Positions 1 to 64,000 of a stretch of DNA of 64,000 bases are shown in pieces. The stretch spans positions 372,001 through 436,000 of the forward strand of contig NZ_JAHRED010000001.1 in NCBI RefSeq assembly GCF_019084045.1. Reading direction: 5' to 3'. Positions within the stretch are counted from its first letter, which is position 1; each line of letters opens with the position of its first letter. Under the pieces are notes generated by a model that was given only the letters and a program-made list of their open reading frames with translations, searched no databases and was not told the origin of the DNA. Both the position numbers and the translations under genes were made by a program. Source of the stretch: Paeniglutamicibacter quisquiliarum. Lineage in GTDB: Bacteria > Actinomycetota > Actinomycetes > Actinomycetales > Micrococcaceae.

Positions 1-78
1 GCGGTTCGGCCGGCTCCCTGCTTTCGAGACTGCCAGCGTCGCAATCCCGGGTCAAGGTCAGGGGCCGGACACGGAAAA

Positions 79-108
79 GGGGATGGAAGGTCGTGCCCTT
101 CCATCCCC
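79..108 (-). terminator. Rho-independent terminator of dps
   Basis: A perfect 12-bp inverted repeat (79-90 with 97-108) closes a 6-nt loop. Read on the minus strand it is followed by TTTT (78-75), so it is a classical intrinsic terminator 24 bp beyond the dps stop codon. The 78 bases before it hold nothing I recognise. Confidence 0.85.
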
Positions 109-131
109 TTGCCCAGGTCGTGCCCTCCGGG

Positions 132-692
132 CTACTTGGCCTTCTTGGCCGCGCCCTTCTCGGTGCGGGCCTCAGCGTTGGACAACTCGCCCTCGCTGTT
201 TTCCAGGTGCGAGCGCATGAACCACTGGAACTGCTCCAGTTCGCCGGTCTGGCCGATGAGGATGTCCTCGGTGATCGGGTCCAGCTTGCCGACCTCCTCG
301 ATGGTCTTGCGCATCGAGGTGATGACCCCGGTGTAGACCAGGTCAAGGGCGGCAAGGTGCTCGGTGGTGCTGGCCCGGCCGATCTCGTAGTCGTCCCAGC
401 TGCGTGCCGCAACCAGGGCACCGGGCAAGCCGTTGGGGGCCACGCCCATGGTGGCCATGCGTTCGGCCAGGGCGTCGATCATGGCCCGGACCAACTCGAT
501 CTGCGGGTCAAGCATTTCGTGGACGCCGATGAAGTCGCGTCCCACCACATTCCAGTGCGCGTGCTTGAGGGTTAGCTGCAGGTCGTTGAATGCGTGGATC
601 CGCATCTGCAGGGCGCCCGCGACCTTGTGGCCATTGGCCAGGCTCATTCCCGGAACCGTGAATCCTGCGTTGCTCGATGTCTTTGCTGCCAT
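132..692 (-). CDS. dps: Dps family DNA-binding ferritin-like protein
   Basis: This 186-residue protein has the Dps signature: KHAHWNVVG with the two ferroxidase histidines, HEMLD, and a downstream AERMATMG helix that supplies the acidic ligand. The family stores iron at the dimer interface using H2O2 and coats DNA in the cytoplasm during stress. The Lys-rich C-terminus (EKGAAKKAK) fits DNA binding. The start chosen is the ATG at 692, preceded by GAGGAGG at good spacing. The in-frame ATG at 776 would add 28 residues with no family match. It is a single gene with its own terminator. Flexible N- and C-terminal tails are normal for actinobacterial Dps. Confidence 0.93.
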   Translation of the reverse strand: MAAKTSSNAGFTVPGMSLANGHKVAGALQMRIHAFNDLQLTLKHAHWNVVGRDFIGVHEMLDPQIELVRAMIDALAERMATMGVAPNGLPGALVAARSWDDYEIGRASTTEHLAALDLVYTGVITSMRKTIEEVGKLDPITEDILIGQTGELEQFQWFMRSHLENSEGELSNAEARTEKGAAKKAK

Positions 693-845
693 TGATGCCT
701 CCTCGATAACTGACTGCTGGGCAGTCTTCCGTGGATATCCATGTGATGTAGCGGTACTTAGGAACGTATCACGCACCCGGAGCGAAACGCCCGGGGATTT
801 CGCGAATAGAAAACAATGGTGGGTTAATTCCTGCGTCGCTGTCGT

Positions 846-1337
846 TCATTCCGCCGGGAGCTTCGAGCGCGGGGTAACGACCCGCGGCAGGACGAGCAAC
901 AGGAAGAGCGCGGCAGCCATCAGGATTCCGCCCACGAGCAGGCCCGCTTGCCAGCCATGCAGGACCTGGACGACAAACCAGACGCACCCGGCCACCAGCA
1001 CCCCCACGCCCACGACCACAAGCCGGGAAATGATGTGGCCCAGGTGGACGGTGGTGGCCTTCAGCTGCTGGCCGAAGAAATGGCGGTGCACGGCCACGGG
1101 GGTGACCAGCAGGAGGATCACCAGGGCCGAGGCGACCAGCAACACCAAATAGAACCTCTCATCGGGCACCTCCAGGGTGTCGAAGCGGGATTGGAAGGGC
1201 AGGACCACCAGGAAGGCCGCGAGGATCTGCGCACCGGTCTGCATCACGCGCATCTCCTGAAGCAACTCATTCCATTTGCGGTGCAGCTCCTCGTCGCTGT
1301 CCTCGGACTGATTGGCGGTGTCGGTGTGCTTGGCCAT
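846..1337 (-). CDS. DUF6328 family membrane protein
   Basis: This 163-residue protein has a hydrophilic, acidic N-terminus (about 30 residues) followed by four predicted membrane helices at roughly 35-52, 62-84, 103-125 and 130-151. The layout and the motif ELLQEMRVMQTGAQIL, running into a helix ending in LPFQSRF, match the actinobacterial DUF6328 family, whose function is not known. It is divergent from the UvrA-like gene (130 bp apart) and downstream of dps on the same strand, but with its own 150-bp gap. The role is unassigned; membrane location is inferred from hydropathy only. Confidence 0.75.
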   Translation of the reverse strand: MAKHTDTANQSEDSDEELHRKWNELLQEMRVMQTGAQILAAFLVVLPFQSRFDTLEVPDERFYLVLLVASALVILLLVTPVAVHRHFFGQQLKATTVHLGHIISRLVVVGVGVLVAGCVWFVVQVLHGWQAGLLVGGILMAAALFLLLVLPRVVTPRSKLPAE

Positions 1338-1467
1338 GGCGAACTCCTCTGCGGGGGACGGTTTGTGAAAAACATTATGCGACGCATCGCGGCAGGAGAG
1401 GGCAACACGACAGGTTCAGCCCCGAAACCGTGGCACGGCTGGAGATCGGGCGGGTGCCGGCCCTAGG

Positions 1468-4014
1468 GTGGGGAAGGTGAACAGCAATGGGCAGGACACC
1501 GAGTACACCCCGGCACCAAGCACGCACGACGGTTTCGTCCACGTGCGCGGCGCCAACGAGAACAACCTGCAGGACGTCGAGGTGCGCATCCCGCGCGACG
1601 CCATCGTGGCCTTCACCGGGGTGTCCGGCTCCGGGAAATCCTCGCTGGCCTTTGGCACGATCTTCGCCGAGGCACAGCGACGGTTTCTTGAATCCGTGGC
1701 ACCCTATGCGCGCCGGCTCATCGCCCAGGGCCACACGCCGAGGGTCGAATTCATCTCCGGCCTGCCCCCGGCCGTGGCCCTGCAGCAGCGCCGCGGAACC
1801 GCCAGTTCCCGATCCACCGTGGGCACGCTGACCACACTGTCGAACTCGGTGCGGATGCTGTACTCCCGGGCCGGGGACTACCCGGAGCATGCCCCGCGCC
1901 TGGACTCGGATTCCTTCTCGCCGAACACCGCGGTGGGAGCGTGCCCCGAATGCCACGGGCTGGGCGTTGCCCACACCGTCACCGAGGGCTCCCTGGTTCC
2001 GGACCCGTCCCTGAGCATCCGCGAGGGCGCCATCGCCGCCTGGCCCGGCGCCTGGCAGGGCAAGAACCTGCGCGACATCACCACCCACCTGGGTTATGAC
2101 GTGGACGTGCCCTTCAAGGACCTGCCCCGCACGGTGCGCGACTGGCTGTTGTTCACCGATGAACAGCCCGTGGTGGAGGTGGTGCCGCAGCGCGACAGGG
2201 TGGCAAAGCCCTACAAGGGCCGTTTCTGGAGCGCCCGGCGCTATGTGCTGCACACCGTGGCGGATTCCAAGTCCGAATCGATGCGCGCCAAGGCCCTGCA
2301 GTTCATGGAAACCGGTCCCTGCCCGGCCTGCTCGGGCACCGGCTTCCGCCCCGAGGCCCTGGCCGTGGGATTCGCCGGGCTGGATATCGCGGCCTTCAAC
2401 GCGACCCCGCTCGATGCGCTGGCCGCCGTGCTGCGTCCGGTCGCCGGGAACCGGCCGGGTCCCGGCGGGGAGCCCGCCCTCGAGGTCGCTGCCTCGATCG
2501 CCGCCGACCTGTTGGGGCGCATCGAGGTGCTGACCAGCCTGGGCCTGGGCTACCTGAGCCTGGACCGCGGGACCCCGACGCTGTCGCCCGGGGAAATGCA
2601 GCGCCTGCGCATCGCCACGCAGCTGCGCTCGGGCCTCTTCGGGGTCATCTACGTGCTTGACGAGCCGTCCGCGGGCCTGCACCCGGCCGACACCCGGCCG
2701 CTGCTGGAGGTGCTCGAGGCATTGAAGGCCGGCGGGAACTCCGTCTTCGTGGTGGAACACAACATGGAAGTGGTTTCCCGGGCCGACTGGATCGTTGACG
2801 TGGGTCCCGGCGCGGGTGCAGGGGGCGGCCGCGTGCTCTACAGCGGCCCGGTGGCCGGACTGTCGCAGGTGGAGGCATCGGTGACCCGGCGTTTCCTGGG
2901 GCCGGACACCGGTGCCGAACCGGCGCGGACGCCGCGCACGGCCGGGCACTGGCTGGAACTGGACGGGATTTCACTGCACAACCTGGCAGATCTTGACGCG
3001 CGCTTCCCGCTGGGCGTGCTCAGCGCCGTCACCGGGGTTTCCGGATCCGGCAAGTCCTCGCTGGTCAGCCAGGCATTGGCGCACGGGTTGTCGGATGTGC
3101 TGCGCGGCAGCGGCCCCCACGGAGCGGTCGGTGCCCCGGAGCCCGGGGACCTCGAGCCGGAAACCTCCGACTTCAGGGCAACGGTGCGCGAAGTGCGCGG
3201 AGCCGGGCGGATCGACAGGATCGTGGCGATGGACCAGAAACCCATCGGCCGCACCCCGCGCTCGAACCTTGCCACCTATACGGGCCTCTTCGACGCCGTG
3301 CGCAAGGCCTTTGCCGACACGCCGCTGGCCAGGCAGCGCGGCTACGGGGCCGGACGCTTTTCCTTCAACGTTGCCGGCGGGCGCTGCGAGAACTGCCTGG
3401 GCGAGGGCTACCTGGAAGTCGAACTGCTTTTCCTGCCCGGCAGCTATGGGCCCTGCCCGGTGTGCCACGGCTCGCGCTACAACACCGAGACCCTTGAGGT
3501 CACCTACGAGGGCAGGAACATCGCCGAGGTCCTTGCCCTGGACGTGGATGCCGCCGCGGAATTCCTGGCCGGGATCCCCGCCGCCGCCCGGTCGCTGCAG
3601 ACGCTGCGCGACGTGGGACTGGGCTACCTGTCCCTGGGCCAGCCGGCCCCCGAACTCTCCGGGGGCGAGGCCCAGCGCATCAAGCTGGCCACCGAGCTGC
3701 AGCGCGCCCGGCGCGGGCACACGCTCTACCTGCTGGACGAGCCCACGACCGGACTGCACCCGGCGGACGTGCAATTGCTGCTGGGCCAGCTGCACCGGCT
3801 GGTCGAGGAGGAGAACACCGTGGTCGTGGTCGAACACCACATGGACGTTGTGGCAGCCGCCGACTGGGTCATTGACCTGGGCCCGGAGGGCGGAAACGCC
3901 GGAGGGAAGATCGTCGCGACGGGGACCCCGGCACAGCTGGCGGTGCATCCGGGCTCCCGGACCGCGCCCTACCTGGCCAAGCGCCTGGGCATGGCGGCGT
4001 CGAACGCGCCGTGA
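1468..4014 (+). CDS. uvrA2: UvrA-like ABC ATPase, short class II form
   Basis: This 848-residue protein is built of two UvrA-type ATPase halves. Half one has Walker A GVSGSGKSS (about 50-58), a zinc module with CPEC...CPAC, a variant signature LSPGE and Walker B YVLDEPSAGLHP. Half two has Walker A GVSGSGKSS (about 523-531), zinc module CENC...CPVC, LSGGE and LYLLDEPTTGLHP. Canonical UvrA is about 940-990 residues. Here the chain runs from RSTVGT through the YSRAGD region almost directly into the first zinc module, so the UvrB-binding domain is missing, as in Deinococcus UvrA2. A role in damage recognition or DNA-drug resistance independent of UvrB is inferred. The start is GTG at 1468 with no strong ribosome site, so the N-terminus is uncertain. 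Confidence 0.88.
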   Translation: MGKVNSNGQDTEYTPAPSTHDGFVHVRGANENNLQDVEVRIPRDAIVAFTGVSGSGKSSLAFGTIFAEAQRRFLESVAPYARRLIAQGHTPRVEFISGLPPAVALQQRRGTASSRSTVGTLTTLSNSVRMLYSRAGDYPEHAPRLDSDSFSPNTAVGACPECHGLGVAHTVTEGSLVPDPSLSIREGAIAAWPGAWQGKNLRDITTHLGYDVDVPFKDLPRTVRDWLLFTDEQPVVEVVPQRDRVAKPYKGRFWSARRYVLHTVADSKSESMRAKALQFMETGPCPACSGTGFRPEALAVGFAGLDIAAFNATPLDALAAVLRPVAGNRPGPGGEPALEVAASIAADLLGRIEVLTSLGLGYLSLDRGTPTLSPGEMQRLRIATQLRSGLFGVIYVLDEPSAGLHPADTRPLLEVLEALKAGGNSVFVVEHNMEVVSRADWIVDVGPGAGAGGGRVLYSGPVAGLSQVEASVTRRFLGPDTGAEPARTPRTAGHWLELDGISLHNLADLDARFPLGVLSAVTGVSGSGKSSLVSQALAHGLSDVLRGSGPHGAVGAPEPGDLEPETSDFRATVREVRGAGRIDRIVAMDQKPIGRTPRSNLATYTGLFDAVRKAFADTPLARQRGYGAGRFSFNVAGGRCENCLGEGYLEVELLFLPGSYGPCPVCHGSRYNTETLEVTYEGRNIAEVLALDVDAAAEFLAGIPAAARSLQTLRDVGLGYLSLGQPAPELSGGEAQRIKLATELQRARRGHTLYLLDEPTTGLHPADVQLLLGQLHRLVEEENTVVVVEHHMDVVAAADWVIDLGPEGGNAGGKIVATGTPAQLAVHPGSRTAPYLAKRLGMAASNAP

Positions 4015-4015
4015 G

Positions 4016-4043
4016 CGGCGAGCGCCGCACCGCGCGCTCGCCG
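4016..4043. terminator. Hairpin between convergent genes
   Basis: A 10-bp perfect inverted repeat (4016-4025 with 4034-4043, 8-nt loop) lies between the converging UvrA-like gene and the phosphatase gene. It has no long T run, so it is probably a shared bidirectional terminator of the GC-rich type. Confidence 0.5.
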
Positions 4044-4058
4044 GTTGGCCGCGGGGGC

Positions 4059-4661
4059 TCAGGCGGAGAAGCCCAGGTCTCGCCGGTGGTTCTGGCGCAT
4101 CACGTGGCGGATGCGCCCCACGGTGCTGGGCGTGAGGACCTCATCGATGTGCTTCTGCAGTGCCCGCGCCTGCCGCCGGGGGTCGGCCGGGCGGCCACCC
4201 TTGCGCAGCTGCCGGGCCACGTGCGCCGCGAGCGCGTCTTGCGCGTAGGCGATGAAGGCCTGCGGGCGGGCGGCGCGGATCATGTCGAATGCCTCGATGG
4301 GGGAGTGGCCGCGGTCCAGCAGGATCGCGAACCCCATGGACGGGCCGCGGTTGATGCCCATGTGGCAGTGGGCCAGCACCTTTCCTCCGTTGCGCACCGC
4401 GAGGCGGGCGAAGCGGACCCCCTTGTCGAAGACCTCCGGTGCCACGACGTGGCCGGCGGCGTCGGTGGTGCCGACCGAGAGGTACGAGATTTGGGCGGCT
4501 TCCCAGATCTGGGTGTCGTCATCCTCGATGCGCAGGTCCACCACGTGGGTGATGCCGAGGTCGATGATCTCGAGCACCTGGGCGACCATGACGCTGTCGT
4601 TGCCATCCAGGTCCCCGCCCACGGCCAGGTCGTTGGTGACCCAGTTCAGGTTGGCGCGCAT
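4059..4661 (-). CDS. Dual-specificity phosphatase-like protein
   Basis: This 200-residue cytoplasmic protein has the cysteine phosphatase P-loop HCHMGINRGPS (CX5R with Cys99 and Arg105), preceded by the usual NGGKVLAHC strand and followed by the AFDMIRAARP helix seen in DSP/tyrosine phosphatases. An Asp-rich loop at 47-50 may hold the general acid. It likely dephosphorylates phospho-proteins or another phosphomonoester; the substrate is unknown. Its ATG lies one base past the stop of the VWA gene, so it is the last gene of an HTH-VWA-phosphatase operon. The C-terminal 50 residues are basic and not part of the catalytic fold. Confidence 0.85.
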   Translation of the reverse strand: MRANLNWVTNDLAVGGDLDGNDSVMVAQVLEIIDLGITHVVDLRIEDDDTQIWEAAQISYLSVGTTDAAGHVVAPEVFDKGVRFARLAVRNGGKVLAHCHMGINRGPSMGFAILLDRGHSPIEAFDMIRAARPQAFIAYAQDALAAHVARQLRKGGRPADPRRQARALQKHIDEVLTPSTVGRIRHVMRQNHRRDLGFSA

Positions 4662-4662
4662 G

Positions 4663-5316
4663 TCACTTGCCCGTGTCCCTGCGCTGGCGCTCGGTGAAGA
4701 CGGACTCGGCCAGGACCTCGTCCCAGTCCGCGCCGCGGCGGGTGGCTCCGCGGACCGAAGTGGTCATCAGGCTGTAGGTGTCCATGGCTTCCGCGGCGGT
4801 TTCCCGGGTATAGGTCAGCGCGCGGTCGGGGGAAATCCCCAGGCTCGCTCCGACCTCGACGGCGTCCTGGTCACATCCCATGTAGGAGATCACCCACTTG
4901 TCGACCTTTTCCTGGGTCTGGATCAACTCGCGGATGGCCCTGCGGGTGTACTTCGTCGATGCATTCTCGAGCCCGTCGGAGGCGATGTTGAAGTGGACCG
5001 TTCCGGGGCGCTTGTCAGCGGGCAGTTTCGCGATCTGCAAGCGGACATCGGTGATGGTCCGGCCGATGGCGTCATATAGTGCGGTCGTGCCGCGGGGCTC
5101 GAGATTGAAGTGGGGAACCTCGGCCAGCGGCGTGTTCCGGTAGGCGGCCTCGAAGCGGTCGTCGAACAGGTAAAGCGAGGCCGTGGCGCTGCCGGGCTCG
5201 GCCTTCTGCTTGGCAATGTAGGCGTTCAGGCCGCCCTCGATGTCGTGCTTGATGTCGAACATGGAGCCGGAGCGGTCAAGCAGGAAGACGAGCAGGGCGG
5301 TGTCTTTGTTGGACAT
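4663..5316 (-). CDS. VWA domain protein with intact MIDAS
   Basis: This 217-residue protein is one von Willebrand factor A domain. The metal-ion site is complete: DRSGS at 14-18, the Thr in PRGTTALYDA and the Asp in ASDGLENAS. Such proteins bind protein partners through a divalent cation, often in stress or AAA+ associated complexes. There is no signal peptide or membrane segment, so it acts in the cytoplasm. The ATG at 5316 is chosen because AAAGGA lies 7 bases upstream; a TTG two codons earlier is possible. It is the middle gene of an operon with a small HTH-like protein upstream (31 bp) and a phosphatase downstream (1 bp). Similar VWA proteins occur in phages as well as chromosomes. Confidence 0.85.
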   Translation of the reverse strand: MSNKDTALLVFLLDRSGSMFDIKHDIEGGLNAYIAKQKAEPGSATASLYLFDDRFEAAYRNTPLAEVPHFNLEPRGTTALYDAIGRTITDVRLQIAKLPADKRPGTVHFNIASDGLENASTKYTRRAIRELIQTQEKVDKWVISYMGCDQDAVEVGASLGISPDRALTYTRETAAEAMDTYSLMTTSVRGATRRGADWDEVLAESVFTERQRRDTGK

Positions 5317-5347
5317 GATCAAGTCCTTTCGGGAAGTGGCGCGAGTT

Positions 5348-5710
5348 CTAGGTGGAGCGCCGGGGTTTGAAGGTCATGGGCTCGGTGGGCGCGGGGCGCC
5401 CGGTTTCCGAGTCGTAGCGGGCCCGCTCGATGGAGGAGCTTGACACCTTGCCGCCCGCGTCCGTGTAGCTGGAGAGCTGCGAGGTGCGGGCCAGCCGCGG
5501 GGGGACCGCGTTGGGCGAGAGCCCGGCGCGGACGGCCACCGAACGGATCGATGCGCCCTCGAGGGCGGCCTTGGCCATCTCCTCGTTCAACGCGGCATCG
5601 ATCAATTCGCGGACCTCTCCCAATCGTTCGACGGCCGCCAGCGGGTCGGAGGGGACATCCCCCAGGAGCTGGCGGGCTTCGTCGATCGGGGTACGCTTCT
5701 TCTTGTTCAT
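5348..5710 (-). CDS. Small HTH-like protein heading the VWA operon
   Basis: This 120-residue protein has an N-terminal helical part (residues 8-50, rich in Ala/Glu) and a helix-turn-helix-like stretch at about 52-75, where GASIRSVAVRAGLSPNAVP resembles a recognition helix pair, then a polar tail. I do not know a named family for it. It lies first in the operon, and its start codon sits inside a 9-bp inverted repeat, which suggests it may regulate its own operon. No ribosome binding site precedes the ATG, consistent with a leaderless mRNA. The regulator role is inference. Confidence 0.65.
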   Translation of the reverse strand: MNKKKRTPIDEARQLLGDVPSDPLAAVERLGEVRELIDAALNEEMAKAALEGASIRSVAVRAGLSPNAVPPRLARTSQLSSYTDAGGKVSSSSIERARYDSETGRPAPTEPMTFKPRRST

Positions 5711-5745
5711 AAACTCATCATGCGCAGTTTATGAGCATGTGTCAA
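5707..5745 (-). promoter_or_regulatory. Leaderless promoter with 9-bp inverted-repeat operator
   Basis: On the minus strand there is a perfect -35 TTGACA (5745-5740), a 17-bp spacer and -10 CATGAT (5722-5717). Transcription would begin about 7 bases on, at the A of the ATG (5710). The inverted repeat TCATAAACT / AGTTTATGA (5726-5734 and 5707-5715, 10-bp spacer) flanks the -10 and covers the start codon. A bound dimer would block both RNA polymerase and the leaderless start. Confidence 0.65.
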
Positions 5746-5836
5746 TAGTGCGAATCAAACATTTTTGCCCATTCCCGGAAATGGCGGGGACCAAGGGCCT
5801 ACAGGTGGGCAGCCGAAAAATGAAAGAATCGTCGGT

Positions 5837-6985
5837 GTGGATATTGAACGTGGCCCCCAAAGGCGCAGGGAGACGGCCGACCTGCAGTTCCGCGGCGAGA
5901 GCTGGGCGCTCTGGCTCGGCTTTGGCGGAACGGTCCTGGGCGTCCTCGTCGGGCTTGTCGCCTTCGCCGACTACCGCCCGGATCTGGCCGGCTACCGTTC
6001 GGTGGGCGTCCTCTCCTCAATCCTGGCGGCGCTGACCGCCTCGGCCGGAAGCATCATCGGCTACCTGAGGGTGCTGAGCAAGACCCAGGGCTGGCTGCTC
6101 GACTTTCCGCTCTACCGGCAGGTCATCAACGCCGGGGCCCTGGTGATCATCCACGCGGCAATCTCCGCCATGGCCGCGCTTGTCACCTTCCGGATCGTCC
6201 AGGATGCATTTCTGGGGCTGACGGTGGACAGGTTTGCTGGCAGCCTCATGATCGGCATCACCGCCGGGATCGCCGGCTACGTGGCCCTGCTGTCCTCGGC
6301 ACGGGTCACGGCGCAAAGCCTCTCAACGCTGCTGGCCGCGTTCATGACCACCGGCGTGTTCATCAGCATGCTGGCCGCGGAAAATCCCTTCTGGTGGCGT
6401 TCCATGTTCTCCGCCCTGGGCACCCGCGACTCCGGGCTGATGTCCTTTTGGACGTTCAACGTGACCCTGGTCGTCTCCGGGCTGGTGCTCAGCACGCTGA
6501 CGGCCTTCATCGTGCGCGACGTGATCCGGATGGCGCGCATCCACGACAAGCTGGCGATCGCCCAGGGCAGGCCGCTGCCCCGATTCATCCGCCCGCGCCC
6601 GGCCGTGGTGCGCACCTGCCTACTGGGCCTGGGGGCGTGCGTGATCGGCATCGGGCTGATCCCGTTCAACGTCTCGGCGCCCGTGCACTCGGCCATCGTG
6701 CGCATCGCCGCCCTGTTCATCGTGGTGCTGCTGCTGGGCGCCGCGCTCTGGCTGCCGGGATTCCCCTGGGTCTTCCACCTGCTCTCCTTCGCCTGCTTCC
6801 TGGGGCTGGTGGGCGCCGCGCTGCTCTGGCAGCCGCTGGCCTACTACAACCTCACGGCCTTCGAGCTGGCGGTGGTGGGCATCGTCTTTGGCTGGTTGAG
6901 CGTGTTCATCCGCACCACCGACGCGGCGCTCGCCGTCAAGCGCAAGGAGCTGGCCGAGGTGCTCGCCGTCAACGGCCGGGCCTAG
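5837..6985 (+). CDS. Polytopic membrane protein of unknown function
   Basis: About 382 residues with roughly ten predicted membrane helices (near 21-42, 52-72, 93-118, 128-150, 158-177, 198-220, 254-276, 285-305, 310-332 and 338-360). The loops are short, and there is no ATPase, kinase or transporter signature that I recognise. The GTG at 5837 with GAAAGAA upstream is preferred; a TTG at 5765 would add 24 polar residues. It is single in its direction and converges with the flavin monooxygenase gene, with a 4-bp overlap at the stops. Function is unassigned. Confidence 0.65.
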   Translation: MDIERGPQRRRETADLQFRGESWALWLGFGGTVLGVLVGLVAFADYRPDLAGYRSVGVLSSILAALTASAGSIIGYLRVLSKTQGWLLDFPLYRQVINAGALVIIHAAISAMAALVTFRIVQDAFLGLTVDRFAGSLMIGITAGIAGYVALLSSARVTAQSLSTLLAAFMTTGVFISMLAAENPFWWRSMFSALGTRDSGLMSFWTFNVTLVVSGLVLSTLTAFIVRDVIRMARIHDKLAIAQGRPLPRFIRPRPAVVRTCLLGLGACVIGIGLIPFNVSAPVHSAIVRIAALFIVVLLLGAALWLPGFPWVFHLLSFACFLGLVGAALLWQPLAYYNLTAFELAVVGIVFGWLSVFIRTTDAALAVKRKELAEVLAVNGRA

Positions 6986-8526
6986 GCGTGTACCTGCTCG
7001 AAGTGGGCCACGAACATGTCCGGGCGCACCAGCACCACCGACCCGTCGGGTAGACGGCGCTTGGGAGCCGCGGCAAATTCATGCAGCGGCACCTCGTACT
7101 CGGCGGCCAGCTGCTCCCCGCGGTCCCGGCCCGCCGGGCCATAGATGTGCACCTGCCAGCAGGCGTCGTTGAGCACCTCGAAGTTGTCCGCGTGCTCGCC
7201 GGTGCGGTTGGGAACCCACGGCAGCCGGCGTCCCAGCACCTTCCCGCGGCGCCGGGTCCGGGCAAAGCCGGTGGCCAGGGTCGCGCGGTCCATCGCGCTG
7301 TCATCCATCCAGTAGTGGACGCGGATCTGCGAGAGGTAACCGAAGAAGCGGCGGCCGGCAGGGATCCTGCCCACCAGGCGCACCGCGGCGGGCCAGAGGA
7401 CCGGCAGCACGCGCGTGCGCACCGTGCGGGCCAGCGGGGACCGGGAGGTGGCTAGTCCGAAGAGCCGGTCCGTGGTGGCCACCAGGCGCAGCGCCACCGG
7501 GCGGCGCTCGAGTTCGTAGCGCTGGAGGTAGGTCTCGGGCATGCGCCCGGAAAAGACGTCGGCCAGCTTGCATACCAGGTTGTGCGCATCCTGCAGCCCG
7601 GTGTTCATGCCCTGGGCGCCGACCGGGGAGTGGATGTGGGCGGCGTCCCCGGCCAGGAAGACCCGGCCGCGGGCGAAGTGCTGCGCAACCCGGTGGTGCA
7701 CCCGGTAGGTGGTGAACCAGCTGGCCTCCTGGTACCTGACGCCGAATTCGCTGCGCAGGCTGGCCCGCGCGCGGCCCTCGTCGATGTCGGGTTTGTTCGA
7801 GGCGGGGTGCTGCGGCTCGTGCAGGATGCCCAGCAGCCGGCGGCGCTCGCCCCCGTTTTCGTCCTTGCCCATCGGGAAGCCGAGCATGAAGTTCTCATCC
7901 GAAAAGCGCAGGTTGATTCCCGAGCCCATGCCGGTGACGCCCCGGGCGTCGAGCACGTAGAAGACCTCGTCGTCCGTTTTCCCCTCGAAGGCAATGCCCA
8001 GGGCCTCGCGGATGGGGGAGGAGGCGCCGTCCGCGGCGATCACGTAGCGCGCCGAGATGTGCACGGGCCCCTGCGGCCCGGTGCACTTCACGAGCGTCCG
8101 GTCCCCGGTGTCGGCGAAGGATTCGTAGCCGTGTTCCCACAGCACCGGGTTGCCCGCCTTGCGGAGGTATTCGGCCAAAAGCTCCTCGTTGGCGCTTTGC
8201 TCGAGCATGGTCAGCCCCGCATAGTGCGTCTGGGCGTAGCCGAGCCGGTTGAGCTTGATGCTCTTGAAGCTACGGGCGCCGATCCCCGGGCGCATCTCCC
8301 CGGTGGGCACCGCGCGTGCCTTGACCTCGTCGGCAAGCCCCAGCTGGCGGTAGATCTCCATGCTGCGCGCCTGCAGCGCCAAGGCGCGCGATTCGCGGGT
8401 CGGCCCGGATTTCAGGTCCACGACCTTCGAGTCGATTCCGAACTTCTCCAGCCATGCCCCGGCCATCAGGCCCGTGGGCCCGGCGCCGATGACCAAAACG
8501 TCTGTGTGCAATAGCGTCGCGTCCAT
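6982..8526 (-). CDS. FAD-dependent aromatic-ring type monooxygenase
   Basis: This 514-residue flavoprotein of the PheA/TfdB/MhpA group has the ADP-binding GAGPTG motif close to the N-terminus (about 13-18), and the flavin ribityl motif GDAAHIHSPVGAQGMNTG around residue 280. The C-terminal part resembles the thioredoxin-like domain of this family. It should use NAD(P)H and O2 to hydroxylate an aromatic or polyketide-like substrate, which I cannot name. The ATG at 8526 is chosen because the Rossmann strand follows directly; an earlier in-frame start adds 20 non-conserved residues. It begins 60 bp after the photolyase stop in the same direction, so it may be the last gene of the carotenoid-photolyase operon. 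Confidence 0.85.
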   Translation of the reverse strand: MDATLLHTDVLVIGAGPTGLMAGAWLEKFGIDSKVVDLKSGPTRESRALALQARSMEIYRQLGLADEVKARAVPTGEMRPGIGARSFKSIKLNRLGYAQTHYAGLTMLEQSANEELLAEYLRKAGNPVLWEHGYESFADTGDRTLVKCTGPQGPVHISARYVIAADGASSPIREALGIAFEGKTDDEVFYVLDARGVTGMGSGINLRFSDENFMLGFPMGKDENGGERRRLLGILHEPQHPASNKPDIDEGRARASLRSEFGVRYQEASWFTTYRVHHRVAQHFARGRVFLAGDAAHIHSPVGAQGMNTGLQDAHNLVCKLADVFSGRMPETYLQRYELERRPVALRLVATTDRLFGLATSRSPLARTVRTRVLPVLWPAAVRLVGRIPAGRRFFGYLSQIRVHYWMDDSAMDRATLATGFARTRRRGKVLGRRLPWVPNRTGEHADNFEVLNDACWQVHIYGPAGRDRGEQLAAEYEVPLHEFAAAPKRRLPDGSVVLVRPDMFVAHFEQVHA

Positions 8527-8586
8527 GAAACCCACGCTACGCCCCAAGGCCGGGCAAAGCACTGGTGCCGGCGCCGTGGCGGGCAA

Positions 8587-9999
8587 TCACCACATCGGGT
8601 CCGGGCGCATGCCTTCCTTCATGCGCGCGTGGGCGGCCAGCGCGTCGGCGCGCGAGGCCATGAGGTCCACAATCGGCCCGCCGGGGGACAGCGGGGCGAA
8701 GCCTGCAATGTAGGAGCCGCGCGGATCGAACTTCCGCGCCTGCAGCAGCGGGTTGAAGACCCTGAAGAACGGGGAGGCGTCGGCGCCGCACCCGGCGACC
8801 CACTGCCAATTGGCCGGGTTGGAGGCGGCGTCCGCGTCCACCAGCGTGTCCCAGAACCATTCCTCGCCCACCCGCCAGTGGATGCCCAGGTTCTTGACCA
8901 GGAAGCTCGCTGTGACCATGCGGACCCGGTTGTGCATCCACCCGGTCTCCCACAGCTGCCGCATGCCGGCGTCCACCAGGCCGAAGCCCGTCATCCCGGT
9001 GCGCCAGGCCTCGAGATGGCGCACGATCTCCGCGTCCTGCCCTCCGCTTGCCTCACCGGTGGGCGGCCAGGCCCACTCGAACGCGTCGAATTCCGCACGC
9101 AGGTTCGCCGTGGGCAGCTCCGGGTGGTGGTAGAGCAGGTTCCAGCAGAAGTCGCGCCACGCCAGTTGCCGCATCATGGCCCGCGCCCCCGCCGCCCGTT
9201 CGGGGTGTTCGGCCAGGGTGGAAGCCAGTGCCTCCCAGACCTCGACCGGACTCAGGTGTCCCCAGCGCAGGGCGGCCGACAGCCGCGAGGTGCCGTCGGT
9301 GTCGGGCCTGTCGCGGGTCTCTGCGTAGTCCCCGGCGATGTCCTCCAGCACCGTGCCGAGGCGTTCGCGGGCAGCTGCCTCGCCGGGGACCCAGGTGGCC
9401 GCCAGCCCGTGCGACCAGTCCGGATGTACCGGCAGCAGGTCCCACGCGGCAAGCTCCTCCGCGGGCAGGGAGATCGCCGGGGCGTGTTGTGCGTGGGGCC
9501 GGGGCAGCGCCCGGCGCAGCGGCAGGGCCTGCAGCGCGTTGTGGAACGGCGTGAACACCTTGAAGTTCGTGCCGCCTTGCGTTGCCACGGTCCATGGCTC
9601 GTGCAGCAGGGTGCCGGCATGGCTGTGGACATCGATTCCCGCGGCGGCCGCCAACGCCTTGGCTGCGGTGTCCACCGCGCGTTCGGGCCCGCCGTAGCGG
9701 CGGTTGAAGTGCAGCGCGTTGAAGGAACCGGTGGCCAGCAGCCCCGGGAGGATGTTCGTCGCGGCCCCACGGTAGAGCAGCAGCGGCACTCCGAGACCCG
9801 CCAGGGAATCGCGCAGTTCGTTCAGCCCGTGGTGTAGCCACCACTTGGCCGCGCCGCCCAGCGGCCGGATCCCGGGGGACTGCTCGTCGAGGATGAACAG
9901 GGCAACGGCCGGCCCCGCGGCCATGGCCGCGGAGAGTGCCGGGTTGTCGGCGACGCGCAAGTCGTCGCGAAACCACATCAGGGAGGATGGTTCTTTCAT
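8587..9999 (-). CDS. phr: Deoxyribodipyrimidine photolyase
   Basis: This 470-residue class I CPD photolyase/cryptochrome-family protein opens with the antenna-domain strand LMWFRDDLRVADNPAL. It carries the FAD-binding C-terminal block with the motifs GFGLVDAGMRQLWETGWMHN, RMVTASFLVKNL and DADAASNPANWQW. It repairs UV-made cyclobutane dimers using blue light. The start at 9999 has AAAGG 7 bases upstream; the ATG five codons earlier lacks a ribosome site. It starts only 42 bp after crtEb on the same strand, so it probably shares the carotenoid mRNA, linking pigment and photorepair. The length is typical for the family. Confidence 0.93.
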   Translation of the reverse strand: MKEPSSLMWFRDDLRVADNPALSAAMAAGPAVALFILDEQSPGIRPLGGAAKWWLHHGLNELRDSLAGLGVPLLLYRGAATNILPGLLATGSFNALHFNRRYGGPERAVDTAAKALAAAAGIDVHSHAGTLLHEPWTVATQGGTNFKVFTPFHNALQALPLRRALPRPHAQHAPAISLPAEELAAWDLLPVHPDWSHGLAATWVPGEAAARERLGTVLEDIAGDYAETRDRPDTDGTSRLSAALRWGHLSPVEVWEALASTLAEHPERAAGARAMMRQLAWRDFCWNLLYHHPELPTANLRAEFDAFEWAWPPTGEASGGQDAEIVRHLEAWRTGMTGFGLVDAGMRQLWETGWMHNRVRMVTASFLVKNLGIHWRVGEEWFWDTLVDADAASNPANWQWVAGCGADASPFFRVFNPLLQARKFDPRGSYIAGFAPLSPGGPIVDLMASRADALAAHARMKEGMRPDPMW

Positions 10000-10041
10000 G
10001 GTCCGGCCTTTCACGCTTTCGGGGTAGGAGCAAGGGCCGGT

Positions 10042-10899
10042 CTAGCGGCCCAGGACATGCCAGATCAGCAGCATGGTGACGATGAAACCGGTGGCGTAGT
10101 TCAGCCAGAGGAAGCGCCGCCACCCGGCGTTGGCCGCGGCGGAGTCCTCGTCCCGCAGCCGCGCGTACGGCAGCACGTTGGCCAGGTAGGGCAGCGCCAG
10201 CAACGCGGCCAGCGGACCGGGCCAGTCGGTGGTCAGCAGCAGAGCGCCGGCTCCGAGATAGGCGGCCGCGGCGAAGCGGACCGTCCACCTGGCCCCCAGC
10301 ACAGTGCCGATGGAGCCCAGGGATGCGGCGCGGTCGGGCACTATGTCCTGCACGGCGCCAAAGGCATGCGAGGCCATGCCCCAGAGGAAGAAGGCCACCA
10401 GGATCGCCACCAAGGCGTAGTCGAAGTGCGCCCCGGCCAGCACCAGGCCGTAGAGCGCGGGGGAGACGAAGTGCGTGCTGGAGGTCAAGGAATCAAGGAA
10501 GGGACGCTCCTTGAAGCGCAGTCCCGGGGCACTGTAGGCGAGGAGCGCCGCCATCGAGAGCAGCAGCACCAAGTTCGACCGCCAGGAACCAACGATTCCC
10601 AGCACCGCCAGGAACGGCACGCAGGCCACCGCGCAGGCCACCAGGATTCCGCGGTGCCGGCTGCGGTCCACCACCGCACCCTCCGCCCCGCCCTTGCGCG
10701 GGTTCAGCAGGTCAGATTCGTGGTCGAAGACGTCGTTGATGCCGTACATGGCCAGGTTGTACGGGATGAGGAAGAAGAGCGTTCCCACCACCGCGATCCA
10801 GTCGATCTGCCCGGCGGCCAGCAGGTAGGCGGCGGCAAAGGGGTAGGCGGTGTTGACCCAGGAGACGGGCCTGGAGGTCACCGTCAGTTCGCGCAGCAT
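10042..10899 (-). CDS. crtEb: Lycopene elongase (UbiA-type C50 prenyltransferase)
   Basis: This 285-residue integral membrane prenyltransferase has the first Asp-rich motif NDVFDHESD near residue 50 and a second, QDIVPDRA, near residue 180; seven to eight membrane helices are evident. CrtEb adds two dimethylallyl units to lycopene to give the C50 compound flavuxanthin. The length is very close to the Corynebacterium glutamicum enzyme (about 287). The ATG at 10899 is 2 bases after the crtYf stop and has AAGGGA about 9 bases upstream. An ATG at 10908 overlapping that stop is also possible. Last of the core crt genes. Confidence 0.92.
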   Translation of the reverse strand: MLRELTVTSRPVSWVNTAYPFAAAYLLAAGQIDWIAVVGTLFFLIPYNLAMYGINDVFDHESDLLNPRKGGAEGAVVDRSRHRGILVACAVACVPFLAVLGIVGSWRSNLVLLLSMAALLAYSAPGLRFKERPFLDSLTSSTHFVSPALYGLVLAGAHFDYALVAILVAFFLWGMASHAFGAVQDIVPDRAASLGSIGTVLGARWTVRFAAAAYLGAGALLLTTDWPGPLAALLALPYLANVLPYARLRDEDSAAANAGWRRFLWLNYATGFIVTMLLIWHVLGR

Positions 10900-10901
10900 C
10901 G

Positions 10902-11258
10902 CTAGCATTCCCTTCCGGTGCCGGGCAGCGTACCGGGCTCCGGCGTGCCGCCGGCGGGAGCGCCCCCGGCCAGCCACCACAGGGCCGGGACGACAAGCGC
11001 CGCGCAGAACGGGTAGCTGAAGTCCTCCAGCGGGGCCAGGCCCACGCGGATGCCCAGCAGGGCCTGGTTGTTGTAGTCGAAGAGGCCGGAGCCGATCATC
11101 ACGTTGTCGAACACCGCGGTCAGCACCAGCAGCACCGCCAGGGTGAGCCCGGCCGCCGGGGCGATGTCGCGCAGCCTCACACGGCGCACGCGCAGTGCCA
11201 CGGCGAAGAGCGCCAGGGAGCCAAGCATGAAATACAGGGACAGGTGGGCGAAGCTCAT
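10902..11258 (-). CDS. crtYf: C50 carotenoid cyclase subunit CrtYf
   Basis: This 118-residue membrane protein has three hydrophobic helices and the lycopene-cyclase-domain motif APLEDFSYPF near residue 86, after FDYNNQALLGIRVG. It pairs with CrtYe as a heterodimer that cyclises both ends of the C50 chain, giving decaprenoxanthin-type (epsilon) or sarcinaxanthin-type (gamma) rings; the sequence alone does not settle which. The start ATG at 11258 overlaps the crtYe stop as ATGA. The C-terminal tail from residue 100 is Gly/Pro-rich and probably unstructured. Confidence 0.9.
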   Translation of the reverse strand: MSFAHLSLYFMLGSLALFAVALRVRRVRLRDIAPAAGLTLAVLLVLTAVFDNVMIGSGLFDYNNQALLGIRVGLAPLEDFSYPFCAALVVPALWWLAGGAPAGGTPEPGTLPGTGREC

Positions 11259-11614
11259 GGTCGTTCCTCCAGGGTCGCCGCGGGCGTGGTGGGGCGGGCC
11301 GCCACGGCGCGCCGTGCCCGCAGGGCCAGGGCACCGGTGAACAGGACCATCGCGTTGTAGCAGAGGAAGAACAGGAAGAAGGCCTCTTCCAGCGGCAGTT
11401 GGGGACCGAGCATCACCCCTGTCATCAGGGCGGACTCGCGGTGCAGGAAGATTCCCAGGTCGATGGCGATCACGTCCCACAGCAGGAACATCGCGGTGCC
11501 GCCGGCCAGTGCCAGTGCGGCGGGCAGGGGCCGGGCGAAAACGAACAGCCGGTACCTGGCATCCAGGGCGGCCATGCAGGCGATCAGCGTCAGCAGGATC
11601 AGCAGGTAGGTCAC
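11255..11614 (-). CDS. crtYe: C50 carotenoid cyclase subunit CrtYe
   Basis: This 119-residue membrane protein has three helices and the conserved PLEEAFFLFFLCYNA motif (about 74-88), typical of the small CrtYc/CrtYe lycopene cyclase subunits. It works with CrtYf on flavuxanthin ends in the membrane. The start is GTG at 11614, with GGGAGG 7 bases upstream; it overlaps the crtI stop as GTGA. The order Ye-Yf directly upstream of crtEb is as in corynebacterial decaprenoxanthin clusters. The basic tail from residue 98 is variable in the family. Confidence 0.9.
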   Translation of the reverse strand: MTYLLILLTLIACMAALDARYRLFVFARPLPAALALAGGTAMFLLWDVIAIDLGIFLHRESALMTGVMLGPQLPLEEAFFLFFLCYNAMVLFTGALALRARRAVAARPTTPAATLEERP

Positions 11615-13239
11615 TGGTGTGCCTCCCGGGCCGATGCGGTGCGCGGGGCCGGCCCAGCCCACGCCGGGTGGCCGGGGCCGATGGGTCCCTTGTCGGTGAT
11701 CCCGTTGATTTTCTTGGCAATGATTTCGGCACTGATCAGACACATGGGGATGCCGATGCCCGGACGCACCGAGCTGCCCGCATAGTGCAGCCCGCTGACC
11801 TTCGAGCTGTGGTTCGAGGGGCGGAAAAAGGCCGACTGCCCCAGCGTGTGGGCCAGCCCCAGGGCTCCTCCCTGCCAGGCATTGACGTTCTGCGCGAAGT
11901 CGCCGGGGCCAAAGCTCTGGCGCACCACGACGCGCTCGCGCAGGTCCTCGATCCCGACCCAGGCGGCCAACTGGTCGAGCGCGGCATCCGCCACGGCCTC
12001 CACCTGATGCGATCCGGTGCCGTCCGGGCCGCCGGTGCCCCACGCGGGCAGAGCGGGGGCGGGAACCAAGATGAACAGGTTCTCGTGGTCCGCCGGCGCC
12101 ACGGAGGGATCGGTCGCGCTGGGCATGCAGACATACAGGCTGGTTTCCTCCGCGAGGTCCTCCCCGCGGTGGATGCGCCCGAAGTTGTCGTCCCAATCGG
12201 AAGTGAACAGCAGATTATGGTGGCTGAGCTCCGGTAGCTTGCCGGCGATTCCCAGGCAAAGCAGCACGGCGCTGGGCCCCGGATCGCGCCGCCTCCAACT
12301 GGCCTCGGAGGAGGAACGAAGTTTCGCCGGGAGCAGCTCGGTCTCCAGGTGGTGCAGGTCCGCGGCTCCCACCACGGTCTCCGCCTCCAGATGCCGTTCC
12401 GTGCCCTTCTGGATCCAGCGCACGCCCCGGGCACGGGCGTTCGCGCCGGTGCCGGAGACCTCGATTCCGGTGACCTCGGCCCCGGTGATGATCTGCACCC
12501 CGGCATCGATGCAGAGCGAGGCCATGGCATCGACCAGCTGCGCGAAGCCGCCCATCGGGTACTTCACCCCCTGGGTCAGGTCCAGGTGGCTCATCAGGTG
12601 GTAGAGCGCCGGGGTGCGCTTGGGGCTCGAGCCCAGGAACACCGCGGGATAACCCAGGATCTGGCGCAGCCGCGGATCACTGAAGCGCTTGGCCACGAAG
12701 GAGTCCAAGGATCCGGCCAGCAGCGGCGCGAGCTTGGGCAGCAGCGGCAGCAGCCGGGGATCAAGCAAGGAAGAGGCGGAGGAGAGATCGGCGTAGAGGA
12801 AATGCTCCAGGGCCAGGTCGTGGCTCTCGGCGGCCTTTTCCAGGTAGCTGTCCAAGGCGGCGCCGGCACCGGGCTGCAGGGATTCAAAGGCTTCCCGGGC
12901 CCCGGACCCGGATGGCATGTCCAGTGGGGTGTAGTCGCCCTGGAACCAGGTGCGGTAGCCGGTCGGCAGGTCCACCAAGTCCAGCTCGCGGTCCGTGGAG
13001 GTTCCCATGAGCTCGAACCAATGTTCAATGACCTCGGGCATCAGGTACCAGGAAGGGCCGGTGTCGAAGCTGAATCCTCCGCGCCGAAACCGCCCGGCGC
13101 GGCCGCCGAGCTCGTGCTGCTTTTCCAGCAGGGTGACCCGGTGCCCGGAGGCGGCAAGCAGGCCGGCGGTGGCCAATCCGGAGAATCCTCCGCCGATGAC
13201 AGCGACCCGGCGTTGGCCCGGCAGGGATGCATTTTTCAT
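11611..13239 (-). CDS. crtI: Phytoene desaturase
   Basis: This 542-residue FAD-dependent desaturase has the dinucleotide motif VAVIGGGFSGLATAGLLA at about 11-28 and the C-terminal CrtI signature, LHYAGSSVRPGIGIPMCL, near 495. It introduces four double bonds into phytoene to form lycopene. The ATG at 13239 has AAAGGA 5-6 bases upstream and overlaps the crtB stop as ATGA. Its own stop overlaps crtYe. The Pro-rich last 25 residues are beyond the usual family end, but the length is within the normal range. Confidence 0.95.
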   Translation of the reverse strand: MKNASLPGQRRVAVIGGGFSGLATAGLLAASGHRVTLLEKQHELGGRAGRFRRGGFSFDTGPSWYLMPEVIEHWFELMGTSTDRELDLVDLPTGYRTWFQGDYTPLDMPSGSGAREAFESLQPGAGAALDSYLEKAAESHDLALEHFLYADLSSASSLLDPRLLPLLPKLAPLLAGSLDSFVAKRFSDPRLRQILGYPAVFLGSSPKRTPALYHLMSHLDLTQGVKYPMGGFAQLVDAMASLCIDAGVQIITGAEVTGIEVSGTGANARARGVRWIQKGTERHLEAETVVGAADLHHLETELLPAKLRSSSEASWRRRDPGPSAVLLCLGIAGKLPELSHHNLLFTSDWDDNFGRIHRGEDLAEETSLYVCMPSATDPSVAPADHENLFILVPAPALPAWGTGGPDGTGSHQVEAVADAALDQLAAWVGIEDLRERVVVRQSFGPGDFAQNVNAWQGGALGLAHTLGQSAFFRPSNHSSKVSGLHYAGSSVRPGIGIPMCLISAEIIAKKINGITDKGPIGPGHPAWAGPAPRTASAREAHQ

Positions 13240-14168
13240 GGTTGTCCTTTGGTCGCCGGGGCGGTGGTGGCAATCGCGGGGCGCCCGCCCAGGACGGTGC
13301 GCAGCGCGATCAGGGTCTTGCGTCCGGGCGGCACCGAGATCCGCCGGGTCATCAGCTCGGCGGCGGGGGTGCGTTCGAGCCGGTGGTTCAGCTCGCTGAA
13401 CAGCCCGTGGGCCATTGCCACGGCGCGGGCGGCGCGTGGGGCAAGGTGCGGGACGCCCAGCGCGGCTGCGTGAAGGTCCGCACGGATCTCCCGCACGAGG
13501 GCGTTTTTGTGTTCGTCGGAGAAAGCCAGTGGATCCAGCCCCGGGAAGTAGCTGCGGCCCAGCTCCGAGGTGTCGGCGGCCAGGTCGCGCAGGAAATTGA
13601 CCTTCTGGAATGCCGCTCCCAGGTGCCGGGCGGCGGCCTCGGTTTCCGCCTCGTGCCCGGCCGGGGCGTCGGGCATGGAGCGGAACACCCGCAGGCACAT
13701 GAGTCCCACGACTTCCGCCGATCCGTAGATGTAGCCCTTCAGGGTGGCCGCGTCGTGGCTGGCGACCTGCAGGTCGCTGCGCATTGAGGCGAAGAACGGG
13801 CGGGTCAGCTCGGTGTCGATGCCCTGGGAACGGGCGGTGCAGGCGAAGGCGTGCACGATCATGTTCGTGCTGTAGCCGCTGGCCAGCGCCGCCTCGGTTT
13901 CGGCCTCGAGTTGTTCCAGGGCCGCGGCGACCTCCCGGACCTCGAGGCCCGCCTCGCGGGCGACCCCGTCGACGACCTCGTCGGCCAGGCGTACCAGGGC
14001 GTAGATGTTGGAGATGTGTTCGCGGGCCGGGCTGCCCAGCAGGCGGCAGGCCAGCGAGAACGAGGTGGAATACCGGGTGATGACCACCCGGGCGCTGCTG
14101 CTGGCCGTGGCCGAATAGCGTTGCAGGGCGGTGGGCCCGCCGGTTCCGGTTATGGTGTGCGCGTTCAT
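13236..14168 (-). CDS. crtB: Phytoene synthase
   Basis: This 310-residue squalene/phytoene synthase has the first Asp-rich motif in YALVRLADEVVDG (about 56-68) and the second in NFLRDLAADTSELGRSYFP (about 195-213). It condenses two geranylgeranyl diphosphates to phytoene, supplying the desaturase encoded next. The start ATG at 14168 follows the crtE stop after 3 bases. The extended N-terminus, about 20 residues ahead of the conserved fold, is Thr/Ser-rich and may not be essential. Confidence 0.95.
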   Translation of the reverse strand: MNAHTITGTGGPTALQRYSATASSSARVVITRYSTSFSLACRLLGSPAREHISNIYALVRLADEVVDGVAREAGLEVREVAAALEQLEAETEAALASGYSTNMIVHAFACTARSQGIDTELTRPFFASMRSDLQVASHDAATLKGYIYGSAEVVGLMCLRVFRSMPDAPAGHEAETEAAARHLGAAFQKVNFLRDLAADTSELGRSYFPGLDPLAFSDEHKNALVREIRADLHAAALGVPHLAPRAARAVAMAHGLFSELNHRLERTPAAELMTRRISVPPGRKTLIALRTVLGGRPAIATTAPATKGQP

Positions 14169-14171
14169 GTC

Positions 14172-15290
14172 CTAGGCACCCCGGTTCAGGATCAGGTCGG
14201 CGAAGCCCTCGAGCTCGGAGCTGACGCGGGCGGGCAGGTTGAGCGTGCGCGAGGCCGAGGTGGCGCCGGTGCACAGGTCCTGCGCCAGTTGCCGGGCGAA
14301 GCGCTCGGCACCGGTGGATTCCAGGGCCAAGCGCATGGCCGGAACGTCCGCGTCCCGGTCCCGGAAAAGCTGCAGGTCGTCAGTGAATCCGGGAGTTGCC
14401 GCGGCCATTGCCGTGAGGATGGTGCTTTTGCCTTCACGCAGGTCCGATTCGATGGACTTCCCGGTCTGCTCAGGGTCCCCGAAGGTCCCCAGGATGTCGT
14501 CGATGAGCTGGTAGGCGACGCCCAGCTGGCTGCCGATGTTGGCCAGGGCCGAGGCCCCGGCGGCATCGGCACCGGCCAGAAGCGCCCCGGTGTGCAGCGG
14601 CACCGAGAAGGAGTAGGCGGCGGTCTTGAGCTTTTCCATCCGCAGCACCTCGTGCACCTGGGCCGGAACAGGGTCCAGGGAGAAAAGCAGGTCCTCGAGC
14701 TCCCCGGCACCGGCATGGTGGATGGCCTGGTGGAAGGAATTTTCGATGGCCTCGGCCGCCGGCAGTGAATCCGCGGCGCGCCGGGCGAGCCTGATCGCGG
14801 CCGCCAGCAGCAGGTCGCCGGCGATGATCGCCGCCGCGTGTCCGGCATGCTCGGCGTCCTGCGCGGACTTGCCCCGGTCCAGCGCATCGTCGCGGTACAG
14901 GGCCGAGAGGGTGGGGCGCCCGCGGCGGGTGAAATCGCGGTCAATGACATCGTCGTGCATCAGCAACGAGCAGTGGAGCAATTCGAAGGCGGAGCCCAAC
15001 TGGATGACGCGTTCTAGGCCATCCCCGGACTCGGTTCCGTCCGCGGCGGGAGACGCGAAAGCCTGGTAGCCCAGCAAGACCAGCCGTGGTCGGGTGAGCT
15101 TGCCGCCCTCCAGCGCCAGCTCGATGCGGGACCAGAGCGTTTGGGTGGCCTTCGAATACTCGCCTGCAGCATCCCGGTGCTCCTGGATGACTGCGGCCAG
15201 GTGGCATCTGACCCGCTGCTGGAGCGCGTCGGATCCCATGGCAGCTCGTGGTCTGCAAGTCTGCGCGGGAATTTGGCTGGGCAGGCTCAT
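14172..15290 (-). CDS. crtE: Geranylgeranyl diphosphate synthase
   Basis: This 372-residue isoprenyl diphosphate synthase has the first Asp-rich motif DDVID at 113-117 followed by FTRRGRPT, and the second region DDILGTFGD at 264-272. The second is the DDxLGxxGD form common in actinobacterial CrtE/IdsA, rather than DDxxD. It makes C20 diphosphate for crtB. The ATG at 15290 overlaps the stop of the MarR gene as ATGA, so its translation is coupled to the regulator. Membership in the crt operon makes GGPP the likely product, not a longer chain. Confidence 0.93.
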   Translation of the reverse strand: MSLPSQIPAQTCRPRAAMGSDALQQRVRCHLAAVIQEHRDAAGEYSKATQTLWSRIELALEGGKLTRPRLVLLGYQAFASPAADGTESGDGLERVIQLGSAFELLHCSLLMHDDVIDRDFTRRGRPTLSALYRDDALDRGKSAQDAEHAGHAAAIIAGDLLLAAAIRLARRAADSLPAAEAIENSFHQAIHHAGAGELEDLLFSLDPVPAQVHEVLRMEKLKTAAYSFSVPLHTGALLAGADAAGASALANIGSQLGVAYQLIDDILGTFGDPEQTGKSIESDLREGKSTILTAMAAATPGFTDDLQLFRDRDADVPAMRLALESTGAERFARQLAQDLCTGATSASRTLNLPARVSSELEGFADLILNRGA

Positions 15291-15787
15291 GATCGTTCGT
15301 TCCGTTTCTTGGTGGCGATGGGAGGAGTGAGGGCGTCGATCCGGGATTGCATGGCGGCGAGGATGTGTTCCAGATAGCGCACCACCGCGAGTTGTCCTTC
15401 GGGATCGAGCCCTAGGATGCCCAGTTCCGCATCGGCGAACAGTGGCCGCAGGGCCGTCATCGTTCGGGTCACGGCCTCGGGGCTGGGATGCAGCAGCAGG
15501 CTGCGCCGGTCGGTGGGGTGGGCCGAGCGGATCACGAACCCGCGCCCGCTCATCCGGTCGATCAGGGTGGTGGTGGCGGCGCTGGAGATGTTCAAATTCG
15601 CGGCCAGGTCACCGGGAGTCATCGGATGATCAAGCATCAGGTGCTGGAGGGCTTGGAAATCGGTCTCGTTGATTCCCAAGTGGCGGCACAGGGCATGTTC
15701 CAGGGCATCGTTTCTCCTGAGCACCGAGTGCAGCAGTGCGGAGGCCGCGTGTGGGCCCGACGTCTCGCCCGCGTGAACTTGGATCAT
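15287..15787 (-). CDS. crtR: MarR family regulator of the crt operon
   Basis: This 166-residue winged-helix protein has a helix-turn-helix at about 55-77 and the wing motif RSAHPTDRRSLLL. It is the first gene of the crt operon, with its stop overlapping crtE, and is divergent from the TspO-like gene. A 13-bp palindrome lies 23-35 bp before its ATG. In Corynebacterium glutamicum a MarR protein called CrtR represses crt genes and responds to GGPP. The same role here is inferred from position and family. Translation coupling to crtE would tie repressor and enzyme levels together. Confidence 0.85.
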   Translation of the reverse strand: MIQVHAGETSGPHAASALLHSVLRRNDALEHALCRHLGINETDFQALQHLMLDHPMTPGDLAANLNISSAATTTLIDRMSGRGFVIRSAHPTDRRSLLLHPSPEAVTRTMTALRPLFADAELGILGLDPEGQLAVVRYLEHILAAMQSRIDALTPPIATKKRNERS

Positions 15788-15809
15788 AAATCCCTCGAAT
15801 GGTTGATTA

Positions 15810-15822
15810 CTAGCTTAGCTAG
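15810..15822. promoter_or_regulatory. Palindromic operator between crtR and the TspO-like gene
   Basis: CTAGCT-T-AGCTAG is a perfect inverted repeat with one central base. It is placed in the 123-bp divergent intergenic region, 23 bp upstream of crtR and about 90 bp upstream of the TspO-like start. Size and position fit a MarR dimer site acting on one or both transcripts. I could not pick convincing -35/-10 boxes. Confidence 0.5.
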
Positions 15823-15910
15823 ATACATCATGTGTTAACAAGATAGGGTTTGTCGAGTAGGGCTGATGAATTCCGTGCATATTTCCCCCACAGCAAAGGA
15901 GACCCATCCC

Positions 15911-16729
15911 ATGCAATCGACACCACCGGCGTCCGCAACGAGCCGGATCATGTGCGCAGCGGCGGTATTTGCTGCCATCGCCGGCGCCTTCATCGGAAGC
16001 GGCGCGCTGGGAGGCACCCCGATTGCCGAGGCCGCCGACGGACGCCTCGGGGCCGATTCGACGCTGCTGGCCCCGGGCACCGGAGCGTTCTCGATCTGGA
16101 GCGTGGTCTACATCGGGTTGGTTATCTACGCTCTCTGGCAGCTGACACCCGGGGCGGCCCGCAGTGCCACGCAGCGACGCATCCGACCGTGGGCAGCCGG
16201 CTCCGCGATCCTCAACGCGCTGTGGATCGGCGTGGTGCAGCTCGGCTGGCTCGGCGCCAGCGTCGTGGTGATGCTGCTTCTGCTGGCGGTGTTGGCCAGG
16301 ATCTTTGTGCTGATGAAGCCGCGGATCGAGAAGCGCACCGAGCGCTGGATCATGGCGTTGACCTTCGGCCCGTATCTGGGCTGGGTCAGTGTGGCAACAG
16401 TAGCCAACATCGCCGCCTGGCTCTCCGAGCTCGGCGTGGGTGCCGGGGCGACCTGGACCGTTGCGCTGGCCTGTGTCCTGGTGGGGGTCGCTGCCCTCAT
16501 CGGAGCCCTGACGGTGGCGTATTCCGGGGGCCGCATCGCGGCCGCCCTGGCCATGGTGTGGGGCATTGCCTGGATCGGCGTGGGACGCAGCGACGGCGGA
16601 CTGGAATCCGGCACCGTCGCGGCCGCCGCCTATTGCGCGGCCGGGGCCCTGCTGCTCTTCGCCCTCGTGTCCGCCGCAAGGCGACGGGTTCGCGGGGACG
16701 CACCGGCCGCGACGGGGGTGGCGAGATGA
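15911..16729 (+). CDS. TspO/MBR-like membrane sensor, long form
   Basis: This 272-residue membrane protein has about seven to eight helices. The block FSIWSVVYIGLVIYALWQL and the later TFGPYLGWVSVATVANIAAW, with conserved Trp residues, match the tryptophan-rich sensory protein family in its longer actinobacterial version (classical TspO is about 160 residues with five helices). TspO proteins bind tetrapyrroles and regulate pigment or oxidative-stress responses. The ATG at 15911 has AAAGGAG 9 bases upstream. It is divergent from crtR and overlaps the next gene as ATGA. The link to carotenoid control is inferred from position. Confidence 0.78.
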   Translation: MQSTPPASATSRIMCAAAVFAAIAGAFIGSGALGGTPIAEAADGRLGADSTLLAPGTGAFSIWSVVYIGLVIYALWQLTPGAARSATQRRIRPWAAGSAILNALWIGVVQLGWLGASVVVMLLLLAVLARIFVLMKPRIEKRTERWIMALTFGPYLGWVSVATVANIAAWLSELGVGAGATWTVALACVLVGVAALIGALTVAYSGGRIAAALAMVWGIAWIGVGRSDGGLESGTVAAAAYCAAGALLLFALVSAARRRVRGDAPAATGVAR

Positions 16730-18198
16730 GCGTCATTGCCGTCACCGGGGCCACCGGCTACATCGGCGGGAGACTGGTTCCGCTGCTGCTGGAACAGGGC
16801 CACAGCGTGCGGGTGCTCACCCGCCGCAGCAACGCCCTGCGCGATGTTCCCTGGGGGTCGCGGGTACAGATCGTGGAGGGGGACCTGACCGATCCGCAGG
16901 CCGCTGCCCAATTGTGCGAGGGAGCCGCGGTCCTCTACTACCTGGTCCACTCGATGGGCGGCACCAGCAATTTTGCCCCCGTCGAGGAACGCTGTGCCAA
17001 CACCATCGTGGAAGCGGCCAGGGCCGCAGGCCTCGGGCGTCTGGTCTATCTCTCGGGACTGCATCCCGAGGGCGAGCTGAGTCGCCACCTGGCCTCTCGG
17101 GTCAAGGTCGGGCGGATTCTGGAATCCAGCGGCATTCCCACCATTACGTTGCAGGCCGGGCTGATCATCGGCTCCGGGTCCGCAAGCTTCGAGATGGTCC
17201 GCCACCTCACCGACGTGCTTCCGGTGATGCCCGCCCCGCGATGGGTGCTGAACCGGGTCCAGCCCATCGCCGTGCGCGATGCCCTGCACTACCTGGGTGC
17301 ATGCGCGGGCCTGCCGCCGGAGGTGTCCGGCACCTACGACATCGGCGGGCCGGAGGCGCACAGCTACGGGGATATGATGCGCCTGTACGCCGATGCCGCG
17401 GGCATCCGCCGCCCGGTCATCCTGGCGCTGCCGGTGCTGACCCCGTGGCTGGCGGCCCAATGGGTCAACCTTGTCACCCCGATCCCGCGCTCGCTGGCCA
17501 TTCCGCTGGTCGAGTCCCTGCAGCACGACTGCGTGATGCGAAACCGCGACATCGATGCGGTCATCGACCGCCCCGCCGAGGGGCTGACCGGATACCGGCG
17601 CTCCGTCGAGCTGGCGCTGGCCAAGATGCGCGACGACACCGTGGAAACCACGTGGACGACCGCCCACGCCCTGGAAGCTCCCGCCGAGCCGCTGCCCTCG
17701 GATCCGCAATGGGCCGGGCACACCGTCTTCACCGATGTCCGGGAGCGGGAAACCAGCGCGAGTCCCGCTGCGTTGTTCCGGGTCATCGCGTCACTCGGCG
17801 GGGAAACCGGCTACTACTCGCTGCCCGGCGCGTGGGCGCTGCGCGGGATCCTGGACAAGCTCGCCGGGGGAGTGGGCCTGCGCCGCGGTCGGCGCAACCG
17901 CACCTCCCTCGCGTTGGGGGACGCGGTGGACTGGTGGCGCGTGGAAGAGCTGGTGCCGGATCGCCTGCTGCGCCTGCGCGCGGAAATGCGGGTCCCCGGG
18001 CGGGCATGGCTGGAGCTCTCGGTGGAACCGACCGAATCGGGGAGTCATTACAGGCAGCGTGCGGTGTTCTTCCCCGAGGGCTTGGCGGGCCGGCTGTACT
18101 GGCTGGCGATCCTGCCCTTCCACGGGGTGATTTTCTCCTCCATGGCCCGTCGCATCACCACTGCCGCCGAGGGGCTCGAGGCCAAGGACGAGGCCTAG
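16726..18198 (+). CDS. SDR family NAD(P)-binding protein with DUF2867 domain
   Basis: This 490-residue two-domain protein has an N-terminal atypical SDR fold (1-300) with the nucleotide motif TGATGYIGGRL at 7-17 and YYLVHSMG where a typical SDR has its active-site strand. The C-terminal DUF2867 domain (about 330-480) is a START-like fold. It is a cytoplasmic or membrane-associated oxidoreductase or isomerase of unknown substrate. It is co-translated with the TspO-like gene (ATGA overlap) and converges with a MarR gene with a 4-bp overlap. DUF2867 SDR proteins recur near carotenoid or lipid genes in actinobacteria, but their reaction is not known to me. Confidence 0.85.
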   Translation: MSVIAVTGATGYIGGRLVPLLLEQGHSVRVLTRRSNALRDVPWGSRVQIVEGDLTDPQAAAQLCEGAAVLYYLVHSMGGTSNFAPVEERCANTIVEAARAAGLGRLVYLSGLHPEGELSRHLASRVKVGRILESSGIPTITLQAGLIIGSGSASFEMVRHLTDVLPVMPAPRWVLNRVQPIAVRDALHYLGACAGLPPEVSGTYDIGGPEAHSYGDMMRLYADAAGIRRPVILALPVLTPWLAAQWVNLVTPIPRSLAIPLVESLQHDCVMRNRDIDAVIDRPAEGLTGYRRSVELALAKMRDDTVETTWTTAHALEAPAEPLPSDPQWAGHTVFTDVRERETSASPAALFRVIASLGGETGYYSLPGAWALRGILDKLAGGVGLRRGRRNRTSLALGDAVDWWRVEELVPDRLLRLRAEMRVPGRAWLELSVEPTESGSHYRQRAVFFPEGLAGRLYWLAILPFHGVIFSSMARRITTAAEGLEAKDEA

Positions 18199-18761
18199 TC
18201 TTCGGAGGGCTTGCGCTCGCCGACCGATCCGATGCTGTCCTCGAGGTCCATGGCCGTTTCGGCGAGGAACCGGATGACCACCTCGCGTTCGGCGGAGCTC
18301 AGCCGCGCGGCCGCGCCGAAGCGCGCGGCGTGGTGCCGACCGACCTGCTGGCGGGCGGCAAGATGCGTCTCGGGGGTCACGGTGATGCACAGGGATCGGC
18401 GGTCGGTGGGGTGTGCCGCGCGCACCACGTGGCCCGCCTTCTCCAGCCTGTCCACCATCTTGGTCACCGAAGCGGTGGTGATGCCCAGGTGCTTGGCCAG
18501 CATTCCCGGGGTCACCGCGGTGTCGGTGTTCTTGGCGGAGATCAGGAATCTGATAGCCCGCATGTCGGTCTCGTTCAGGTGCATGTAGCTTTGCGAGGCG
18601 CGGGAGATCTTGCGCTCAACGGCCCGCAGCCGACCCATTTCGGACATGATCCGATCGATCTGCAGCAGCGTTTCCTCGCTGAGCTGCGACCTGTCGATCA
18701 ATTCGCTGCGGGGATCGCTCGAGGCAAGGTTGAAGATCGTGGGAAGTTCCTCGCGGTCCAC
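18195..18761 (-). CDS. MarR family regulator related to the crt one
   Basis: This 188-residue MarR protein has a helix-turn-helix around GMLAKHLGITTASVTKMVDRL and the wing VVRAAHPTDRRSLCI. The segments NETDMRAIRFL and AAHPTDRRSL are very close to NETDFQALQHL and SAHPTDRRSL in the MarR that heads the crt operon, so the two look like paralogues bracketing the TspO-SDR pair. The start chosen is GTG at 18761, which has AAGGGAG upstream. An ATG at 18812 would add 17 residues. A long N-terminal extension of about 50 residues before the fold is unusual for MarR. Confidence 0.8.
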   Translation of the reverse strand: MDREELPTIFNLASSDPRSELIDRSQLSEETLLQIDRIMSEMGRLRAVERKISRASQSYMHLNETDMRAIRFLISAKNTDTAVTPGMLAKHLGITTASVTKMVDRLEKAGHVVRAAHPTDRRSLCITVTPETHLAARQQVGRHHAARFGAAARLSSAEREVVIRFLAETAMDLEDSIGSVGERKPSED

Positions 18762-18980
18762 TGGAATCCACTCCCTTTCCCTTGCGCAGGCTGATAAGTT
18801 CGACGTCCCCATGATACGACCCGGTCAGGCCACGGCCGGTATCGGCCGGGTTCTGCGACCGGGATGCTTTGCCTGGCCGTCTTAGTCGCCCCCTGTTAGC
18901 CCGGAGACCCGCGCGGCGGCCCCGGGGGGGTGCCCAATCTCACCGCCCACACTCTGGACATGCATGGGAGAATGGAATGG

Positions 18981-20297
18981 ATGACTTCCCCCGAAAAAAC
19001 CCCAGTGACCGTGCCTGCCACTACTGCGCCCGCCGCAGAGGACGCCGCGGCCCGCCGCGCCGCCCAGGCCGCGGCCCAGGGTGCCCAGCAAATGCGCATC
19101 TCCGAATCCCGTGCCAAGGCCGAGGGCCGTCCACAGGTGCGCCCCACCGCCGAGGGGTGGAAGCAGGCCATGGGCGAGGACGGCCGCCCGCAGCTCCAGT
19201 TCACCGCCAAGGCCCGCGTCAGCCAGCCCCCGGTGCACCTGGCCGACCTCACGCTGGCCGAGCGCGCCGCCAAGCTCAAGGAGATGGGCCTGCCCGGCTT
19301 CCGCGCCAAGCAGCTCTCGGTGCACTACTTCCAGCACTACACCACCGATCCCGAGCTGATGAGCGACCTGCCCAAGGACCGCCGCGCCGAGATCGCCGAG
19401 GTCATGTTCCCGAAGCTGCTCACCGAGGTGAAGCGACTGGCCACCGATGACGGCAAAACCATCAAGTTCCTCTGGCGTCTCTTCGACGGCTCGCTGGTCG
19501 AGTCGGTGCTGATGCGCTACAGCAACCGCATCACCCTGTGCATCTCCTCGCAGTGCGGCTGCGGCATGAACTGCCCGTTCTGCGCCACCGGCCAGGCCGG
19601 CCTGACCCGCAACATGTCCACCGCCGAGATCCTGGACCAGATCGTCCAGGCCAACCGCGTGATTGCCGAGGGCGGACTGGGCGGCCAGAAGCACCCGGAA
19701 GAGCGCGTGGGCAACATCGTCTTCATGGGCATGGGCGAACCGCTGGCCAACTACAAGCGCGTCATGAACGCCGTGCACCGCATGGTCGCCGAGGCCCCCG
19801 AGGGCCTCGGCATGAGCGCCCGCGGCATCACGGTCTCCACCGTGGGCCTGGTCCCTGCCATCAACAAGCTCTCCGAGGAGGGCGTGCCCGTCACCTTCGC
19901 GCTCTCGCTGCACGCGCCGGACGACGAGCTGCGCGACGAGATGATCCCGGTGAACTCGCGCTGGAAGGTCGACGAGGCACTGGATGCCGCGTTCAACTAC
20001 TACGTGAAGACCGGTCGCCGCGTTTCCATTGAGTACGCGCTGATCAAGGACATGAACGACCACGGCTGGCGCGCGGACCTGTTGGCCCGCAAGCTCAACG
20101 CCCGTGGCCGCGGCTGGGTGCACGTGAACCCGATCCCGCTGAACCCGACCCCGGGCTCGGTCTGGACCGCTTCCGAACCCGACGTGACCGCGGAGTTCAT
20201 CGACCGCCTGGAGTCCGCCGGCGTGCCCACCACGCTGCGCGACACCCGCGGCAAGGAAATCGACGGCGCATGCGGCCAGCTCGCCGCGGCTGAGTAG
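18981..20297 (+). CDS. rlmN: 23S rRNA A2503 / tRNA A37 C2-methyltransferase
   Basis: This 438-residue radical SAM enzyme has the cluster motif CGMNCPFC followed by ATGQAGLTRN, the SAM-binding stretch FMGMGEPLANY, and a C-terminal CG pair (DGACGQL) that supplies the methyl-carrying cysteine. It methylates the peptidyl-transferase-centre adenosine and certain tRNAs. The N-terminus up to about residue 75 is Ala-rich and specific to actinobacteria. The ATG at 18981 has GGGAGA 9 bases upstream, and earlier in-frame starts are possible. It is probably monocistronic or read together with the next gene 53 bp downstream. Confidence 0.95.
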   Translation: MTSPEKTPVTVPATTAPAAEDAAARRAAQAAAQGAQQMRISESRAKAEGRPQVRPTAEGWKQAMGEDGRPQLQFTAKARVSQPPVHLADLTLAERAAKLKEMGLPGFRAKQLSVHYFQHYTTDPELMSDLPKDRRAEIAEVMFPKLLTEVKRLATDDGKTIKFLWRLFDGSLVESVLMRYSNRITLCISSQCGCGMNCPFCATGQAGLTRNMSTAEILDQIVQANRVIAEGGLGGQKHPEERVGNIVFMGMGEPLANYKRVMNAVHRMVAEAPEGLGMSARGITVSTVGLVPAINKLSEEGVPVTFALSLHAPDDELRDEMIPVNSRWKVDEALDAAFNYYVKTGRRVSIEYALIKDMNDHGWRADLLARKLNARGRGWVHVNPIPLNPTPGSVWTASEPDVTAEFIDRLESAGVPTTLRDTRGKEIDGACGQLAAAE

Positions 20298-20350
20298 GCT
20301 GTAAGCACCACGTTGGGGCGCGATGCGCCATTGATGAGAAGAGTTCTTTG

Positions 20351-20818
20351 ATGTCGTTGGCAGCACCGTTTTTCCTTGACAAGTCCGACACCGCCAGCTG
20401 GAAGGCCCTGAACGGCCTTTCGCTCAAGGTCAAGGAAGCAGCGGATGCCGCCGGACTGGGCACCCGGCTTATCGAACTGCTCAACGTGCGCATTTCCCAG
20501 ATCAACGGCTGCTCGTTCTGCCTGGACATGCACTCGCGGATGGCGCTCGAGGCCGGCGAGACCTCCCAGCGCCTGGCGGTGCTCTCCACCTGGCGGGAAA
20601 CCTCGCTGTTCGACGACCTGGAGTCGGCCGCCCTGTCGGTAGCCGAGGCAGCCACCTCCCTGCCTGACTCGGAATCCCGGATTGCCGAGCTCGCGGCCTC
20701 CCGGCTGGTGCTTGATGACGCGCAGTTCTCCGCGGTCCAGTGGGCTGCCATCGCCATGAACGCCTTCAACCGCGTTTCCATCCTGTCCCAGCACCCGGTG
20801 CGCCCGAGCAAGAAGTAG
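20351..20818 (+). CDS. AhpD-like / carboxymuconolactone decarboxylase family protein
   Basis: This 155-residue protein has the AhpD-type redox motif CSFCLDMH near residue 54-61 in an all-helical fold (LIELLNVRISQINGCSFC). Members reduce peroxidatic partners or peroxides through the CxxC pair and a nearby His. The ATG at 20351 has GAGAAGAG upstream, 53 bp after rlmN. The downstream oxygenase gene begins 7 bp after its stop, so the two are an operon. Physiological substrate unknown; a detoxifying role is inferred from family. Confidence 0.87.
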   Translation: MSLAAPFFLDKSDTASWKALNGLSLKVKEAADAAGLGTRLIELLNVRISQINGCSFCLDMHSRMALEAGETSQRLAVLSTWRETSLFDDLESAALSVAEAATSLPDSESRIAELAASRLVLDDAQFSAVQWAAIAMNAFNRVSILSQHPVRPSKK

Positions 20819-20825
20819 CGGCGCC

Positions 20826-21644
20826 ATGGCGAGGGGCACGAACACCATCCGGGGCGCGAAGGCGCACCCCGAATCCGTGCTCTCCCGCTTTGCCCCCGAA
20901 GCCGTGTATCTGCTGGGCGGCGGCCGGGCGATCCTGTTGCAGCTCGCGTTGCCCGGCGTTGGCCACGGCGTGGCCAGGCATTCTAATTTTGCATCCAACC
21001 CGTTGGGCCGGCTCAACGGCACCTTGACCTATATCTACGCCCTGAGCAACGGAACCGACGAACAGCGGGCCAAGGTTCGAGGCATCGTCCATGCAGCCCA
21101 CGCACCGGTCAAGGCGGCCGCCGCCAAGGACGGCTCGCACCCCGCGTACTCCGCGCGCGACCCGAAGCTGCAATTGTGGGTCGCGGCCACACTCTACGAC
21201 TCCGCCGTGCAGATCCAGCGCGCGGTGTTCCCACCACTGGACGAGGACACCGCCGAGGCGCTGTACAGGGACTACGCGCAGCTGGGTACCGAGCTGGGCA
21301 TGCCGGCGCACCTCTGGCCGGCCACCCGGGCGGACTTCGCCGAATACTGGGCCCGGACCCTGGGACAGATGCGGGTCGATGGCCCGGTTCGCGCGGTGGC
21401 CCATGAGCTGCTGGCCGCCAAGCATGCTCCCTGGTGGATGCGCGCGGCGATGCCTCTGGTCCGGCTCATGTCCATCGGGCTGCTGCCCGAGCCGGTGCGC
21501 GCCATGTTTGGCTTCGAATTCGGCGCGCGTCAACAACGGGGAGTGGATCTGGTGTTTCGCTGCGCTCGCATTTCGATGCGCATCCTGCCGCGGGCCATCC
21601 GGCACTTTCCCATGCGTTTCTACTTGCGCCGTTTGGGTAGCTGA
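20826..21644 (+). CDS. MpaB/DUF2236 family oxygenase
   Basis: This 272-residue helical protein matches the oxygenase MpaB family (DUF2236, related to latex-clearing rubber oxygenase and fungal mpaB). It has an AVYLLGGGRAILLQLALPGVG start, HSNFASNPLGRL, and a C-terminal MRFYLRRLG. Family members bind b-type heme and can cleave isoprenoid or other unsaturated chains, but the substrate cannot be read from sequence. It is 7 bp downstream of the AhpD-like gene in the same direction. A chain-cleaving activity on isoprenoids would be interesting beside a carotenoid cluster, but this is speculative. Confidence 0.8.
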   Translation: MARGTNTIRGAKAHPESVLSRFAPEAVYLLGGGRAILLQLALPGVGHGVARHSNFASNPLGRLNGTLTYIYALSNGTDEQRAKVRGIVHAAHAPVKAAAAKDGSHPAYSARDPKLQLWVAATLYDSAVQIQRAVFPPLDEDTAEALYRDYAQLGTELGMPAHLWPATRADFAEYWARTLGQMRVDGPVRAVAHELLAAKHAPWWMRAAMPLVRLMSIGLLPEPVRAMFGFEFGARQQRGVDLVFRCARISMRILPRAIRHFPMRFYLRRLGS

Positions 21645-21896
21645 ACGGCCTGATTCGTTAGCCACCTGGCTGCCGGTATTGCCTTGTCTTGGGGCTTGCG
21701 GCTAGTCGTTAGGGGCATCCTTCCAATCTTGCCCGGCAATTGGCCATCCTTTCGCCAAACCCCCGCAACCGTACTGTATTGGCTCCCGGGCGCTGTTAGC
21801 TTGTGGAAGAGGAAGAGACTCCGCGTATGACTGTCTCACGCGCTTGATCCATCAGCGTTCCGGCAGCGACAAGGTATTTGTAGCAAGGGGGAGCTA

Positions 21897-22502
21897 ATGG
21901 CTCAGAAGGACAAGAACCGCAAGATCCGGGCGATACTGGCCGGCGGATTGGTGCTGGGCGTCGGTGCAGCGGTAACGCTTGCCGCATGGAACGACTCCGA
22001 GTTCGCGCAGGGCGTCTTCGGCGCCGGACATTTCAACATCCAGGGAAGCACCGACGGCACGACCTTCAGCGACCATGCCTCCGTCGGCGCGGCCGCTCCG
22101 CTTGGATTCTCGGCCGGCTTCGACAACCTCAGCCCCGCCGACACGGCCGCAGCACCCTTCGTGCTGCACCTGGACGCGGCCACCACCAACGACGCCACGG
22201 TCTCCGTTGATGCGGCCAGCGCCACGGGCACCGCAGCGGCCGAACTCACCTACGGGATCGTCCAGGTCGACTCGCTCGCGGCATGCACCCCCACAGCAAC
22301 CGGCTCGCAAACCATCGTCCCGTCCGGCACGGCCATGGACTCCGTCGCCGGTGCCAGCACGTTCACCCTGGCACAGAGCACGGTGGACGGCGCCCCCGGC
22401 GCCGACGTGTTCCTGTGCGTGCAGGTAACCGCCGGCCCAACCATCGCCCAAGACACCGCGGCCAACGGAAACTGGGCATTCCTCGGCAGCTCGACTTCCT
22501 AA
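21897..22502 (+). CDS. SipW-dependent secreted surface protein 1
   Basis: This 201-residue protein has a short basic N-terminus (KDKNRK), a hydrophobic stretch LAGGLVLGVGAAVTLA (15-29) and then AAWNDSEFAQGVFGAGHFNIQG. This is the alternate signal peptide of TasA/camelysin-type proteins cleaved by SipW. The mature part is Thr/Ala/Ser-rich, predicted beta-rich, with two cysteines (130 and 174) that could form a disulfide. The TasA family forms extracellular fibres or surface layers. The start has AAGGGGGAG upstream. First gene of a four-gene cassette. The 252-bp region before it holds no gene that I can see. Confidence 0.82.
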   Translation: MAQKDKNRKIRAILAGGLVLGVGAAVTLAAWNDSEFAQGVFGAGHFNIQGSTDGTTFSDHASVGAAAPLGFSAGFDNLSPADTAAAPFVLHLDAATTNDATVSVDAASATGTAAAELTYGIVQVDSLAACTPTATGSQTIVPSGTAMDSVAGASTFTLAQSTVDGAPGADVFLCVQVTAGPTIAQDTAANGNWAFLGSSTS

Positions 22503-22511
22503 AACCGCCGG

Positions 22512-23120
22512 ATGCGACACACCAAGACGACGGTTTCCAGGCGGCGTTTCACCCGTCTCAGAGCCGTCCTGGCCGGTGGCCTGGTGCTCGGAATCGGCAC
22601 CACGGCCACGCTTGCCGCGTGGACCGATGAGGAACACGCCTCCGGATCCTTTCAGGCCGGCACCTTCTCGATCGTCGGCAGCACCAACGGCACCGAGTTC
22701 AGCGATCACCCGACCGCTCCGGGCGCCCCGCTTGTTTTCAGCGTGACACCGGACGCCATGGTGCCGGGCACGACGGTGTTCGCCCTGTACTCCGTGAAAA
22801 CCGCGAATTCCAGCGTCGCCGGCTCCGTGCAATTGGCGGCGGACCCGGGAAACGGCACCGGGCTCGGGGAATACCTGCGCTATGGCGTCAGCGGGGTCCC
22901 GGGAACGACCTGCAACGCCGCCACGTTCGCGGCGGGCACCTCCGTCGTCTCCGCGGGTACCGGGCTGACCTCGGGGTCCGCCGCCAAGATCGCGCTGGGG
23001 GCCAAGGGGTCCTCCACCGTAAACTACTGCTTCGCCGTCACCCTGCCCACGACAGCACCCAACGCCGCCCAGGGAACGGTCCTCACCGGACGCTGGGCCT
23101 TCGCCGCGACGGCCGAGTAG
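22512..23120 (+). CDS. SipW-dependent secreted surface protein 2
   Basis: This 202-residue paralogue of the preceding gene has the same basic start, LAGGLVLGIGTTATLA, then AAWTDEEHASGSFQAGTFSIVGST and two cysteines at 134 and 173. Both proteins end in a similar GxWAF strand. It starts 9 bp after the upstream stop, so it is co-transcribed. It is likely exported and processed by the SipW-like peptidase encoded next. Function as a fibre or matrix subunit is inferred from the TasA-like signal, since the mature sequences are not close to any named protein I know. Confidence 0.82.
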   Translation: MRHTKTTVSRRRFTRLRAVLAGGLVLGIGTTATLAAWTDEEHASGSFQAGTFSIVGSTNGTEFSDHPTAPGAPLVFSVTPDAMVPGTTVFALYSVKTANSSVAGSVQLAADPGNGTGLGEYLRYGVSGVPGTTCNAATFAAGTSVVSAGTGLTSGSAAKIALGAKGSSTVNYCFAVTLPTTAPNAAQGTVLTGRWAFAATAE

Positions 23121-23131
23121 CCGGGCCTGAC

Positions 23132-24331
23132 ATGGATAGGCGGATGCGGGGCGCGGGGAGGTTCCTGGGCGATGCCATGTTGAGCCTGGCGGCGTTCGGG
23201 GGATTTGTCTGTGTCTTGCTGGTCATTCTCGCTTTTGTATTCAACGTTTCCCTGATCATGTTCAAGACCGGTTCCATGGGCCCGACGATCCCTGCCGGGT
23301 CGCTGGCGGTGGTGCGCGAGATACCCGCGACTAAGATCCGGGTCGGGGATGTCGTGACCGTTGAGCGCCTGGCGGCCCTCCCGATCACGCACCGCGTGAC
23401 CTCCGTGGGCGACGGTCCGTCGGATGCAGAACGAGTCATCACGATGAAGGGGGACGCCAACGAGGCGGCGGACCCGGCCCCATACACCGTCAGCGACGTC
23501 CGGATCGTCATGGGATCCGTGCCGAACCTGGCCTACGGCGTGGTGTGGCTGTCCAGTCCATGGGTGCTTGCCCTCCTGACCCTCGGCGCGTCGGCGTTGG
23601 TCACGTGGGCGTTCTGGCCGCGCGAATCCCGGGAAGAAGATGATGCCGCCGAGGAAGATCAGATTCGCATTCCCGGGCAACCCGGGACCGGCACGCATCC
23701 TGCGCTGGTCTTCCTCGTCGCACCCCTGGCCCTTGGGTTTGCCGTGGCAGCCCCCTCCCAGGCCGCCACGGAGGAGATCGTATCCAGTGGGCATCTGAGG
23801 TTGACCACGATCGGGGACAAAGCTGCAATGGCCCATCTGGTCCCCGGGGAACCCGTGCATTGGCAGGTCGGCGTTGCCGTCGAGGACTCGCCGCCGGGCG
23901 AAGTGAGCATCGAACGGCTGGGCAGCGGGAACGCGGGACTGGGACTGCACGCGGCCATCCGCTCCTGTGACCGGCGATGGGTCGCGGGGACCTGCCCCGG
24001 GGACACCGACAAGCTGCAGGGCGCGACTCCGGTTGCCGTTGACGGGATCACGCGGCAGCTGACGACCATCTCCTCGGCGGAGCAGCGTTGGCTGCTGTTC
24101 GATCTCTGGCTGCCGGCGGGCGGCCGCCCCGATGCCGCGGGCGGGCCCGTCAACTTAGAGGTGCACGCCGCCGGATCCGGCGATGGCCTCATGGTTTCAC
24201 CCGGACCGGCCGGCCCGCTCGCCCCCACCGGAACCAACCCGCTGTTGGCCTTGTTCGCCGCCGTGGCCTCCGTTGGTCTCGGGCTCGCACTGGCCGGGGC
24301 GGCAAAAGTGTCAAGGAAGTGGAAGCGATGA
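23132..24331 (+). CDS. sipW: SipW-like signal peptidase fused to an LAPTG-anchored ectodomain
   Basis: This 399-residue protein has two parts. Residues 1-165 are a SipW/ER-type signal peptidase: a membrane helix (16-40), catalytic Ser48 in TGSMGPTIPAG, His87 in ITHRV (Ser-His type, no Lys), the MKGDANEAADP box and a second helix (143-162). After an acidic linker comes a third hydrophobic segment (190-209) and a beta-rich domain of about 150 residues. It ends with LAPTG at 363-367, a hydrophobic helix and KVSRKWKR, a typical sortase signal. Class E sortases of high-GC Gram-positives use LAXTG. A peptidase carrying its own wall-anchored domain is unusual. It overlaps the next gene as ATGA. Confidence 0.8.
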   Translation: MDRRMRGAGRFLGDAMLSLAAFGGFVCVLLVILAFVFNVSLIMFKTGSMGPTIPAGSLAVVREIPATKIRVGDVVTVERLAALPITHRVTSVGDGPSDAERVITMKGDANEAADPAPYTVSDVRIVMGSVPNLAYGVVWLSSPWVLALLTLGASALVTWAFWPRESREEDDAAEEDQIRIPGQPGTGTHPALVFLVAPLALGFAVAAPSQAATEEIVSSGHLRLTTIGDKAAMAHLVPGEPVHWQVGVAVEDSPPGEVSIERLGSGNAGLGLHAAIRSCDRRWVAGTCPGDTDKLQGATPVAVDGITRQLTTISSAEQRWLLFDLWLPAGGRPDAAGGPVNLEVHAAGSGDGLMVSPGPAGPLAPTGTNPLLALFAAVASVGLGLALAGAAKVSRKWKR

Positions 24332-24882
24332 AAAATGCCGCGCCGCAGGACTTGAACACGCGAAGGCAGCGCCGCAGCCGAAGGCGCCTTGGCGCTGCCG
24401 CGGCGATGTGTGCCGGGCTTCTGGTTGCGTTGGTCCCGCCCGCTGCGACGACGGCCGCCTGGACGGATGCCGAACACTCCTCGGCAGGCTTCGCGGCGCT
24501 GGTGGTTCCGGCCCCGGTCATCGACAGTTGCACGGCGGAGAGTGTTTTGGTCAATTTGAGTCTCAGACCCAGGGTCATTCTCACCTGGCACTATCCATCG
24601 GTCGGATACACCCGTGCCGGGGCGCAATACTGGTCGGGAACCAGTGTGGCCAACCTGGCCCAGGTGTCAGAAGGAAACGGGCTTTCGACGACAGGCGCGG
24701 ATCCCGGCCCCTACACCAGCACGTTCCAGGGTGGCTTGCTGGCCGGGCTTCTCGGGGGAACGGCACACGTCGGAATATCTGCCGGGCACGCCTCCGGCTG
24801 GTCTTCGAAGATTTCGACCGCCCGTGCGACCTTCCCCCTGCTCGTGGGTTCGGGCTCCTGTGTGATCACCAACGCCTCCTGA
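24328..24882 (+). CDS. SipW-dependent secreted surface protein 3
   Basis: This 184-residue protein has a twin-arginine-rich basic start (RRQRRSRRR), a hydrophobic core AAAAMCAGLLVALVPPA and the SipW-type cleavage region TTAAWTDAEHSSAGFAAL. The mature part contains two cysteines (near residue 68 and close to the C-terminus) and no known domain. It overlaps the SipW-like gene (ATGA), so is the last gene of the cassette. It is less like proteins 1 and 2 than they are like each other. A minor or anchoring subunit role is only a guess. Confidence 0.77.
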   Translation: MKNAAPQDLNTRRQRRSRRRLGAAAAMCAGLLVALVPPAATTAAWTDAEHSSAGFAALVVPAPVIDSCTAESVLVNLSLRPRVILTWHYPSVGYTRAGAQYWSGTSVANLAQVSEGNGLSTTGADPGPYTSTFQGGLLAGLLGGTAHVGISAGHASGWSSKISTARATFPLLVGSGSCVITNAS

Positions 24883-24988
24883 GGGAGGCCGACTGATGCG
24901 ATCTCGATGTAATCCGCGGGCCGGCGCGTCACGGCATCAAGGACGCAGCCGGGGGAAAATGAAACGACCTGTGTCCAGGACGTCCGGC

Positions 24989-25105
24989 TTAGGCGCAGTG
25001 GCAGCGATCTGCCACGGCCACGTCGCCGAGGGCATCCTCGATGTGTTCACCGCAGCCTGCCCAGGTCGGCTTGGCACAGCTGTCGCAGGTGATCTTCTTG
25101 CACAT
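24989..25105 (-). CDS. 38-residue Cys-rich microprotein
   Basis: A short ORF reads MCKKITCDSCAKPTWAGCGE and continues to a CHCA end, with six cysteines in 38 residues. The ATG at 25105 has AGGGAG 7 bases upstream, which makes translation likely. The CxxC-type spacing suggests a metal-binding (zinc) or redox peptide. Small proteins of this kind with the TWAGCG core are, to my knowledge, common but uncharacterised in Micrococcaceae. It is divergent from thioredoxin, 128 bp apart, which makes a thiol link plausible but unproven. Confidence 0.72.
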   Translation of the reverse strand: MCKKITCDSCAKPTWAGCGEHIEDALGDVAVADRCHCA

Positions 25106-25232
25106 GTGGTGGCTCCCTTGGAGAATTTTGAACGAACTACCTAGGAATATTACCGTTGCCCGTGCGGTTGACCTATTTGCGGATCCGCTCGTGATCCGCG
25201 GAAATCAAACCTCCCGAAGGGATGAAGCACGC

Positions 25233-25598
25233 ATGGCTTCCGTTGTACTCAACTCCGCAAATTTTGAATCCACCATTACCGAACCGGGCACCGTGTTCGT
25301 GGACTTCTGGGCCGCGTGGTGCGGCCCGTGCCGCAACTTCGCACCGGTGTTCGAGGCCGCCAGCGAGAAGTACCCGGACATCACCTTCGGCAAGATCGAC
25401 ACCGAGGCCGAGCAGCAGCTGGCCGCCGCCGCCAACATCACCTCCATCCCGACGTTGATGGCTTTCCGCAACGGAATCCTGGTCTTCTCCCAGCCCGGCG
25501 CACTGCCCGCCGAAGCGCTTGAAGACTTGATCGGCCAGGTCCAGGGACTGGACATGGAAGCAATCAAGAAGGATATCGCGGCAGGCGTCAAGGCGTAA
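25233..25598 (+). CDS. trxA: Thioredoxin
   Basis: This 121-residue single-domain thioredoxin has the WCGPC active site at 30-34, preceded by VFVDFWAA, and the cis-proline region SIPTLMAFRNG. It is a cytoplasmic disulfide reductase fed by thioredoxin reductase, which is not in this window. The ATG at 25233 has AAGGGA upstream; the in-frame ATG at 25041 would add 64 residues unlike any thioredoxin. It ends in a strong hairpin and is monocistronic. Confidence 0.94.
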   Translation: MASVVLNSANFESTITEPGTVFVDFWAAWCGPCRNFAPVFEAASEKYPDITFGKIDTEAEQQLAAAANITSIPTLMAFRNGILVFSQPGALPAEALEDLIGQVQGLDMEAIKKDIAAGVKA

Positions 25599-25620
25599 TT
25601 CCCCTGCACGCTAGCGATTC

Positions 25621-25645
25621 GAAGGCCCCACCGCGTGGGGCCTTC
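25621..25645 (+). terminator. Terminator hairpin after trxA
   Basis: GAAGGCCCCAC-CGC-GTGGGGCCTTC is an 11-bp perfect stem with a 3-nt loop, 22 bp after the thioredoxin stop. It has no U-tract, as is common for actinobacterial intrinsic terminators. Confidence 0.75.
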
Positions 25646-25711
25646 GCGCTTCCACGCTCCGGTATGTGACAGGCTGGGTGAATCAGATCGGCACCAGTTA
25701 CCGGAGGAAAA

Positions 25712-26917
25712 GTGCAGCCCAGATTGAAGGTCGCGGAGCGGGCGAAGGTTCCGGCGTTTGAGGTCATGAACATCCTCGACCGGGTCGCCCAGTTACGGGC
25801 AGCGGGACGCAATGTCATTTCGCTGTGCGCCGGCGAACCCGGCGACGGGGCCCCGTCCGCGGTGTCCAAGCGGGCCGCCGAGATCCATGCGGCGGGAACG
25901 CCGCTGACCTACACGCCGGCACTGGGCATCCGGGACCTGCGGGAAGCCATCGCGGGACACTACAAGCGTTGGTACAACATCAGTGTCTCTGCGGACAACG
26001 TCGCCATCACCACCGGCAGCTCCGGTGCCTTCATGCTGACCTTCCTTTCCGCGTTCAACACCGGAGACAAGGTGGCGTTGGCACGCCCCGGCTACCCCGC
26101 CTATGCCAATATCCTGCGCACGTTGGGCATCGATGTGATTGAGCTGGATGCCGGGCAGGAATCGCGCTACCAACCCACCGTGCAATTGCTGGAAGCGGCA
26201 TGGCGGGAACATGGACGGCTCGATGGCCTAATGCTGGCCTCGCCGGCGAACCCCACCGGCACGATGGTCTCCGGAAGCGAGCTCGCGGAGCTCGCCGGGT
26301 GGTGCAAGGAACGCGGCGTCAGGTTGATCAGCGACGAAATCTACCACGGCATCGACTATCCGGAGCAGGGATCGGAGGCCCGACGCTCGGTCAGTGCCTG
26401 GGAATTGGACACCGACACCGTGGTGATCTCCAGCTTCTCCAAGTACTGGGGCATGACCGGGTGGCGTTTGGGGTGGGCGCTGGTTCCCGACGACATGCTG
26501 CCCACCGTGGACGCATTGGCCGGCAACGTGGCGTTGTGCCCGCCGGCACCCGCTCAGTATGCCGCGCTGGCCGCGTTTACCGAGGAATCCTATGACGAAG
26601 CTGAGGCCAGGGTTGCCGAGTTTGCGAGAACCCGCGCCGCGGTGCTGGACTCGATGGGTCGGCTCGGCTGGGGCGAGAGCGCGCCGGCCGATGGTGCCTT
26701 CTATCTGTATGCAGACCTGGGCGACCAGCTCGGTTCACATGAAAATGCCGCCGCATATTGTGCCGCGTTGCTCGAAGCCGAGGGAGTGGCCATTGTTCCC
26801 GGCAACGACTTCGACCATGTCAATGGGCACAGTCACGTGCGTCTGAGCTTCGCAGCCGGATACGAGGCCGTCACCGCAGCCCTTGAACGGATCGTGCACT
26901 TCCAAGCCAACGCCTGA
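25712..26917 (+). CDS. PLP-dependent class I/II aminotransferase
   Basis: This 401-residue fold-type I aminotransferase has the substrate region YTPALGIRDLREAIAGHY, ASPANPTGTMV with the conserved Asn, SDEIYHGI with the Asp/Tyr pair, and the PLP lysine in SSFSKYWGMTGWRLGW. It transfers the amino group between an amino acid and a 2-oxo acid; aspartate-, alanine- and branched-chain types share this pattern, so substrate is open. The GTG start at 25712 follows GGAGG. No coupled neighbour: a 113-bp gap before it and 138 bp after. Confidence 0.9.
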   Translation: MQPRLKVAERAKVPAFEVMNILDRVAQLRAAGRNVISLCAGEPGDGAPSAVSKRAAEIHAAGTPLTYTPALGIRDLREAIAGHYKRWYNISVSADNVAITTGSSGAFMLTFLSAFNTGDKVALARPGYPAYANILRTLGIDVIELDAGQESRYQPTVQLLEAAWREHGRLDGLMLASPANPTGTMVSGSELAELAGWCKERGVRLISDEIYHGIDYPEQGSEARRSVSAWELDTDTVVISSFSKYWGMTGWRLGWALVPDDMLPTVDALAGNVALCPPAPAQYAALAAFTEESYDEAEARVAEFARTRAAVLDSMGRLGWGESAPADGAFYLYADLGDQLGSHENAAAYCAALLEAEGVAIVPGNDFDHVNGHSHVRLSFAAGYEAVTAALERIVHFQANA

Positions 26918-27055
26918 CATCCACGGGAAGTCGCTTCTCCTCACAGCCTTTCGGCTGCCGGGACGCTTTCGCGGATCCACAGGCTGGAGGCCCGAGGTCC
27001 CCTTGCCGGCATCCAGAACCCAAGCTGAAGACTCCATTCATACAAGGAGTCCACC

Positions 27056-27466
27056 ATGGAGCAATACACCGTCTCGGAACTTGAGGACGCGCTCAAGGTC
27101 GTCAAGCGGCTGCTGCCGCCGCGCTACGAATGCCTGGCCTGCTACGTCAACCGCATGCTCGACCACGGGTGCAGCGGACTGAAATGGTGCACCACCTACC
27201 GGGACCTTCGTGCACCGCGGGCCACCTCGCTGGAGCGAAAATTTCCGGAGCTGGGCGGCTATTGCGATTGCGAGGTCATGGCTAACGTGTTCAGGGTCAA
27301 CGACGAGTTCTGGACACGGGGTGAAGACGGGAACGTCAACGAAAGCTACGGTCCTCCATGTCACAAGGTCCGCTTGGGCACCATCCGGCCCTGCGAATTG
27401 TGGCTGATGCGCAGCGGCGTCCAGTGGGGCGGGGGAGTCTTTCGTGCCGCAACCAAGGCCTCGTAA
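27056..27466 (+). CDS. DUF2695 domain protein
   Basis: This 136-residue protein has a C-terminal segment LGGYCDCEVMANVF that fits the DUF2695 family, and an N-terminal part with CLACYVNRMLDHGCSG. Seven or more cysteines suggest metal binding or redox sensitivity. No enzyme function is known for the family. The ATG at 27056 has AAGGAG upstream. It stands alone between an aminotransferase and a convergent thioesterase gene. Confidence 0.75.
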   Translation: MEQYTVSELEDALKVVKRLLPPRYECLACYVNRMLDHGCSGLKWCTTYRDLRAPRATSLERKFPELGGYCDCEVMANVFRVNDEFWTRGEDGNVNESYGPPCHKVRLGTIRPCELWLMRSGVQWGGGVFRAATKAS

Positions 27467-27501
27467 CCGGGTTTGAGCGGCGGACCCGGCGCTGCTGCCC
27501 G

Positions 27502-27945
27502 CTACGGCTTCAGATCGTCGGGCTGCTTGATCTTTAGGTGTTCGCCCGGGATCCGGTCGCGGTCGTAGGTGATCTCCGAGTAGCCGTGCGGGGCGGGGAT
27601 GCCGTCCGGGCCCATGTTCACGAACACGATCTTCTCGATGGTCAGGATGGATTGGCGGGTGATCATGTTGCGGACTTCGGCACGCATGGTCAAGGAGGTG
27701 CGGCCAAAATGGGTGGCGGTCAGGCCCATTTCAATGAGGTCGCCTTGCTGCGCCGAGGATACGAAGTTGATTTCGGACATGTACTTGGTGACAGCAAATC
27801 CGTTGCCCAACTGGACGATGGCGTAGATTGCCGCTTCCTCGTCGATCCAGCGCAACAGGCTTCCTCCGAAGAGTGTGCCATTGGCATTGAGGTCTTCGGG
27901 GCGGACCCATTTGCGGGTGTGGAATGTAATGTCGCCGGCGTTCAT
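27502..27945 (-). CDS. Hot-dog fold acyl-CoA thioesterase
   Basis: This 147-residue YciA/BFIT-type hot-dog thioesterase has the motif NANGTLFGGSLLRWIDEEAAIYA (about 20-42), where the Asp/Glu of the central helix acts in hydrolysis, and a second strand TKYMSEINFVSSAQQGDLIEMG. It hydrolyses acyl-CoA to free acid and CoA in the cytoplasm. No ribosome site is visible before the ATG at 27945, so a leaderless transcript is possible. It converges with the DUF2695 gene. Confidence 0.88.
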   Translation of the reverse strand: MNAGDITFHTRKWVRPEDLNANGTLFGGSLLRWIDEEAAIYAIVQLGNGFAVTKYMSEINFVSSAQQGDLIEMGLTATHFGRTSLTMRAEVRNMITRQSILTIEKIVFVNMGPDGIPAPHGYSEITYDRDRIPGEHLKIKQPDDLKP

Positions 27946-28044
27946 GGCACGAGTCTATGGTGTTTGCACGTGTCGGATCGCCGTTGGCGACCCAAACCAT
28001 CGGGCTGTGTCGTTTCCGCTTGGAGGAGCCCAGCGGCCAGGGGA

Positions 28045-28572
28045 CTAACCCAGGTGGTCCATGGCTTCGCAGGGGTTGGCTCCGGGCTGGGCGCGATGGA
28101 TTGCCATGGAGAGCTTGGAAACCAAGCGTGCGAGTTGCGCGCTCTCGATTGAATCGAGCTCGGTGAGCAGGGCTTGCTCGGCCGCCGCAACGCGGGCCTC
28201 GAGCCTTTTCAGCAGGGCTGCGCCCTGCTTCGTGGCAACGATCTTCCGGGCTCGCCGGTCCGTGGGGGCCGGCACGCGCTCAACCAGTCCGGCGGCCACG
28301 AGATCGTCGAGGAGATAGGTCAGCACCGTGCGGTCGATGCCGAGGTGCGCACCCAGGGCCTGTTGGTTCGCCGGGTCGTGGTGAACCACGGTGGAAAGCA
28401 TTTGGTAGCCGCGTACTGAACAGGGCATCTCCTCCACTGCCTCGGCAAAGCGCGTTTGGTGTCCGCGCAGGATCATTCCCAGGTGCCAAGCGAGATCGCC
28501 GGGAATGAGCCCCGGCAGCGGCTTGTCCGGTGCGAGGGGTGAATGCTGTAGGGAGGCCATGGCACCCATCAT
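28045..28572 (-). CDS. MarR family regulator divergent from oxidoreductases
   Basis: This 175-residue MarR/winged-helix protein has a helix-turn-helix in NQQALGAHLGIDRTVLTYLLDDL and the wing VERVPAPTDRRARKIVAT. It is divergent from a NAD(P)-binding protein plus flavin oxidoreductase pair, 80 bp apart, and probably controls them. Several ATGs lie at the start (28572, 28569, 28560) and none has a strong ribosome site. The inducer is unknown, and CSVRG contains a single Cys that could be redox-active. Confidence 0.85.
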   Translation of the reverse strand: MMGAMASLQHSPLAPDKPLPGLIPGDLAWHLGMILRGHQTRFAEAVEEMPCSVRGYQMLSTVVHHDPANQQALGAHLGIDRTVLTYLLDDLVAAGLVERVPAPTDRRARKIVATKQGAALLKRLEARVAAAEQALLTELDSIESAQLARLVSKLSMAIHRAQPGANPCEAMDHLG

Positions 28573-28593
28573 ACCCGAATCAACGGTGTTGCG

Positions 28594-28604
28594 CAGATGA
28601 TCTG
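28594..28604. promoter_or_regulatory. Candidate MarR operator
   Basis: CAGAT-G-ATCTG is an inverted repeat with 5-bp arms and a one-base centre, in the 80-bp divergent region between the MarR gene and the oxidoreductase operon. The short size keeps this tentative. Confidence 0.3.
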
Positions 28605-28652
28605 TTCGGAATATAGTCTGTAATACAACATAAGTTTTGGAAGGCGGGACGC

Positions 28653-29324
28653 ATGGACATCGGCGAACAAGGGGAAGCGGCTTCCCGGGGGACCATTGGC
28701 ATTCTGGGAGCCGGGCGTGTGGGCACGGCGATGGCCCGTCTGGCCATTGCCGCCGGATACCGGGTCAAGGTCGCCACCTCGAAGCCGGCGGCCGACAACG
28801 AGCTGATCATCGAGATCGTCACGCCGGGCGCGGTGGCCGTAGATGCGGGCGAGGCCGCGGCCTCGGACCTGGTGGTCGTCGCCATCCCGCTGCACAAGTA
28901 CAGGTCCTTGGACGCCGGCGCCCTCGCCGGTCGTGTCGTCGTCGACGCCATGAACTATTGGGCCGCCACCGACGGCGACATTGCCGACTTCGAGAAGACC
29001 CACCTGTCCTCCAGCGAGGTCGTGTCCGCCTACCTCGTCGGATCGCGCGTCGTGAAGTCCTTCAACCACATCGGATACCACGAGATGGAACCGGATGCCG
29101 CCGAGCAGGGATCGCCGAACCGCCGGGCCCTGGCCGTTGCCGGCGATGACGAAGCCGCCAAGGCAATGGTGGCCGGGTTTATCGACACGCTGGGCTTCGA
29201 CTCGGTGGACGCGGGCGACCTGGCTGCGGGAAAAGCGTTTGAACCCGGAACCGACATTTTCAACGGGCGCTTCAACGCGGCCGAACTGGCGCAGGCGCTG
29301 CAGCACAGCCTGGCCACAGCCTGA
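28653..29324 (+). CDS. NAD(P)-binding F420/NADP-oxidoreductase-like protein
   Basis: This 223-residue Rossmann protein has GILGAGRVGTAMARLAIAAGY at about 15-35 and the DLVVVAIPLHKY strand typical of the NADPH:F420 oxidoreductase-like (pfam F420_oxidored) group. It likely reduces F420 or flavin or acts as a dehydrogenase; the true cofactor partner is uncertain. The start ATG at 28653 has GGAAGGCGGG upstream. The next gene is a luciferase-like flavin oxidoreductase 37 bp downstream, so they form an operon opposite a MarR regulator. Confidence 0.85.
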   Translation: MDIGEQGEAASRGTIGILGAGRVGTAMARLAIAAGYRVKVATSKPAADNELIIEIVTPGAVAVDAGEAAASDLVVVAIPLHKYRSLDAGALAGRVVVDAMNYWAATDGDIADFEKTHLSSSEVVSAYLVGSRVVKSFNHIGYHEMEPDAAEQGSPNRRALAVAGDDEAAKAMVAGFIDTLGFDSVDAGDLAAGKAFEPGTDIFNGRFNAAELAQALQHSLATA

Positions 29325-29361
29325 CCACCGTCCGCCCCCACAACGAAGGAGGATTGACCAC

Positions 29362-30405
29362 ATGGAAATCGGTGCCTACAGCTTCGGCGACACCCAGCGC
29401 AATACCAACGGATCCCTGCAGCCAACCGGCGAGGCCATCCGCAACCTGTTCGAGGCAATCAAGCACGCGGATGCCGTCGGCCTGGACTACTTCGGCGTGG
29501 GGGAGCACCATACCACCAGCATGCCGGCGTCATCGCCCGGCGCCCTGATCGCCGCCGCGGCGGCAGCGACGAGCCGCATCAAGCTGGGCAGCGCCGCAAG
29601 CATCATCAGCACCGACGACCCGGTGCGGATCTTCCAGCAATTCGCCACGGCCGACGCGGTCTCCGGCGGCGGGCGGATCGAGATCACCGCCGGCCGCGGT
29701 TCCTCCGTGGAGACGTTCCCGCTCTTCGGCTATGACCTGGGCGAGTACGACGAGCTCTATGCGGAAAAGCTTGACTTGCTGATGGCCATCAACAATGCCG
29801 GCGGCAACCACGTCACCTGGTCGGGTACCAAGCGCCCGGCAATCGAGGACCTGGCCGTGGTGCCGCGTCCGCTCGGTGGCCACCTGCCGATCTGGGTCGC
29901 CACCGGCGGCAACGCAAGCTCTTCGGCCCGCGCCGGCCAGCTGGGACTGCCCGTGTCCTATGGCATCATCGGCGGGGAACCGCACCGCTTTGCCCCGCTG
30001 GCCGAGCTGTACCGGCGCGCCGGTGCCCAGGCCGGGCATCCGGCAGATTCGCTGAAGATCTCGGTGGCTGCATTGGGTCTGGTCGCCCCGACCAAGCAGG
30101 AAGCGCTCGAGCGTTTCTATCCGGGCTGGTACAACCTCAACGTGGAAATGGGCCGGCTCAGGGGCTGGCCGGCACCGGACAAGCGCGCCTACGACGCGCA
30201 GGCGGAGGCCCCGGGCGCATACTATGTGGGTTCCCCCGACGAGGTGGCCGAGCGCATTGTCCACCTGCATGGCTACATGGGCCACATGCGCCACTTCCTC
30301 CAAACGGACATCGGCGGGCTCCCGCAGGAGCACCTGCTGGAGTCGATCACGCTGCTGGCCACCGAGGTCAAGCCTCGCGTCCAACGACTGCTCGCGCGGA
30401 AGTAG
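29362..30405 (+). CDS. LLM class flavin-dependent oxidoreductase
   Basis: This 347-residue luciferase-like TIM-barrel protein has DYFGVGEHHTTSMPASSPG near residue 40-58 and EITAGRGSSVETFPLFGYDL near 110-128. Both are hallmarks of the CE1758-type FMN-dependent LLM family. It probably oxidises a small organic compound using reduced flavin delivered by the preceding reductase-like protein. The start at 29362 is supported by GAAGGAGG nine to ten bases upstream. Substrate unknown. Confidence 0.88.
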   Translation: MEIGAYSFGDTQRNTNGSLQPTGEAIRNLFEAIKHADAVGLDYFGVGEHHTTSMPASSPGALIAAAAAATSRIKLGSAASIISTDDPVRIFQQFATADAVSGGGRIEITAGRGSSVETFPLFGYDLGEYDELYAEKLDLLMAINNAGGNHVTWSGTKRPAIEDLAVVPRPLGGHLPIWVATGGNASSSARAGQLGLPVSYGIIGGEPHRFAPLAELYRRAGAQAGHPADSLKISVAALGLVAPTKQEALERFYPGWYNLNVEMGRLRGWPAPDKRAYDAQAEAPGAYYVGSPDEVAERIVHLHGYMGHMRHFLQTDIGGLPQEHLLESITLLATEVKPRVQRLLARK

Positions 30406-30887
30406 GGGCGCCGCCGTTTCGACGAAGACCTTCGCTCGCTGCGGGCATTGAGACGCGATGGGACCCAGTTGGGTGGACCCAGCCAGGTCAACCCACGTGA
30501 GGGTAGAACTTGTGACCGTATCTTTGCTTGGATTGGACCTGTGGTTCCAAACCCGTCGGGTAGGTCGACTTGGGAGTCATTGGGCGGGGCTTGGGGGGAG
30601 CCGAACCGGGACTGGTGAAGCGGTCCCGTCCGATGCGCCAAGACGTGTGGGTACTCGCGGGGGTCTGGAACACCTGCGTGTTGGCGTGGGGATCGGGGCA
30701 CATCGAATACTTCGGCGCCAGCATGTTGTCGCCGAAGGCACAGGGGCTGACCCTGCGGAAGGACGTCGATGTGGTCCGTTGCCGAGGACGACCAATGGCG
30801 CGTTTGGGGCGGGGGCGCCGGGCTGCTTGGGGGTATCCGGCCCCCCGTTCCCCTTGATGCGCGCGGGGGCGCCGGCCAACCGCAAGA
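30406..30887. other. Gene-poor gap, no recognisable content
   Basis: 482 bp between the flavin oxidoreductase and the TetR-like gene. Short overlapping reading frames exist on both strands, but none has a ribosome site, codon pattern or motif that I trust. The region is G-rich on the plus strand, with an inverted GGACCCAG/TTGGGT stretch near 30460-30480. It may be decayed sequence; I see no RNA gene. Confidence 0.4.
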
Positions 30888-31784
30888 CTATTTGGTGCGC
30901 CGCTGTCCCATCGCGGCTTCCGCCGCCTGCTCGAGGGTGAGGCCGTCACCCGGATCCACCAATGACAGAAACAGTGACAACGCGGCGGTGCCCAACAGCG
31001 AAGTCCGTTTTTCGTGGTCAAGCAGTGATTCGTCCACGCCCGAAATCAATCGCAGGCCAAGGCCCTCGGCCATGGCCTGCAGGAGGATGTTGAAATCCTC
31101 CATGGTCACGCCCGGCCTGAAGGACAGGCCGAAATGGTCGAATACGCTGGTGTAGAGCGTCATCCACACCTGGGACAGATTGGTGTACATGCGTGCCAGC
31201 GCTTGTGCGGAGGCGGAATCCGCCTGGGCCGTGGCCACGGCCAGCAACTGAAAACGGAAGGCAGGCAGCTCCAGTACGAGTTTGAGGTCTTCGTAGGCGA
31301 CGCGGTGAACCGCCTGCGGAAAATTTCCGTCCGTGGTCAACAAGTCCTTGGCGTGCTGCGAGAGCGCCACCTGGAGACTCCAGTGCTTGTCGGCCAGCGC
31401 GTAGGAAACGAAGTCGGCCAGAAAATCCCCGTGCGAAGTCCATCGGTGACGCATCATGTTTTCACTGAGGGGAAAGTCGTCGCCGCAATTCTTCCGGGCC
31501 TTGGCCAGTACCTTTCGGCGGGATAAATACGACATGACCGGACGGGCGTCTTCTTCGTCGGCATCCAGCAACTGTTCAGACAATGCCGGTGTGAAGAGTT
31601 CGGTCGTAAGGTCGAGTGCGGCGTCAAGAAAAGCGCGGGTTTCACGGCCGTTGGCCAGGCGCTTGCGCGTCATAGAGGTGCGTCCGGATATGTTCGTGAC
31701 AATCTTGGCATCGTAGAGATCCAAGGTCTGGCCGGGATTCACCTCGTCGGGTCGGCGTAGTGGGTGTTTCTTTGGTGAGATCAT
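30888..31784 (-). CDS. TetR-like regulatory protein
   Basis: This 298-residue protein resembles TetR-type regulators in the region RETRAFLDAALDLTTELF and in LSENMMRHRWTSHGDFLADFVSYALA, which aligns with the helix-turn-helix exit and ligand-domain entry of divergent TetR proteins. The C-terminal LTMEDFN-like part (VTMEDFNILLQAMAEGLGLRLI) is a typical TetR ligand-domain helix. The helix-turn-helix itself is poorly conserved, so DNA binding is uncertain. ATG at 31784 has AGG six bases upstream. It is single, divergent from a reductase gene 306 bp away; that gap holds an imperfect palindrome near 31815-31826 but no gene. Confidence 0.6.
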   Translation of the reverse strand: MISPKKHPLRRPDEVNPGQTLDLYDAKIVTNISGRTSMTRKRLANGRETRAFLDAALDLTTELFTPALSEQLLDADEEDARPVMSYLSRRKVLAKARKNCGDDFPLSENMMRHRWTSHGDFLADFVSYALADKHWSLQVALSQHAKDLLTTDGNFPQAVHRVAYEDLKLVLELPAFRFQLLAVATAQADSASAQALARMYTNLSQVWMTLYTSVFDHFGLSFRPGVTMEDFNILLQAMAEGLGLRLISGVDESLLDHEKRTSLLGTAALSLFLSLVDPGDGLTLEQAAEAAMGQRRTK

Positions 31785-32090
31785 AAGTTGCCTGACCGAT
31801 GCAAGTTTAATGAAAGGGAATTTCCTAATTTCAACGTACCGCACGGATGGCTCTTCGACGACGCGGTTGTCGAAAAAATCGGAACCTGCTGCCGGTGCAC
31901 CGGACAGGGACGCTTCGGGGGGGTGCCCATCAGGGCCGGAAGTGGTGAATTGTTCCCTTGGCTGTTTTTCGGGCGCTGCACCTGGCGTACCCTCGAGGCG
32001 TGAGGGGCAACGGGGCGGTCGTTGAATACGGTTACAGTGCCCGGGCCGACCATGGTTGCCAGGGAGTGGTTCCGGGGAGGATTGCAGGCG

Positions 32091-32693
32091 ATGCGCAAGC
32101 TCAATGTTTTGAACAATGTGACCCTGGATGGTGTCATGCAGGCGCCGGGGCGGCCCGATGAAGATACCCGCGGCGGATTCGCCCATGGCGGGTGGGCGGC
32201 GAAATACAGTGATCCCGTTCTGGGGGAATTCCTCGGCAGGGGCATGGCAACAGAAACCGAGCTCGTCTTGGGGCGGCGGACCTACGAAGACTTTGCCTCG
32301 TTCTGGCCTGGGCAGAGGGGGAACCCGTTTACCGAGAGATTGAACAACCTGACCAAGCACGTTGCCTCCCGCACGCTCACCGAGCCGCTTGCCTGGGTCA
32401 ATTCGCGGCTATTGGACCCCGATGCGGTGACGGCTGTCGCATCGCTGAAGGATGAGCCCGGACCCGACCTGTTGGTCATGGGCAGTGGAAACCTGCTGCG
32501 GTCGTTGATCGCCGGCGGGCTGGTGGACGAGTACACCTTGTTGATCCACCCGCTGATCCTGGGTGCCGGTACCCGACTCTTTTCCGGTGACCTGCCCAGT
32601 GTCGGGCTGGAGCTGGTGGAGTCGCTCACCACAACGACGGGTGTCATCATTGCGGTGTATCGGCCGGGAGCACAGGGTGCAGATCCGGCCTGA
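32091..32693 (+). CDS. Dihydrofolate reductase / RibD C-terminal-like protein
   Basis: This 200-residue protein has the RibD-C/DHFR-like fold: an N-terminal strand LNNVTLDGVMQAPG, the NADPH-binding VLGRRTYEDFASFW segment, and LLVMGSGNLLRSLIAGGLVDEYTLLIHPLILGAG. Members reduce pyrimidine-like or unknown substrates with NADPH. The ATG at 32091 has GGGGAGG 9-10 bases upstream. An in-frame ATG at 32022 is less likely. It ends before a long shared terminator, convergent with yceI. Confidence 0.87.
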   Translation: MRKLNVLNNVTLDGVMQAPGRPDEDTRGGFAHGGWAAKYSDPVLGEFLGRGMATETELVLGRRTYEDFASFWPGQRGNPFTERLNNLTKHVASRTLTEPLAWVNSRLLDPDAVTAVASLKDEPGPDLLVMGSGNLLRSLIAGGLVDEYTLLIHPLILGAGTRLFSGDLPSVGLELVESLTTTTGVIIAVYRPGAQGADPA

Positions 32694-32737
32694 GGCATGG
32701 GCTTGTGCGGCGCTTCGGGAGGGCGCTGGCGTTAATG

Positions 32738-32779
32738 CCGCAGGGGCGCCATCCATGACCATGGATGGCGCCCCTGCGG
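32738..32779. terminator. Strong bidirectional terminator
   Basis: A perfect 19-bp stem (32738-32756 with 32761-32779) closes a 4-nt GACC loop between the convergent reductase and yceI genes. Stem length and symmetry mark a terminator acting in both directions. Confidence 0.85.
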
Positions 32780-32792
32780 TCGGTGAAGGTGC

Positions 32793-33338
32793 TTAGTTGC
32801 TCGACGCGAGCACGAAGGCGGAGTCGATGTTGATGGTGACCTTGTCGCCCACCAACACGCCGCCGGCCTCGAGGGCGGCGTTCCAGGTGATGCCGAATTC
32901 CTTGCGGGAGATCTGGGTGGTGGCGGAGAAGCCGGCGCGGGTGGCACCGAACGGGTCAACTGCCACGCCACCGAACTCGACCTTGAAGGTCACCGGCTTG
33001 GTGGTGTCCTTGATGGTCAATTCACCCTGCAGCTCGAACTCTTCCGGGGAACCTGCAACGCCGGTGGACACGAAGGTCATTTCCGGGAACTGCTCAACGT
33101 TGAAGAAGTCGGCGCCCTTGACGTGGGCGTCGCGGTTGTTGTCGTTCGAGTCGAAGGACTCGGTCTTGACGACTGCTTCGACCTTGGACGAGGCGATCGA
33201 GTCGCCCACGGTCAGGGTTCCGGTGACGTCGGTGAATGCGCCGCGGACCTTGGAGATGCCTGCGTGGCGAACGGTGAAGCCAACTTCGCTGTGCGAGGTG
33301 TCGAGGGTCCAGGTGCCGGGAATGATTTCAATGCTCAT
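32793..33338 (-). CDS. YceI family protein
   Basis: This 181-residue protein of the YceI lipocalin-like family has TWTLDTSHSEVGFTVRHAGISKVRGAF at the start and FKVEFGGVAVDPFGATRAGFSATTQISRKEFGITW later, both diagnostic. The fold binds polyprenoid lipids such as isoprenoid quinones. There is no signal peptide here, unlike E. coli YceI, so it should stay in the cytoplasm. It has a clear upstream promoter, and a strong terminator follows. A role in isoprenoid handling would suit a carotenoid producer but is inference. Confidence 0.92.
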   Translation of the reverse strand: MSIEIIPGTWTLDTSHSEVGFTVRHAGISKVRGAFTDVTGTLTVGDSIASSKVEAVVKTESFDSNDNNRDAHVKGADFFNVEQFPEMTFVSTGVAGSPEEFELQGELTIKDTTKPVTFKVEFGGVAVDPFGATRAGFSATTQISRKEFGITWNAALEAGGVLVGDKVTINIDSAFVLASSN

Positions 33339-33398
33339 GTGGAAAGCTCCTTGTGTTGGAAGCCGGCGCGTTCACCGGTTTGCATGCTTATGTATATA

Positions 33399-33427
33399 AA
33401 TATGACACAGGGTGATTGACGTGTCAA
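33399..33427 (-). promoter_or_regulatory. Promoter and possible operator of yceI
   Basis: On the minus strand a perfect -35 TTGACA (33427-33422), 17-bp spacer and -10 CATATT (33404-33399) precede yceI by about 60 bp. TGACAC (33403-33408) and GTGTCA (33421-33426) form an inverted repeat with 12-bp spacing spanning the spacer, so a repressor site is likely. Confidence 0.6.
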
Positions 33428-33429
33428 CT

Positions 33430-33827
33430 ATTATTTTTGCTGTTGCAACACTTCTTAACCTGCCACGGGTTCCGTTCCGCGCGGCGGCGTTGCAATTAAC
33501 GCCGGGTGAACATTTGCGCGGAACCATCCTCGCGGGCCCGCGGGGGAAGGTCCCGCGTGGGGCGAGGTGGGTCGTTCCGGCCCGGGTCACCGCGGGCCGC
33601 GCCGGGGTTTGTGGGTGGCGTGGCGCCTTGGGTGCAGGGGGTGGCTCCTTGGGTGGCTGGGCGGTCCCGTCGGGCGGACTTTTCGTGCTCCCGGGTGGCG
33701 CGGTCAAGGTCGGCGCGTGGTGGCCGATTCTGCTTGACTGCCAAGTCAAGGCTAGGCTGTCCATAGGATTGGGCGGGTGATCCGCATCACGATGAGGTGC
33801 GAGCGGAAGTCAAGAGGCAGGCAGTAT
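33430..33827. other. G-rich intergenic region with a 21-bp imperfect tandem repeat
   Basis: About 400 bp without a convincing gene. Two copies of a 21-bp unit lie at 33620-33640 and 33641-33661 (sharing CCTTGGGTG). Reading frames here are low complexity (Gly/Pro/Arg) and lack ribosome sites. I see no RNA gene or mobile element. Confidence 0.4.
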
Positions 33828-34103
33828 ATGAACGACATTGTTTTAGAGGCATTGAATATTCTTGGTGACACCGACACCGATGACTCGGGTCCGGAGGCGC
33901 GGGGGCGCCGTGCCCATGCGCGCGTCCTGGCCATGATCGAGTTGGCACGCGAGAGCGGACGAAGCCGCCGCGAGCAGCGAATCGCCAACCTGCTTACGCT
34001 GGCCCAGCTAGACAAGAAGGACTCCTCCGATGCCCTGCGGGAGGCCCGGCGGCTGATGTCGCTCGGCGACGATGCGACAGACTGGGCGCTGAAAGCGGCC
34101 TAG
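33828..34103 (+). CDS. Small helical protein of unknown function
   Basis: A 91-residue, charged, mostly helical protein with an acidic start (NDIVLEALNILGDTDTDDSG) and a basic middle (RARGRRAHAR-like and SGRSRREQR). No signal or membrane segment. It is in none of the families I recognise. The ATG at 33828 is preferred over upstream starts because the first 17 residues of the longer frame (ATC/GTG-rich, Arg-rich) look non-coding. The ribosome site is weak. A small cytoplasmic regulator or nucleic-acid binder would fit the charge pattern. Confidence 0.5.
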   Translation: MNDIVLEALNILGDTDTDDSGPEARGRRAHARVLAMIELARESGRSRREQRIANLLTLAQLDKKDSSDALREARRLMSLGDDATDWALKAA

Positions 34104-34278
34104 TTGCCCGGTGTGGGCCGGTTCAGTCCACCTCGAGGTGCCGGACGGCCGGTGAACGTCGACGAATTCGTCTCCACTTCATTAGGGCGGCAACGGCTCT
34201 AAGTAACCGGTGCGCAACCTGCGCGGCATAGGCTGGCCCCGAGCCATACAGAGATTGCAACGAGAAAAGTGAGATCAA

Positions 34279-35376
34279 ATGACCCAGATCGTTCCGGTTC
34301 GCCACCTCTTCGGCCCCGGCCCCTGCAACCCCTACCCTGAAGCCACCGCGGCGCTCGGACTGCCGCTGCTGGGCCACCTGGATCCCTTGTTCATAGCCCG
34401 CATGGATCGCACCGCCGAGGGTCTGCGCACCCTGTGGGGGACCAAGAACACGCGAACGCTGCCTTTGAGCGCCACCGGCTCGGCCGGCATGGAGGCATCA
34501 TTCGTCAATACCGTGAAGGCCGGCGACGTGGCGGTCATCGCCGTCAACGGACTCTTTGGTGAGCGGATGTGCGAGGTCGCTTCGCGGGCGGGTGCCGAGG
34601 TTGTTCGCGTTGACCACGATTACGGAACTCCGGTCGATGCCCAGCGCGTGGCCGATGCGCACCCGAACCCCACGGTTATTGCCGCAGTGCACGCCGAAAC
34701 GAGCACCGGCGTCGTTTCAGACATTGCCGCACTCGGCGCCATCAAGAAGGATGCGCTGCTCATCGTCGACGCCGTCACTTCGATCGGCGGCATGCCTGTA
34801 ATGGCCGACGAATGGGGAATCGACGTGGGTTACGCCGGAACGCAGAAGTGCATCGGGGTGGCCCCGGGCTTGGCGCCGTTCACGATTTCCGACCGCGCGT
34901 TCGAGCGACGCGTGCAGAAGCCGCAGTCCTGGTATCTGGATCTTGGATTGCTTGGCGGGTACGCCACCGGGTCGGCGGGCGGCGGACGCACCTATCACCA
35001 CACCGCCCCGGTCGGGATGGTGGCTTCGCTTGAGGCCGGCATCGACAGGATCCTGGCCGAAGGGCTTGATGCGGTCACCATCCGCCACCAGGCCGCGGGC
35101 AAGGCCCTGCAGGACGGGCTCGAGGAGATGGGGCTGACCCTCTTCGCCGCCGAGGGCCACCGGCTGCCGCAGCTGACCACCGTGTACGTTCCGGAAGGCG
35201 TGGATTCGGCCAAGGTCCGGTCCTACCTGCTGGAGCGCTTCAACATCGAGATCGGCGGCGGCGTGGGCAAATATGCCAGCACCGTGTGGCGCATCGGCCT
35301 GATGGGTCCGAATGCCAACCCGACCTCGGTTGCGCTGATCCTGACGGCGCTGAAGGAAGCCATTGCCAAGGCCTAA
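34279..35376 (+). CDS. Alanine-glyoxylate type aminotransferase
   Basis: This 365-residue fold-type I PLP enzyme of the AGT/serine-pyruvate family has FGPGPCNPYPEA at the N-terminus, ATGSAGMEASFVN, VDAVTSIGGMPVMADEWGID and the PLP lysine in YAGTQKCIGVAPGLAP. It moves amino groups between small amino acids and glyoxylate or pyruvate; related enzymes degrade purines or handle pyridoxamine, so the substrate is uncertain. The start at 34279 has an AAAAGTGAG-like ribosome region. Followed by a hairpin and a convergent GntR gene. Confidence 0.9.
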   Translation: MTQIVPVRHLFGPGPCNPYPEATAALGLPLLGHLDPLFIARMDRTAEGLRTLWGTKNTRTLPLSATGSAGMEASFVNTVKAGDVAVIAVNGLFGERMCEVASRAGAEVVRVDHDYGTPVDAQRVADAHPNPTVIAAVHAETSTGVVSDIAALGAIKKDALLIVDAVTSIGGMPVMADEWGIDVGYAGTQKCIGVAPGLAPFTISDRAFERRVQKPQSWYLDLGLLGGYATGSAGGGRTYHHTAPVGMVASLEAGIDRILAEGLDAVTIRHQAAGKALQDGLEEMGLTLFAAEGHRLPQLTTVYVPEGVDSAKVRSYLLERFNIEIGGGVGKYASTVWRIGLMGPNANPTSVALILTALKEAIAKA

Positions 35377-35391
35377 TGCGCAAGCACCTGT

Positions 35392-35431
35392 CCGTCCGGC
35401 CGGGTGCGGAACGTAGGCCCGGTTCGGACGG
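35392..35431. terminator. Terminator between convergent genes
   Basis: CCGTCCG-gc-CGGG pairs with CCCG-gtt-CGGACGG (35392-35398 with 35425-35431 for the outer arms), just past the aminotransferase stop and before the convergent GntR gene. A stem with a small internal bulge, no U-tract. Confidence 0.55.
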
Positions 35432-35468
35432 TCCCATTTAGGTTCGCGGGCCCGCGGAAGTGCGGCGA

Positions 35469-36161
35469 TTAGTCCAGGCCGAGCCGACGCACTGTATGCA
35501 GGATGTGGTTGGACATTTCGATACGTGCCATGGATGCGTCTCCGTGCGCCAGGGCTTGCACGATCCGTTCGTGGTCCGTGTGGCGCTCGGCCGTATGTGC
35601 GCTGAAGCTCCCCCCTTCGGGGAAGGTGTTCACAAGATAGTCGCTGAGGTCCCACATGCGCCTGGAGACGGAATCGATGACCCGGGAGGCCGCCATCTCC
35701 TGGATCCGCGTATGGAATCGCCGGTTCGCCAGCCGATAGAGGCGCCCCCGGATTTTCGGATCGGGCTCCTGGTCGAGGTCGGCGGTTTCCCGAAGCGCGG
35801 TGCGCAGCCCGGCGATCTGCTCCGGCGTGCAGCGAGTCGCCGCGGCCGCGGCCACGGCACCCTCGGACGCCGCGAAGACGCGGAAGAAATCGGCTACCTC
35901 CTCGATGCTGTAATCCATCGGCCGGCATCCGACCTGGGGCACGATTTCCACGATGCCGTCGGAGGCCAGAAGGCGGAAGGCTTCCATGACCGGCTGTTTT
36001 GAAACACCGTACTCTTGCCGCAGGGCCTCGATGCCGATGCGTTTCCCGGCCGGGAAGTCCCCTTCCACCAGGCGCGTCTTGAGCGCAGAGTAAACCCGCC
36101 CGGAGAGCCTGCCGGCCACTACCTCGTGCCCGGGCCCCTCGGTCATCAGCAAACCATTCAT
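35469..36161 (-). CDS. GntR/FCD family regulator
   Basis: This 230-residue GntR regulator of the FadR (FCD) type has an N-terminal winged helix with IGIEALRQEYGVSKQPVMEAFRLLASDGIVEIVPQVG, and an all-helical C-terminal ligand domain with the metal-binding pattern (Asp and His residues, e.g. NRRFHTRI and HNAH-like HTDHERI). It is divergent from a monooxygenase-transporter operon 118 bp away and most likely controls it in response to an aromatic or organic-acid ligand. The ATG at 36161 lies before MTEGPGHE, so a start at 36146 is also possible. Confidence 0.88.
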   Translation of the reverse strand: MNGLLMTEGPGHEVVAGRLSGRVYSALKTRLVEGDFPAGKRIGIEALRQEYGVSKQPVMEAFRLLASDGIVEIVPQVGCRPMDYSIEEVADFFRVFAASEGAVAAAAATRCTPEQIAGLRTALRETADLDQEPDPKIRGRLYRLANRRFHTRIQEMAASRVIDSVSRRMWDLSDYLVNTFPEGGSFSAHTAERHTDHERIVQALAHGDASMARIEMSNHILHTVRRLGLD

Positions 36162-36185
36162 GCGTCCATCTTCCCACCCCTCGGG

Positions 36186-36206
36186 GCGTGCCGTCCCTCG
36201 GCACGC
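36186..36206. promoter_or_regulatory. Inverted repeat in the GntR/monooxygenase intergenic region
   Basis: GCGTGCCG-tccct-CGGCACGC is a perfect 8-bp inverted repeat with a 5-base centre, 24-45 bp upstream of the GntR start. It could be the GntR operator or a hairpin in the 5' end of the monooxygenase transcript. FCD-type operators are usually smaller TNGTNNNACNA-like repeats, so a hairpin is as likely. Confidence 0.35.
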
Positions 36207-36279
36207 TTGTTGGTAACTGGCATGCTAGCCGCTTAGTCTGAATGTGATCCACCTAATACCTCATTGGGAGCTGCTTCAC

Positions 36280-38115
36280 ATGACAGAAAACTTCACGCAC
36301 GGTGCCGGTGCGGCCGACAAACTCGACGCGGCCACCGGGACCGGGCACTTCGATACCGATGTCTTCATCGTCGGCACGGGCCCCATGGGAGCCACCACCG
36401 CCCTCGCCTTGGCGACGTATGGCGTGCGCACGATGATGGTTTCGCAGTGGTCCTGGCTGGCGAACACGCCACGGGCACACATCACCAACCAGCGGGCGGT
36501 GGAGATCCTGCGCGACCTGGAGCTCGAAAACGAGGTGACGAAGTATGCCGTGCCCTGGGACCAGATGGGCGACACGCTCTTCACCACCTCCCTGGTCGGA
36601 CCCGAGATCGCCCGGCTTCAAACGTGGGGAAGCGGAGACCTCCGCTCCGGCGACTACCTGAAGAACAGCCCGTGCACCATGCTCGATGTTCCGCAGACCG
36701 TGATGGAGCCGCTACTGGTCAAGAATGCCGCCGAGCGCGGTGCCAAGGTTGCGTTTTCCACCCGGTACCTGGGGCACACCCAAGATGCCGACGGTGTCAC
36801 CGTTCGCCTGCTTAACCGCATGTCGGACCAGGAGTACAGCATCCGCGCCCGCTACCTCGTCGGAGCCGACGGCGCCAAGAGCCAGGTTGCCGAGGAAACC
36901 GGCCTGGAATTGGTCGGGCACACGGCGCGTGCCGGCACCGCCTACGTGCGCTTCTCGGCCGATTTGTCGCGGCATGTGGCACACCGACCCTCGATCCTGC
37001 ACTGGATCATGAACCCGGCCGCCGATTTCGGTGAGATCGGCATGGGTCTGCTGCGCGCGGTCAGCCCCTGGGACGAGTGGATCGCCGGCTGGGGCTTCGA
37101 CATCGCCGACGGCGAACCGGATCTCAGCGACGAACGCGTGGTGGCGCAGATCCGCACCCTGGTCGGCGATCCGGACCTGCAGATCGACCTGCAAGGATCC
37201 AGCACCTGGTACGTGAACCAGCAGTACGCGACCACCATGTCCAAGGGCCGCGTCTTCTGCGGCGGCGACGCCACCCACCGCCACCCGCCAAGCAGCGGGC
37301 TGGGATCGAATACCTGCATGCAGGACGCCTACAACCTCGCATGGAAGCTTGCCTTCGTGCTCAAGGGCCACGCCGGGGAGGGGTTGCTCGAATCCTACTC
37401 GGCGGAACGCGCACCGATCGGTGCCCAGATAGTCGCCCGCGCCAACCAGTCCCGGCTGGACTACGCGCCCTTCCGCGAGTGCTTTGACACCCGCGGCCCC
37501 AACGGGACCCGCGACATTCGCTACGGTTTGGAGCGGCTTAACGCTCCCACCGAGGAAGGTGAACGTCTTCGAGTGAAACTCCAAGCGGCACTCGAACTCA
37601 AGAATGACGAGTTCAATGCACTGGGGACCGAAACCAACCAGCGCTACACCAGCTCGGCGGTCGTGCCGGATCCGGCGGAGGGCGACGAGGTCCTTGGCGG
37701 GGATTCGGACCTGCACGCCCGTCCCACGACCCGGCCCGGAGCCAAGCTCCGCCATGCATGGCTTGTCGGCCGCGACGGGAAAAGGATTTCCACCTTGGAC
37801 GTCGTCGGGCGCGGAAAATTCACGCTGCTCACCGGGATTTCCGGAACCGCATGGAAGCAGGCGGCGAGCGATCTTGAACTGCCGTGGCTCCGAACCGTGG
37901 TTGTCGGGGAACCCGGCGCGTCCGACCCGTACATGTATTGGGCCACCGTCCGCGAGGTCGCCGAGGCCGGCGCCATTCTGGTGCGCCCCGACGGAGTCGT
38001 TGCCTGGCGCCACATGGCACCCGTCCGTGACGCTGCCGAGGCCTTGATCTTGCTGCGCTCGGCATGTGAATCAGTCCTGTCCATCTCCTCATCGACCCTC
38101 CAGGAAGCATCATGA
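36280..38115 (+). CDS. Phenol-hydroxylase type FAD monooxygenase (TfdB-like)
   Basis: This 611-residue flavoprotein monooxygenase has GTGPMGATTALALATYGV (about 28-45), a mid-region GADGAKS, GGDATHRHPPSSGLGSNTCMQDAYNLAWKL (FAD ribityl motif) and a C-terminal thioredoxin-like domain of about 160 residues. The nearest family is 2,4-dichlorophenol/phenol 6-monooxygenase. It should hydroxylate a phenolic acid or phenol with NADPH and O2. The ATG at 36280 has GGGAG nine bases upstream; an in-frame ATG at 36244 adds 12 residues. It overlaps the next gene (MHS transporter) as ATGA. No ring-cleavage enzyme lies nearby, so the pathway is incomplete here. Confidence 0.9.
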   Translation: MTENFTHGAGAADKLDAATGTGHFDTDVFIVGTGPMGATTALALATYGVRTMMVSQWSWLANTPRAHITNQRAVEILRDLELENEVTKYAVPWDQMGDTLFTTSLVGPEIARLQTWGSGDLRSGDYLKNSPCTMLDVPQTVMEPLLVKNAAERGAKVAFSTRYLGHTQDADGVTVRLLNRMSDQEYSIRARYLVGADGAKSQVAEETGLELVGHTARAGTAYVRFSADLSRHVAHRPSILHWIMNPAADFGEIGMGLLRAVSPWDEWIAGWGFDIADGEPDLSDERVVAQIRTLVGDPDLQIDLQGSSTWYVNQQYATTMSKGRVFCGGDATHRHPPSSGLGSNTCMQDAYNLAWKLAFVLKGHAGEGLLESYSAERAPIGAQIVARANQSRLDYAPFRECFDTRGPNGTRDIRYGLERLNAPTEEGERLRVKLQAALELKNDEFNALGTETNQRYTSSAVVPDPAEGDEVLGGDSDLHARPTTRPGAKLRHAWLVGRDGKRISTLDVVGRGKFTLLTGISGTAWKQAASDLELPWLRTVVVGEPGASDPYMYWATVREVAEAGAILVRPDGVVAWRHMAPVRDAAEALILLRSACESVLSISSSTLQEAS

Positions 38116-39449
38116 GCATCAGTCGCACCGCCCCCAAGCGCACGTCCCCCTTCAAGGTGGCGATGGCCAGCTTCATCGGAACCACCATCGAGTACTACGA
38201 CTTCTTCATATACGGAACGGCCGCAGCCCTGGTCTTCCCCCAGTTGTTCTTCCCTGACGCCACCCCGCTGATGGGGACCCTGCTCTCCTTCGCAACCTTC
38301 GGAGTGGGATTCCTGGCCCGCCCGGTGGGCGGGATCATCTTCGGGCATTTCGGAGACCGGGTCGGTCGCAAGCAGATGCTGATCATTTCCCTGGTCGGCA
38401 TGGGCTTGTGCACACTGCTCATGGGGATGCTTCCGGGATATGCGCAAATCGGCATCGCTGCACCGATCCTGCTCACCATCCTCCGCCTGGTCCAGGGCGT
38501 CATGGTCGGCGGCGAATGGGGCGGCGCCACACTCATGGCGGTCGAGCACGCGCCCAAGGGCAAGAAAGGTTTCTATGGAGCCTTCCCGCAGACCGGCGCC
38601 CCGGCCGGTACGGCCCTGGCCACGGTGGCCTTCCTCGCGGTGGCCCAAATGCCGGACGAAGCGTTCCTGTCTTGGGGATGGCGCCTGCCATTCCTGGCCA
38701 GTGCGGTGTTGGTCGTCGTCGGGCTTGTCATTCGGCTCAGTATTTCCGAGTCACCGGTATTCGCTGCGGCACGCGAGCAGCAGGAACTGGTCAAGGTGCC
38801 ACTCGTCGAAGCCTTCAAGCGCCACCCGAAGGAAATCTTCCTCATCGCCGGTACCTACTTATCCCAAGGCGTGCTCGCCTACATCACCATGAGCTACCTG
38901 GTGAACTATGCCTCGAAAATTGTGGGGCTCGACCGAAGCATGGCCCTGCTGGGCGTGTTGATCGCCGCGTTGGTGGCCGTGGTTCTCTACCCGGTCTTCG
39001 GGGCACTCTCCGATACCTGGGGACGAAAGACCATGTACTTCATCGGGGCGGTGGCCATGTTGCTGTCCATCGGGCCGGCGTTCGCGATGATCAACACCGG
39101 CACGGTTGCCGGCTTCATCGCCGCAGTGGTCTTGATCTTCGGCATCGCAATGCCACCGGCGGCCGGAGTGACCGGTTCGCTATTCTCTATGGTGTTCAGT
39201 CGCGAGGTCCGCTACACCGGGGCCTCCGTCGGATACACGATTTCCCAGATAGCGGGCCCCGCATTTGCACCAACCATCGCCACTGCACTGTTCGCCGCCT
39301 ATGGGACCTCGGATGCCATCGTGGTCTATCTGGTCATCGTTGCAGTGATTTCCTGCGTCTCCGTCGCCCTGCTCCCGGGAGGCTGGGGTCGCAAGGAAGC
39401 CGAACACAATAATCTGACCCAGGAGATCGTCGTCGAAACTAAGGTATAG
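38112..39449 (+). CDS. MHS family metabolite:H+ symporter
   Basis: This 445-residue major facilitator of the MHS group has twelve membrane helices. Its loop 2-3 motif FGHFGDRVGRKQMLI is the MFS signature, and TIEYYDFFIYGTAAAL is the MHS-type first helix. It imports an aromatic or short organic acid with protons. It is co-translated with the TfdB-like monooxygenase, so it probably supplies its substrate. The start overlaps as ATGA. The C-terminal tail after the last helix is short and polar. Confidence 0.9.
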   Translation: MSISRTAPKRTSPFKVAMASFIGTTIEYYDFFIYGTAAALVFPQLFFPDATPLMGTLLSFATFGVGFLARPVGGIIFGHFGDRVGRKQMLIISLVGMGLCTLLMGMLPGYAQIGIAAPILLTILRLVQGVMVGGEWGGATLMAVEHAPKGKKGFYGAFPQTGAPAGTALATVAFLAVAQMPDEAFLSWGWRLPFLASAVLVVVGLVIRLSISESPVFAAAREQQELVKVPLVEAFKRHPKEIFLIAGTYLSQGVLAYITMSYLVNYASKIVGLDRSMALLGVLIAALVAVVLYPVFGALSDTWGRKTMYFIGAVAMLLSIGPAFAMINTGTVAGFIAAVVLIFGIAMPPAAGVTGSLFSMVFSREVRYTGASVGYTISQIAGPAFAPTIATALFAAYGTSDAIVVYLVIVAVISCVSVALLPGGWGRKEAEHNNLTQEIVVETKV

Positions 39450-39653
39450 ACGGGCTGGATTTGGCGGCGGTCGGGGCCAGCGCGGTTCCGACCGCCGCAT
39501 TTGGCCTCTGGAATGCGGGCGCCGGAGTCTCGCCTCTGTCGTGAATTTTTGGCGGTCTCGCCCTGATGCTCAGAGGGCACCGTCGACAAAGGTCCGGACG
39601 AAATTGAAAAAGATTCCAAGAGCCCTTGCCTCGTGTGCGAGGCCGCAGTAATC

Positions 39654-39671
39654 TACAACCAAATGGTTGTA
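39654..39671 (+). promoter_or_regulatory. Operator covering the ArsR start codon
   Basis: TACAACCA-AA-TGGTTGTA is a perfect inverted repeat with 8-bp arms and 2-bp spacer, and the ATG at 39663 lies inside it. A possible promoter, TTGCCT (39625-39630) with TAATCT (39648-39653) at 17 bp, would start transcription about at the ATG. A bound ArsR dimer would then block its own leaderless transcript. Confidence 0.6.
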
Positions 39672-40013
39672 CATGTATTGAGTGAACTCGAGATCGATCG
39701 CATCTTCCAGGCCATGGCGGATGCAACCCGGCGCGACATCATCAAGCAGGCAATGCTCCGGGAGCAGTCGGTCTCCGATTTGGCGAAGCGCTATGACATG
39801 AGCTTCGCGGCCGTGCAGAAGCACGTGGCGGTGCTCGAGAGGGCATCGCTGATCACCAAGGAGCGACGCGGAAGGGAGCAAATCGTGCATGGGAACCCCG
39901 AATCCCTGCGCCGGGCTGCCCGGCTGCTGGAAGCCTACGAGGGCATCTGGCGGCAACGCGTCGGAAGGATCGGAGACATCCTCTCCGATGGACTCGAAGG
40001 AGCAAAACCATGA
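39663..40013 (+). CDS. ArsR family regulator
   Basis: This 116-residue winged-helix ArsR protein has FQAMADATRRDIIKQAMLREQSVSDLAKRYDMSFAAVQKHVAVLERASLI. It lacks the CxC metal site of classical ArsR, so it is of the metal-free type usually paired with an SRPBCC gene. It is followed by exactly such a gene with an ATGA overlap, so the pair forms a two-gene operon. The ATG at 39663 is inside a palindrome and has no ribosome site, suggesting leaderless translation. An upstream in-frame start (39633) would add 10 residues. Confidence 0.85.
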   Translation: MVVHVLSELEIDRIFQAMADATRRDIIKQAMLREQSVSDLAKRYDMSFAAVQKHVAVLERASLITKERRGREQIVHGNPESLRRAARLLEAYEGIWRQRVGRIGDILSDGLEGAKP

Positions 40014-40507
40014 GCGTCATCAGCGTTCAAACCGACCCGGAAAACCTCACCCTGACGCTGGTTGCGGAGTTCGCGGCCAAGAAGGAACGCGTCTGGCAGG
40101 TGTGGGAGGATCCCCGCCAACTCGAGCGGTGGTGGGGTCCGCCGACCTGGCCCGCCACCTTCGTCCGCCACGAGTTCGTCGAGGGCGGTGACTGTAGGTA
40201 CTACATGAGCGGACCCGACGGCGAGAAGGCCCGTGGCTGGTGGAAGATCCTGTCAGTCAACCAGCCCGACGGATTTGAGTTCCAGGACGGATTCGCAGGG
40301 GATGACGGGGAGCCGAGCGGTTTCCTGGGAACCACGACGTGCGTGGTGAAACTCGAGGAGCAGGACGGGAAGACCCGCATGACCTCGGTGTCCTCTTTCG
40401 AGAGTGCCGAGCAGCTCGAGGAAATGATCAAGATGGGCATGGAGGAGGGCATGCGCGAGGCCGCCGGGCAGATCGACGCGATCCTCGCGGAGACGTCGGT
40501 TAGATAG
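40010..40507 (+). CDS. SRPBCC/AHSA1 domain protein
   Basis: This 165-residue START-like AHSA1-family protein has VWQVWEDPRQLERWWGPPTWPATF at the start, and the domain closes with EGMREAAGQIDAIL. The fold binds hydrophobic ligands in a deep cavity. It is co-translated with the ArsR regulator (ATGA overlap) and may respond to or clear the regulator's ligand; this pairing is common and poorly understood. A strong hairpin terminator follows. Confidence 0.88.
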   Translation: MSVISVQTDPENLTLTLVAEFAAKKERVWQVWEDPRQLERWWGPPTWPATFVRHEFVEGGDCRYYMSGPDGEKARGWWKILSVNQPDGFEFQDGFAGDDGEPSGFLGTTTCVVKLEEQDGKTRMTSVSSFESAEQLEEMIKMGMEEGMREAAGQIDAILAETSVR

Positions 40508-40529
40508 GTGTCGCAGCGACAGTGCATTG

Positions 40530-40576
40530 CATGAAACAGGGGACAGGGCCGATCGGGTCCTGTCCCCTGTTTCATG
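40530..40576 (+). terminator. Terminator after the ArsR-SRPBCC operon
   Basis: A perfect 18-bp stem (40530-40547 with 40559-40576) surrounds an 11-nt loop. It begins 22 bp after the SRPBCC stop. The stem reads CATGAAACAGGGGACAGG on the left. Confidence 0.85.
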
Positions 40577-40629
40577 CCGGGCATGGGCGTCGCTCAGGTA
40601 GAAGGCTGGCCCACGCAGCTTGTCCGATC

Positions 40630-40665
40630 TATCGTTTAACGATATATTCAAATTGTTAATCGATA
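40630..40665 (+). promoter_or_regulatory. Inverted-repeat operator before the DUF2975-XRE operon
   Basis: TATCGTT-T-AACGATA (40630-40644) is a perfect 7-bp inverted repeat. A related half, GTTAATCGATA (40655-40665), is the reverse complement of TATCGATTAAC, one base different from TATCGTTTAAC. So a second copy sits in inverted orientation 12 bp before the DUF2975 start. The AT-rich setting fits a promoter region. Confidence 0.5.
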
Positions 40666-40677
40666 TTAGGAGCCCTG

Positions 40678-41154
40678 ATGGGAAAGCTTACCGTCCTCGC
40701 ATTGCGCATCGTTCTCACCTTGGGTCTTGCCGGATCGCTGTTCGTCCAGGTAGTGATGGTCCCGCTGCTGGCCATCGACCTGAATGAGGCAGGCCCCGAC
40801 GTCATTGCCGTTCGGACCCCGCTGATCGTGATCGTGCTGCTGGGCATTGTCACCGTCCAGGTCTCCATGGTCTGCGTGTGGCGGCTGCTGAGCATGGTGC
40901 GCAGGGGAACCGTCTTTTCCCACGGTGCCTTCCGCTATGTCGACATCGTGGTCGGTGCCGTCGGGGCGGCCGCATTGCTCACCTTCGCAATGGCCGTGGT
41001 CCTCGCGCCCGGGGAGCCCGTTGCCCCGGGGATTGTGCTGCTCCTCTGCGGCGGAGCACTGCTGGTCGGTGGCGTCGCCCTCATCGTCATTGTGTTGCGC
41101 ATGCTGCTGGCCCAGGCACTGGACATGCGCGCCGAGCTGGATGAGGTCATTTGA
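40678..41154 (+). CDS. DUF2975 family membrane protein
   Basis: This 158-residue protein has four predicted helices (about 5-33, 45-68, 90-112 and 117-140) in the DUF2975 arrangement with RGTVFSHGAFRYVDIV between helices 2 and 3. The function is unknown; DUF2975 proteins are almost always paired with a small XRE regulator, as here. AGGAG lies about 8 bases before the ATG at 40678 and the stop overlaps the next start as TGATG. It is likely a membrane partner or target of the XRE protein. Confidence 0.85.
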   Translation: MGKLTVLALRIVLTLGLAGSLFVQVVMVPLLAIDLNEAGPDVIAVRTPLIVIVLLGIVTVQVSMVCVWRLLSMVRRGTVFSHGAFRYVDIVVGAVGAAALLTFAMAVVLAPGEPVAPGIVLLLCGGALLVGGVALIVIVLRMLLAQALDMRAELDEVI

Positions 41155-41393
41155 TGCCGATCATCGTGGACATCGACGTCATGCTGGCCAAGCGCAAGAT
41201 GCCGGTCGGGATGCTCGCCGAAAAAATCGGCATCACCCCTGCCAACCTGGCGGTGCTCAAGAACGGACGGGCCAAGGCTGTGCGTTTTACGACGCTTGAA
41301 GCCTTGTGCGAGGTTCTCCAATGCCAGCCGGGGGACCTGCTGCGGTGGGAGCCGGAACCGTCCGCCACCGGTGGTTCCGCTTCGGGAGCCTGA
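41154..41393 (+). CDS. Small XRE-family helix-turn-helix regulator
   Basis: A 79-residue XRE protein (YozG-like) whose helix-turn-helix spans residues 15-38, MPVGMLAEKIGITPANLAVLKNGRAKA, with the rest a short helical cap and LEALCEVLQCQPGDLLRWEPE, typical of this group. It reads from an ATG that overlaps the TGA of the DUF2975 gene. Likely binds the inverted repeats upstream of the operon. Its size suggests a dimer. Confidence 0.85.
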   Translation: MPIIVDIDVMLAKRKMPVGMLAEKIGITPANLAVLKNGRAKAVRFTTLEALCEVLQCQPGDLLRWEPEPSATGGSASGA

Positions 41394-41488
41394 GGGCACG
41401 GCGGTCCGCGCCGGGTGCGCCCGCCGGGCATCGCCAACGCTGCCGCACCGGCGTACGGTGGAGATACCGAGATGCTTGATGGGGATTG

Positions 41489-42733
41489 ATGGCTGTGAAA
41501 CCTGCTGTGCTCAAGAAATGGATACCCGCCGTGCTGGCACCGGCAGTCATTGCGGCCTTCGCCGTGGGTGCCTCGTTCTCCGCCAACGCACAGGTGGAGC
41601 TCGAGCCCAAGACGCCGCAGCAGGTCCTGCAGATGATAGCCGGATCCAGCGTCGTCGACTTCTCCGGCACCGCCCGGGCAACGCTGGACCTGGGGATCCC
41701 GCAGCTGCCGGATCCGGGAAGCTCCGGCATGATGCAGCAACCCGGGTCCCCGGGGTCCGAAGGCGACACCGACACCGACGGTGCCCCGGAAACGGCCGGC
41801 GCAAACCTGCTGGGAATGCTCTCGGCCCTGTCTGGAACCCACGAGGCCCGCGTCTACGTTGACGGACCGGAGAAGGCCCGGATCCAGGTCATGGATGGAA
41901 TGGACGAACAGAACTTCATCCGCAACGGCTCCTCCCTGTGGCACTACGACTCGGCCGAGAACACCGCCGTCCACCTGGTCCTTCCCAAGGTGCCCCGGCA
42001 TGCCGGGCCGCCACGGCACACGATGCAGCCGCCAACCCCCGGCGTGGTGGCGGACCGCCTCATCGAGGCGATGGGGCCGAACACCGAGATGAGCGTGCAG
42101 GACGACACCCGCGTGGCGGGCCGCGACGCCTACATCCTCGAATTGGTCCCGCGCAGCGACGGATCACTGATTGCCAAGGTGAGCATCGGGGTCGATGCCG
42201 CCACCGGCGCTCCACTGGAGGTCGTGGTGGACGCAGTGGGGCAAGAGGATCCGGCCATCGCCGTCGGATTCACGACCTTCACCCCCGAGACACCGGCTGC
42301 GGACCTCTTTGAATTCACTCCGCCGCCGGGGGCCGAGGTGACCGAGCACAAGATCGCGAAGAAGTTCCTCGACCACAAGCCCGACCACGGCCCGCGTGCC
42401 AAGGCCAAGGCCAACGGGCACAAGATCCCGAAGCCCTTCCTTGAGCACAAGACCGGAGCCAAGGACAAGAACGCAAAGCCCGGGCCCAAGAACCCGGCAG
42501 GTCATCCCGCGACGATCAACGGCACGGGCTGGGACACCGTGGTGGTGGTTCCCGCCAAGGAGGTCCCCAAGGACCTGGCCAACAACGAACTGCTGAACCA
42601 GCTGGCCACGCCTGTCGAGGGCGGGAAGCTGCTGCATACCTCACTGCTCAACATCCTGGTCACCGACGACGGACGCATGGTCATCGGCGCCGTGACTGTC
42701 GACAGGCTGCAGGCCGCGGCCAACAACCAATGA
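41489..42733 (+). CDS. Exported LolA/DUF2092-like protein
   Basis: This 414-residue protein has a signal peptide (KKWIPAVLAPAVIAAFAVGASFSANAQ), then a LolA-like beta barrel with the NFIRNGSSLWHYDSAEN and LLHTSLLNILVTDDGRMVIGAVT regions. In monoderm actinobacteria such proteins (related to outer-membrane lipoprotein-sorting protein) are extracellular and bind lipids. A Lys/His-rich insert holds two copies of HKIxKxFLxHK (residues 287-297 and 311-321). Its stop overlaps the ABC ATPase start (42730), so the three genes form an exporter operon. Confidence 0.82.
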   Translation: MAVKPAVLKKWIPAVLAPAVIAAFAVGASFSANAQVELEPKTPQQVLQMIAGSSVVDFSGTARATLDLGIPQLPDPGSSGMMQQPGSPGSEGDTDTDGAPETAGANLLGMLSALSGTHEARVYVDGPEKARIQVMDGMDEQNFIRNGSSLWHYDSAENTAVHLVLPKVPRHAGPPRHTMQPPTPGVVADRLIEAMGPNTEMSVQDDTRVAGRDAYILELVPRSDGSLIAKVSIGVDAATGAPLEVVVDAVGQEDPAIAVGFTTFTPETPAADLFEFTPPPGAEVTEHKIAKKFLDHKPDHGPRAKAKANGHKIPKPFLEHKTGAKDKNAKPGPKNPAGHPATINGTGWDTVVVVPAKEVPKDLANNELLNQLATPVEGGKLLHTSLLNILVTDDGRMVIGAVTVDRLQAAANNQ

Positions 42734-43701
42734 CGGCCTTGCCGGAACCCGGAGACCTGGCCATCCACACGACGGGGCTGGGCAAGAGCTTCGGAAAGCG
42801 CCGCGCGGTCAACGACCTGGACCTGGCGGTGCCGCGCGGGTCGATCTTCGGATTCCTCGGACCCAACGGTGCGGGCAAGACCACCACTATCCGGATGCTG
42901 CTGGGCCTGGCGACCCCGGACAGCGGCAGCATCTCCCTGCTCTCCGAACCCATGCCCGCCGCGGCCTCCCGCGTGCTGCCAAGGGTGGGCTCGCTGATCG
43001 AGGGGCCGGCGTTCTACCCGTTCCTCTCCGGGCGCTCCAACCTGATCCGCCTTGACTCCGCCAACCACGAATCCGACGCGTCCACCCGCGGTCGCCGCGT
43101 GGACGCCGCCCTGGACAAGGTCGGGTTGGGCAAGGCAGCACGGCTGGCGGTGCACGCTTACTCGCTGGGCATGAAGCAGCGGCTGGGGATCGCCAACGCG
43201 CTGGTCAATGTGCGCGAGTTGCTGGTCCTTGACGAGCCGACCAACGGGCTGGACCCGCAGGGAACCCGCGAGGTCAGGCACCTGATCCGGGTGCTGGCCA
43301 CCGAAGGCACCACGGTCGTCGTCTCCAGCCACCTCCTCAGCGAGATCGAGCAGACCTGCAGCCATGTGGCGGTGATGAGCGTCGGAAACCTTGTCGCCCA
43401 GGGGACGCTGGAGGAATTTCGGGCCGATGGACGACGCGTGGTTTCCCTGCGCACCCCCGACACCGGCGTGGCCCTGGCCGTGCTGGCCCGACTGGGCCTT
43501 GAGGCACGACAGGATCCGGTGCCCGGCGGGCAGGACGGTGTCCTTGACGCGGCGCTGGGCCCGGAGGCACCCGAGCCCGAGCGGCTGGTGGAGGAACTCG
43601 TTGCCGCCGGTGTTCGCGTGCGCGGTTTCACGGTCCAGGCGGCAAGCCTCGAAGAGCGGTTCGTGGCGCTGACGGGGGAGGGATTCGACCTTGTCCAGTA
43701 G
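42730..43701 (+). CDS. ABC-2 type transporter ATPase
   Basis: This 323-residue ABC ATPase of the CcmA/BcrA type has Walker A GPNGAGKTTT (44-53), signature YSLGMKQRLGIANAL and Walker B LLVLDEPTNGLDPQG, then a variable C-terminal 80-residue domain. It energises the permease encoded downstream, exporting lipid, peptide or drug. The start overlaps the LolA-like gene and the stop overlaps the permease start (TTG 43691). Substrate may be a lipid handed to or from the LolA-like protein; that is inferred from position only. Confidence 0.92.
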   Translation: MTALPEPGDLAIHTTGLGKSFGKRRAVNDLDLAVPRGSIFGFLGPNGAGKTTTIRMLLGLATPDSGSISLLSEPMPAAASRVLPRVGSLIEGPAFYPFLSGRSNLIRLDSANHESDASTRGRRVDAALDKVGLGKAARLAVHAYSLGMKQRLGIANALVNVRELLVLDEPTNGLDPQGTREVRHLIRVLATEGTTVVVSSHLLSEIEQTCSHVAVMSVGNLVAQGTLEEFRADGRRVVSLRTPDTGVALAVLARLGLEARQDPVPGGQDGVLDAALGPEAPEPERLVEELVAAGVRVRGFTVQAASLEERFVALTGEGFDLVQ

Positions 43702-44506
43702 CGGACTGCTGGCCAACGAAGTGGCGCTGCTTTTTCGGCGCCGCCGCACCTGGGCCATGCTCCTGGCACTGGGAGCCGTGCCGGTGCTCATCGCCGTCGC
43801 GGTGCGCCTGACCTCCGGCCCGCCCACCGGGCGAGGACCGGCGTTCCTGGACCGGGTGGCGGGAAACGGCTTGTTCGTGGCGATCACAGGGCTCCTGGTG
43901 TGCATCCCGCTCTTCCTGCCGCTGACCATCGCCGTGGTTTCCGGAGACACGATCGCCGGGGAGGCGGGGACCGGGACGCTGCGCTACCTCCTCACCGCGC
44001 CGGTCTCGCGCCCGCGCCTGCTGCTGGTCAAGTTCGCCGTGGCGGCGCTTTTCGCCCTGGCCGCCGCGGCCATGGTGGCCCTGTGCGGACTGGGCATCGG
44101 GGCGTTGCTCTTTCCCACGGGACCGGTGACCCTGCTGTCGGGAACAACCATCTCCGCGCCGGCCGCGGTGCTGCGCGTGGGGTTGGTGGCCCTCTATGTT
44201 GCTGTGTCGCTGCTGGGGCTGACCATGCTGGGCCTGTTCATCTCCACGCTGACCGATGTGCCCGTGGGCGCCATGGCAGCCACCGCGGTACTCGCGGTGA
44301 CCGCGCAGATCCTGGGCCAGCTGCCGCAGCTGGACTGGCTTCATCCGTGGCTGTTCACCCAACATTGGCTGGGCTTCGCCGACCTGTTGCGCGACCCGAT
44401 CCGCTGGAGCGAATTCGGGCAGAACGCGCTGCTGCAGGGCGGGTACCTGCTGGTCTTCGGTGCCCTGGCCTACGGCAGGTTCGCCAGCAAGGACGTTCTC
44501 TCCTGA
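43691..44506 (+). CDS. ABC-2 type transporter permease
   Basis: This 271-residue membrane protein has six helices and the ABC-2 pattern: an N-terminal coupling segment FRRRRTWAMLLALGAVP, GDTIAGEAGTGTLRYLLTAPVSRPRLLLVKF and a C-terminal helix. The TTG start at 43691 overlaps the ATPase gene by 11 bp. With the ATPase and the LolA-like protein it makes a complete exporter. It ends 38 bp before the next ORF, which may also be part of the operon. Confidence 0.88.
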   Translation: MSSSGLLANEVALLFRRRRTWAMLLALGAVPVLIAVAVRLTSGPPTGRGPAFLDRVAGNGLFVAITGLLVCIPLFLPLTIAVVSGDTIAGEAGTGTLRYLLTAPVSRPRLLLVKFAVAALFALAAAAMVALCGLGIGALLFPTGPVTLLSGTTISAPAAVLRVGLVALYVAVSLLGLTMLGLFISTLTDVPVGAMAATAVLAVTAQILGQLPQLDWLHPWLFTQHWLGFADLLRDPIRWSEFGQNALLQGGYLLVFGALAYGRFASKDVLS

Positions 44507-44544
44507 CACTGGCGACCCGGCCTCGGGGACGCAACAATGGGGAA

Positions 44545-45492
44545 ATGGACATTGTGGCCTGGTTGCTTGACTCCGATCCATCCATCCGCTGGCAGGTCCA
44601 GCGCGACCTGCTCGATGCCCCGGAGGCCGAGTCGGCAGCGGAACGGGACCGCGTTGCCCTCGAGGGCTTCGGCGCGCAGCTGCTGGCGCTCCAGGATGCG
44701 GGCGGGTACTGGGACAACGAGGAATACGGCGAGGACCATAGCCGCAGGTCGGTCTTCTGGACGCTGGCGCTGCTGCGCCGGCTGGGTGCCCGCCCCTCGG
44801 CCCCGGATGTGCTCGCCGCGGTGGACAAGGTCCACGATTCGGTCACCTGGAAGTACTGGGACAACCTCCCCTATTTCCATGGCGAGGTCGAACCGTGCAT
44901 CAACGGAGGGGTGCTAGCCCAGGCGGCATACTTTGGGAAGCTCGGTGAGGGCAGCGAAAGGATTCTCGCACGCCTGCTGGGCGAGCAGTTGCCCGACGGC
45001 GGGTGGAACTGCGAGGCCCCCGAAAACTCCAAGGTTTCCTCCTTCGACACGACCCTCTGCATGCTGGAGGGACTGCTCGAACATGAACGGGCTGTGGGGG
45101 AGGCCCCCGCCGCGCTCGCCGAGGCCCGGACACGCGGCGAGGAATACCTGCTCAAACGCTCGGGCTTCAAGCGGCTGGGCACCGGGGACGTGGCCGAGGG
45201 CCGCTACCTGAACTTTTCCTTCCCGCCGTATTGGTTCTACGACGTGCTGCGTTCCCTGGACTATTTCCGGGACTCGGGAGGACCGGTCGACATGCGGCTG
45301 GAGCCGGCCGTTGAGGCGCTGCTGGCCAAGCGCGCCGAGGACGGACGCTGGGATTCCGGCGTCACCTGGCCCGGCCGGACGTATCTGGATGTCGATGTGC
45401 CGCAGGGCAAGCCGAGCCGCTGGAACACCCTGCGTGCGTTGCGGGTGCTGAGCTGGGCAGGCGTGGAGGCCGAAGACCTGATCCGGGACTAA
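44545..45492 (+). CDS. Prenyltransferase/squalene-cyclase-like toroid protein
   Basis: This 315-residue all-helical protein has repeat-like segments LPDGGWNCEAPENSKVSSFDTT and DGRWDSGVTWPGRTYLDVD, similar to the QW repeats of terpene cyclases and prenyltransferase beta subunits. It lacks the DxDD catalytic motif of squalene-hopene cyclase, and at half-length it is not a full cyclase. It may be a binding or regulatory toroid. The ATG at 44545 is close to GGGGAA. It follows the permease by 38 bp in the same direction, perhaps the operon's fourth gene. Confidence 0.65.
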   Translation: MDIVAWLLDSDPSIRWQVQRDLLDAPEAESAAERDRVALEGFGAQLLALQDAGGYWDNEEYGEDHSRRSVFWTLALLRRLGARPSAPDVLAAVDKVHDSVTWKYWDNLPYFHGEVEPCINGGVLAQAAYFGKLGEGSERILARLLGEQLPDGGWNCEAPENSKVSSFDTTLCMLEGLLEHERAVGEAPAALAEARTRGEEYLLKRSGFKRLGTGDVAEGRYLNFSFPPYWFYDVLRSLDYFRDSGGPVDMRLEPAVEALLAKRAEDGRWDSGVTWPGRTYLDVDVPQGKPSRWNTLRALRVLSWAGVEAEDLIRD

Positions 45493-45638
45493 GCGCCACG
45501 GGGCCGGAGAGGAGAAGTTCTCGAAGAGTTAATGCCCATCCGGCCAAGTGTTGGTTTCGGTGCGGCAACGTGGGGGAAGTGCGGGTGTTGGGGTGCCCGG
45601 ACCACGTCTGCCCCATCGCACCCAAGGACATCCACACC

Positions 45639-46838
45639 ATGCCCAAAAAACCCTGGCTCGCCACCGCGGCCCTCTCACTTTCCCTCGTCCTGCTCGCCGG
45701 AGCCGGCATCCCCGGCGCGGCGCTGGCCGCCGGCGCCCCGGATCCGCAGGGCCCTCCCGTGCACGCGGCACCCGAGAAAGCCATCGACGGATACCCGCAA
45801 ATCATCGAATCCGGCTCATGGGACGCCGGGCACATCCAGGGCGTCGCCATCGATGAAAAGGGCGGCTTCGTCTACCACTCGTTCACCAACATGCTGGTGA
45901 AGACCGACCTGTCCGGCCACGTCATTGGCACCGTCGAGGGCTTCACCGGGCACCTGGGTGACCTTGACTTCAACGCGCACGACGGCCGGGTCTACGGCTC
46001 GCTCGAGTACAAGGCGGCCGAGTCCTTCTACATTGCGATCTTCGACGTCGAGAAGATCACCGGGGTAGGCATGGATGCCGAGGACTCCGGCATCGTCACC
46101 GCCGTCCACCTGGAGGAAGTGGCCAAGGACTTCACCGCCGACCTGGACGGGAACGGGGTCTTTGACGGCGACACCGCCAACACCGCCGACCACCGCTACG
46201 GTTCCAGCGGGATCGACGGCGTTTCCTTCGGCCCGGCCTTCGGTTCCGCCAACGGCAAGCAGCAACTGATGGTGGCCTATGGGGTCTACCGCAACCTCAA
46301 TCGTGAGGACAACAACCACCAGGTCATCCTCCAATACGACGTATCCACGTGGGGTGAATTCGCCCGCCCGCTGACCCAGGACGATCCGCACGTCTCCGGC
46401 CCCGCCACCGTGGGTGCGAAGTACTTTATCCACACCGGCAACACCAACTTCGGGGTCCAGAACCTGGCCTACGACGAACACAGCAAGAACTGGTACCTCG
46501 GGGTCTACCGCGGTTCCAAGCCGGGTTACCCGAACCGCACCCTCTACGTCGTGGATGGCACAGTGGCCCCTGCCAAGGGCGTTCTTGAGGGCCAGCCCGG
46601 TAACGAAACCGGGCTTCTGGTGCCGTTGCTTCAGGCCGGGATCCCGGACGAGACCACCGGGATCTTCGGCTGGGAGTTCAAGTCCGATGTCGGCATCGAG
46701 CCGGTCGGCCATGGCTACTTCTATGTAGCCCGCGACTTCGACGACTACTCCAGCGGGCACAAACAGGAAGCCGCGACGCTGGAGCTATATCGGTGGACCG
46801 GCTCCGGCAGCGCCGGATTCGAGCGGGTGGTCCGCTAA
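45639..46838 (+). CDS. Secreted protein, possible beta-propeller
   Basis: This 399-residue protein has a Sec signal peptide (MPKKPWLATAALSLSLVLLAGAG...ALAAG) and no membrane anchor, so it should be released. The mature part has repeated blocks such as GVAIDEKGGFVYHSFTN, GDLDFNAHDGRVYGSL and LAYDEHSKNWYLGVY, which resemble propeller blades. DLDGNGVFDGD (about 167-177) looks like an EF-hand type calcium loop. I do not know the family. The ATG at 45639 has AAGGAC upstream. It is single, ending in a strong terminator. Confidence 0.7.
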   Translation: MPKKPWLATAALSLSLVLLAGAGIPGAALAAGAPDPQGPPVHAAPEKAIDGYPQIIESGSWDAGHIQGVAIDEKGGFVYHSFTNMLVKTDLSGHVIGTVEGFTGHLGDLDFNAHDGRVYGSLEYKAAESFYIAIFDVEKITGVGMDAEDSGIVTAVHLEEVAKDFTADLDGNGVFDGDTANTADHRYGSSGIDGVSFGPAFGSANGKQQLMVAYGVYRNLNREDNNHQVILQYDVSTWGEFARPLTQDDPHVSGPATVGAKYFIHTGNTNFGVQNLAYDEHSKNWYLGVYRGSKPGYPNRTLYVVDGTVAPAKGVLEGQPGNETGLLVPLLQAGIPDETTGIFGWEFKSDVGIEPVGHGYFYVARDFDDYSSGHKQEAATLELYRWTGSGSAGFERVVR

Positions 46839-46856
46839 CAAAGTTGGCCAAGACAT

Positions 46857-46897
46857 CCGGAGGCGGGTCAGCGCAACTTGTGCTGTCCCGCCTCCGG
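46857..46897 (+). terminator. Terminator after the secreted protein gene
   Basis: CCGGAGGCGGG (46857-46867) and CCCGCCTCCGG (46887-46897) form an 11-bp perfect stem with a 19-nt loop that contains a smaller CAGC/GCTG stem. The 170 bp after it, up to the next gene, are AT-rich with no recognisable feature apart from a CCAATTGG palindrome at 47004-47011. Confidence 0.7.
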
Positions 46898-47068
46898 CGC
46901 GTTAATGAACGGGGTTCACAATCGACGTACCCCCGAGTGCATATATGTAGGTCAGTCGATGGTTACGACGATTCAAGGCATCGTTCGCCAGGGTAAGAAA
47001 TGACCAATTGGGAAATAGTGGCTATGGTTTGGCCTATTGGTTGGATTAGTTGAAGCTATGGGGAAATC

Positions 47069-47953
47069 ATGACTTGGGGTAGAGAACCAGCGCCGTCAAA
47101 CAGACGCACAAATAAGAGATGGATATGGTTGGGGATCGCCGTGCTGACCCTCATCCTGCTGGCAACCTCCGGCGCTCTGCCGGGGCTGATGATTCTTGTA
47201 GGTCTGATTGCCCTGGTCCTGGGCATCGTGGCGTTGATGGCCAACGGCATCAAATGGGCAAGGATCCCGAACCGGAAGATCGGCGCCGGCGTCGCCGGCG
47301 CGGCATTGATACTCACATTTGCCGGAGGGGCGCTGAGCGGAACCGACGGAAACATGAGCCCGGAGGCTTTGGTCGAGGAGCCTGCGGCGGCCGAAACACT
47401 TCCGACCGATCTCGCGAGCCATGTCGGCAAGCCCTGTGAATTCGACTATCAGGTCATGACCCAGGGAGCCGCGAGCAATTACTGCGATGCGGATTCGGCA
47501 GGTGTCCTGGTCTGGGTCGACCAGGAGACCCATGAGCGAGCCGAAGCCGATCTGGCACTGGCACGCGAAGCCGAAGCCAAGAAGGCCGCCGAAGCGAAAA
47601 AGCAGGCGGAAGAAGCCGCCGCTGACAAGGCGAAGGCGGATGCCGACGCCAAGGAAGCGAAGGCGGTCGCCGCCGCGAAGGCGGAGAAGGCTGCCGAGGC
47701 CAAGGCCGCCAAGAAGGCTGCGGATGCCCAGGCAGCAAAGGTCCGTGAACAGGAAGCCCGGGCCGCCCGGGTCGCCGAAGAAGCCCGCGAGGAGCAGCAG
47801 GCGGCCGAGACCAAGATGCAGACATTCACCGGCAGCACGTCCTACGCGAACTGCTCAGCGGTAAAGGCTGCGGGAGCGGCACCGATCTATAGGGGCGATC
47901 CGGGCTACAGCAAAAAACTTGACCGGGACGGCGATGGTGTCGCCTGTGAGTAG
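47069..47953 (+). CDS. Membrane protein with C-terminal Excalibur domain
   Basis: This 294-residue protein has two to three membrane helices in the first 95 residues. A long Ala/Lys/Glu coiled coil (about 150-250) follows, and then an Excalibur domain at the end, YANCSAVKAAGAAPIYRGDPGYSKKLDRDGDGVACE. The DxDxDG in DRDGDG is the calcium-binding loop. Excalibur domains are extracellular, so the C-terminus should be outside. Its stop overlaps the start of a secreted nuclease gene, implying co-translation. Probably binds calcium or wall polymers. Confidence 0.8.
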   Translation: MTWGREPAPSNRRTNKRWIWLGIAVLTLILLATSGALPGLMILVGLIALVLGIVALMANGIKWARIPNRKIGAGVAGAALILTFAGGALSGTDGNMSPEALVEEPAAAETLPTDLASHVGKPCEFDYQVMTQGAASNYCDADSAGVLVWVDQETHERAEADLALAREAEAKKAAEAKKQAEEAAADKAKADADAKEAKAVAAAKAEKAAEAKAAKKAADAQAAKVREQEARAARVAEEAREEQQAAETKMQTFTGSTSYANCSAVKAAGAAPIYRGDPGYSKKLDRDGDGVACE

Positions 47954-48899
47954 TAGCGCCAGATCGACACTCTTCGGTGCCGGGGCGAAGGAACCCCAGC
48001 TGCCCCGAAATGGGTTTGGATCTGCCGTCCCGCTGTCGGCCGTGCTGCTGGCACTGGGCCTGGTCCTGACGTCCTGCGCGGGGACCGGCGCCGAAACGCC
48101 CGCCGTTGCCGCTCCCGTCATCTGGTCCGAGGCGCCCTCCGCCGAACCACTTGTGATTTGGTCGGAGGCGCCCGAGCCCACCCCAATCGTTGCCGAACCA
48201 GCGCCTGAACCTGCGTTGGAAGAAACACGTCCGACGGTCGAATCCTCGAAGTCTCCTTCGCCTGAATCCGCGGCCCCGACTGCATCTTCCGGGACGGGAA
48301 GTGGCGCGAAGGGCAAGCCGGGAACGACGCTGCACCAGCTCGCCGGCATTCCCGTCAAGGGGAGGGCGCCGAAGACGGGCTACGAGCGAAGCCTGTTCGG
48401 CAGCGGCTGGAAGGATCCGGACCGCAACGGCTGCGACGCCCGCAACGACATGCTGCGCCGGGACCTGGGCGGGATCGCCGTGAAACCGGGAACAAATGGC
48501 TGCGTCGTCACCAGCGGGGTCCTCTCCGACCCATTCACCGGAAAGCGGATTGATTTTGTGCGTGGCCAGGGGACCAGCACCCAGGTCCAGATCGACCACG
48601 TGGTCGCCCTGTCCGATGCCTGGCAAAAAGGTGCGCAAAAGATGTCCGAGCAGCAGCGGGTGTCCTTTGCCAACGATCCACTGAACCTTCTGGCGGTCGA
48701 CGGTCCGTCCAATGCCTCAAAAGGAGATTCGGATGCGGCAAGCTGGCTTCCGCCCAACAAGTCGTTCCGCTGCTCCTACGTTGCCCGTCAGACTGCCGTT
48801 AAAGCCAAGCACGGATTGTGGATGACCAAGGCCGAACATGAAGGCATCAAGCGGATCCTCACCACGCAGTGCCCGAACCAGACGGTCCCGGCCGGCTAA
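47934..48899 (+). CDS. Secreted HNH nuclease lipoprotein (GmrSD/DUF1524 C-terminal domain)
   Basis: About 321 residues. After a signal region with lipobox LTSC (Cys near 48) there is a Pro/Glu-rich linker with a duplicated VIWSEAP motif, then the nuclease domain: QIDHVVALSDAW, ANDPLNLLAVDGPSNASKGDSDAASWLPP and a Cys-rich end. This is the DUF1524/HNH fold found at the C-terminus of GmrSD and in secreted nucleases. It should degrade DNA outside the cell, tethered by lipid. The start (ATG 47934, or GTG 47946) overlaps the Excalibur gene stop. Function in nutrient scavenging or competition is inferred. Confidence 0.82.
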   Translation: MVSPVSSSARSTLFGAGAKEPQLPRNGFGSAVPLSAVLLALGLVLTSCAGTGAETPAVAAPVIWSEAPSAEPLVIWSEAPEPTPIVAEPAPEPALEETRPTVESSKSPSPESAAPTASSGTGSGAKGKPGTTLHQLAGIPVKGRAPKTGYERSLFGSGWKDPDRNGCDARNDMLRRDLGGIAVKPGTNGCVVTSGVLSDPFTGKRIDFVRGQGTSTQVQIDHVVALSDAWQKGAQKMSEQQRVSFANDPLNLLAVDGPSNASKGDSDAASWLPPNKSFRCSYVARQTAVKAKHGLWMTKAEHEGIKRILTTQCPNQTVPAG

Positions 48900-49052
48900 G
48901 GCACCGGGCGCCGGTCAGGGTCGGATTTCGCAGTCACCTGGCTTGAATTCCTCGGCCCGGGCTTAGTCGCATCCTCTGGCGGGAGACTGTTGCCAAGAGC
49001 CTGAACTGGTGCCACGGTTGGGGTATCCGAACCCTTTCCCGGGAGGCACGCC

Positions 49053-49220
49053 ATGGGCAACAACCATCACGAGGACGAACGCTACAAGAAGTTCTACGAC
49101 CGTCCGCCGCACGGCGAGGTGCCCAAGGACCCCCGGCTCAAGGAAGCCATGGAAGCCGGAACCGAGCCCGTCGAACACGGTGCGGCCGAGGGTACGGATT
49201 CAGATTCTTCCAAGCGTTGA
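49053..49220 (+). CDS. 55-residue hypothetical protein
   Basis: A small acidic/charged protein starting MGNNHHEDERYKKFYDRPPH and ending DSDSSKR, with no membrane or signal segment. GGGAGG lies 6 bases upstream of the ATG, which supports translation. It is in none of the families I recognise. Its position, alone and between a secreted nuclease and a convergent small gene, gives no clue. Sequence is low in hydrophobic residues, suggesting a disordered protein. Confidence 0.6.
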   Translation: MGNNHHEDERYKKFYDRPPHGEVPKDPRLKEAMEAGTEPVEHGAAEGTDSDSSKR

Positions 49221-49470
49221 GAAAAATGCTGATAACACCGTCGGTCCAGGAATCACCGTCCTGGCCATCGCCCATGACGAGAAGAACCGATGCTAAATGG
49301 CGGCATTCTGTCAGTCAGCGCGATACGCATCAACGGGCAGCAAAATGCTTGCTTGACCACTATTGAGGTCCCTGCGCCGGGTGTTGATTGTCCGCCGGGG
49401 GATCGATTGGGCTGGCTGCAGGGGACGCCGGCAACACATTGGGCAAATGGAAGCCCCGGGCAATGTTCGG

Positions 49471-49740
49471 TTACCGCTTGGATGAGCCGGGGCTGACCGG
49501 CACAAACTCGACAATTTTGTTCCGGGCCACCGGCTTGCCCTTGTTGCGGTCAAAGCCCTTGGCATCCAGGGCGTTGGCCAGCCGGAACGCGGCATTGGCG
49601 GCTTCACGCAGTTCATTCAGGCGCTGGCCCGTGAATTCTTCCTGTGTGCCGTCGGTAAAGATGACATTAACCCGTGCGCCCTTGGGGTAGATGGCACGCA
49701 TGCGAACGTTGCCGTCTGCATCTTGCTTGAGAGTAATCAT
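49471..49740 (-). CDS. 89-residue hypothetical protein
   Basis: A small protein with a DADGNVRMRAIYPKGARVNVIFTDGTQEEF start that looks like a small beta-barrel, then a helical REAANAAFRLANAL stretch and a polar end. No named family known to me. ATG at 49740 has GAAGGCGAG upstream. It lies between 250 bp and 228 bp of sequence without other genes. Those gaps (49221-49470 and 49741-49968) hold nothing that I recognise. Confidence 0.6.
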   Translation of the reverse strand: MITLKQDADGNVRMRAIYPKGARVNVIFTDGTQEEFTGQRLNELREAANAAFRLANALDAKGFDRNKGKPVARNKIVEFVPVSPGSSKR

Positions 49741-49968
49741 GTGGGACTCGCCTTCGTGAATGTGAAGGCCCATTCTTTCGCATTTCGGGCGTAAACGCAT
49801 GCAACGCCGCGTTGGCGCGCGGATCCTCGGGGAAGCGATGCGGGCGGCGAAGGTGCTGGGCGGGTGCATGGCGATGTGGGATGAAAACGCGATGGCCTCG
49901 GTTCCACGTATTGACGCCGTCAGGTTGTCCCCGATACGGCGCCGCCGGTCCGGAAGGGAAACCTCGCC

Positions 49969-51111
49969 TCAGCAGCGGTAGCTGCTCCAGAAGCGGGATT
50001 CAGCCATGTCCCGGGCGGCCAGGCTGGCCCCGGTCAAGGGAGCGTCCTCGCCCAGGGAGCCGGACAACACCTCCAAGCCGGAATTGAGCAGCAGCGGTTG
50101 CAGGGCCACTTCGAGCAGCCGCATGAAGGCGGCGCTTTCGGCGATCGGGCCGCTGAGCACTACTGCCTGCGGATCGGTGATGGCGGCGATGTTGCTGATC
50201 TGCCGGGCAATGGCCTCGACAAAAAGTCGCGCGTTCTCCGGGGTGGGGGTGGAGGCTAAGAGGGACAGGCACCCGGCGACGTCCAGCCGGTCCCTGCCCG
50301 GGGTCGCCACTCCGTATTCCAGCAACTGGCTGATCAAGGTTCGGCCTCCGGAGCGCAGGTAGCTCAGCTCGCCGGCAGCACCGTGTCGGCCGCGCTGCAC
50401 GGTTCCGGTCATCACCAATCCGGCGCCGATGCCAGGACCCAGATAGACCAGGATGAGTTCGTCGATGCCGCGGGCAACGCCGATGCGCTGTTCTGCCAGG
50501 GTCGCCCAGTTGACGTCGTTGTCCATGCGGACGGGCCCGCTGCAGACTTCGCGCAACAGCGCGGCAACGTCGCCCCGCCCTTCCGGAAACGCCGAGGCCG
50601 GAAGGACCATGGCCCGCTGGGAAACCGGATCCACGGGATTTCCCTGCGAGGCGGTGGCGGCCAGGCACGGCGAGCCGGTGGCGGTGACTGCGGTGGTGAC
50701 AAGTTCGCGCAGGGTTGCCTCGAATTCCGCCGGCGTCGTCGAATCGGGCAGGTCGCGGGCGGCATCGTGGAGCAATTCGCCGCGCAGGTCGTGGGTTTGC
50801 ACCCGGGTCCGCCCCGCAGCCGCAGCGAGCGAGAGCGTGTGTCCGTAGGCGGGATCCAGGTCGTAGATCTCCGGTATCCGGCCCCGCTTTTTCGCCGGCG
50901 GCGTTTGGATTGTTCTCAGCAGGCCGGTTGCCGAGAGGCGCATGGCCGCCTCCGACGCGGTGGGGCGCGAGAGCCCCGTGGACGAGGCGATGTCGGCGCG
51001 CGAGCTGGGGCCGTGGACCAGCAGGTGCTCCAGGAAACGTCGGTCGGTCGCGGCGGCCAGCGTCCGCGGCAGGGGCCCGGCGGCGGCTCCGGAGGGGGCT
51101 CCGGTGGTCAT
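49969..51111 (-). CDS. ROK family transcriptional regulator
   Basis: This 380-residue ROK protein has an N-terminal winged helix (SSRADIASSTGLSRPTASEAAMRLSATGLL, about 36-65) and a ROK/actin-like domain. LVYLGPGIGAGLVMTGTVQRGRHGAAGELSY carries the ROK signature region, but the usual CxCGxxGC zinc-binding cluster after GE is missing. ROK regulators repress sugar genes and sense sugar ligands. It is divergent from the sugar porter gene, so that is its likely target. Confidence 0.87.
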   Translation of the reverse strand: MTTGAPSGAAAGPLPRTLAAATDRRFLEHLLVHGPSSRADIASSTGLSRPTASEAAMRLSATGLLRTIQTPPAKKRGRIPEIYDLDPAYGHTLSLAAAAGRTRVQTHDLRGELLHDAARDLPDSTTPAEFEATLRELVTTAVTATGSPCLAATASQGNPVDPVSQRAMVLPASAFPEGRGDVAALLREVCSGPVRMDNDVNWATLAEQRIGVARGIDELILVYLGPGIGAGLVMTGTVQRGRHGAAGELSYLRSGGRTLISQLLEYGVATPGRDRLDVAGCLSLLASTPTPENARLFVEAIARQISNIAAITDPQAVVLSGPIAESAAFMRLLEVALQPLLLNSGLEVLSGSLGEDAPLTGASLAARDMAESRFWSSYRC

Positions 51112-51189
51112 GGAATGGTCCTTTGGTTAGGCAGTCTTTCCAAATACTATCGCAGTGCCCTATGCTGGACATCACAATATTTAGGCTCC

Positions 51190-51212
51190 CTTACTAATTG
51201 AGTCTTACTAAT
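51190..51212. promoter_or_regulatory. Direct repeats upstream of the sugar porter
   Basis: CTTACTAAT occurs twice in direct orientation, at 51190-51198 and 51204-51212 (14-bp period), in the 185-bp region between the ROK regulator and the porter. The AT-rich pair may be part of the regulator's binding site, or of the porter promoter. Confidence 0.35.
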
Positions 51213-51232
51213 GGATCCGAGGAGATTTCAAC

Positions 51233-51304
51233 GTGGACCAATCTCATGGGCTGCCGCAGGCACAGCTGGACGCAACGGGCGGATTCGAGGGCACCGATGC
51301 CTAA
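51233..51304 (+). CDS. Possible 23-residue leader ORF
   Basis: A GTG preceded by GAGGAG (8 bases) opens a 23-residue reading frame whose TAA (51302-51304) lies just past the porter ATG (51297). Translation of this short ORF could deliver ribosomes to the porter start, which has only a weak GAGGG. The encoded peptide (MDQSHGLPQAQ...) shows no repeated codon run, so coupling rather than attenuation is the more likely role. Confidence 0.4.
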   Translation: MDQSHGLPQAQLDATGGFEGTDA

Positions 51305-52727
51305 GGCGACGCGCGTAGCGGCCCCGGACCAGAACGACGGACGGGTGACTGCCAGGCTGGTGGGCATGGCATCGGCCGCCGCACTGGGCGGATTCCTCTT
51401 TGGCTACGACAGCGCGATCATCAACGGAACCGTTGACGCGGTGCGCGAGCAGTTCTCGCTGGGTTCGGGCCTGCTGGGCTTCACTGTTTCCTGCGCCCTG
51501 CTGGGTGCCGCACTGGGGGCCTGGTATGCCGGGGTGTGTTCGCAACGCTTCGGCCGGGTCCGCACGATGCTGGTCGCCAGTGCCCTGCTTTCGGTCAGCG
51601 CGGTCGGCTGCGGGTTCGCCTTCGGCGTGTGGGACCTGATCTGGTGGCGTTTTGTCGGCGGCATCGGCGTGGGCTTTGCCTCGGTGATTGCACCGGCATA
51701 CATTGCCGAAATCGCACCCTCGAGGCAACGCGGACGCCTGGCCACGTTGCAGCAACTCGCGCTGGTCAGCGGCATCTTCCTCGCGTTCCTGGCTTCAGCG
51801 ATGATCGCCCGGCTGGCCGGGGGAGCGGCGCAAAGCGCGTGGCTGGGACTGGAAGCCTGGCGCTGGATGTTCCTGACCCTGCTGGTGCCATCGCTGGTCT
51901 ACGGGATCCTGGCATCGCGGCTGCCCGAGTCCCCGCGTTACCTCGTGGAGAAAAACGACGACGAGGGTGCCCGGCGGGTGCTCATCGGCGTGGTGGGAAT
52001 GGAAGCGGGAGCGGCGACCGAAAGCAAGATCGCCGAGATCAAGTCGACGGTGAACCTCGAGAGGCGACAGCGCTTCGCTGATCTCTTTGGCGGCAGGTTC
52101 GGATTCAAGACCCTGGTGTGGATCGGCATCCTGCTCTCGGTCTTCCAGCAGCTCGTGGGCATCAACGTGATCTTCTACTACTCCACCACGATGTGGAAGT
52201 CCGTCGGGTTCCAGGAATCCGACTCGTTCACGATCTCCGTGATCACCTCGGTCACCAACATCGTGGCAACCATTGTGGCGATCTCGCTCGTGGACAAGGT
52301 GGGCCGCAAGCTGCTGCTGCTGGTCGGCTCCGCCCTGATGACCCTCTCGCTGGGAACCATGGCGGTGGCCTTCGCCCAGGCTGTCACCCTGAATGGGGAG
52401 CTCAGCCTCCCAGGCTCCTGGGGCATGGTCGCGCTGGTGGCGGCGAACCTGTTCGTCGTCGGATTCGGCGCCAGCTGGGGACCGGTGGTGTGGGTGCTGC
52501 TGGGGGAGATGTTCCCCAACAACATCCGGGCGCTGGCCCTGGGCATCGGTGCCGCGGCGCAGTGGCTGGCGAACTTCGCGGTCAGCACGACCTTCCCGAC
52601 GCTCGCCGACCAGGGTCTGCAGGTCGCCTATGGCCTCTACGCGGGATTCGCGTTGCTCTCGTTCATCTTCGTCTGGCGCCTGGTGCGCGAGACCAACGGT
52701 CGCCAGCTCGAGCACATGACGCTCTGA
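51297..52727 (+). CDS. MFS sugar porter
   Basis: This 476-residue sugar-porter-family transporter has twelve helices. Its signatures are FLFGYDSAIING in helix 1, the RPESPRYL-type motif after helix 6 (LPESPRYLVEKN), and the family motif in helix 7 (VFQQLVGINVIFYYSTTMW), as in D-xylose and myo-inositol H+ symporters. It imports a hexose, pentose or polyol. The ATG at 51297 is chosen because residues from it match the family start. An upstream ATG at 51246 would add 17 residues. It is regulated in all likelihood by the divergent ROK protein. Confidence 0.92.
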   Translation: MPKATRVAAPDQNDGRVTARLVGMASAAALGGFLFGYDSAIINGTVDAVREQFSLGSGLLGFTVSCALLGAALGAWYAGVCSQRFGRVRTMLVASALLSVSAVGCGFAFGVWDLIWWRFVGGIGVGFASVIAPAYIAEIAPSRQRGRLATLQQLALVSGIFLAFLASAMIARLAGGAAQSAWLGLEAWRWMFLTLLVPSLVYGILASRLPESPRYLVEKNDDEGARRVLIGVVGMEAGAATESKIAEIKSTVNLERRQRFADLFGGRFGFKTLVWIGILLSVFQQLVGINVIFYYSTTMWKSVGFQESDSFTISVITSVTNIVATIVAISLVDKVGRKLLLLVGSALMTLSLGTMAVAFAQAVTLNGELSLPGSWGMVALVAANLFVVGFGASWGPVVWVLLGEMFPNNIRALALGIGAAAQWLANFAVSTTFPTLADQGLQVAYGLYAGFALLSFIFVWRLVRETNGRQLEHMTL

Positions 52728-52847
52728 TTCCCCGGAGCATCGCGGGTCCTGGGGACCTCGCGGGAATCGCCCCATGCCCACTTGCCCGCCAGGGCAGGGG
52801 GCGTGGGGCGATGTCGTTGTCCCCGGGCACCGGCCGGCGGGGAAGTG

Positions 52848-53849
52848 CTACCCGTGCAGTTCGCGGTAGGCCGCGGCGGCGGCCGGGTGCAGCGGAACGT
52901 CGGCGGTGTTGATGAGGGAATTCGGGCTCAGGAACTGCACCCCGACGCTCGAGCGCGGAATCAGCTCGTCGGCGTGCCCCACCAGCAGGTCCACGGTGCG
53001 CCGCACCGTCTCGGCATCCAGGTCCATGCGGCACAGCAGCAGGTTGGCCACCCCGACCGTCCAGACCTCGTCGATCCCGGCATAGCTGTCGGCCGGTACC
53101 AACACCTTGTCGTAGAACGGGCCGTAGCGTTGGCGCAATCCCGGGAGCAGCGCCGAGAGATCCAGCAGCGCGAACCCGGAGGCCGCGTGGGCCTGGGCAA
53201 TGGCGGCGGTGGGCACCCCGCCGGACCAGAAGAGCGCGTCCACCTCCCCGCCGGACAACGCGGCGACCCCGTCGTTGAGCCCCAGGGGCTTGACTGTCAC
53301 GTGCCTGCCCCCGGCCGGGGGATTCGATTCCAGACCGGCGACCTCAAACAGCCGCGGGGTGATCAACGAGGTCCCGGAACCCGGCATGCCCACCGCCACG
53401 GTGCGCCCGGCGAGATCATCCAGGGTCCTGATGCCGCCGTCGCGACGCACCACGGCGTGGACGTAGTTCTGGTAGACCTTGCCCAGCGCCGCGATCTGTC
53501 CGCGGTTCACCCCGGAGGTCCCGCCCTGGAGCGAAGCGGCGTCGGCCAGCGCGACGGCCAGGTCCGCCCGCCCGGAAACCAGTTGGGCGACGTTGTCCAG
53601 GCTCCCGCCGGTGGGGTTCACCGTGGCGGTGTCGGCCACTCGGTGCCGTTGCAGGGAGGCGGCCAGCAGGGTGGCGAACTCCAGGTAGAAACCGCCCGGT
53701 TCGCCGCCGGCAACGACGATGGACGCGCGGCGGGAATCCGGGACGCAGGAGGCGAGCGCCGGGGCCAGCAGGGCAGCCGCGCCGGTGGCCAGGGCCGCGC
53801 GCAGCACCTGGCGCCGGGCCGGTAAAAGTGTGGGGGAAAAGTTGGTCAT
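52848..53849 (-). CDS. TAXI family TRAP solute-binding lipoprotein
   Basis: This 333-residue periplasmic-binding-type protein has a lipobox LASC (Cys35) after a hydrophobic signal, then GEPGGFYLEFATLLAASL, GGSLDNVAQLVSGRADLAV and AVGMPGSGTSLI, the characteristic TAXI motifs. TAXI proteins bind small organic acids for TRAP transporters, but no TRAP permease is nearby. Its start overlaps the histidine kinase stop as ATGA, so it is the third gene of a response regulator-kinase-lipoprotein operon. It may be a ligand sensor for the kinase (inference). Confidence 0.9.
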   Translation of the reverse strand: MTNFSPTLLPARRQVLRAALATGAAALLAPALASCVPDSRRASIVVAGGEPGGFYLEFATLLAASLQRHRVADTATVNPTGGSLDNVAQLVSGRADLAVALADAASLQGGTSGVNRGQIAALGKVYQNYVHAVVRRDGGIRTLDDLAGRTVAVGMPGSGTSLITPRLFEVAGLESNPPAGGRHVTVKPLGLNDGVAALSGGEVDALFWSGGVPTAAIAQAHAASGFALLDLSALLPGLRQRYGPFYDKVLVPADSYAGIDEVWTVGVANLLLCRMDLDAETVRRTVDLLVGHADELIPRSSVGVQFLSPNSLINTADVPLHPAAAAAYRELHG

Positions 53850-55282
53850 GCGGTGCCCTGCCCGGGGCCGGGTGCGGTGTCCACTGCGCCGAACTCGATG
53901 CGGGCGCGCAGCCCGTGGGGTTCGCGGGGCGAGAGCACCAGCCGTCCGCCGTTCGCGGTGGCAAGCTTGTCAACGATCGTCATGCCCATGCCGCTGCCGC
54001 GGATCGCGGAATGCTCGGGCGCACGCCAGAAGCGGGTGGTGGCAGCGGCCAGCTGCTCCGTGCCCAGGCCCGGGCCGGTGTCGGCGACCTCGAGGATCGT
54101 GCGCGAACCTTCGCGGCGCACCGAGGCGGTGATCTCCGCCCCCGGCGCGTACTTGACGGCGTTGTTCAGCAGCTCGCCGATCATTTGCGACAGTTCGATC
54201 CGGCTGCAGGAAAGTTCAGCGCCGGGGTCCTCGGCCGTGGCCAGGACCAGGCTTGACCCGGCAGCCAGGGCGGCGGGCCGCGCTCGGTCCACCTCTTCGG
54301 TGAGCACCACGAAGGCGTTGACCCTTCCGGATCCGGGGCCCTCGGGCACCTCGGCGGAAACACCGGCCGAGTCCTCGAGTGCCCGGTGTTCGGCAACGGC
54401 CAGCTTGAGCACCGAGTCAAGGATCTCCTCGACGCGCTCAAGTTCCGCCAGCACCCCGGCCCCGGCGGCCCGGGCCTTCTCCTCGCGCAATTCAAGGAGC
54501 AGCAGATCCACGCGCAGGCGCAGTGCCCCGATCGGGTTGCGCAAGTGGTGGGAGGTGTCCGCAATGAGCTGGCGCTGGGAGGCAATGAGTTCGCCCAAGG
54601 TGGAGGCCATGTCGGTGAAGGACCGGGAGAGTTCGCGCAGCTCCGGGGGACCGGCCTCCGGCAGCGCAGGAGTGTGGCCCGTGTCCTTGAACTCCCGCAC
54701 CGCCGCGCCGAGCCGCTGCACCGGGCGCAGCACCCAACCGGTGACCCGGCCCGCCAGCAGCAGCAATACCGCGGCCAGAGCGATGGCGGCGATGGCGGTG
54801 ACCAGCCAGCGGTAGCGCAGCTTGTCGCGGGCGGCATCGAGGTTGACCTCCATGACCGCCTCGCCGAGGACCTGGCTGGCGCTGCCGAAGGACCGGGAAA
54901 TCACCTCGGTGCCCGTGCCGAAGGGCCTGACGGGATCCAGCGCGGTGTCGGCCAGGTTCAGCGAGGCCCGGGCCAGGGCATCGCGCACGTCGGCCCGCTC
55001 GGGGTCCAGCCCTCCGGAGACCAGGGTGTCCCGTTGCAGGCGCACCACCAGGCCCTCGTCGTAGAGGCCGGAGTAGGTGTCCATGTCCCGCTGCAGCACC
55101 GTGGTGTCCCCGTCGGTTGCCGCGTCGTAGGCCACCTGGGCGATCCGGTTCAGCGCGGCGACCCGGTTGATCTGCAGCTGCTGGGTCAGCTCGCGGCCCG
55201 CGGACGTGAGGATCACGTTGGACACCAACAACACCAGCAGCAGCACCAGCACGCTGAGCACGCCCAGGACGCGGAGCTTCAC
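53846..55282 (-). CDS. Sensor histidine kinase
   Basis: A 478-residue kinase. N-terminal helix (2-25), an extracellular sensor loop of about 125 residues, a second helix (about 155-180), a HAMP domain and then the phospho-acceptor His in DTSHHLRNPIGALRLRV (H box), followed by the ATPase domain with N box (LLNNAVKYA) and G boxes (VADTGPGLG, GSGMGMTIV). The GTG start at 55282 overlaps the response regulator stop (GTGA). It senses an extracellular signal, possibly the ligand of the TAXI lipoprotein, and phosphorylates the coupled regulator. Confidence 0.93.
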   Translation of the reverse strand: MKLRVLGVLSVLVLLLVLLVSNVILTSAGRELTQQLQINRVAALNRIAQVAYDAATDGDTTVLQRDMDTYSGLYDEGLVVRLQRDTLVSGGLDPERADVRDALARASLNLADTALDPVRPFGTGTEVISRSFGSASQVLGEAVMEVNLDAARDKLRYRWLVTAIAAIALAAVLLLLAGRVTGWVLRPVQRLGAAVREFKDTGHTPALPEAGPPELRELSRSFTDMASTLGELIASQRQLIADTSHHLRNPIGALRLRVDLLLLELREEKARAAGAGVLAELERVEEILDSVLKLAVAEHRALEDSAGVSAEVPEGPGSGRVNAFVVLTEEVDRARPAALAAGSSLVLATAEDPGAELSCSRIELSQMIGELLNNAVKYAPGAEITASVRREGSRTILEVADTGPGLGTEQLAAATTRFWRAPEHSAIRGSGMGMTIVDKLATANGGRLVLSPREPHGLRARIEFGAVDTAPGPGQGTA

Positions 55283-55947
55283 TGCGGGTCTGCCTCGATG
55301 CGGTAGCCGACGCCGCGGACGTTGACGATGAAGCCGGGCAGTGAAAGCTTGGAGCGCAGCCCGGTCAGGTGCACATCCAGCGAGCGGGAGGAGGCCAGGA
55401 AGGCGTCTCCCCACAGGGCATCGAGGATTTGCTCGCGGGTCACCACCGAGCCGGCGTTGCGGGCCAGCAGGGAGAGCAGGTCGAATTCGGTGGGGGTCAG
55501 GGCCAGCTCGGTCCCGGCGATCTCGGCCACGCGGCGGTCCAGGTCGATGGCCAACTCGCCGAGGCGGATGTGGGGGGTGCGGCGTCCGCCCGAAACCTTG
55601 GTCCGCCGGGTGACGGCCTCGATGCGGGCGAGCAGTTCCACGAGCTTGACCGGCTTGATCAGGTAGTCGTCGGCGCCCGAGCGCAGGCCCAGCACGACGG
55701 AGCGCTCGTCGTCGCGGGCGGTGAGGATCAGGATGGGCGAATCGGAGACCTGGCGCAGCTTGCGCAGCACCTCGAGTCCGTCCATGTCGGGCAATCCCAG
55801 ATCCAGCAGGATCACGTCGAAGTCGCGGTGCCTGAGCAGGGCATCGGTGCCGCGGGCGACCCGGGTGGCGCCGTGTCCGGTGGACTTCACCGCGGCGGTG
55901 AGTGCCGCGGCCATGGAGTCGTCATCCTCTACGATGAGTACGTCCAT
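55279..55947 (-). CDS. OmpR family response regulator
   Basis: This 222-residue two-domain regulator has an N-terminal receiver with acidic EDDD (7-10), phospho-acceptor Asp in LLDLGLPDMDG and Lys in LIKPVK, then an OmpR/PhoB winged-helix DNA-binding domain with FDLLSLLARNAGSVVTREQILDALWG and VRGVGYRIE. It is the first gene of a three-gene operon with its kinase and TAXI protein. Divergent from the MHS permease gene 265 bp away, its probable target. Confidence 0.94.
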   Translation of the reverse strand: MDVLIVEDDDSMAAALTAAVKSTGHGATRVARGTDALLRHRDFDVILLDLGLPDMDGLEVLRKLRQVSDSPILILTARDDERSVVLGLRSGADDYLIKPVKLVELLARIEAVTRRTKVSGGRRTPHIRLGELAIDLDRRVAEIAGTELALTPTEFDLLSLLARNAGSVVTREQILDALWGDAFLASSRSLDVHLTGLRSKLSLPGFIVNVRGVGYRIEADPQ

Positions 55948-56128
55948 GGCCCGGGTTCCTTGCTTCGTGGAGTGTGTCGTAAAAAAGTCGTGGTTTACGG
56001 GGGCAAATACGCGGTGCGCCCGTCTTGGAGAGTATCATTTCTTCGCGTTTCCCGCCCCCGCCCGCAGCCTTCCCGGGCGCCGCCGGGACGCGGGATGGAC
56101 TCCTAAGGAAGTGTTAGGAATTCGCTTT

Positions 56129-56146
56129 CACGTTGGTTGTAACGTG
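56129..56146. promoter_or_regulatory. Inverted repeat before the MHS permease
   Basis: CACGTT-ggttgt-AACGTG is a perfect 6-bp inverted repeat with 6-bp spacing, 67 bp upstream of the permease ATG. Its location suits the OmpR-type regulator encoded on the other side, although such regulators usually bind direct repeats. Confidence 0.35.
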
Positions 56147-56212
56147 TCTCACGATTACCTTGGTTGAGGCCCCGGTTGATTGTGGGAGCCACCAACGCAA
56201 GAGGAGGAACCC

Positions 56213-57673
56213 ATGGGCCAAGCTGCCGTGGAGAACATGAAGAAGGCACCGCGATCCGGTGCCGGCACCAAAGATGCAAGCGAGGCGGCGGCAACCCGCA
56301 GGGCCGTCAGCAACATCCTCAAGGGCTCTGCCGGAAACCTCGTGGAGTGGTTTGACCTCTACGTTTACACGGTGTTTGCCGCGTACTTCCAGTCCCACTT
56401 CTTCAACTCGACCAACGAGCTGCAGGCGGGCCTCGAGGCCATGGCCGTCTTCGCCACCTCGTTCCTGATGCGTCCGGTGGGTGCCTGGTTCTTCGGCCGC
56501 TACGCCGACCGCCACGGCCGCAAGGCCGCGCTGACCCTCTCGGTCACCCTGATGAGCGGCGGTTCCTTCGCCATCGCGCTGTTGCCGACCCAGCAGGCCA
56601 TCGGCATGTGGGCCATGGTCCTGCTGGTCTTCGTGCGCCTGCTGCAGGGCTTCTCGGTGGGTGGCGAGTACGGAACCAGCGCCACCTACATGTCCGAGGC
56701 CGCGACCTCCAGGCGCCGCGGGTTCTTCTCCTCCTTCCAGTACGTGACCCTGATCGGCGGCCAGATGATGGCCCTGCTGGTGCTGGTCATCCTGCAGAAC
56801 ACCATGAGCCACGAGACGCTCACCGCGTGGGGCTGGCGCATTCCGTTTGCCATTGGCGGCGTCGCGGCCCTCGTCGTGTTGTGGCTGCGCCGCACCATGG
56901 AGGAAACCGTCTCCGCCGAGCAGGTTGCCGCGGCCAACAAGCCAGGCGTTGCCGGCGAGGCCCAGCCGGGCACCATGAAGCTGCTCTTCACCCAGTACTG
57001 GAAGCCGCTGCTGGTCTGCATCGGCATCACCCTGGGCGGCACCGTTGCCTTCTACACCTACACAAACTTCATCCTGAAGTTCATGAACGACACCTCGGGC
57101 ATCGAAAAGACCCAGACCTCGGTCATCAACTTCTGGGCGCTGTTCATCTTCATGCTGCTGCAGCCGGTCTACGGCATGATCTCCGACAAGGTCGGACGCA
57201 AGCCGCTGCTGCTCTGGTTCGGCATCACCGGCGTGCTGTTCACCTGGCCGCTGCTCTCGATGCTGTCCAAGACGCAGAACCCGGTCTTCGCCTTCCTGCT
57301 GATGATGGGCGGACTGGTCATCGTCGGCGGCTACACCTCGATCAACGCGCTGGTGAAGGCCGAGCTGTTCCCCGCCTCGATCCGCGCCCTGGGCGTGGGA
57401 CTGGGCTACGCCATCGCGAACTCGCTCTTCGGCGGAACCGTCCCGCTGATCGGCGCTGCCCTGCAGAAGGCCGACCGCGTTGACCTGTTCTTCACCTACG
57501 TCACCGTGGCCATCGCGATCTCGCTGCTGGTCTACATCTTCGCGCTGAAGAACAAGAAGACCACGCACCTGGACAACGAGCAGGGCCACGCCTGGAACGG
57601 CAAGGCCGTCGAGGCCGACGGCCAGGGTGCCAAGGACCAGGACGGCGACAAGAAGGATCTCGTCGACGCCTAG
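56213..57673 (+). CDS. MHS family organic acid:H+ symporter (KgtP-like)
   Basis: This 486-residue transporter has twelve helices, with GNLVEWFDLYVYTVFAAYF as the MHS first helix, FGRYADRHGRKAALTLS as the MFS loop motif and an acidic/polar tail of about 40 residues. The closest group is the alpha-ketoglutarate/dicarboxylate permeases. The ATG at 56213 has AGAGGAGG ahead; an upstream in-frame start adds 11 residues. The gene is divergent from the two-component-TAXI operon and is probably the transport function controlled by it. Confidence 0.9.
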   Translation: MGQAAVENMKKAPRSGAGTKDASEAAATRRAVSNILKGSAGNLVEWFDLYVYTVFAAYFQSHFFNSTNELQAGLEAMAVFATSFLMRPVGAWFFGRYADRHGRKAALTLSVTLMSGGSFAIALLPTQQAIGMWAMVLLVFVRLLQGFSVGGEYGTSATYMSEAATSRRRGFFSSFQYVTLIGGQMMALLVLVILQNTMSHETLTAWGWRIPFAIGGVAALVVLWLRRTMEETVSAEQVAAANKPGVAGEAQPGTMKLLFTQYWKPLLVCIGITLGGTVAFYTYTNFILKFMNDTSGIEKTQTSVINFWALFIFMLLQPVYGMISDKVGRKPLLLWFGITGVLFTWPLLSMLSKTQNPVFAFLLMMGGLVIVGGYTSINALVKAELFPASIRALGVGLGYAIANSLFGGTVPLIGAALQKADRVDLFFTYVTVAIAISLLVYIFALKNKKTTHLDNEQGHAWNGKAVEADGQGAKDQDGDKKDLVDA

Positions 57674-57707
57674 TTCCACCGTTTCGCCGGGGTCGTCCCC
57701 GGAAAGG

Positions 57708-57751
57708 AAGCCACCCGTCATCACGCGTCCCAACGTGAAGGCGGGTGGCTT
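57708..57751 (+). terminator. Terminator after the MHS permease
   Basis: AAGCCACCCG (57708-57717) and CGGGTGGCTT (57742-57751) form a 10-bp perfect stem with a 24-nt loop containing further short pairing, followed by TTCTG. It begins 35 bp after the permease stop. Confidence 0.6.
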
Positions 57752-57784
57752 TCTGTGTGTGGCGCCGGGAGTGCCGGGGATTGG

Positions 57785-58108
57785 TTAGGCTGCTGACCCG
57801 GGGGAGGCCTGCGATGCCCGGATGGCACGGCGCAGGTCCTCCAGGTCCGGCTGGCCAGCGAAACCACTCGGGGTTCGGTAGACACGACATGACACCGCCG
57901 GTTCCGTCCCGGATTCAAAGAGGTCGGCGCCGTTGAGGCTGAAGCTCGGAGATCCGTGGAAATCGTGGAGGGCTGCCTCCTGATCCGTGCGGATTTCACG
58001 CACGAAGGCCGGAACCGCGATGCCCTCCAGTTCAAGCGCGGTGGCAAAGAGTTCCCGGGCGGATTCGGAATTCGGGCATCCGGGGATCACCTGCAAGATC
58101 GGTTCCAC
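57785..58108 (-). CDS. Small thioredoxin-like protein
   Basis: This 107-residue protein has PILQVIPGCPNSESARELF at the start, a Cys in a thioredoxin-like position (CPNS in place of CxxC), and HDFHGSPSFSLNGADLFE with a possible cis-proline. The fold is probably thioredoxin/alkylmercury-lyase-like; with a single N-terminal Cys it cannot form the classical disulfide. The GTG at 58108 is chosen since the upstream 34 residues to 58210 are Pro/Arg-rich and unlike the fold. It lies 113 bp downstream of the aldo/keto reductase gene on the same strand. Confidence 0.6.
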   Translation of the reverse strand: MEPILQVIPGCPNSESARELFATALELEGIAVPAFVREIRTDQEAALHDFHGSPSFSLNGADLFESGTEPAVSCRVYRTPSGFAGQPDLEDLRRAIRASQASPGSAA

Positions 58109-58221
58109 GTCTTGAGTATCGCGCGTTTGGGTCGCGGCCGTAAAGCGGGCAGGCGGCCCAAAGTCCGGTGGCCGTCCCTCGAGAACGGGGATGCGGCCAC
58201 CGGGCGCCATGCGTTGGGTTC

Positions 58222-59061
58222 CTAGCCGTTGAAGGTGCCGGGGAACGGACCGGTGCGCCCGTCCCGTTCCAGCCCGTCGAGCGCTGCGACCTGGCCGGCG
58301 TCCAGATGGAACCCGAAAACGTCCAGGTTCGAGGCCATGCGCGAGGCGGTGACTGACTTCGGAATCACCACGTTGCCCTGCTGCAGGTGCCAGCGAAGGA
58401 CGACCTGGGCCGGGGTGACCCCGTGGACCCGCGCGGCGGCCAACACGGAGGGGTCATCCAACACGGCCCCCTGGGCCAAGGGGCTCCAGGCCTCGGTCGC
58501 GATGCCGTGTGCGCGGTTCATGGCCGCGGTTTCCCGGTTTTGCAGGAAGGGATGCAGTTCCACCTGGTTAACGGCCGGAACCGTGCCGCCGAGCTCGAAG
58601 ATGCGTTCGAGCTGTCCGGGGAGGAAATTAGAGACGCCAATGGACCGGGTCAGGCCCTCGGCGCGCAATTCCTCCATTGCCTGCCAGGACTCGAGGTAGG
58701 CATTGGTGTCGGTGCCCGGCCAGTGGATCAGGTAAAGGTCCACATGGTCCAGGCCGAGCCTCTCAAGGCTTGCGGACAAGGCGTCACGCGCAGACGCCCG
58801 GCCCAGGTCAGCCAGCCAGAGCTTGGTGGTCACGAAGAGTTCGTCGCGCTGGATGCCGGATTCGGCCAGTGCACGTCCCACTCCTGACTCATTGCCGTAA
58901 ATGGCGGCGGTGTCGATGCTGCGGTATCCGGTTTCAAGGGCCGTGGCCACCGCCTCGGTGGTCTGGTCGTCCGGGACCTGGAAGACGCCGTATCCAAGTT
59001 GCGGCATGGTGGTGCCGTCGTTGAGGGTGACGGTCGGGATGGTGGTCGTTGAGCTGGTCAT
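58222..59061 (-). CDS. Aldo/keto reductase
   Basis: This 279-residue AKR of the 2,5-diketo-gluconate reductase type has the catalytic tetrad visible: Asp in SIDTAAIYGNE, Tyr in the same motif (Y56 region), Lys in TTKLW and His in YLIHWP. GVSNF and the NADPH motif IPKSVTASRMASNLDVF complete it. It reduces aldehydes or ketoses with NADPH. The start at 59061 has AGGAGT upstream. It lies 54 bp downstream of the MFS exporter gene on the same strand and opposite a MarR gene, so it may be part of its regulon. Confidence 0.92.
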   Translation of the reverse strand: MTSSTTTIPTVTLNDGTTMPQLGYGVFQVPDDQTTEAVATALETGYRSIDTAAIYGNESGVGRALAESGIQRDELFVTTKLWLADLGRASARDALSASLERLGLDHVDLYLIHWPGTDTNAYLESWQAMEELRAEGLTRSIGVSNFLPGQLERIFELGGTVPAVNQVELHPFLQNRETAAMNRAHGIATEAWSPLAQGAVLDDPSVLAAARVHGVTPAQVVLRWHLQQGNVVIPKSVTASRMASNLDVFGFHLDAGQVAALDGLERDGRTGPFPGTFNG

Positions 59062-59115
59062 GGGAATACTCCTTGGATTGACGGGAAAGGTGTTGATGGT
59101 GGCGTGCCCGTCGTC

Positions 59116-60306
59116 CTAGACGGTGATCGGCACGGAAGCGGAAGTCCGCGACTTGGCGTATTCGCCGCCCCGGACGCGGGTGGCGATAAGCATGACCGCG
59201 AGTCCGGCAACGGTGATGGCGGCTCCGGCCCACAGAGGGGAGGTGTAGCCCAAGCCCGCGGCGATGGTCAGTCCGCCGGCCCATGCGCCCAGTGCGTTGC
59301 CCACGTTGAAGGCGGCGATGTTGGCCCCCGAGGCGAGGGTTGGTGCGTGGGCGGCATGGTTCATGATGCGCATTTGCAGGCCCGGGACGGTGGCGAAGCC
59401 GATTCCGCCCATGAGGACGAGCGCAATGATGGTGGCGACCTTGTTGTCGGCGGTGAGCGCGAAGGCCACCAGGACGACGGTGAGGATCGAAAGCACGGTG
59501 ATCAGCGTTGCCGCCAGGTTGCGGTCGGCGGCCTTGCCACCGAGGATGTTGCCCGCGAAGAGGCCGAGGCCGAAGAGGACCAACAACCACGGGACCGAGC
59601 TGGCGGCAAAGCCGCTGACACCGGTGAGCGTGAAGGCGATGTAGGTGAAGGCGCCGAACATGCCGCCGTAGCCCAGGATGGTCACGATCATGGACAGCCA
59701 GACCTGGGGGCTGCGGAAAATGCCGAATTCGCCGAAGATTCCCTTGTTGCCCGACCGGGCAAGGTTTCCTGGAACCAGGAGCATGATGCCAACGAGGGCG
59801 ACGACGCCGATGGCAGTAATGGCCCAGAAGGCGGAACGCCACCCGGTGGCCTGGCCCAGCAGGGTGCCGAAAGGCACGCCCAAGACGTTGGCGATGGTCA
59901 GGCCCGCAAACATGAATGAAATGGCGCCGGCCCGCTTGTTGTCTGCCACCAGGTCTGCGGCAACGACAGAGCCAATTCCGAAGAATGCTCCGTGGCAGAG
60001 GGCCGCAACGATCCTGCCGACCATGACGATTTCATAGGTGGGACCCGTGGCGCTGAGCAGGTTTCCGATAATGAACAGGAGCATCAGGAACAGCAATGAC
60101 TTCTTGCGGTCCAGCCTGCTGAGCACCGCGGTGAAGATGATGGCGCCGATGGCCACGGCGAGTGCGTATCCGGAAATGAGGTAGCCGGCGACGGTTTCGG
60201 TAACGCCGAAATCTGCGGCAACCTCGGGCAGGAGGCCCATGATGACGAATTCCGTCAATCCGATTCCAAAGCCGCCGAGGGCGAGGGCGTAGAGAGCTAC
60301 GGGCAT
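59116..60306 (-). CDS. DHA1-type MFS transporter
   Basis: This 396-residue twelve-helix drug:H+ antiporter-1 member has GFGIGLTEFVIMGLLPEVAADFGVT in the first helices and GYALAVAIGAIIFTAVLSRLDRKKSLL for the loop motif; the family covers sugar and drug efflux such as AraJ. The ATG at 60306 has GAAGG upstream. The MarR gene is divergent 159 bp away, with inverted repeats between. The aldo/keto reductase follows on the same strand. Confidence 0.9.
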   Translation of the reverse strand: MPVALYALALGGFGIGLTEFVIMGLLPEVAADFGVTETVAGYLISGYALAVAIGAIIFTAVLSRLDRKKSLLFLMLLFIIGNLLSATGPTYEIVMVGRIVAALCHGAFFGIGSVVAADLVADNKRAGAISFMFAGLTIANVLGVPFGTLLGQATGWRSAFWAITAIGVVALVGIMLLVPGNLARSGNKGIFGEFGIFRSPQVWLSMIVTILGYGGMFGAFTYIAFTLTGVSGFAASSVPWLLVLFGLGLFAGNILGGKAADRNLAATLITVLSILTVVLVAFALTADNKVATIIALVLMGGIGFATVPGLQMRIMNHAAHAPTLASGANIAAFNVGNALGAWAGGLTIAAGLGYTSPLWAGAAITVAGLAVMLIATRVRGGEYAKSRTSASVPITV

Positions 60307-60366
60307 GGTGAACCTTCGGTGTGTGAGGGTTGGAAGAAGATGCGAAGGGTGTCCCCGCATCAATCG

Positions 60367-60394
60367 TTGCGTATGCAACTAACTGCTAACGCAA
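60367..60394. promoter_or_regulatory. Inverted repeats between the MFS exporter and MarR
   Basis: TTGCGT (60367-60372) and ACGCAA (60389-60394) form a 6-bp inverted repeat with 16-bp spacing; TTGC-GTAT-GCAA (60367-60378) is a nested palindrome. The position upstream of both genes fits a MarR site. Confidence 0.4.
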
Positions 60395-60464
60395 TGATTG
60401 CACACGCGTTATATCGGCGCAAGGTGATATGCTGAGGGGGACGAAAACACAAGGAGAATCACCC

Positions 60465-60911
60465 ATGGGGATCAAGGACGACGCTGTACAGATCCGCGCG
60501 CAGGGATGGCGCACGCTCGCCGCACTGCACAACCTCATCGAGGGGGAGCTGGAGCGCGCGCTGCAGGCCAAGCACGGGCTGTCCGTTGTGGAATTCACCG
60601 TGCTTGACGCCCTGAGCCGGCAGGACGGTTGGCACATGCGCATGGCCCAGCTCGCCCGCGCCGCGGCCCTGTCCAGCAGTGCCACCACCCGGCTGGTGAC
60701 CCGGCTCGAGGATCGCGCCCTGCTGACCCGCATCCTGTGCACGGATGACCGCCGCGGCATCTACACCGAACTGACAGCCGCGGGGGAGAAACTTCTGGCC
60801 GAGGCCCACCCGACGCACGACGCCGTGCTCCGCTCGGCACTGGAAAGTGCGGCGCGGGTGCCCGAACTCCAGGACCTGGTCACCGCGGTGGCTCCCGAGG
60901 GCGAAAACTAG
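60465..60911 (+). CDS. MarR family regulator
   Basis: This 148-residue MarR protein has the HTH segment MRMAQLARAAALSSSATTRLVTRLEDRALL and wing CTDDRRGIYTELTAAG. It is divergent from a DHA1 transporter and likely represses it. The ATG at 60465 has AAGGAG 8 bases upstream; an upstream in-frame start at 60429 would add 12 residues. CTDDRRG has the wing Cys, so oxidation could matter, but this is speculative. Confidence 0.9.
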   Translation: MGIKDDAVQIRAQGWRTLAALHNLIEGELERALQAKHGLSVVEFTVLDALSRQDGWHMRMAQLARAAALSSSATTRLVTRLEDRALLTRILCTDDRRGIYTELTAAGEKLLAEAHPTHDAVLRSALESAARVPELQDLVTAVAPEGEN

Positions 60912-61008
60912 CGATTCGTCCCACTATTCACGATGCCGCGACTCCACCGCGGGGCGCGTACGATGGGCGACCGGCCGTTCGCGGTGCCCCGGCCCCGCGC
61001 GGGATCAG

Positions 61009-62265
61009 TCAGTCGCCGGCGCCCAGGTAGCTGGGATCGTCCGCGTCCAGGGGGTCCGCATAGTTGACCTCAAGCCCGGCCGGCTCGGCGACGGCATAGG
61101 CAACCATTTTCTTGAGCACCGGAGGAATCCGATAGTGCGAATCGCGGAGCACCAGGCCCTCGTCGCACAACAAATCCAAAGTCATTTGCGCGATCATCAG
61201 GTCAAGTTGGTCGTCGCCGGCTGTTGCGTCAAGGGCGGTTTCCAGGTGCTCCACCGAGTACCCGTCCTCGGTCGCGGCGTCCAGGAGCATCGACGTCATG
61301 ATGATGCCTTCAATGTCTTCGTTGGACAGATCTTCCGTGGTGCCCTGGTGGGCCTCGCGATCCCCATCGACGGCCGTGAACCGGAGATAAAGGCACAATG
61401 CGACATCGCGGATGATGTGCATCAGTAATTCTTCGCGATCGAGTCCGGTGGCTGCGGCCAACGGGCGGTGCATCGTTGCCCGGCGTGCGCCCAGCTCGAT
61501 GATGCCTATTCGCACCAGCGCCTCCCAATACAGGTCCAGGCGTGGAACGTCCCGGGCCGTGGTCACCCGCAGTGGTTCGCCTTCACGGGCGGTGAACATC
61601 GTCGGATCCGTGTTCACGCCCACGGCCGCAACACCCAGGGCCGCGGCGGCACCTTGGATGTCCTTTCGCGTCAACACGCCCTTGGACGTAACGTCGCGTT
61701 TTTCGCCGAACCACTCCAGGAATGATTGGAGGCGACCTGACAAGGGCAGTGCGAGCAGGCTGTCTCGGGTTTGTTTGCGGGTCAGGGCGGGAACCTCAAG
61801 GACCCGGCCGTCGAAGGTCGCGTCGGACTGTTCGTCGATGATTTCCAGTATCGCTTCCTGGGCTGCCTCGAACTGGGCGTCGCTGCCACTCCAAAGGTCC
61901 GAGTCGTCCAGGAACAGCAGGTATCCCATGACCACGTGCAGGACGAAGTCGAGATCGTCGTCAGAGTCTTCGGTGAGATACCAGACCAAGGTCGCTACGG
62001 TGGGGGAGAGCTGCAAGGTAGTCGTGTCCGCGCCACCGCCAAGTCGCACGTAGTGCCCGAGGAATTCATGAAGAACCGGCAGCGGATCGCCAATGGCAGT
62101 CAGGGACGTGTTCGCGCGAACCCACTTCATGAAGCGTGCCGAGACGTCGTCCCCGGTGCTGCGGGCGCGGAACTCGTCAATGCTGACGATCTGTCCGGCG
62201 GCCGCGGACCGCGCGGGGTGTCCCTGCTTGGTCTTGTTGGATGTCGACGGCTTCTTCTTGGTCAT
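61009..62265 (-). CDS. 418-residue protein of unknown function
   Basis: An acidic, mostly helical cytoplasmic protein with a basic, disordered first 20 residues (KKKPSTSNKTKQG). I recognise no domain. The middle has clusters of acidic residues (EDSDDDLDF) and a possible winged-helix-like segment near residue 190-210 (KGVLTRKDIQGAAAALGV). Single gene, with the start at 62265 and a weak GAGA upstream. The helical pattern is reminiscent of large uncharacterised actinobacterial proteins. Confidence 0.65.
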   Translation of the reverse strand: MTKKKPSTSNKTKQGHPARSAAAGQIVSIDEFRARSTGDDVSARFMKWVRANTSLTAIGDPLPVLHEFLGHYVRLGGGADTTTLQLSPTVATLVWYLTEDSDDDLDFVLHVVMGYLLFLDDSDLWSGSDAQFEAAQEAILEIIDEQSDATFDGRVLEVPALTRKQTRDSLLALPLSGRLQSFLEWFGEKRDVTSKGVLTRKDIQGAAAALGVAAVGVNTDPTMFTAREGEPLRVTTARDVPRLDLYWEALVRIGIIELGARRATMHRPLAAATGLDREELLMHIIRDVALCLYLRFTAVDGDREAHQGTTEDLSNEDIEGIIMTSMLLDAATEDGYSVEHLETALDATAGDDQLDLMIAQMTLDLLCDEGLVLRDSHYRIPPVLKKMVAYAVAEPAGLEVNYADPLDADDPSYLGAGD

Positions 62266-62732
62266 GGGATCTCACAATCGATAAGGCGCAGTCGGACGAC
62301 TCCCCATCACAGTACAACAGGCGCGCGCCCCGGGGCTTGGTGCATTGCCCGGATCGAGGCGACCGCTTGGGGCCACGTGTGAAGGGTGGCCGGGCCGACC
62401 GCGAATGGACTTCCCCCGGGCTCCGGCCCTCGCGCGGCCGGCAACAATGTCCGCTGAGCCCAAGCATGAACGGGGTCCCGAGGGTGACGATACGAGGATT
62501 TGATCGCCCGGACGTCGGAACCGCTGGCGGAGACGTAGCACGACGCGCGCTTCTGCGCCGAGGAGTTCGATTCCACTCCTTGCTCGGCCGCTTCTGCCGC
62601 AGGAGGGCACCCCTCGAGCGATATAGGTAAAACCGGTGAATTGGATCGATAAAAACAGTTTTACGTCTGTGCCGTAAGGCTACATCCTTGTGTGAAGGAC
62701 ATCTCATTCTTCTCGCATAAGGAGCAGAACAC
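62266..62732. other. 467-bp intergenic region before the MBL-MHS operon
   Basis: No convincing gene on either strand. Near the right end there is GTAAAAC (62627-62633) with GTTTTAC (62658-62664), an inverted repeat with 24-nt spacing, in an AT-rich stretch that probably carries the promoter for the hydrolase operon. The left 350 bp is GC-rich and without features I recognise. Confidence 0.45.
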
Positions 62733-63779
62733 GTGCAAGGCACTTCCCTGAAACCACACGTCGTCACGTTGGGGACGGCCGGCGGACCGCGCTGGTGGAC
62801 CGGCGAAAACGCCGGCAAGCGCGCGGGCATCGCCACCGCCGTGGTCGTCGGCGACGCCGTGTACCTGGTGGACGCCGGGACCGGCGTCGGCAACCAGCTC
62901 ATGAAGGCCGGGTTCAGCACCGCGAACCTGCGCGGCATCTTCCTGACCCACCTGCACTCCGACCACACCATCGACCTGGCGTCGCTGGCGATCTTCGGAC
63001 TGTTCACCATCACCCCCGGCCAGGCACCGATCCACATCATCGGCCCCGGCGACCGCGGCGCCCTGCCGCCGGCCTCCCCGCGCGCCCAGGTCCCGCCGAC
63101 CCCGCTGTACCCGGAAAATCCGACCCCGGGCACGGCGGACATGTTCAGCCACCTCATGCAGGCCTACGGCACCGACCTGAACGACCGTGTGATCGATGCC
63201 CTGCGTCCCTCCCCGCTGGACCACTTCATAGCTTCTGACATCGCGATCCCCGCGGGCACCGGATACCACCCGAATGGGAATCCGACGCCCGAGGACTTCG
63301 AGCCCTTCGAGATCTACCGGGACGAGCTGGTCACCGTGACAGCCACCCTGGTCAAGCACCCGCCGATCGCCCCGGCCTTTGCCTTCCGCTTCGACACCGC
63401 CGAAGGCTCCGTGACGATCTCCGGGGACACCGCGCCCTGCGACAACCTCGTGCGGCTCGCCCGCGACACCGACCTGCTGCTGCACGAGGCCATCGACTTC
63501 GACTGGGTCCAGCGCAGCTACGGAAGCATCGGCACCGAGGCCGCCCAGGCCTCCATGGACCACCACCGGCTCTCGCACACCTCGGCCGCCCAGGCCATCG
63601 AGCTCGCCGAACGCGCCGGGGCCCGGACCCTGGCCCTGCACCACCTGGTGCCCGGGACCACGCCACTGTCCACGTGGCTCTCCCACTCCAAGGATTTCTC
63701 CGGAACCTTCCTGGTGCCCGAGGATCTCGATACCATTTCCTTTAGCCGCATTCGAACAGAAATGATGGTTGCACGATGA
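62733..63779 (+). CDS. MBL-fold metallo-hydrolase
   Basis: This 348-residue beta-lactamase-fold hydrolase of the RNase Z/arylsulfatase-like group has LTHLHSDHTIDL as the first metal motif, SGDTAPCDNL as the Asp motif and ALHHLVPG as the last His. It probably hydrolyses an ester or lactone. The GTG start at 62733 has AGGAG 8 bases upstream. Its stop overlaps the next gene as ATGA, so it is the first gene of an operon with an MHS transporter, which suggests the transporter carries its substrate or product. No other catabolic gene is visible in the window. Confidence 0.88.
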   Translation: MQGTSLKPHVVTLGTAGGPRWWTGENAGKRAGIATAVVVGDAVYLVDAGTGVGNQLMKAGFSTANLRGIFLTHLHSDHTIDLASLAIFGLFTITPGQAPIHIIGPGDRGALPPASPRAQVPPTPLYPENPTPGTADMFSHLMQAYGTDLNDRVIDALRPSPLDHFIASDIAIPAGTGYHPNGNPTPEDFEPFEIYRDELVTVTATLVKHPPIAPAFAFRFDTAEGSVTISGDTAPCDNLVRLARDTDLLLHEAIDFDWVQRSYGSIGTEAAQASMDHHRLSHTSAAQAIELAERAGARTLALHHLVPGTTPLSTWLSHSKDFSGTFLVPEDLDTISFSRIRTEMMVAR

Positions 63780-64000
63780 GCCACACCCAAACACCCGCCG
63801 GGAACTCCGCCGACATTGTCGTCCCGTCGCTGAACTCACCGCACATGCGCAGGATCCTGGCCTCCAGCTTCATCGGCAGCGCCATCGAGTTCTACGACTT
63901 CATTCTTTACGCAACCGCCGCCTCGCTGGTGTTCAACAAGGTCTTCTTCGTCAACCAGTCACCTGCCGTGGCCCTCTTCGCCTCCTTCGCCACGCTCGCG
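63776..64000 (+). CDS. MHS family transporter, cut by the window end
   Basis: The first 75 residues of an MHS-type major facilitator: after a polar start, residues 25-47 include SSFIGSAIEFYDFILYATAASL, the family's first helix. The remainder lies outside the window. It overlaps the MBL hydrolase stop (ATGA) and is likely the uptake partner. The protein is partial here only because the window ends, with no sign of truncation. Confidence 0.85.
   Translation, partial: MSHTQTPAGNSADIVVPSLNSPHMRRILASSFIGSAIEFYDFILYATAASLVFNKVFFVNQSPAVALFASFATLA

Follow-up and report, generated by a model that had tools for sequence, protein, structure and literature searches.

A SipW-type surface cassette in a soil actinobacterium, with its signal peptidase fused to a predicted sortase-anchored ectodomain

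Gene content of the cassette

The window, a stretch of 64,000 nucleotides from the soil actinobacterium Paeniglutamicibacter quisquiliarum, holds at positions 21897-24882 a predicted surface-fibre gene set of four reading frames, all of them open, in the order S1, S2, SipW-ECTO, S3 (Table 1), where ECTO is the ectodomain of the fusion protein. The stop codon of SipW-ECTO and the ATG of S3 (24328) form an ATGA overlap, and an S3 homologue is found downstream of the peptidase in many other loci.

Table 1. Genes, domains and sites of the cassette (window positions)
Feature	Position	Strand	Description
S1	21897..22502	+	201 aa; SipW-type substrate, candidate TasA-like beta-sandwich subunit
S2	22512..23120	+	202 aa; second SipW-type substrate, homologous to S1
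SipW-ECTO fusion protein	23132..24331	+	399 aa; single open frame; has full-length homologues
ER-type (S26B) signal peptidase part	23132..23632	+	residues 1-167, two hydrophobic segments; TIGR02228
Catalytic codons	Ser48 23273-23275; His87 23390-23392; Asp108 23453-23455	+	
Third hydrophobic segment (TM3)	23699..23764	+	residues 190-211, ...VAAPSQA/ATEE...; read as an internal signal peptide
ECTO beta-sandwich domain	23765..24217	+	residues 212-362; invariant Cys 279 and Cys 288
LAPTG sorting signal, hydrophobic stretch and basic tail	24218..24328	+	LAPTG at residues 363-367
S3	24328..24882	+	184 aa; third protein with an AAW-type core

The initial annotation had called this a SipW-type surface cassette, which is borne out by matches of the peptidase to the NCBIfam model TIGR02228 and of S1 and S2 to TIGR04088, the NCBIfam model of SipW-dependent substrates. 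It had also described an alternate signal core shared by all three small proteins, A-A-W-[NT]-D-x-E-x-x-x-G-x-F. S1 and S2 match this core exactly, but S3 does not, its version being AAWTDAEHSSAGF, with A replacing G. The second feature claimed for all three, two cysteines in the mature part, is present in each of them. Against the TIGR04088 cut-off of 19 bits, S1 scored 34.3 and S2 40.6, while S3 stayed below it (13.9 bits, or 14.8 in the genome scan); its AAW core was recognized by eye. In a search of the whole genome at E <= 10, TIGR04088 matches were confined to the genes of S1, S2 and S3. The looser core of A, a small or aliphatic residue and an aromatic residue was present in 101/101 S1, 102/104 S2 and 35/35 S3 proteins.

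S1 and S2 are homologous to each other (phmmer E 3e-25 and 4e-25, locus L047). The S1 profile found no solved relative by sequence, and the Pfam Peptidase_M73 (camelysin) model reached S2 below threshold (11.2 against 22.5 bits) and did not match S1. An AF2 single-chain model of S1 (pLDDT 89.5, with a low-confidence N-terminus) placed the TasA fibre 8aur_A first in Foldseek (E 1.3e-4), followed by many donor-strand pilins.

The peptidase part scored 58.8 bits against the TIGR02228 cut-off of 51.85 over residues 23-140, but only 37.9 bits against NF046067, the Bacillus SipW equivalog with a curated cut-off of 190. Against the PDB, the SipW-ECTO protein found SEC11-type proteins (E 0.002-0.02) and otherwise one chance match (E 0.15), and within the genome its own gene was the sole match (E <= 1e-3). 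The Ser-His peptidase with Ser48 and His87 that had been proposed is present, and to this pair we can add Asp108. S48, H87, D108, C279 and C288 are invariant across 17 fused proteins, which were taken from 20 fused entries after removal of a second copy, an entry lacking the motif and another truncated at a contig end. A Ser-His catalytic pair is what distinguishes SipW and ER-type enzymes from those with a Ser-Lys dyad (PMC10269814).

The ectodomain and the segment that precedes it

The beta-rich domain foreseen from the sequence appears in the AF2 model of residues 213-362 as a ten-strand beta-sandwich (pLDDT 94.1). In the database versions searched, no Pfam or NCBIfam family matched the domain at E <= 0.1, and 42 ECTO domains compared with both collections gave scattered weak matches only, each in 1 or 2 members. 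A PDB search with the ECTO profile at E <= 10 gave one unrelated protein (E 0.65) and no solved relative by sequence. TasA does not appear among the 50 matches listed for ECTO, an absence that does not prove a different fold. We also considered ECTO as a diverged TasA-like paralogue, but a probability of 2.6 in the profile comparison between ECTO and S1 lends this idea no support.

The LAPTG motif lies where it had been annotated and is followed by a hydrophobic stretch and the ending KVSRKWKR. The window protein matched neither PF00746 nor an NCBIfam anchor model, and among the 17 members of alignment A1 only one matched PF00746 and one TIGR01167 (E <= 0.01). Counting near-copies, 88 of 92 fused proteins carry a sorting signal of the general form, and three of the four that lack it run off the end of a contig. 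The genome encodes one sortase, of class E (247.7 bits against a cut-off of 160), and two bacterial-type signal peptidase I (LepB-type) genes.

Between the peptidase and ECTO lies TM3. Once near-copies had been reduced, a strict P/S..A-x-A site followed TM3 in 64 of the 77 fused proteins, a set without two fusions to S3, compared with a mean of 28.8 (sd 3.8, maximum 41) in 1000 shuffles and with 2/77 after TM1 as a control. In the set of 79 proteins that includes both S3 fusions, net charge was positive before TM3 in 62 and after it in 4, and an aromatic P2' residue accompanied the junction A-x-A in one. In the window protein the aligned junction site reads S-Q-A, and its A-V-A lies inside the hydrophobic core.

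Fused and split genes across relatives

Fused homologues are known from four families of the window's order, from Micromonospora and from Propionibacteriales MAGs, and within the genus full-length homologues occur in 3 of 14 other genomes, at 58-68% identity. This recurrence, which bears out the fusion of SipW and a sorting signal proposed at the outset, means that a frameshift or assembly join does not explain it.

Among 109 classified loci, 81 are fused, 15 are split and 10 are without ECTO. The 80 named loci are the best 80 of 285, a sample that favours full-length matches, so 81/109 should not be taken as a frequency. The split loci come from two sets: in the first, which has 41 peptidase entries from 40 regions, 8 entries have a short SipW gene followed by an ECTO gene, and in the second, the best 80 of 285, this arrangement occurs in 7 of the 8 short loci. 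The split ECTO genes lie downstream of SipW, in one locus (L068) with another S2-like reading frame between the two, and each has its own Sec-type signal peptide and its own sorting signal. The ECTO profile A2 matches all 15 of them, 13 at E 6e-8 to 6e-35 and the other two (L164 and L165) at 8e-31 and 3e-33. Arthrobacter sp. C2 has one fused locus (L050) and one split locus (L066). Parsimony, applied to a tree of 109 peptidase domains, gave six changes between the fused and split states, or five without the long-branch row L085.

The occurrence of the peptidase and the LPXTG part in separate genes had been named in advance as a result that would speak against a real fusion. Two genes were indeed found in 15/109 loci, but as a natural alternative arrangement rather than a sign of artefact. 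Judged from these sequences, the fusion is not obligatory, and the fused and split forms interchange; which of them came first is not settled. As a separate observation, the homologue L084 is apparently split by a frame change, its TM2 region being read in two frames.

TM3 takes the same position in the fused chain as the N-terminal signal peptide does in the split ECTO genes. From this position, and from the A-x-A site that most fused proteins have after it without the aromatic P2' of SipW-type substrates, what the initial annotation had called a third hydrophobic segment is best read as the signal peptide of the split gene, retained within the chain.

A polyprotein model and its relation to known systems

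Gene content, the fused and split states, domain boundaries and the conservation of sites can be read directly from the sequences; cleavage, anchoring by sortase, fibre formation and a role as base are inferred. The cassette would serve specifically to export and anchor a TasA-like surface fibre. Its SipW part, with Ser48, His87 and Asp108 facing outside, would cut the AAW-type signal peptides from S1, S2 and probably also S3, and this would free an N-terminal donor strand. ECTO would be a Sec-secreted, sortase-anchored beta-sandwich protein, encoded by a neighbouring gene in many lineages and here in frame with the peptidase, so that its former signal peptide would now be the third membrane segment, probably still cut in most relatives. 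The cut after TM3, made either by a conventional type I signal peptidase or in cis by the SipW part, would separate ECTO from the peptidase, and the single class E sortase would then join the freed ECTO to peptidoglycan at LAPTG. Anchored in this way, ECTO may act as a fibre base or as an adhesin. We consider this model, in which a polyprotein is cut after TM3 to free a membrane peptidase from a sortase-anchored ECTO that belongs to a TasA-like fibre set, the best available and reasonably probable.

A more specific form of the model, which we regard as speculative and rather doubtful, has the one polyprotein supply both the dedicated signal peptidase and a covalent wall base: the freed N-terminus of ECTO would start a TasA-like donor-strand fibre while the class E sortase fixes ECTO, making a sortase-anchored counterpart of TapA/TasA. 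Somewhat less doubtful, but still unlikely, is that ECTO works at the surface as an adhesin or receptor without a part in fibre assembly, its place in the operon serving only to couple expression; against this, loci of several families repeatedly place ECTO between SipW and S3.

The initial annotation had proposed a peptidase that attaches itself to the wall. TM3 would then stay uncut, and one chain, linked by sortase at its C-terminal end, would hold the peptidase beside its fibre at a fixed site of assembly. Our results do not bear this out, and we think it improbable. The fused state is the commoner one in our sample, and in 3 of the 4 species of the window's genus the canonical junction A-x-A is missing while LAxTG/LPxTG and the catalytic residues are kept; this weaker site leaves room there for a self-anchoring peptidase. 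On the other hand, the canonical site is widespread after TM3 and rare after TM1, and the split genes indicate that the two parts can be made apart. The Sec-type signal peptide of the split ECTO genes, together with A-x-A in most fused proteins, suggests that the anchored part probably becomes detached from the peptidase.

As to what would make the cut, we give equally little credence to the SipW part, rather than LepB, cutting its own chain after TM3, which would make the release of ECTO depend on an active peptidase. This is a sub-case of the preferred polyprotein model, and the probabilities of the two overlap. In its favour, the enzyme shares a chain with the site, both would lie on the same face of the membrane, and the site in the window's genus departs from canonical A-x-A. 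However, the junction lacks the aromatic P2' typical of SipW-type substrates, the split ECTO genes have retained a signal peptide of the A-x-A type although they are not in cis, and the genome has two LepB-type enzymes. An aromatic P2' is described as hindering LepB cleavage, TasA being cut by SipW (PMC10269814). Finally, a frameshift, chimeric contig or chance reading frame, of which L084 might be taken as an instance, is refuted by the many independent assemblies, single-contig genomes among them, that contain full-length fused homologues, and has a negligible probability.

The cassette resembles tapA-sipW-tasA of Bacillus subtilis in combining a dedicated ER-type signal peptidase with candidate beta-sandwich substrates, TasA being the first structural match of the S1 model; in the fibre-forming substrates of B. 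subtilis the N-terminal strand is described as the donor strand (PMC9674648). It differs in that the peptidase is encoded together with, and joined to, a domain that bears a sorting signal, whereas the portions of the literature drawn on here do not mention a sortase motif in TapA or TasA. It likewise differs from Clostridium perfringens sipW-bsaABCRSD and Bacillus cereus sipW-tasA/calY/CapP, described in the parts of the sources used here as making SipW-dependent, sortase-independent extracellular filaments (PMC7395162, PMC13082335), in having a protein with a sortase signal. Unlike sortase-anchored basal pilins and MSCRAMM adhesins, to which the ECTO profile showed no sequence relationship in the PDB search, ECTO is made with a signal peptidase. 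The peptidase shares its domain and catalytic Ser-His with Asp with archaeal and ER-type signal peptidases (TIGR02228, SEC11), but SipW-ECTO adds a membrane segment, an ectodomain and a sorting signal, about 230 residues in all.

Our literature search found no published description of a SipW-ECTO cassette. The SipW-dependent fibres that it did find are from Bacillus and Clostridium, and the passages concerned present the anchoring of TasA to the wall by TapA as no more than a supposition. A conserved actinobacterial cassette of SipW and a sortase-signal protein would provide a covalent route of anchoring as well as a system that can be tested in the laboratory. The repeated interchange of the fused and split states, with the signal peptide kept in the fused chain, would be a clear example of a bacterial polyprotein formed from operon neighbours.

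The cassette and the recurrence of its peptidase fusion

The 4.44 Mb host genome carries the genes for S1, S2, the peptidase fusion SipW-ECTO and S3 in that order and all head to tail, with 9 bases between S1 and S2, 11 bases between S2 and SipW-ECTO, and an ATGA overlap between SipW-ECTO and S3. The peptidase part scores above the NCBIfam cut-off of TIGR02228, and S1 and S2 each score above that of TIGR04088; S3 falls below it. Because a genome-wide profile search matched TIGR04088 only at the places of S1, S2 and S3, and no second peptidase copy was found in this genome at E <= 1e-3, a single peptidase appears to be dedicated to this cassette.

The fusion itself, which the initial annotation had read as one protein, is genuine and recurrent, with full-length homologues in the genus, family, order and beyond. 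The full-length protein occurs in 4 of 15 genus genomes, the window's own counted, and the other three are 58-68% identical to it. Among the matches listed for the family (295 genomes), at least 18 in six genera span query residue <=11 to >=349, and in a seventh genus (genome G080) the same span is covered in two pieces. In the order (396 genomes), 55 match at E <= 1e-30, and at least 22 of the matches listed extend to residue 349, in four families (one of these matches, G478, has an internal TAG). Fused loci among the best 80 of 285 in the wider sample come from Leucobacter, Plantibacter, Microbacterium, Agromyces, Mycetocola, Cryobacterium, Brevibacterium, Nesterenkonia, Kocuria, Micromonospora and Propionibacteriales MAGs. 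Given this recurrence, the window's fusion is no product of a frameshift or an assembly join.

Such a frameshift, or a sequencing error within an otherwise fused gene, does appear to account for locus L084. Two other open frames (L100, L110) have a sorting-like motif mid-chain and, by eye, an S3-like C-terminus. Also by eye, the SipW-type peptidases of L007 and L008 (genomes G008 and G010), L076 and L086 are joined to an S3-like domain without a sorting signal; these are a second kind of peptidase-substrate fusion, and many family matches with open frames of 350-500 aa may belong to it.

Positions of the cassette and of loci with other arrangements
Sequence	Positions	Feature
Window	21897-24882	cassette
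Window	18930-26917	flanks compared
L063 (G231)	5909-10623	short peptidase amid several extra SipW-type substrates; adjoins an opposite-strand fused SipW-ECTO cassette
L084 (G198)	3920-5181	peptidase and ECTO parts in two overlapping frames; TM2 sequence in second frame
L100	2418-4103	562-aa open frame resembling a triple fusion SipW-ECTO-S3; IARTG at 371
L110	3989-5761	591-aa open frame resembling a triple fusion SipW-ECTO-S3; LPATG at 376

Exchange of fused and split loci

The genus and family sample (40 regions, 41 peptidase entries) has the peptidase joined to ECTO in 20 entries, 19 of them with the narrow sorting pattern, and to an S3-like part in the two just named, L076 and L086. Eight are split (L065, L066, L068, L070, L071, L073, L077, L085): in these a short peptidase precedes an independent ECTO gene that has a signal peptide and an LPXTG-like motif of its own. 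The remainder are the frame-disrupted L084, nine without their own ECTO and one at a contig end. Among the best 80 of 285, seven of eight short peptidases (Microbacterium) have a separate ECTO gene, which is absent from the eighth locus, in Labedella. The ECTO profile matches 15/15 split genes and also the second frame of L084. Both split and fused cassettes occur within a single genome, as judged from a shared record prefix, in Microbacterium oxydans (L144 and L151), Microbacterium sp. A20 (L140 and L152) and Microbacterium sp. MYb45 (L149 and L155).

We placed these states on a peptidase-domain tree with 109 tips, of which 81 are fused, 15 are split, 10 lack ECTO, 2 are S3-fused and 1 is frame-disrupted. 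Its sample favours full-length matches, and many of its forks are weak (44/106 open). The tree requires 6 changes between fused and split, or 5 without the long-branch row L085, in a direction that it does not give; for fused versus split or none it requires 11. Since the two states exchange, we suggest that the function of enzyme and ECTO does not need their covalent link.

We compared the locus with L048, L049, L050, L064 and L074. Genes on either side share 80-99% identity with their counterparts in L048, L049, L050 and L074 and 68-84% with those in L064, while cassette identities at the same locus are 41-63% for S1, 29-68% for S2, 56-82% for SipW and 54-64% for ECTO, so divergence is much more rapid in the cassette than in the genes around it. 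In L064 and L074 an ECTO-less cassette occupies this place. The pattern suggests a surface locus that has been swapped or evolves quickly.

Proposed cleavage and anchoring of the ectodomain

Residues 190-211 of the fusion, the third hydrophobic segment (TM3), take the position of the signal peptide in split ECTO genes. Across 77 non-redundant fused proteins (79 minus two S3 fusions), P/S..A-x-A lies no more than 30 residues from the TM3 core in 64, compared with 28.8 +/- 3.8 (maximum 41) in 1000 within-window shuffles and with 2/77 after TM1, likewise an in-to-out segment. A looser -3/-1 pattern (74/77, against 66.6 +/- 2.8 shuffled) says little, because shuffles and TM1 (53/77) score high too. 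Net charge is positive over the 20 residues preceding the TM3 core in 62/79 and over the 20 following it in 4/79, as expected of a signal peptide. The weak point of this case is the window's own genus: the window's protein has S-Q-A followed by A, L049 has T-P-A, L050 has A-P-T, and L048 alone is canonical.

An aromatic residue stands two places past the presumed cut (between A and AW, with variants) in S1 (101/101), S2 (102/104, the exceptions being one S-S-W and one truncated ORF) and S3 (35/35), and at P2' of a junction A-x-A in only 1/79 proteins. PMC10269814 gives SipW as the peptidase cutting TasA and associates an aromatic P2' with poor cleavage by LepB, an ordinary signal peptidase (SPase I). 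The host genome has two SPase I genes. Because the aromatic P2' marks S1-S3 and not the junction, and reportedly hinders LepB, these sequences suggest that SipW may serve S1-S3 and that ECTO may be freed by SPase I or by SipW in cis.

The fusion protein ends in a sorting motif, hydrophobic stretch and basic tail, and has no anchor HMM match. Across the family, a sorting signal defined broadly as L/I/V/F-x-x-T/S-G with a hydrophobic stretch and a basic residue is found in 88/92 fused proteins. Of the other four, L062 and L113, which are one stretch from two sources, and L133 are cut by a contig end, and L118 lacks the signal. By the narrow L[PA]x[TS][GA] pattern the count is 78/94. Class E sortases generally favour LAXTG, and the one sortase in the host genome at E <= 0.001 is of class E (247.7 bits, cut-off 160).

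The initial annotation suggested that the peptidase anchors itself, or a piece of itself, to the wall; we judge a self-anchoring peptidase less likely than a polyprotein that releases ECTO. Among the papers listed on SipW, TasA/camelysin and sortase in actinobacteria, titles and abstract openings describe neither fusion nor cassette. The SipW-ECTO cassette is a genuine, recurrent and apparently so far undescribed variant of the SipW/TasA kind.
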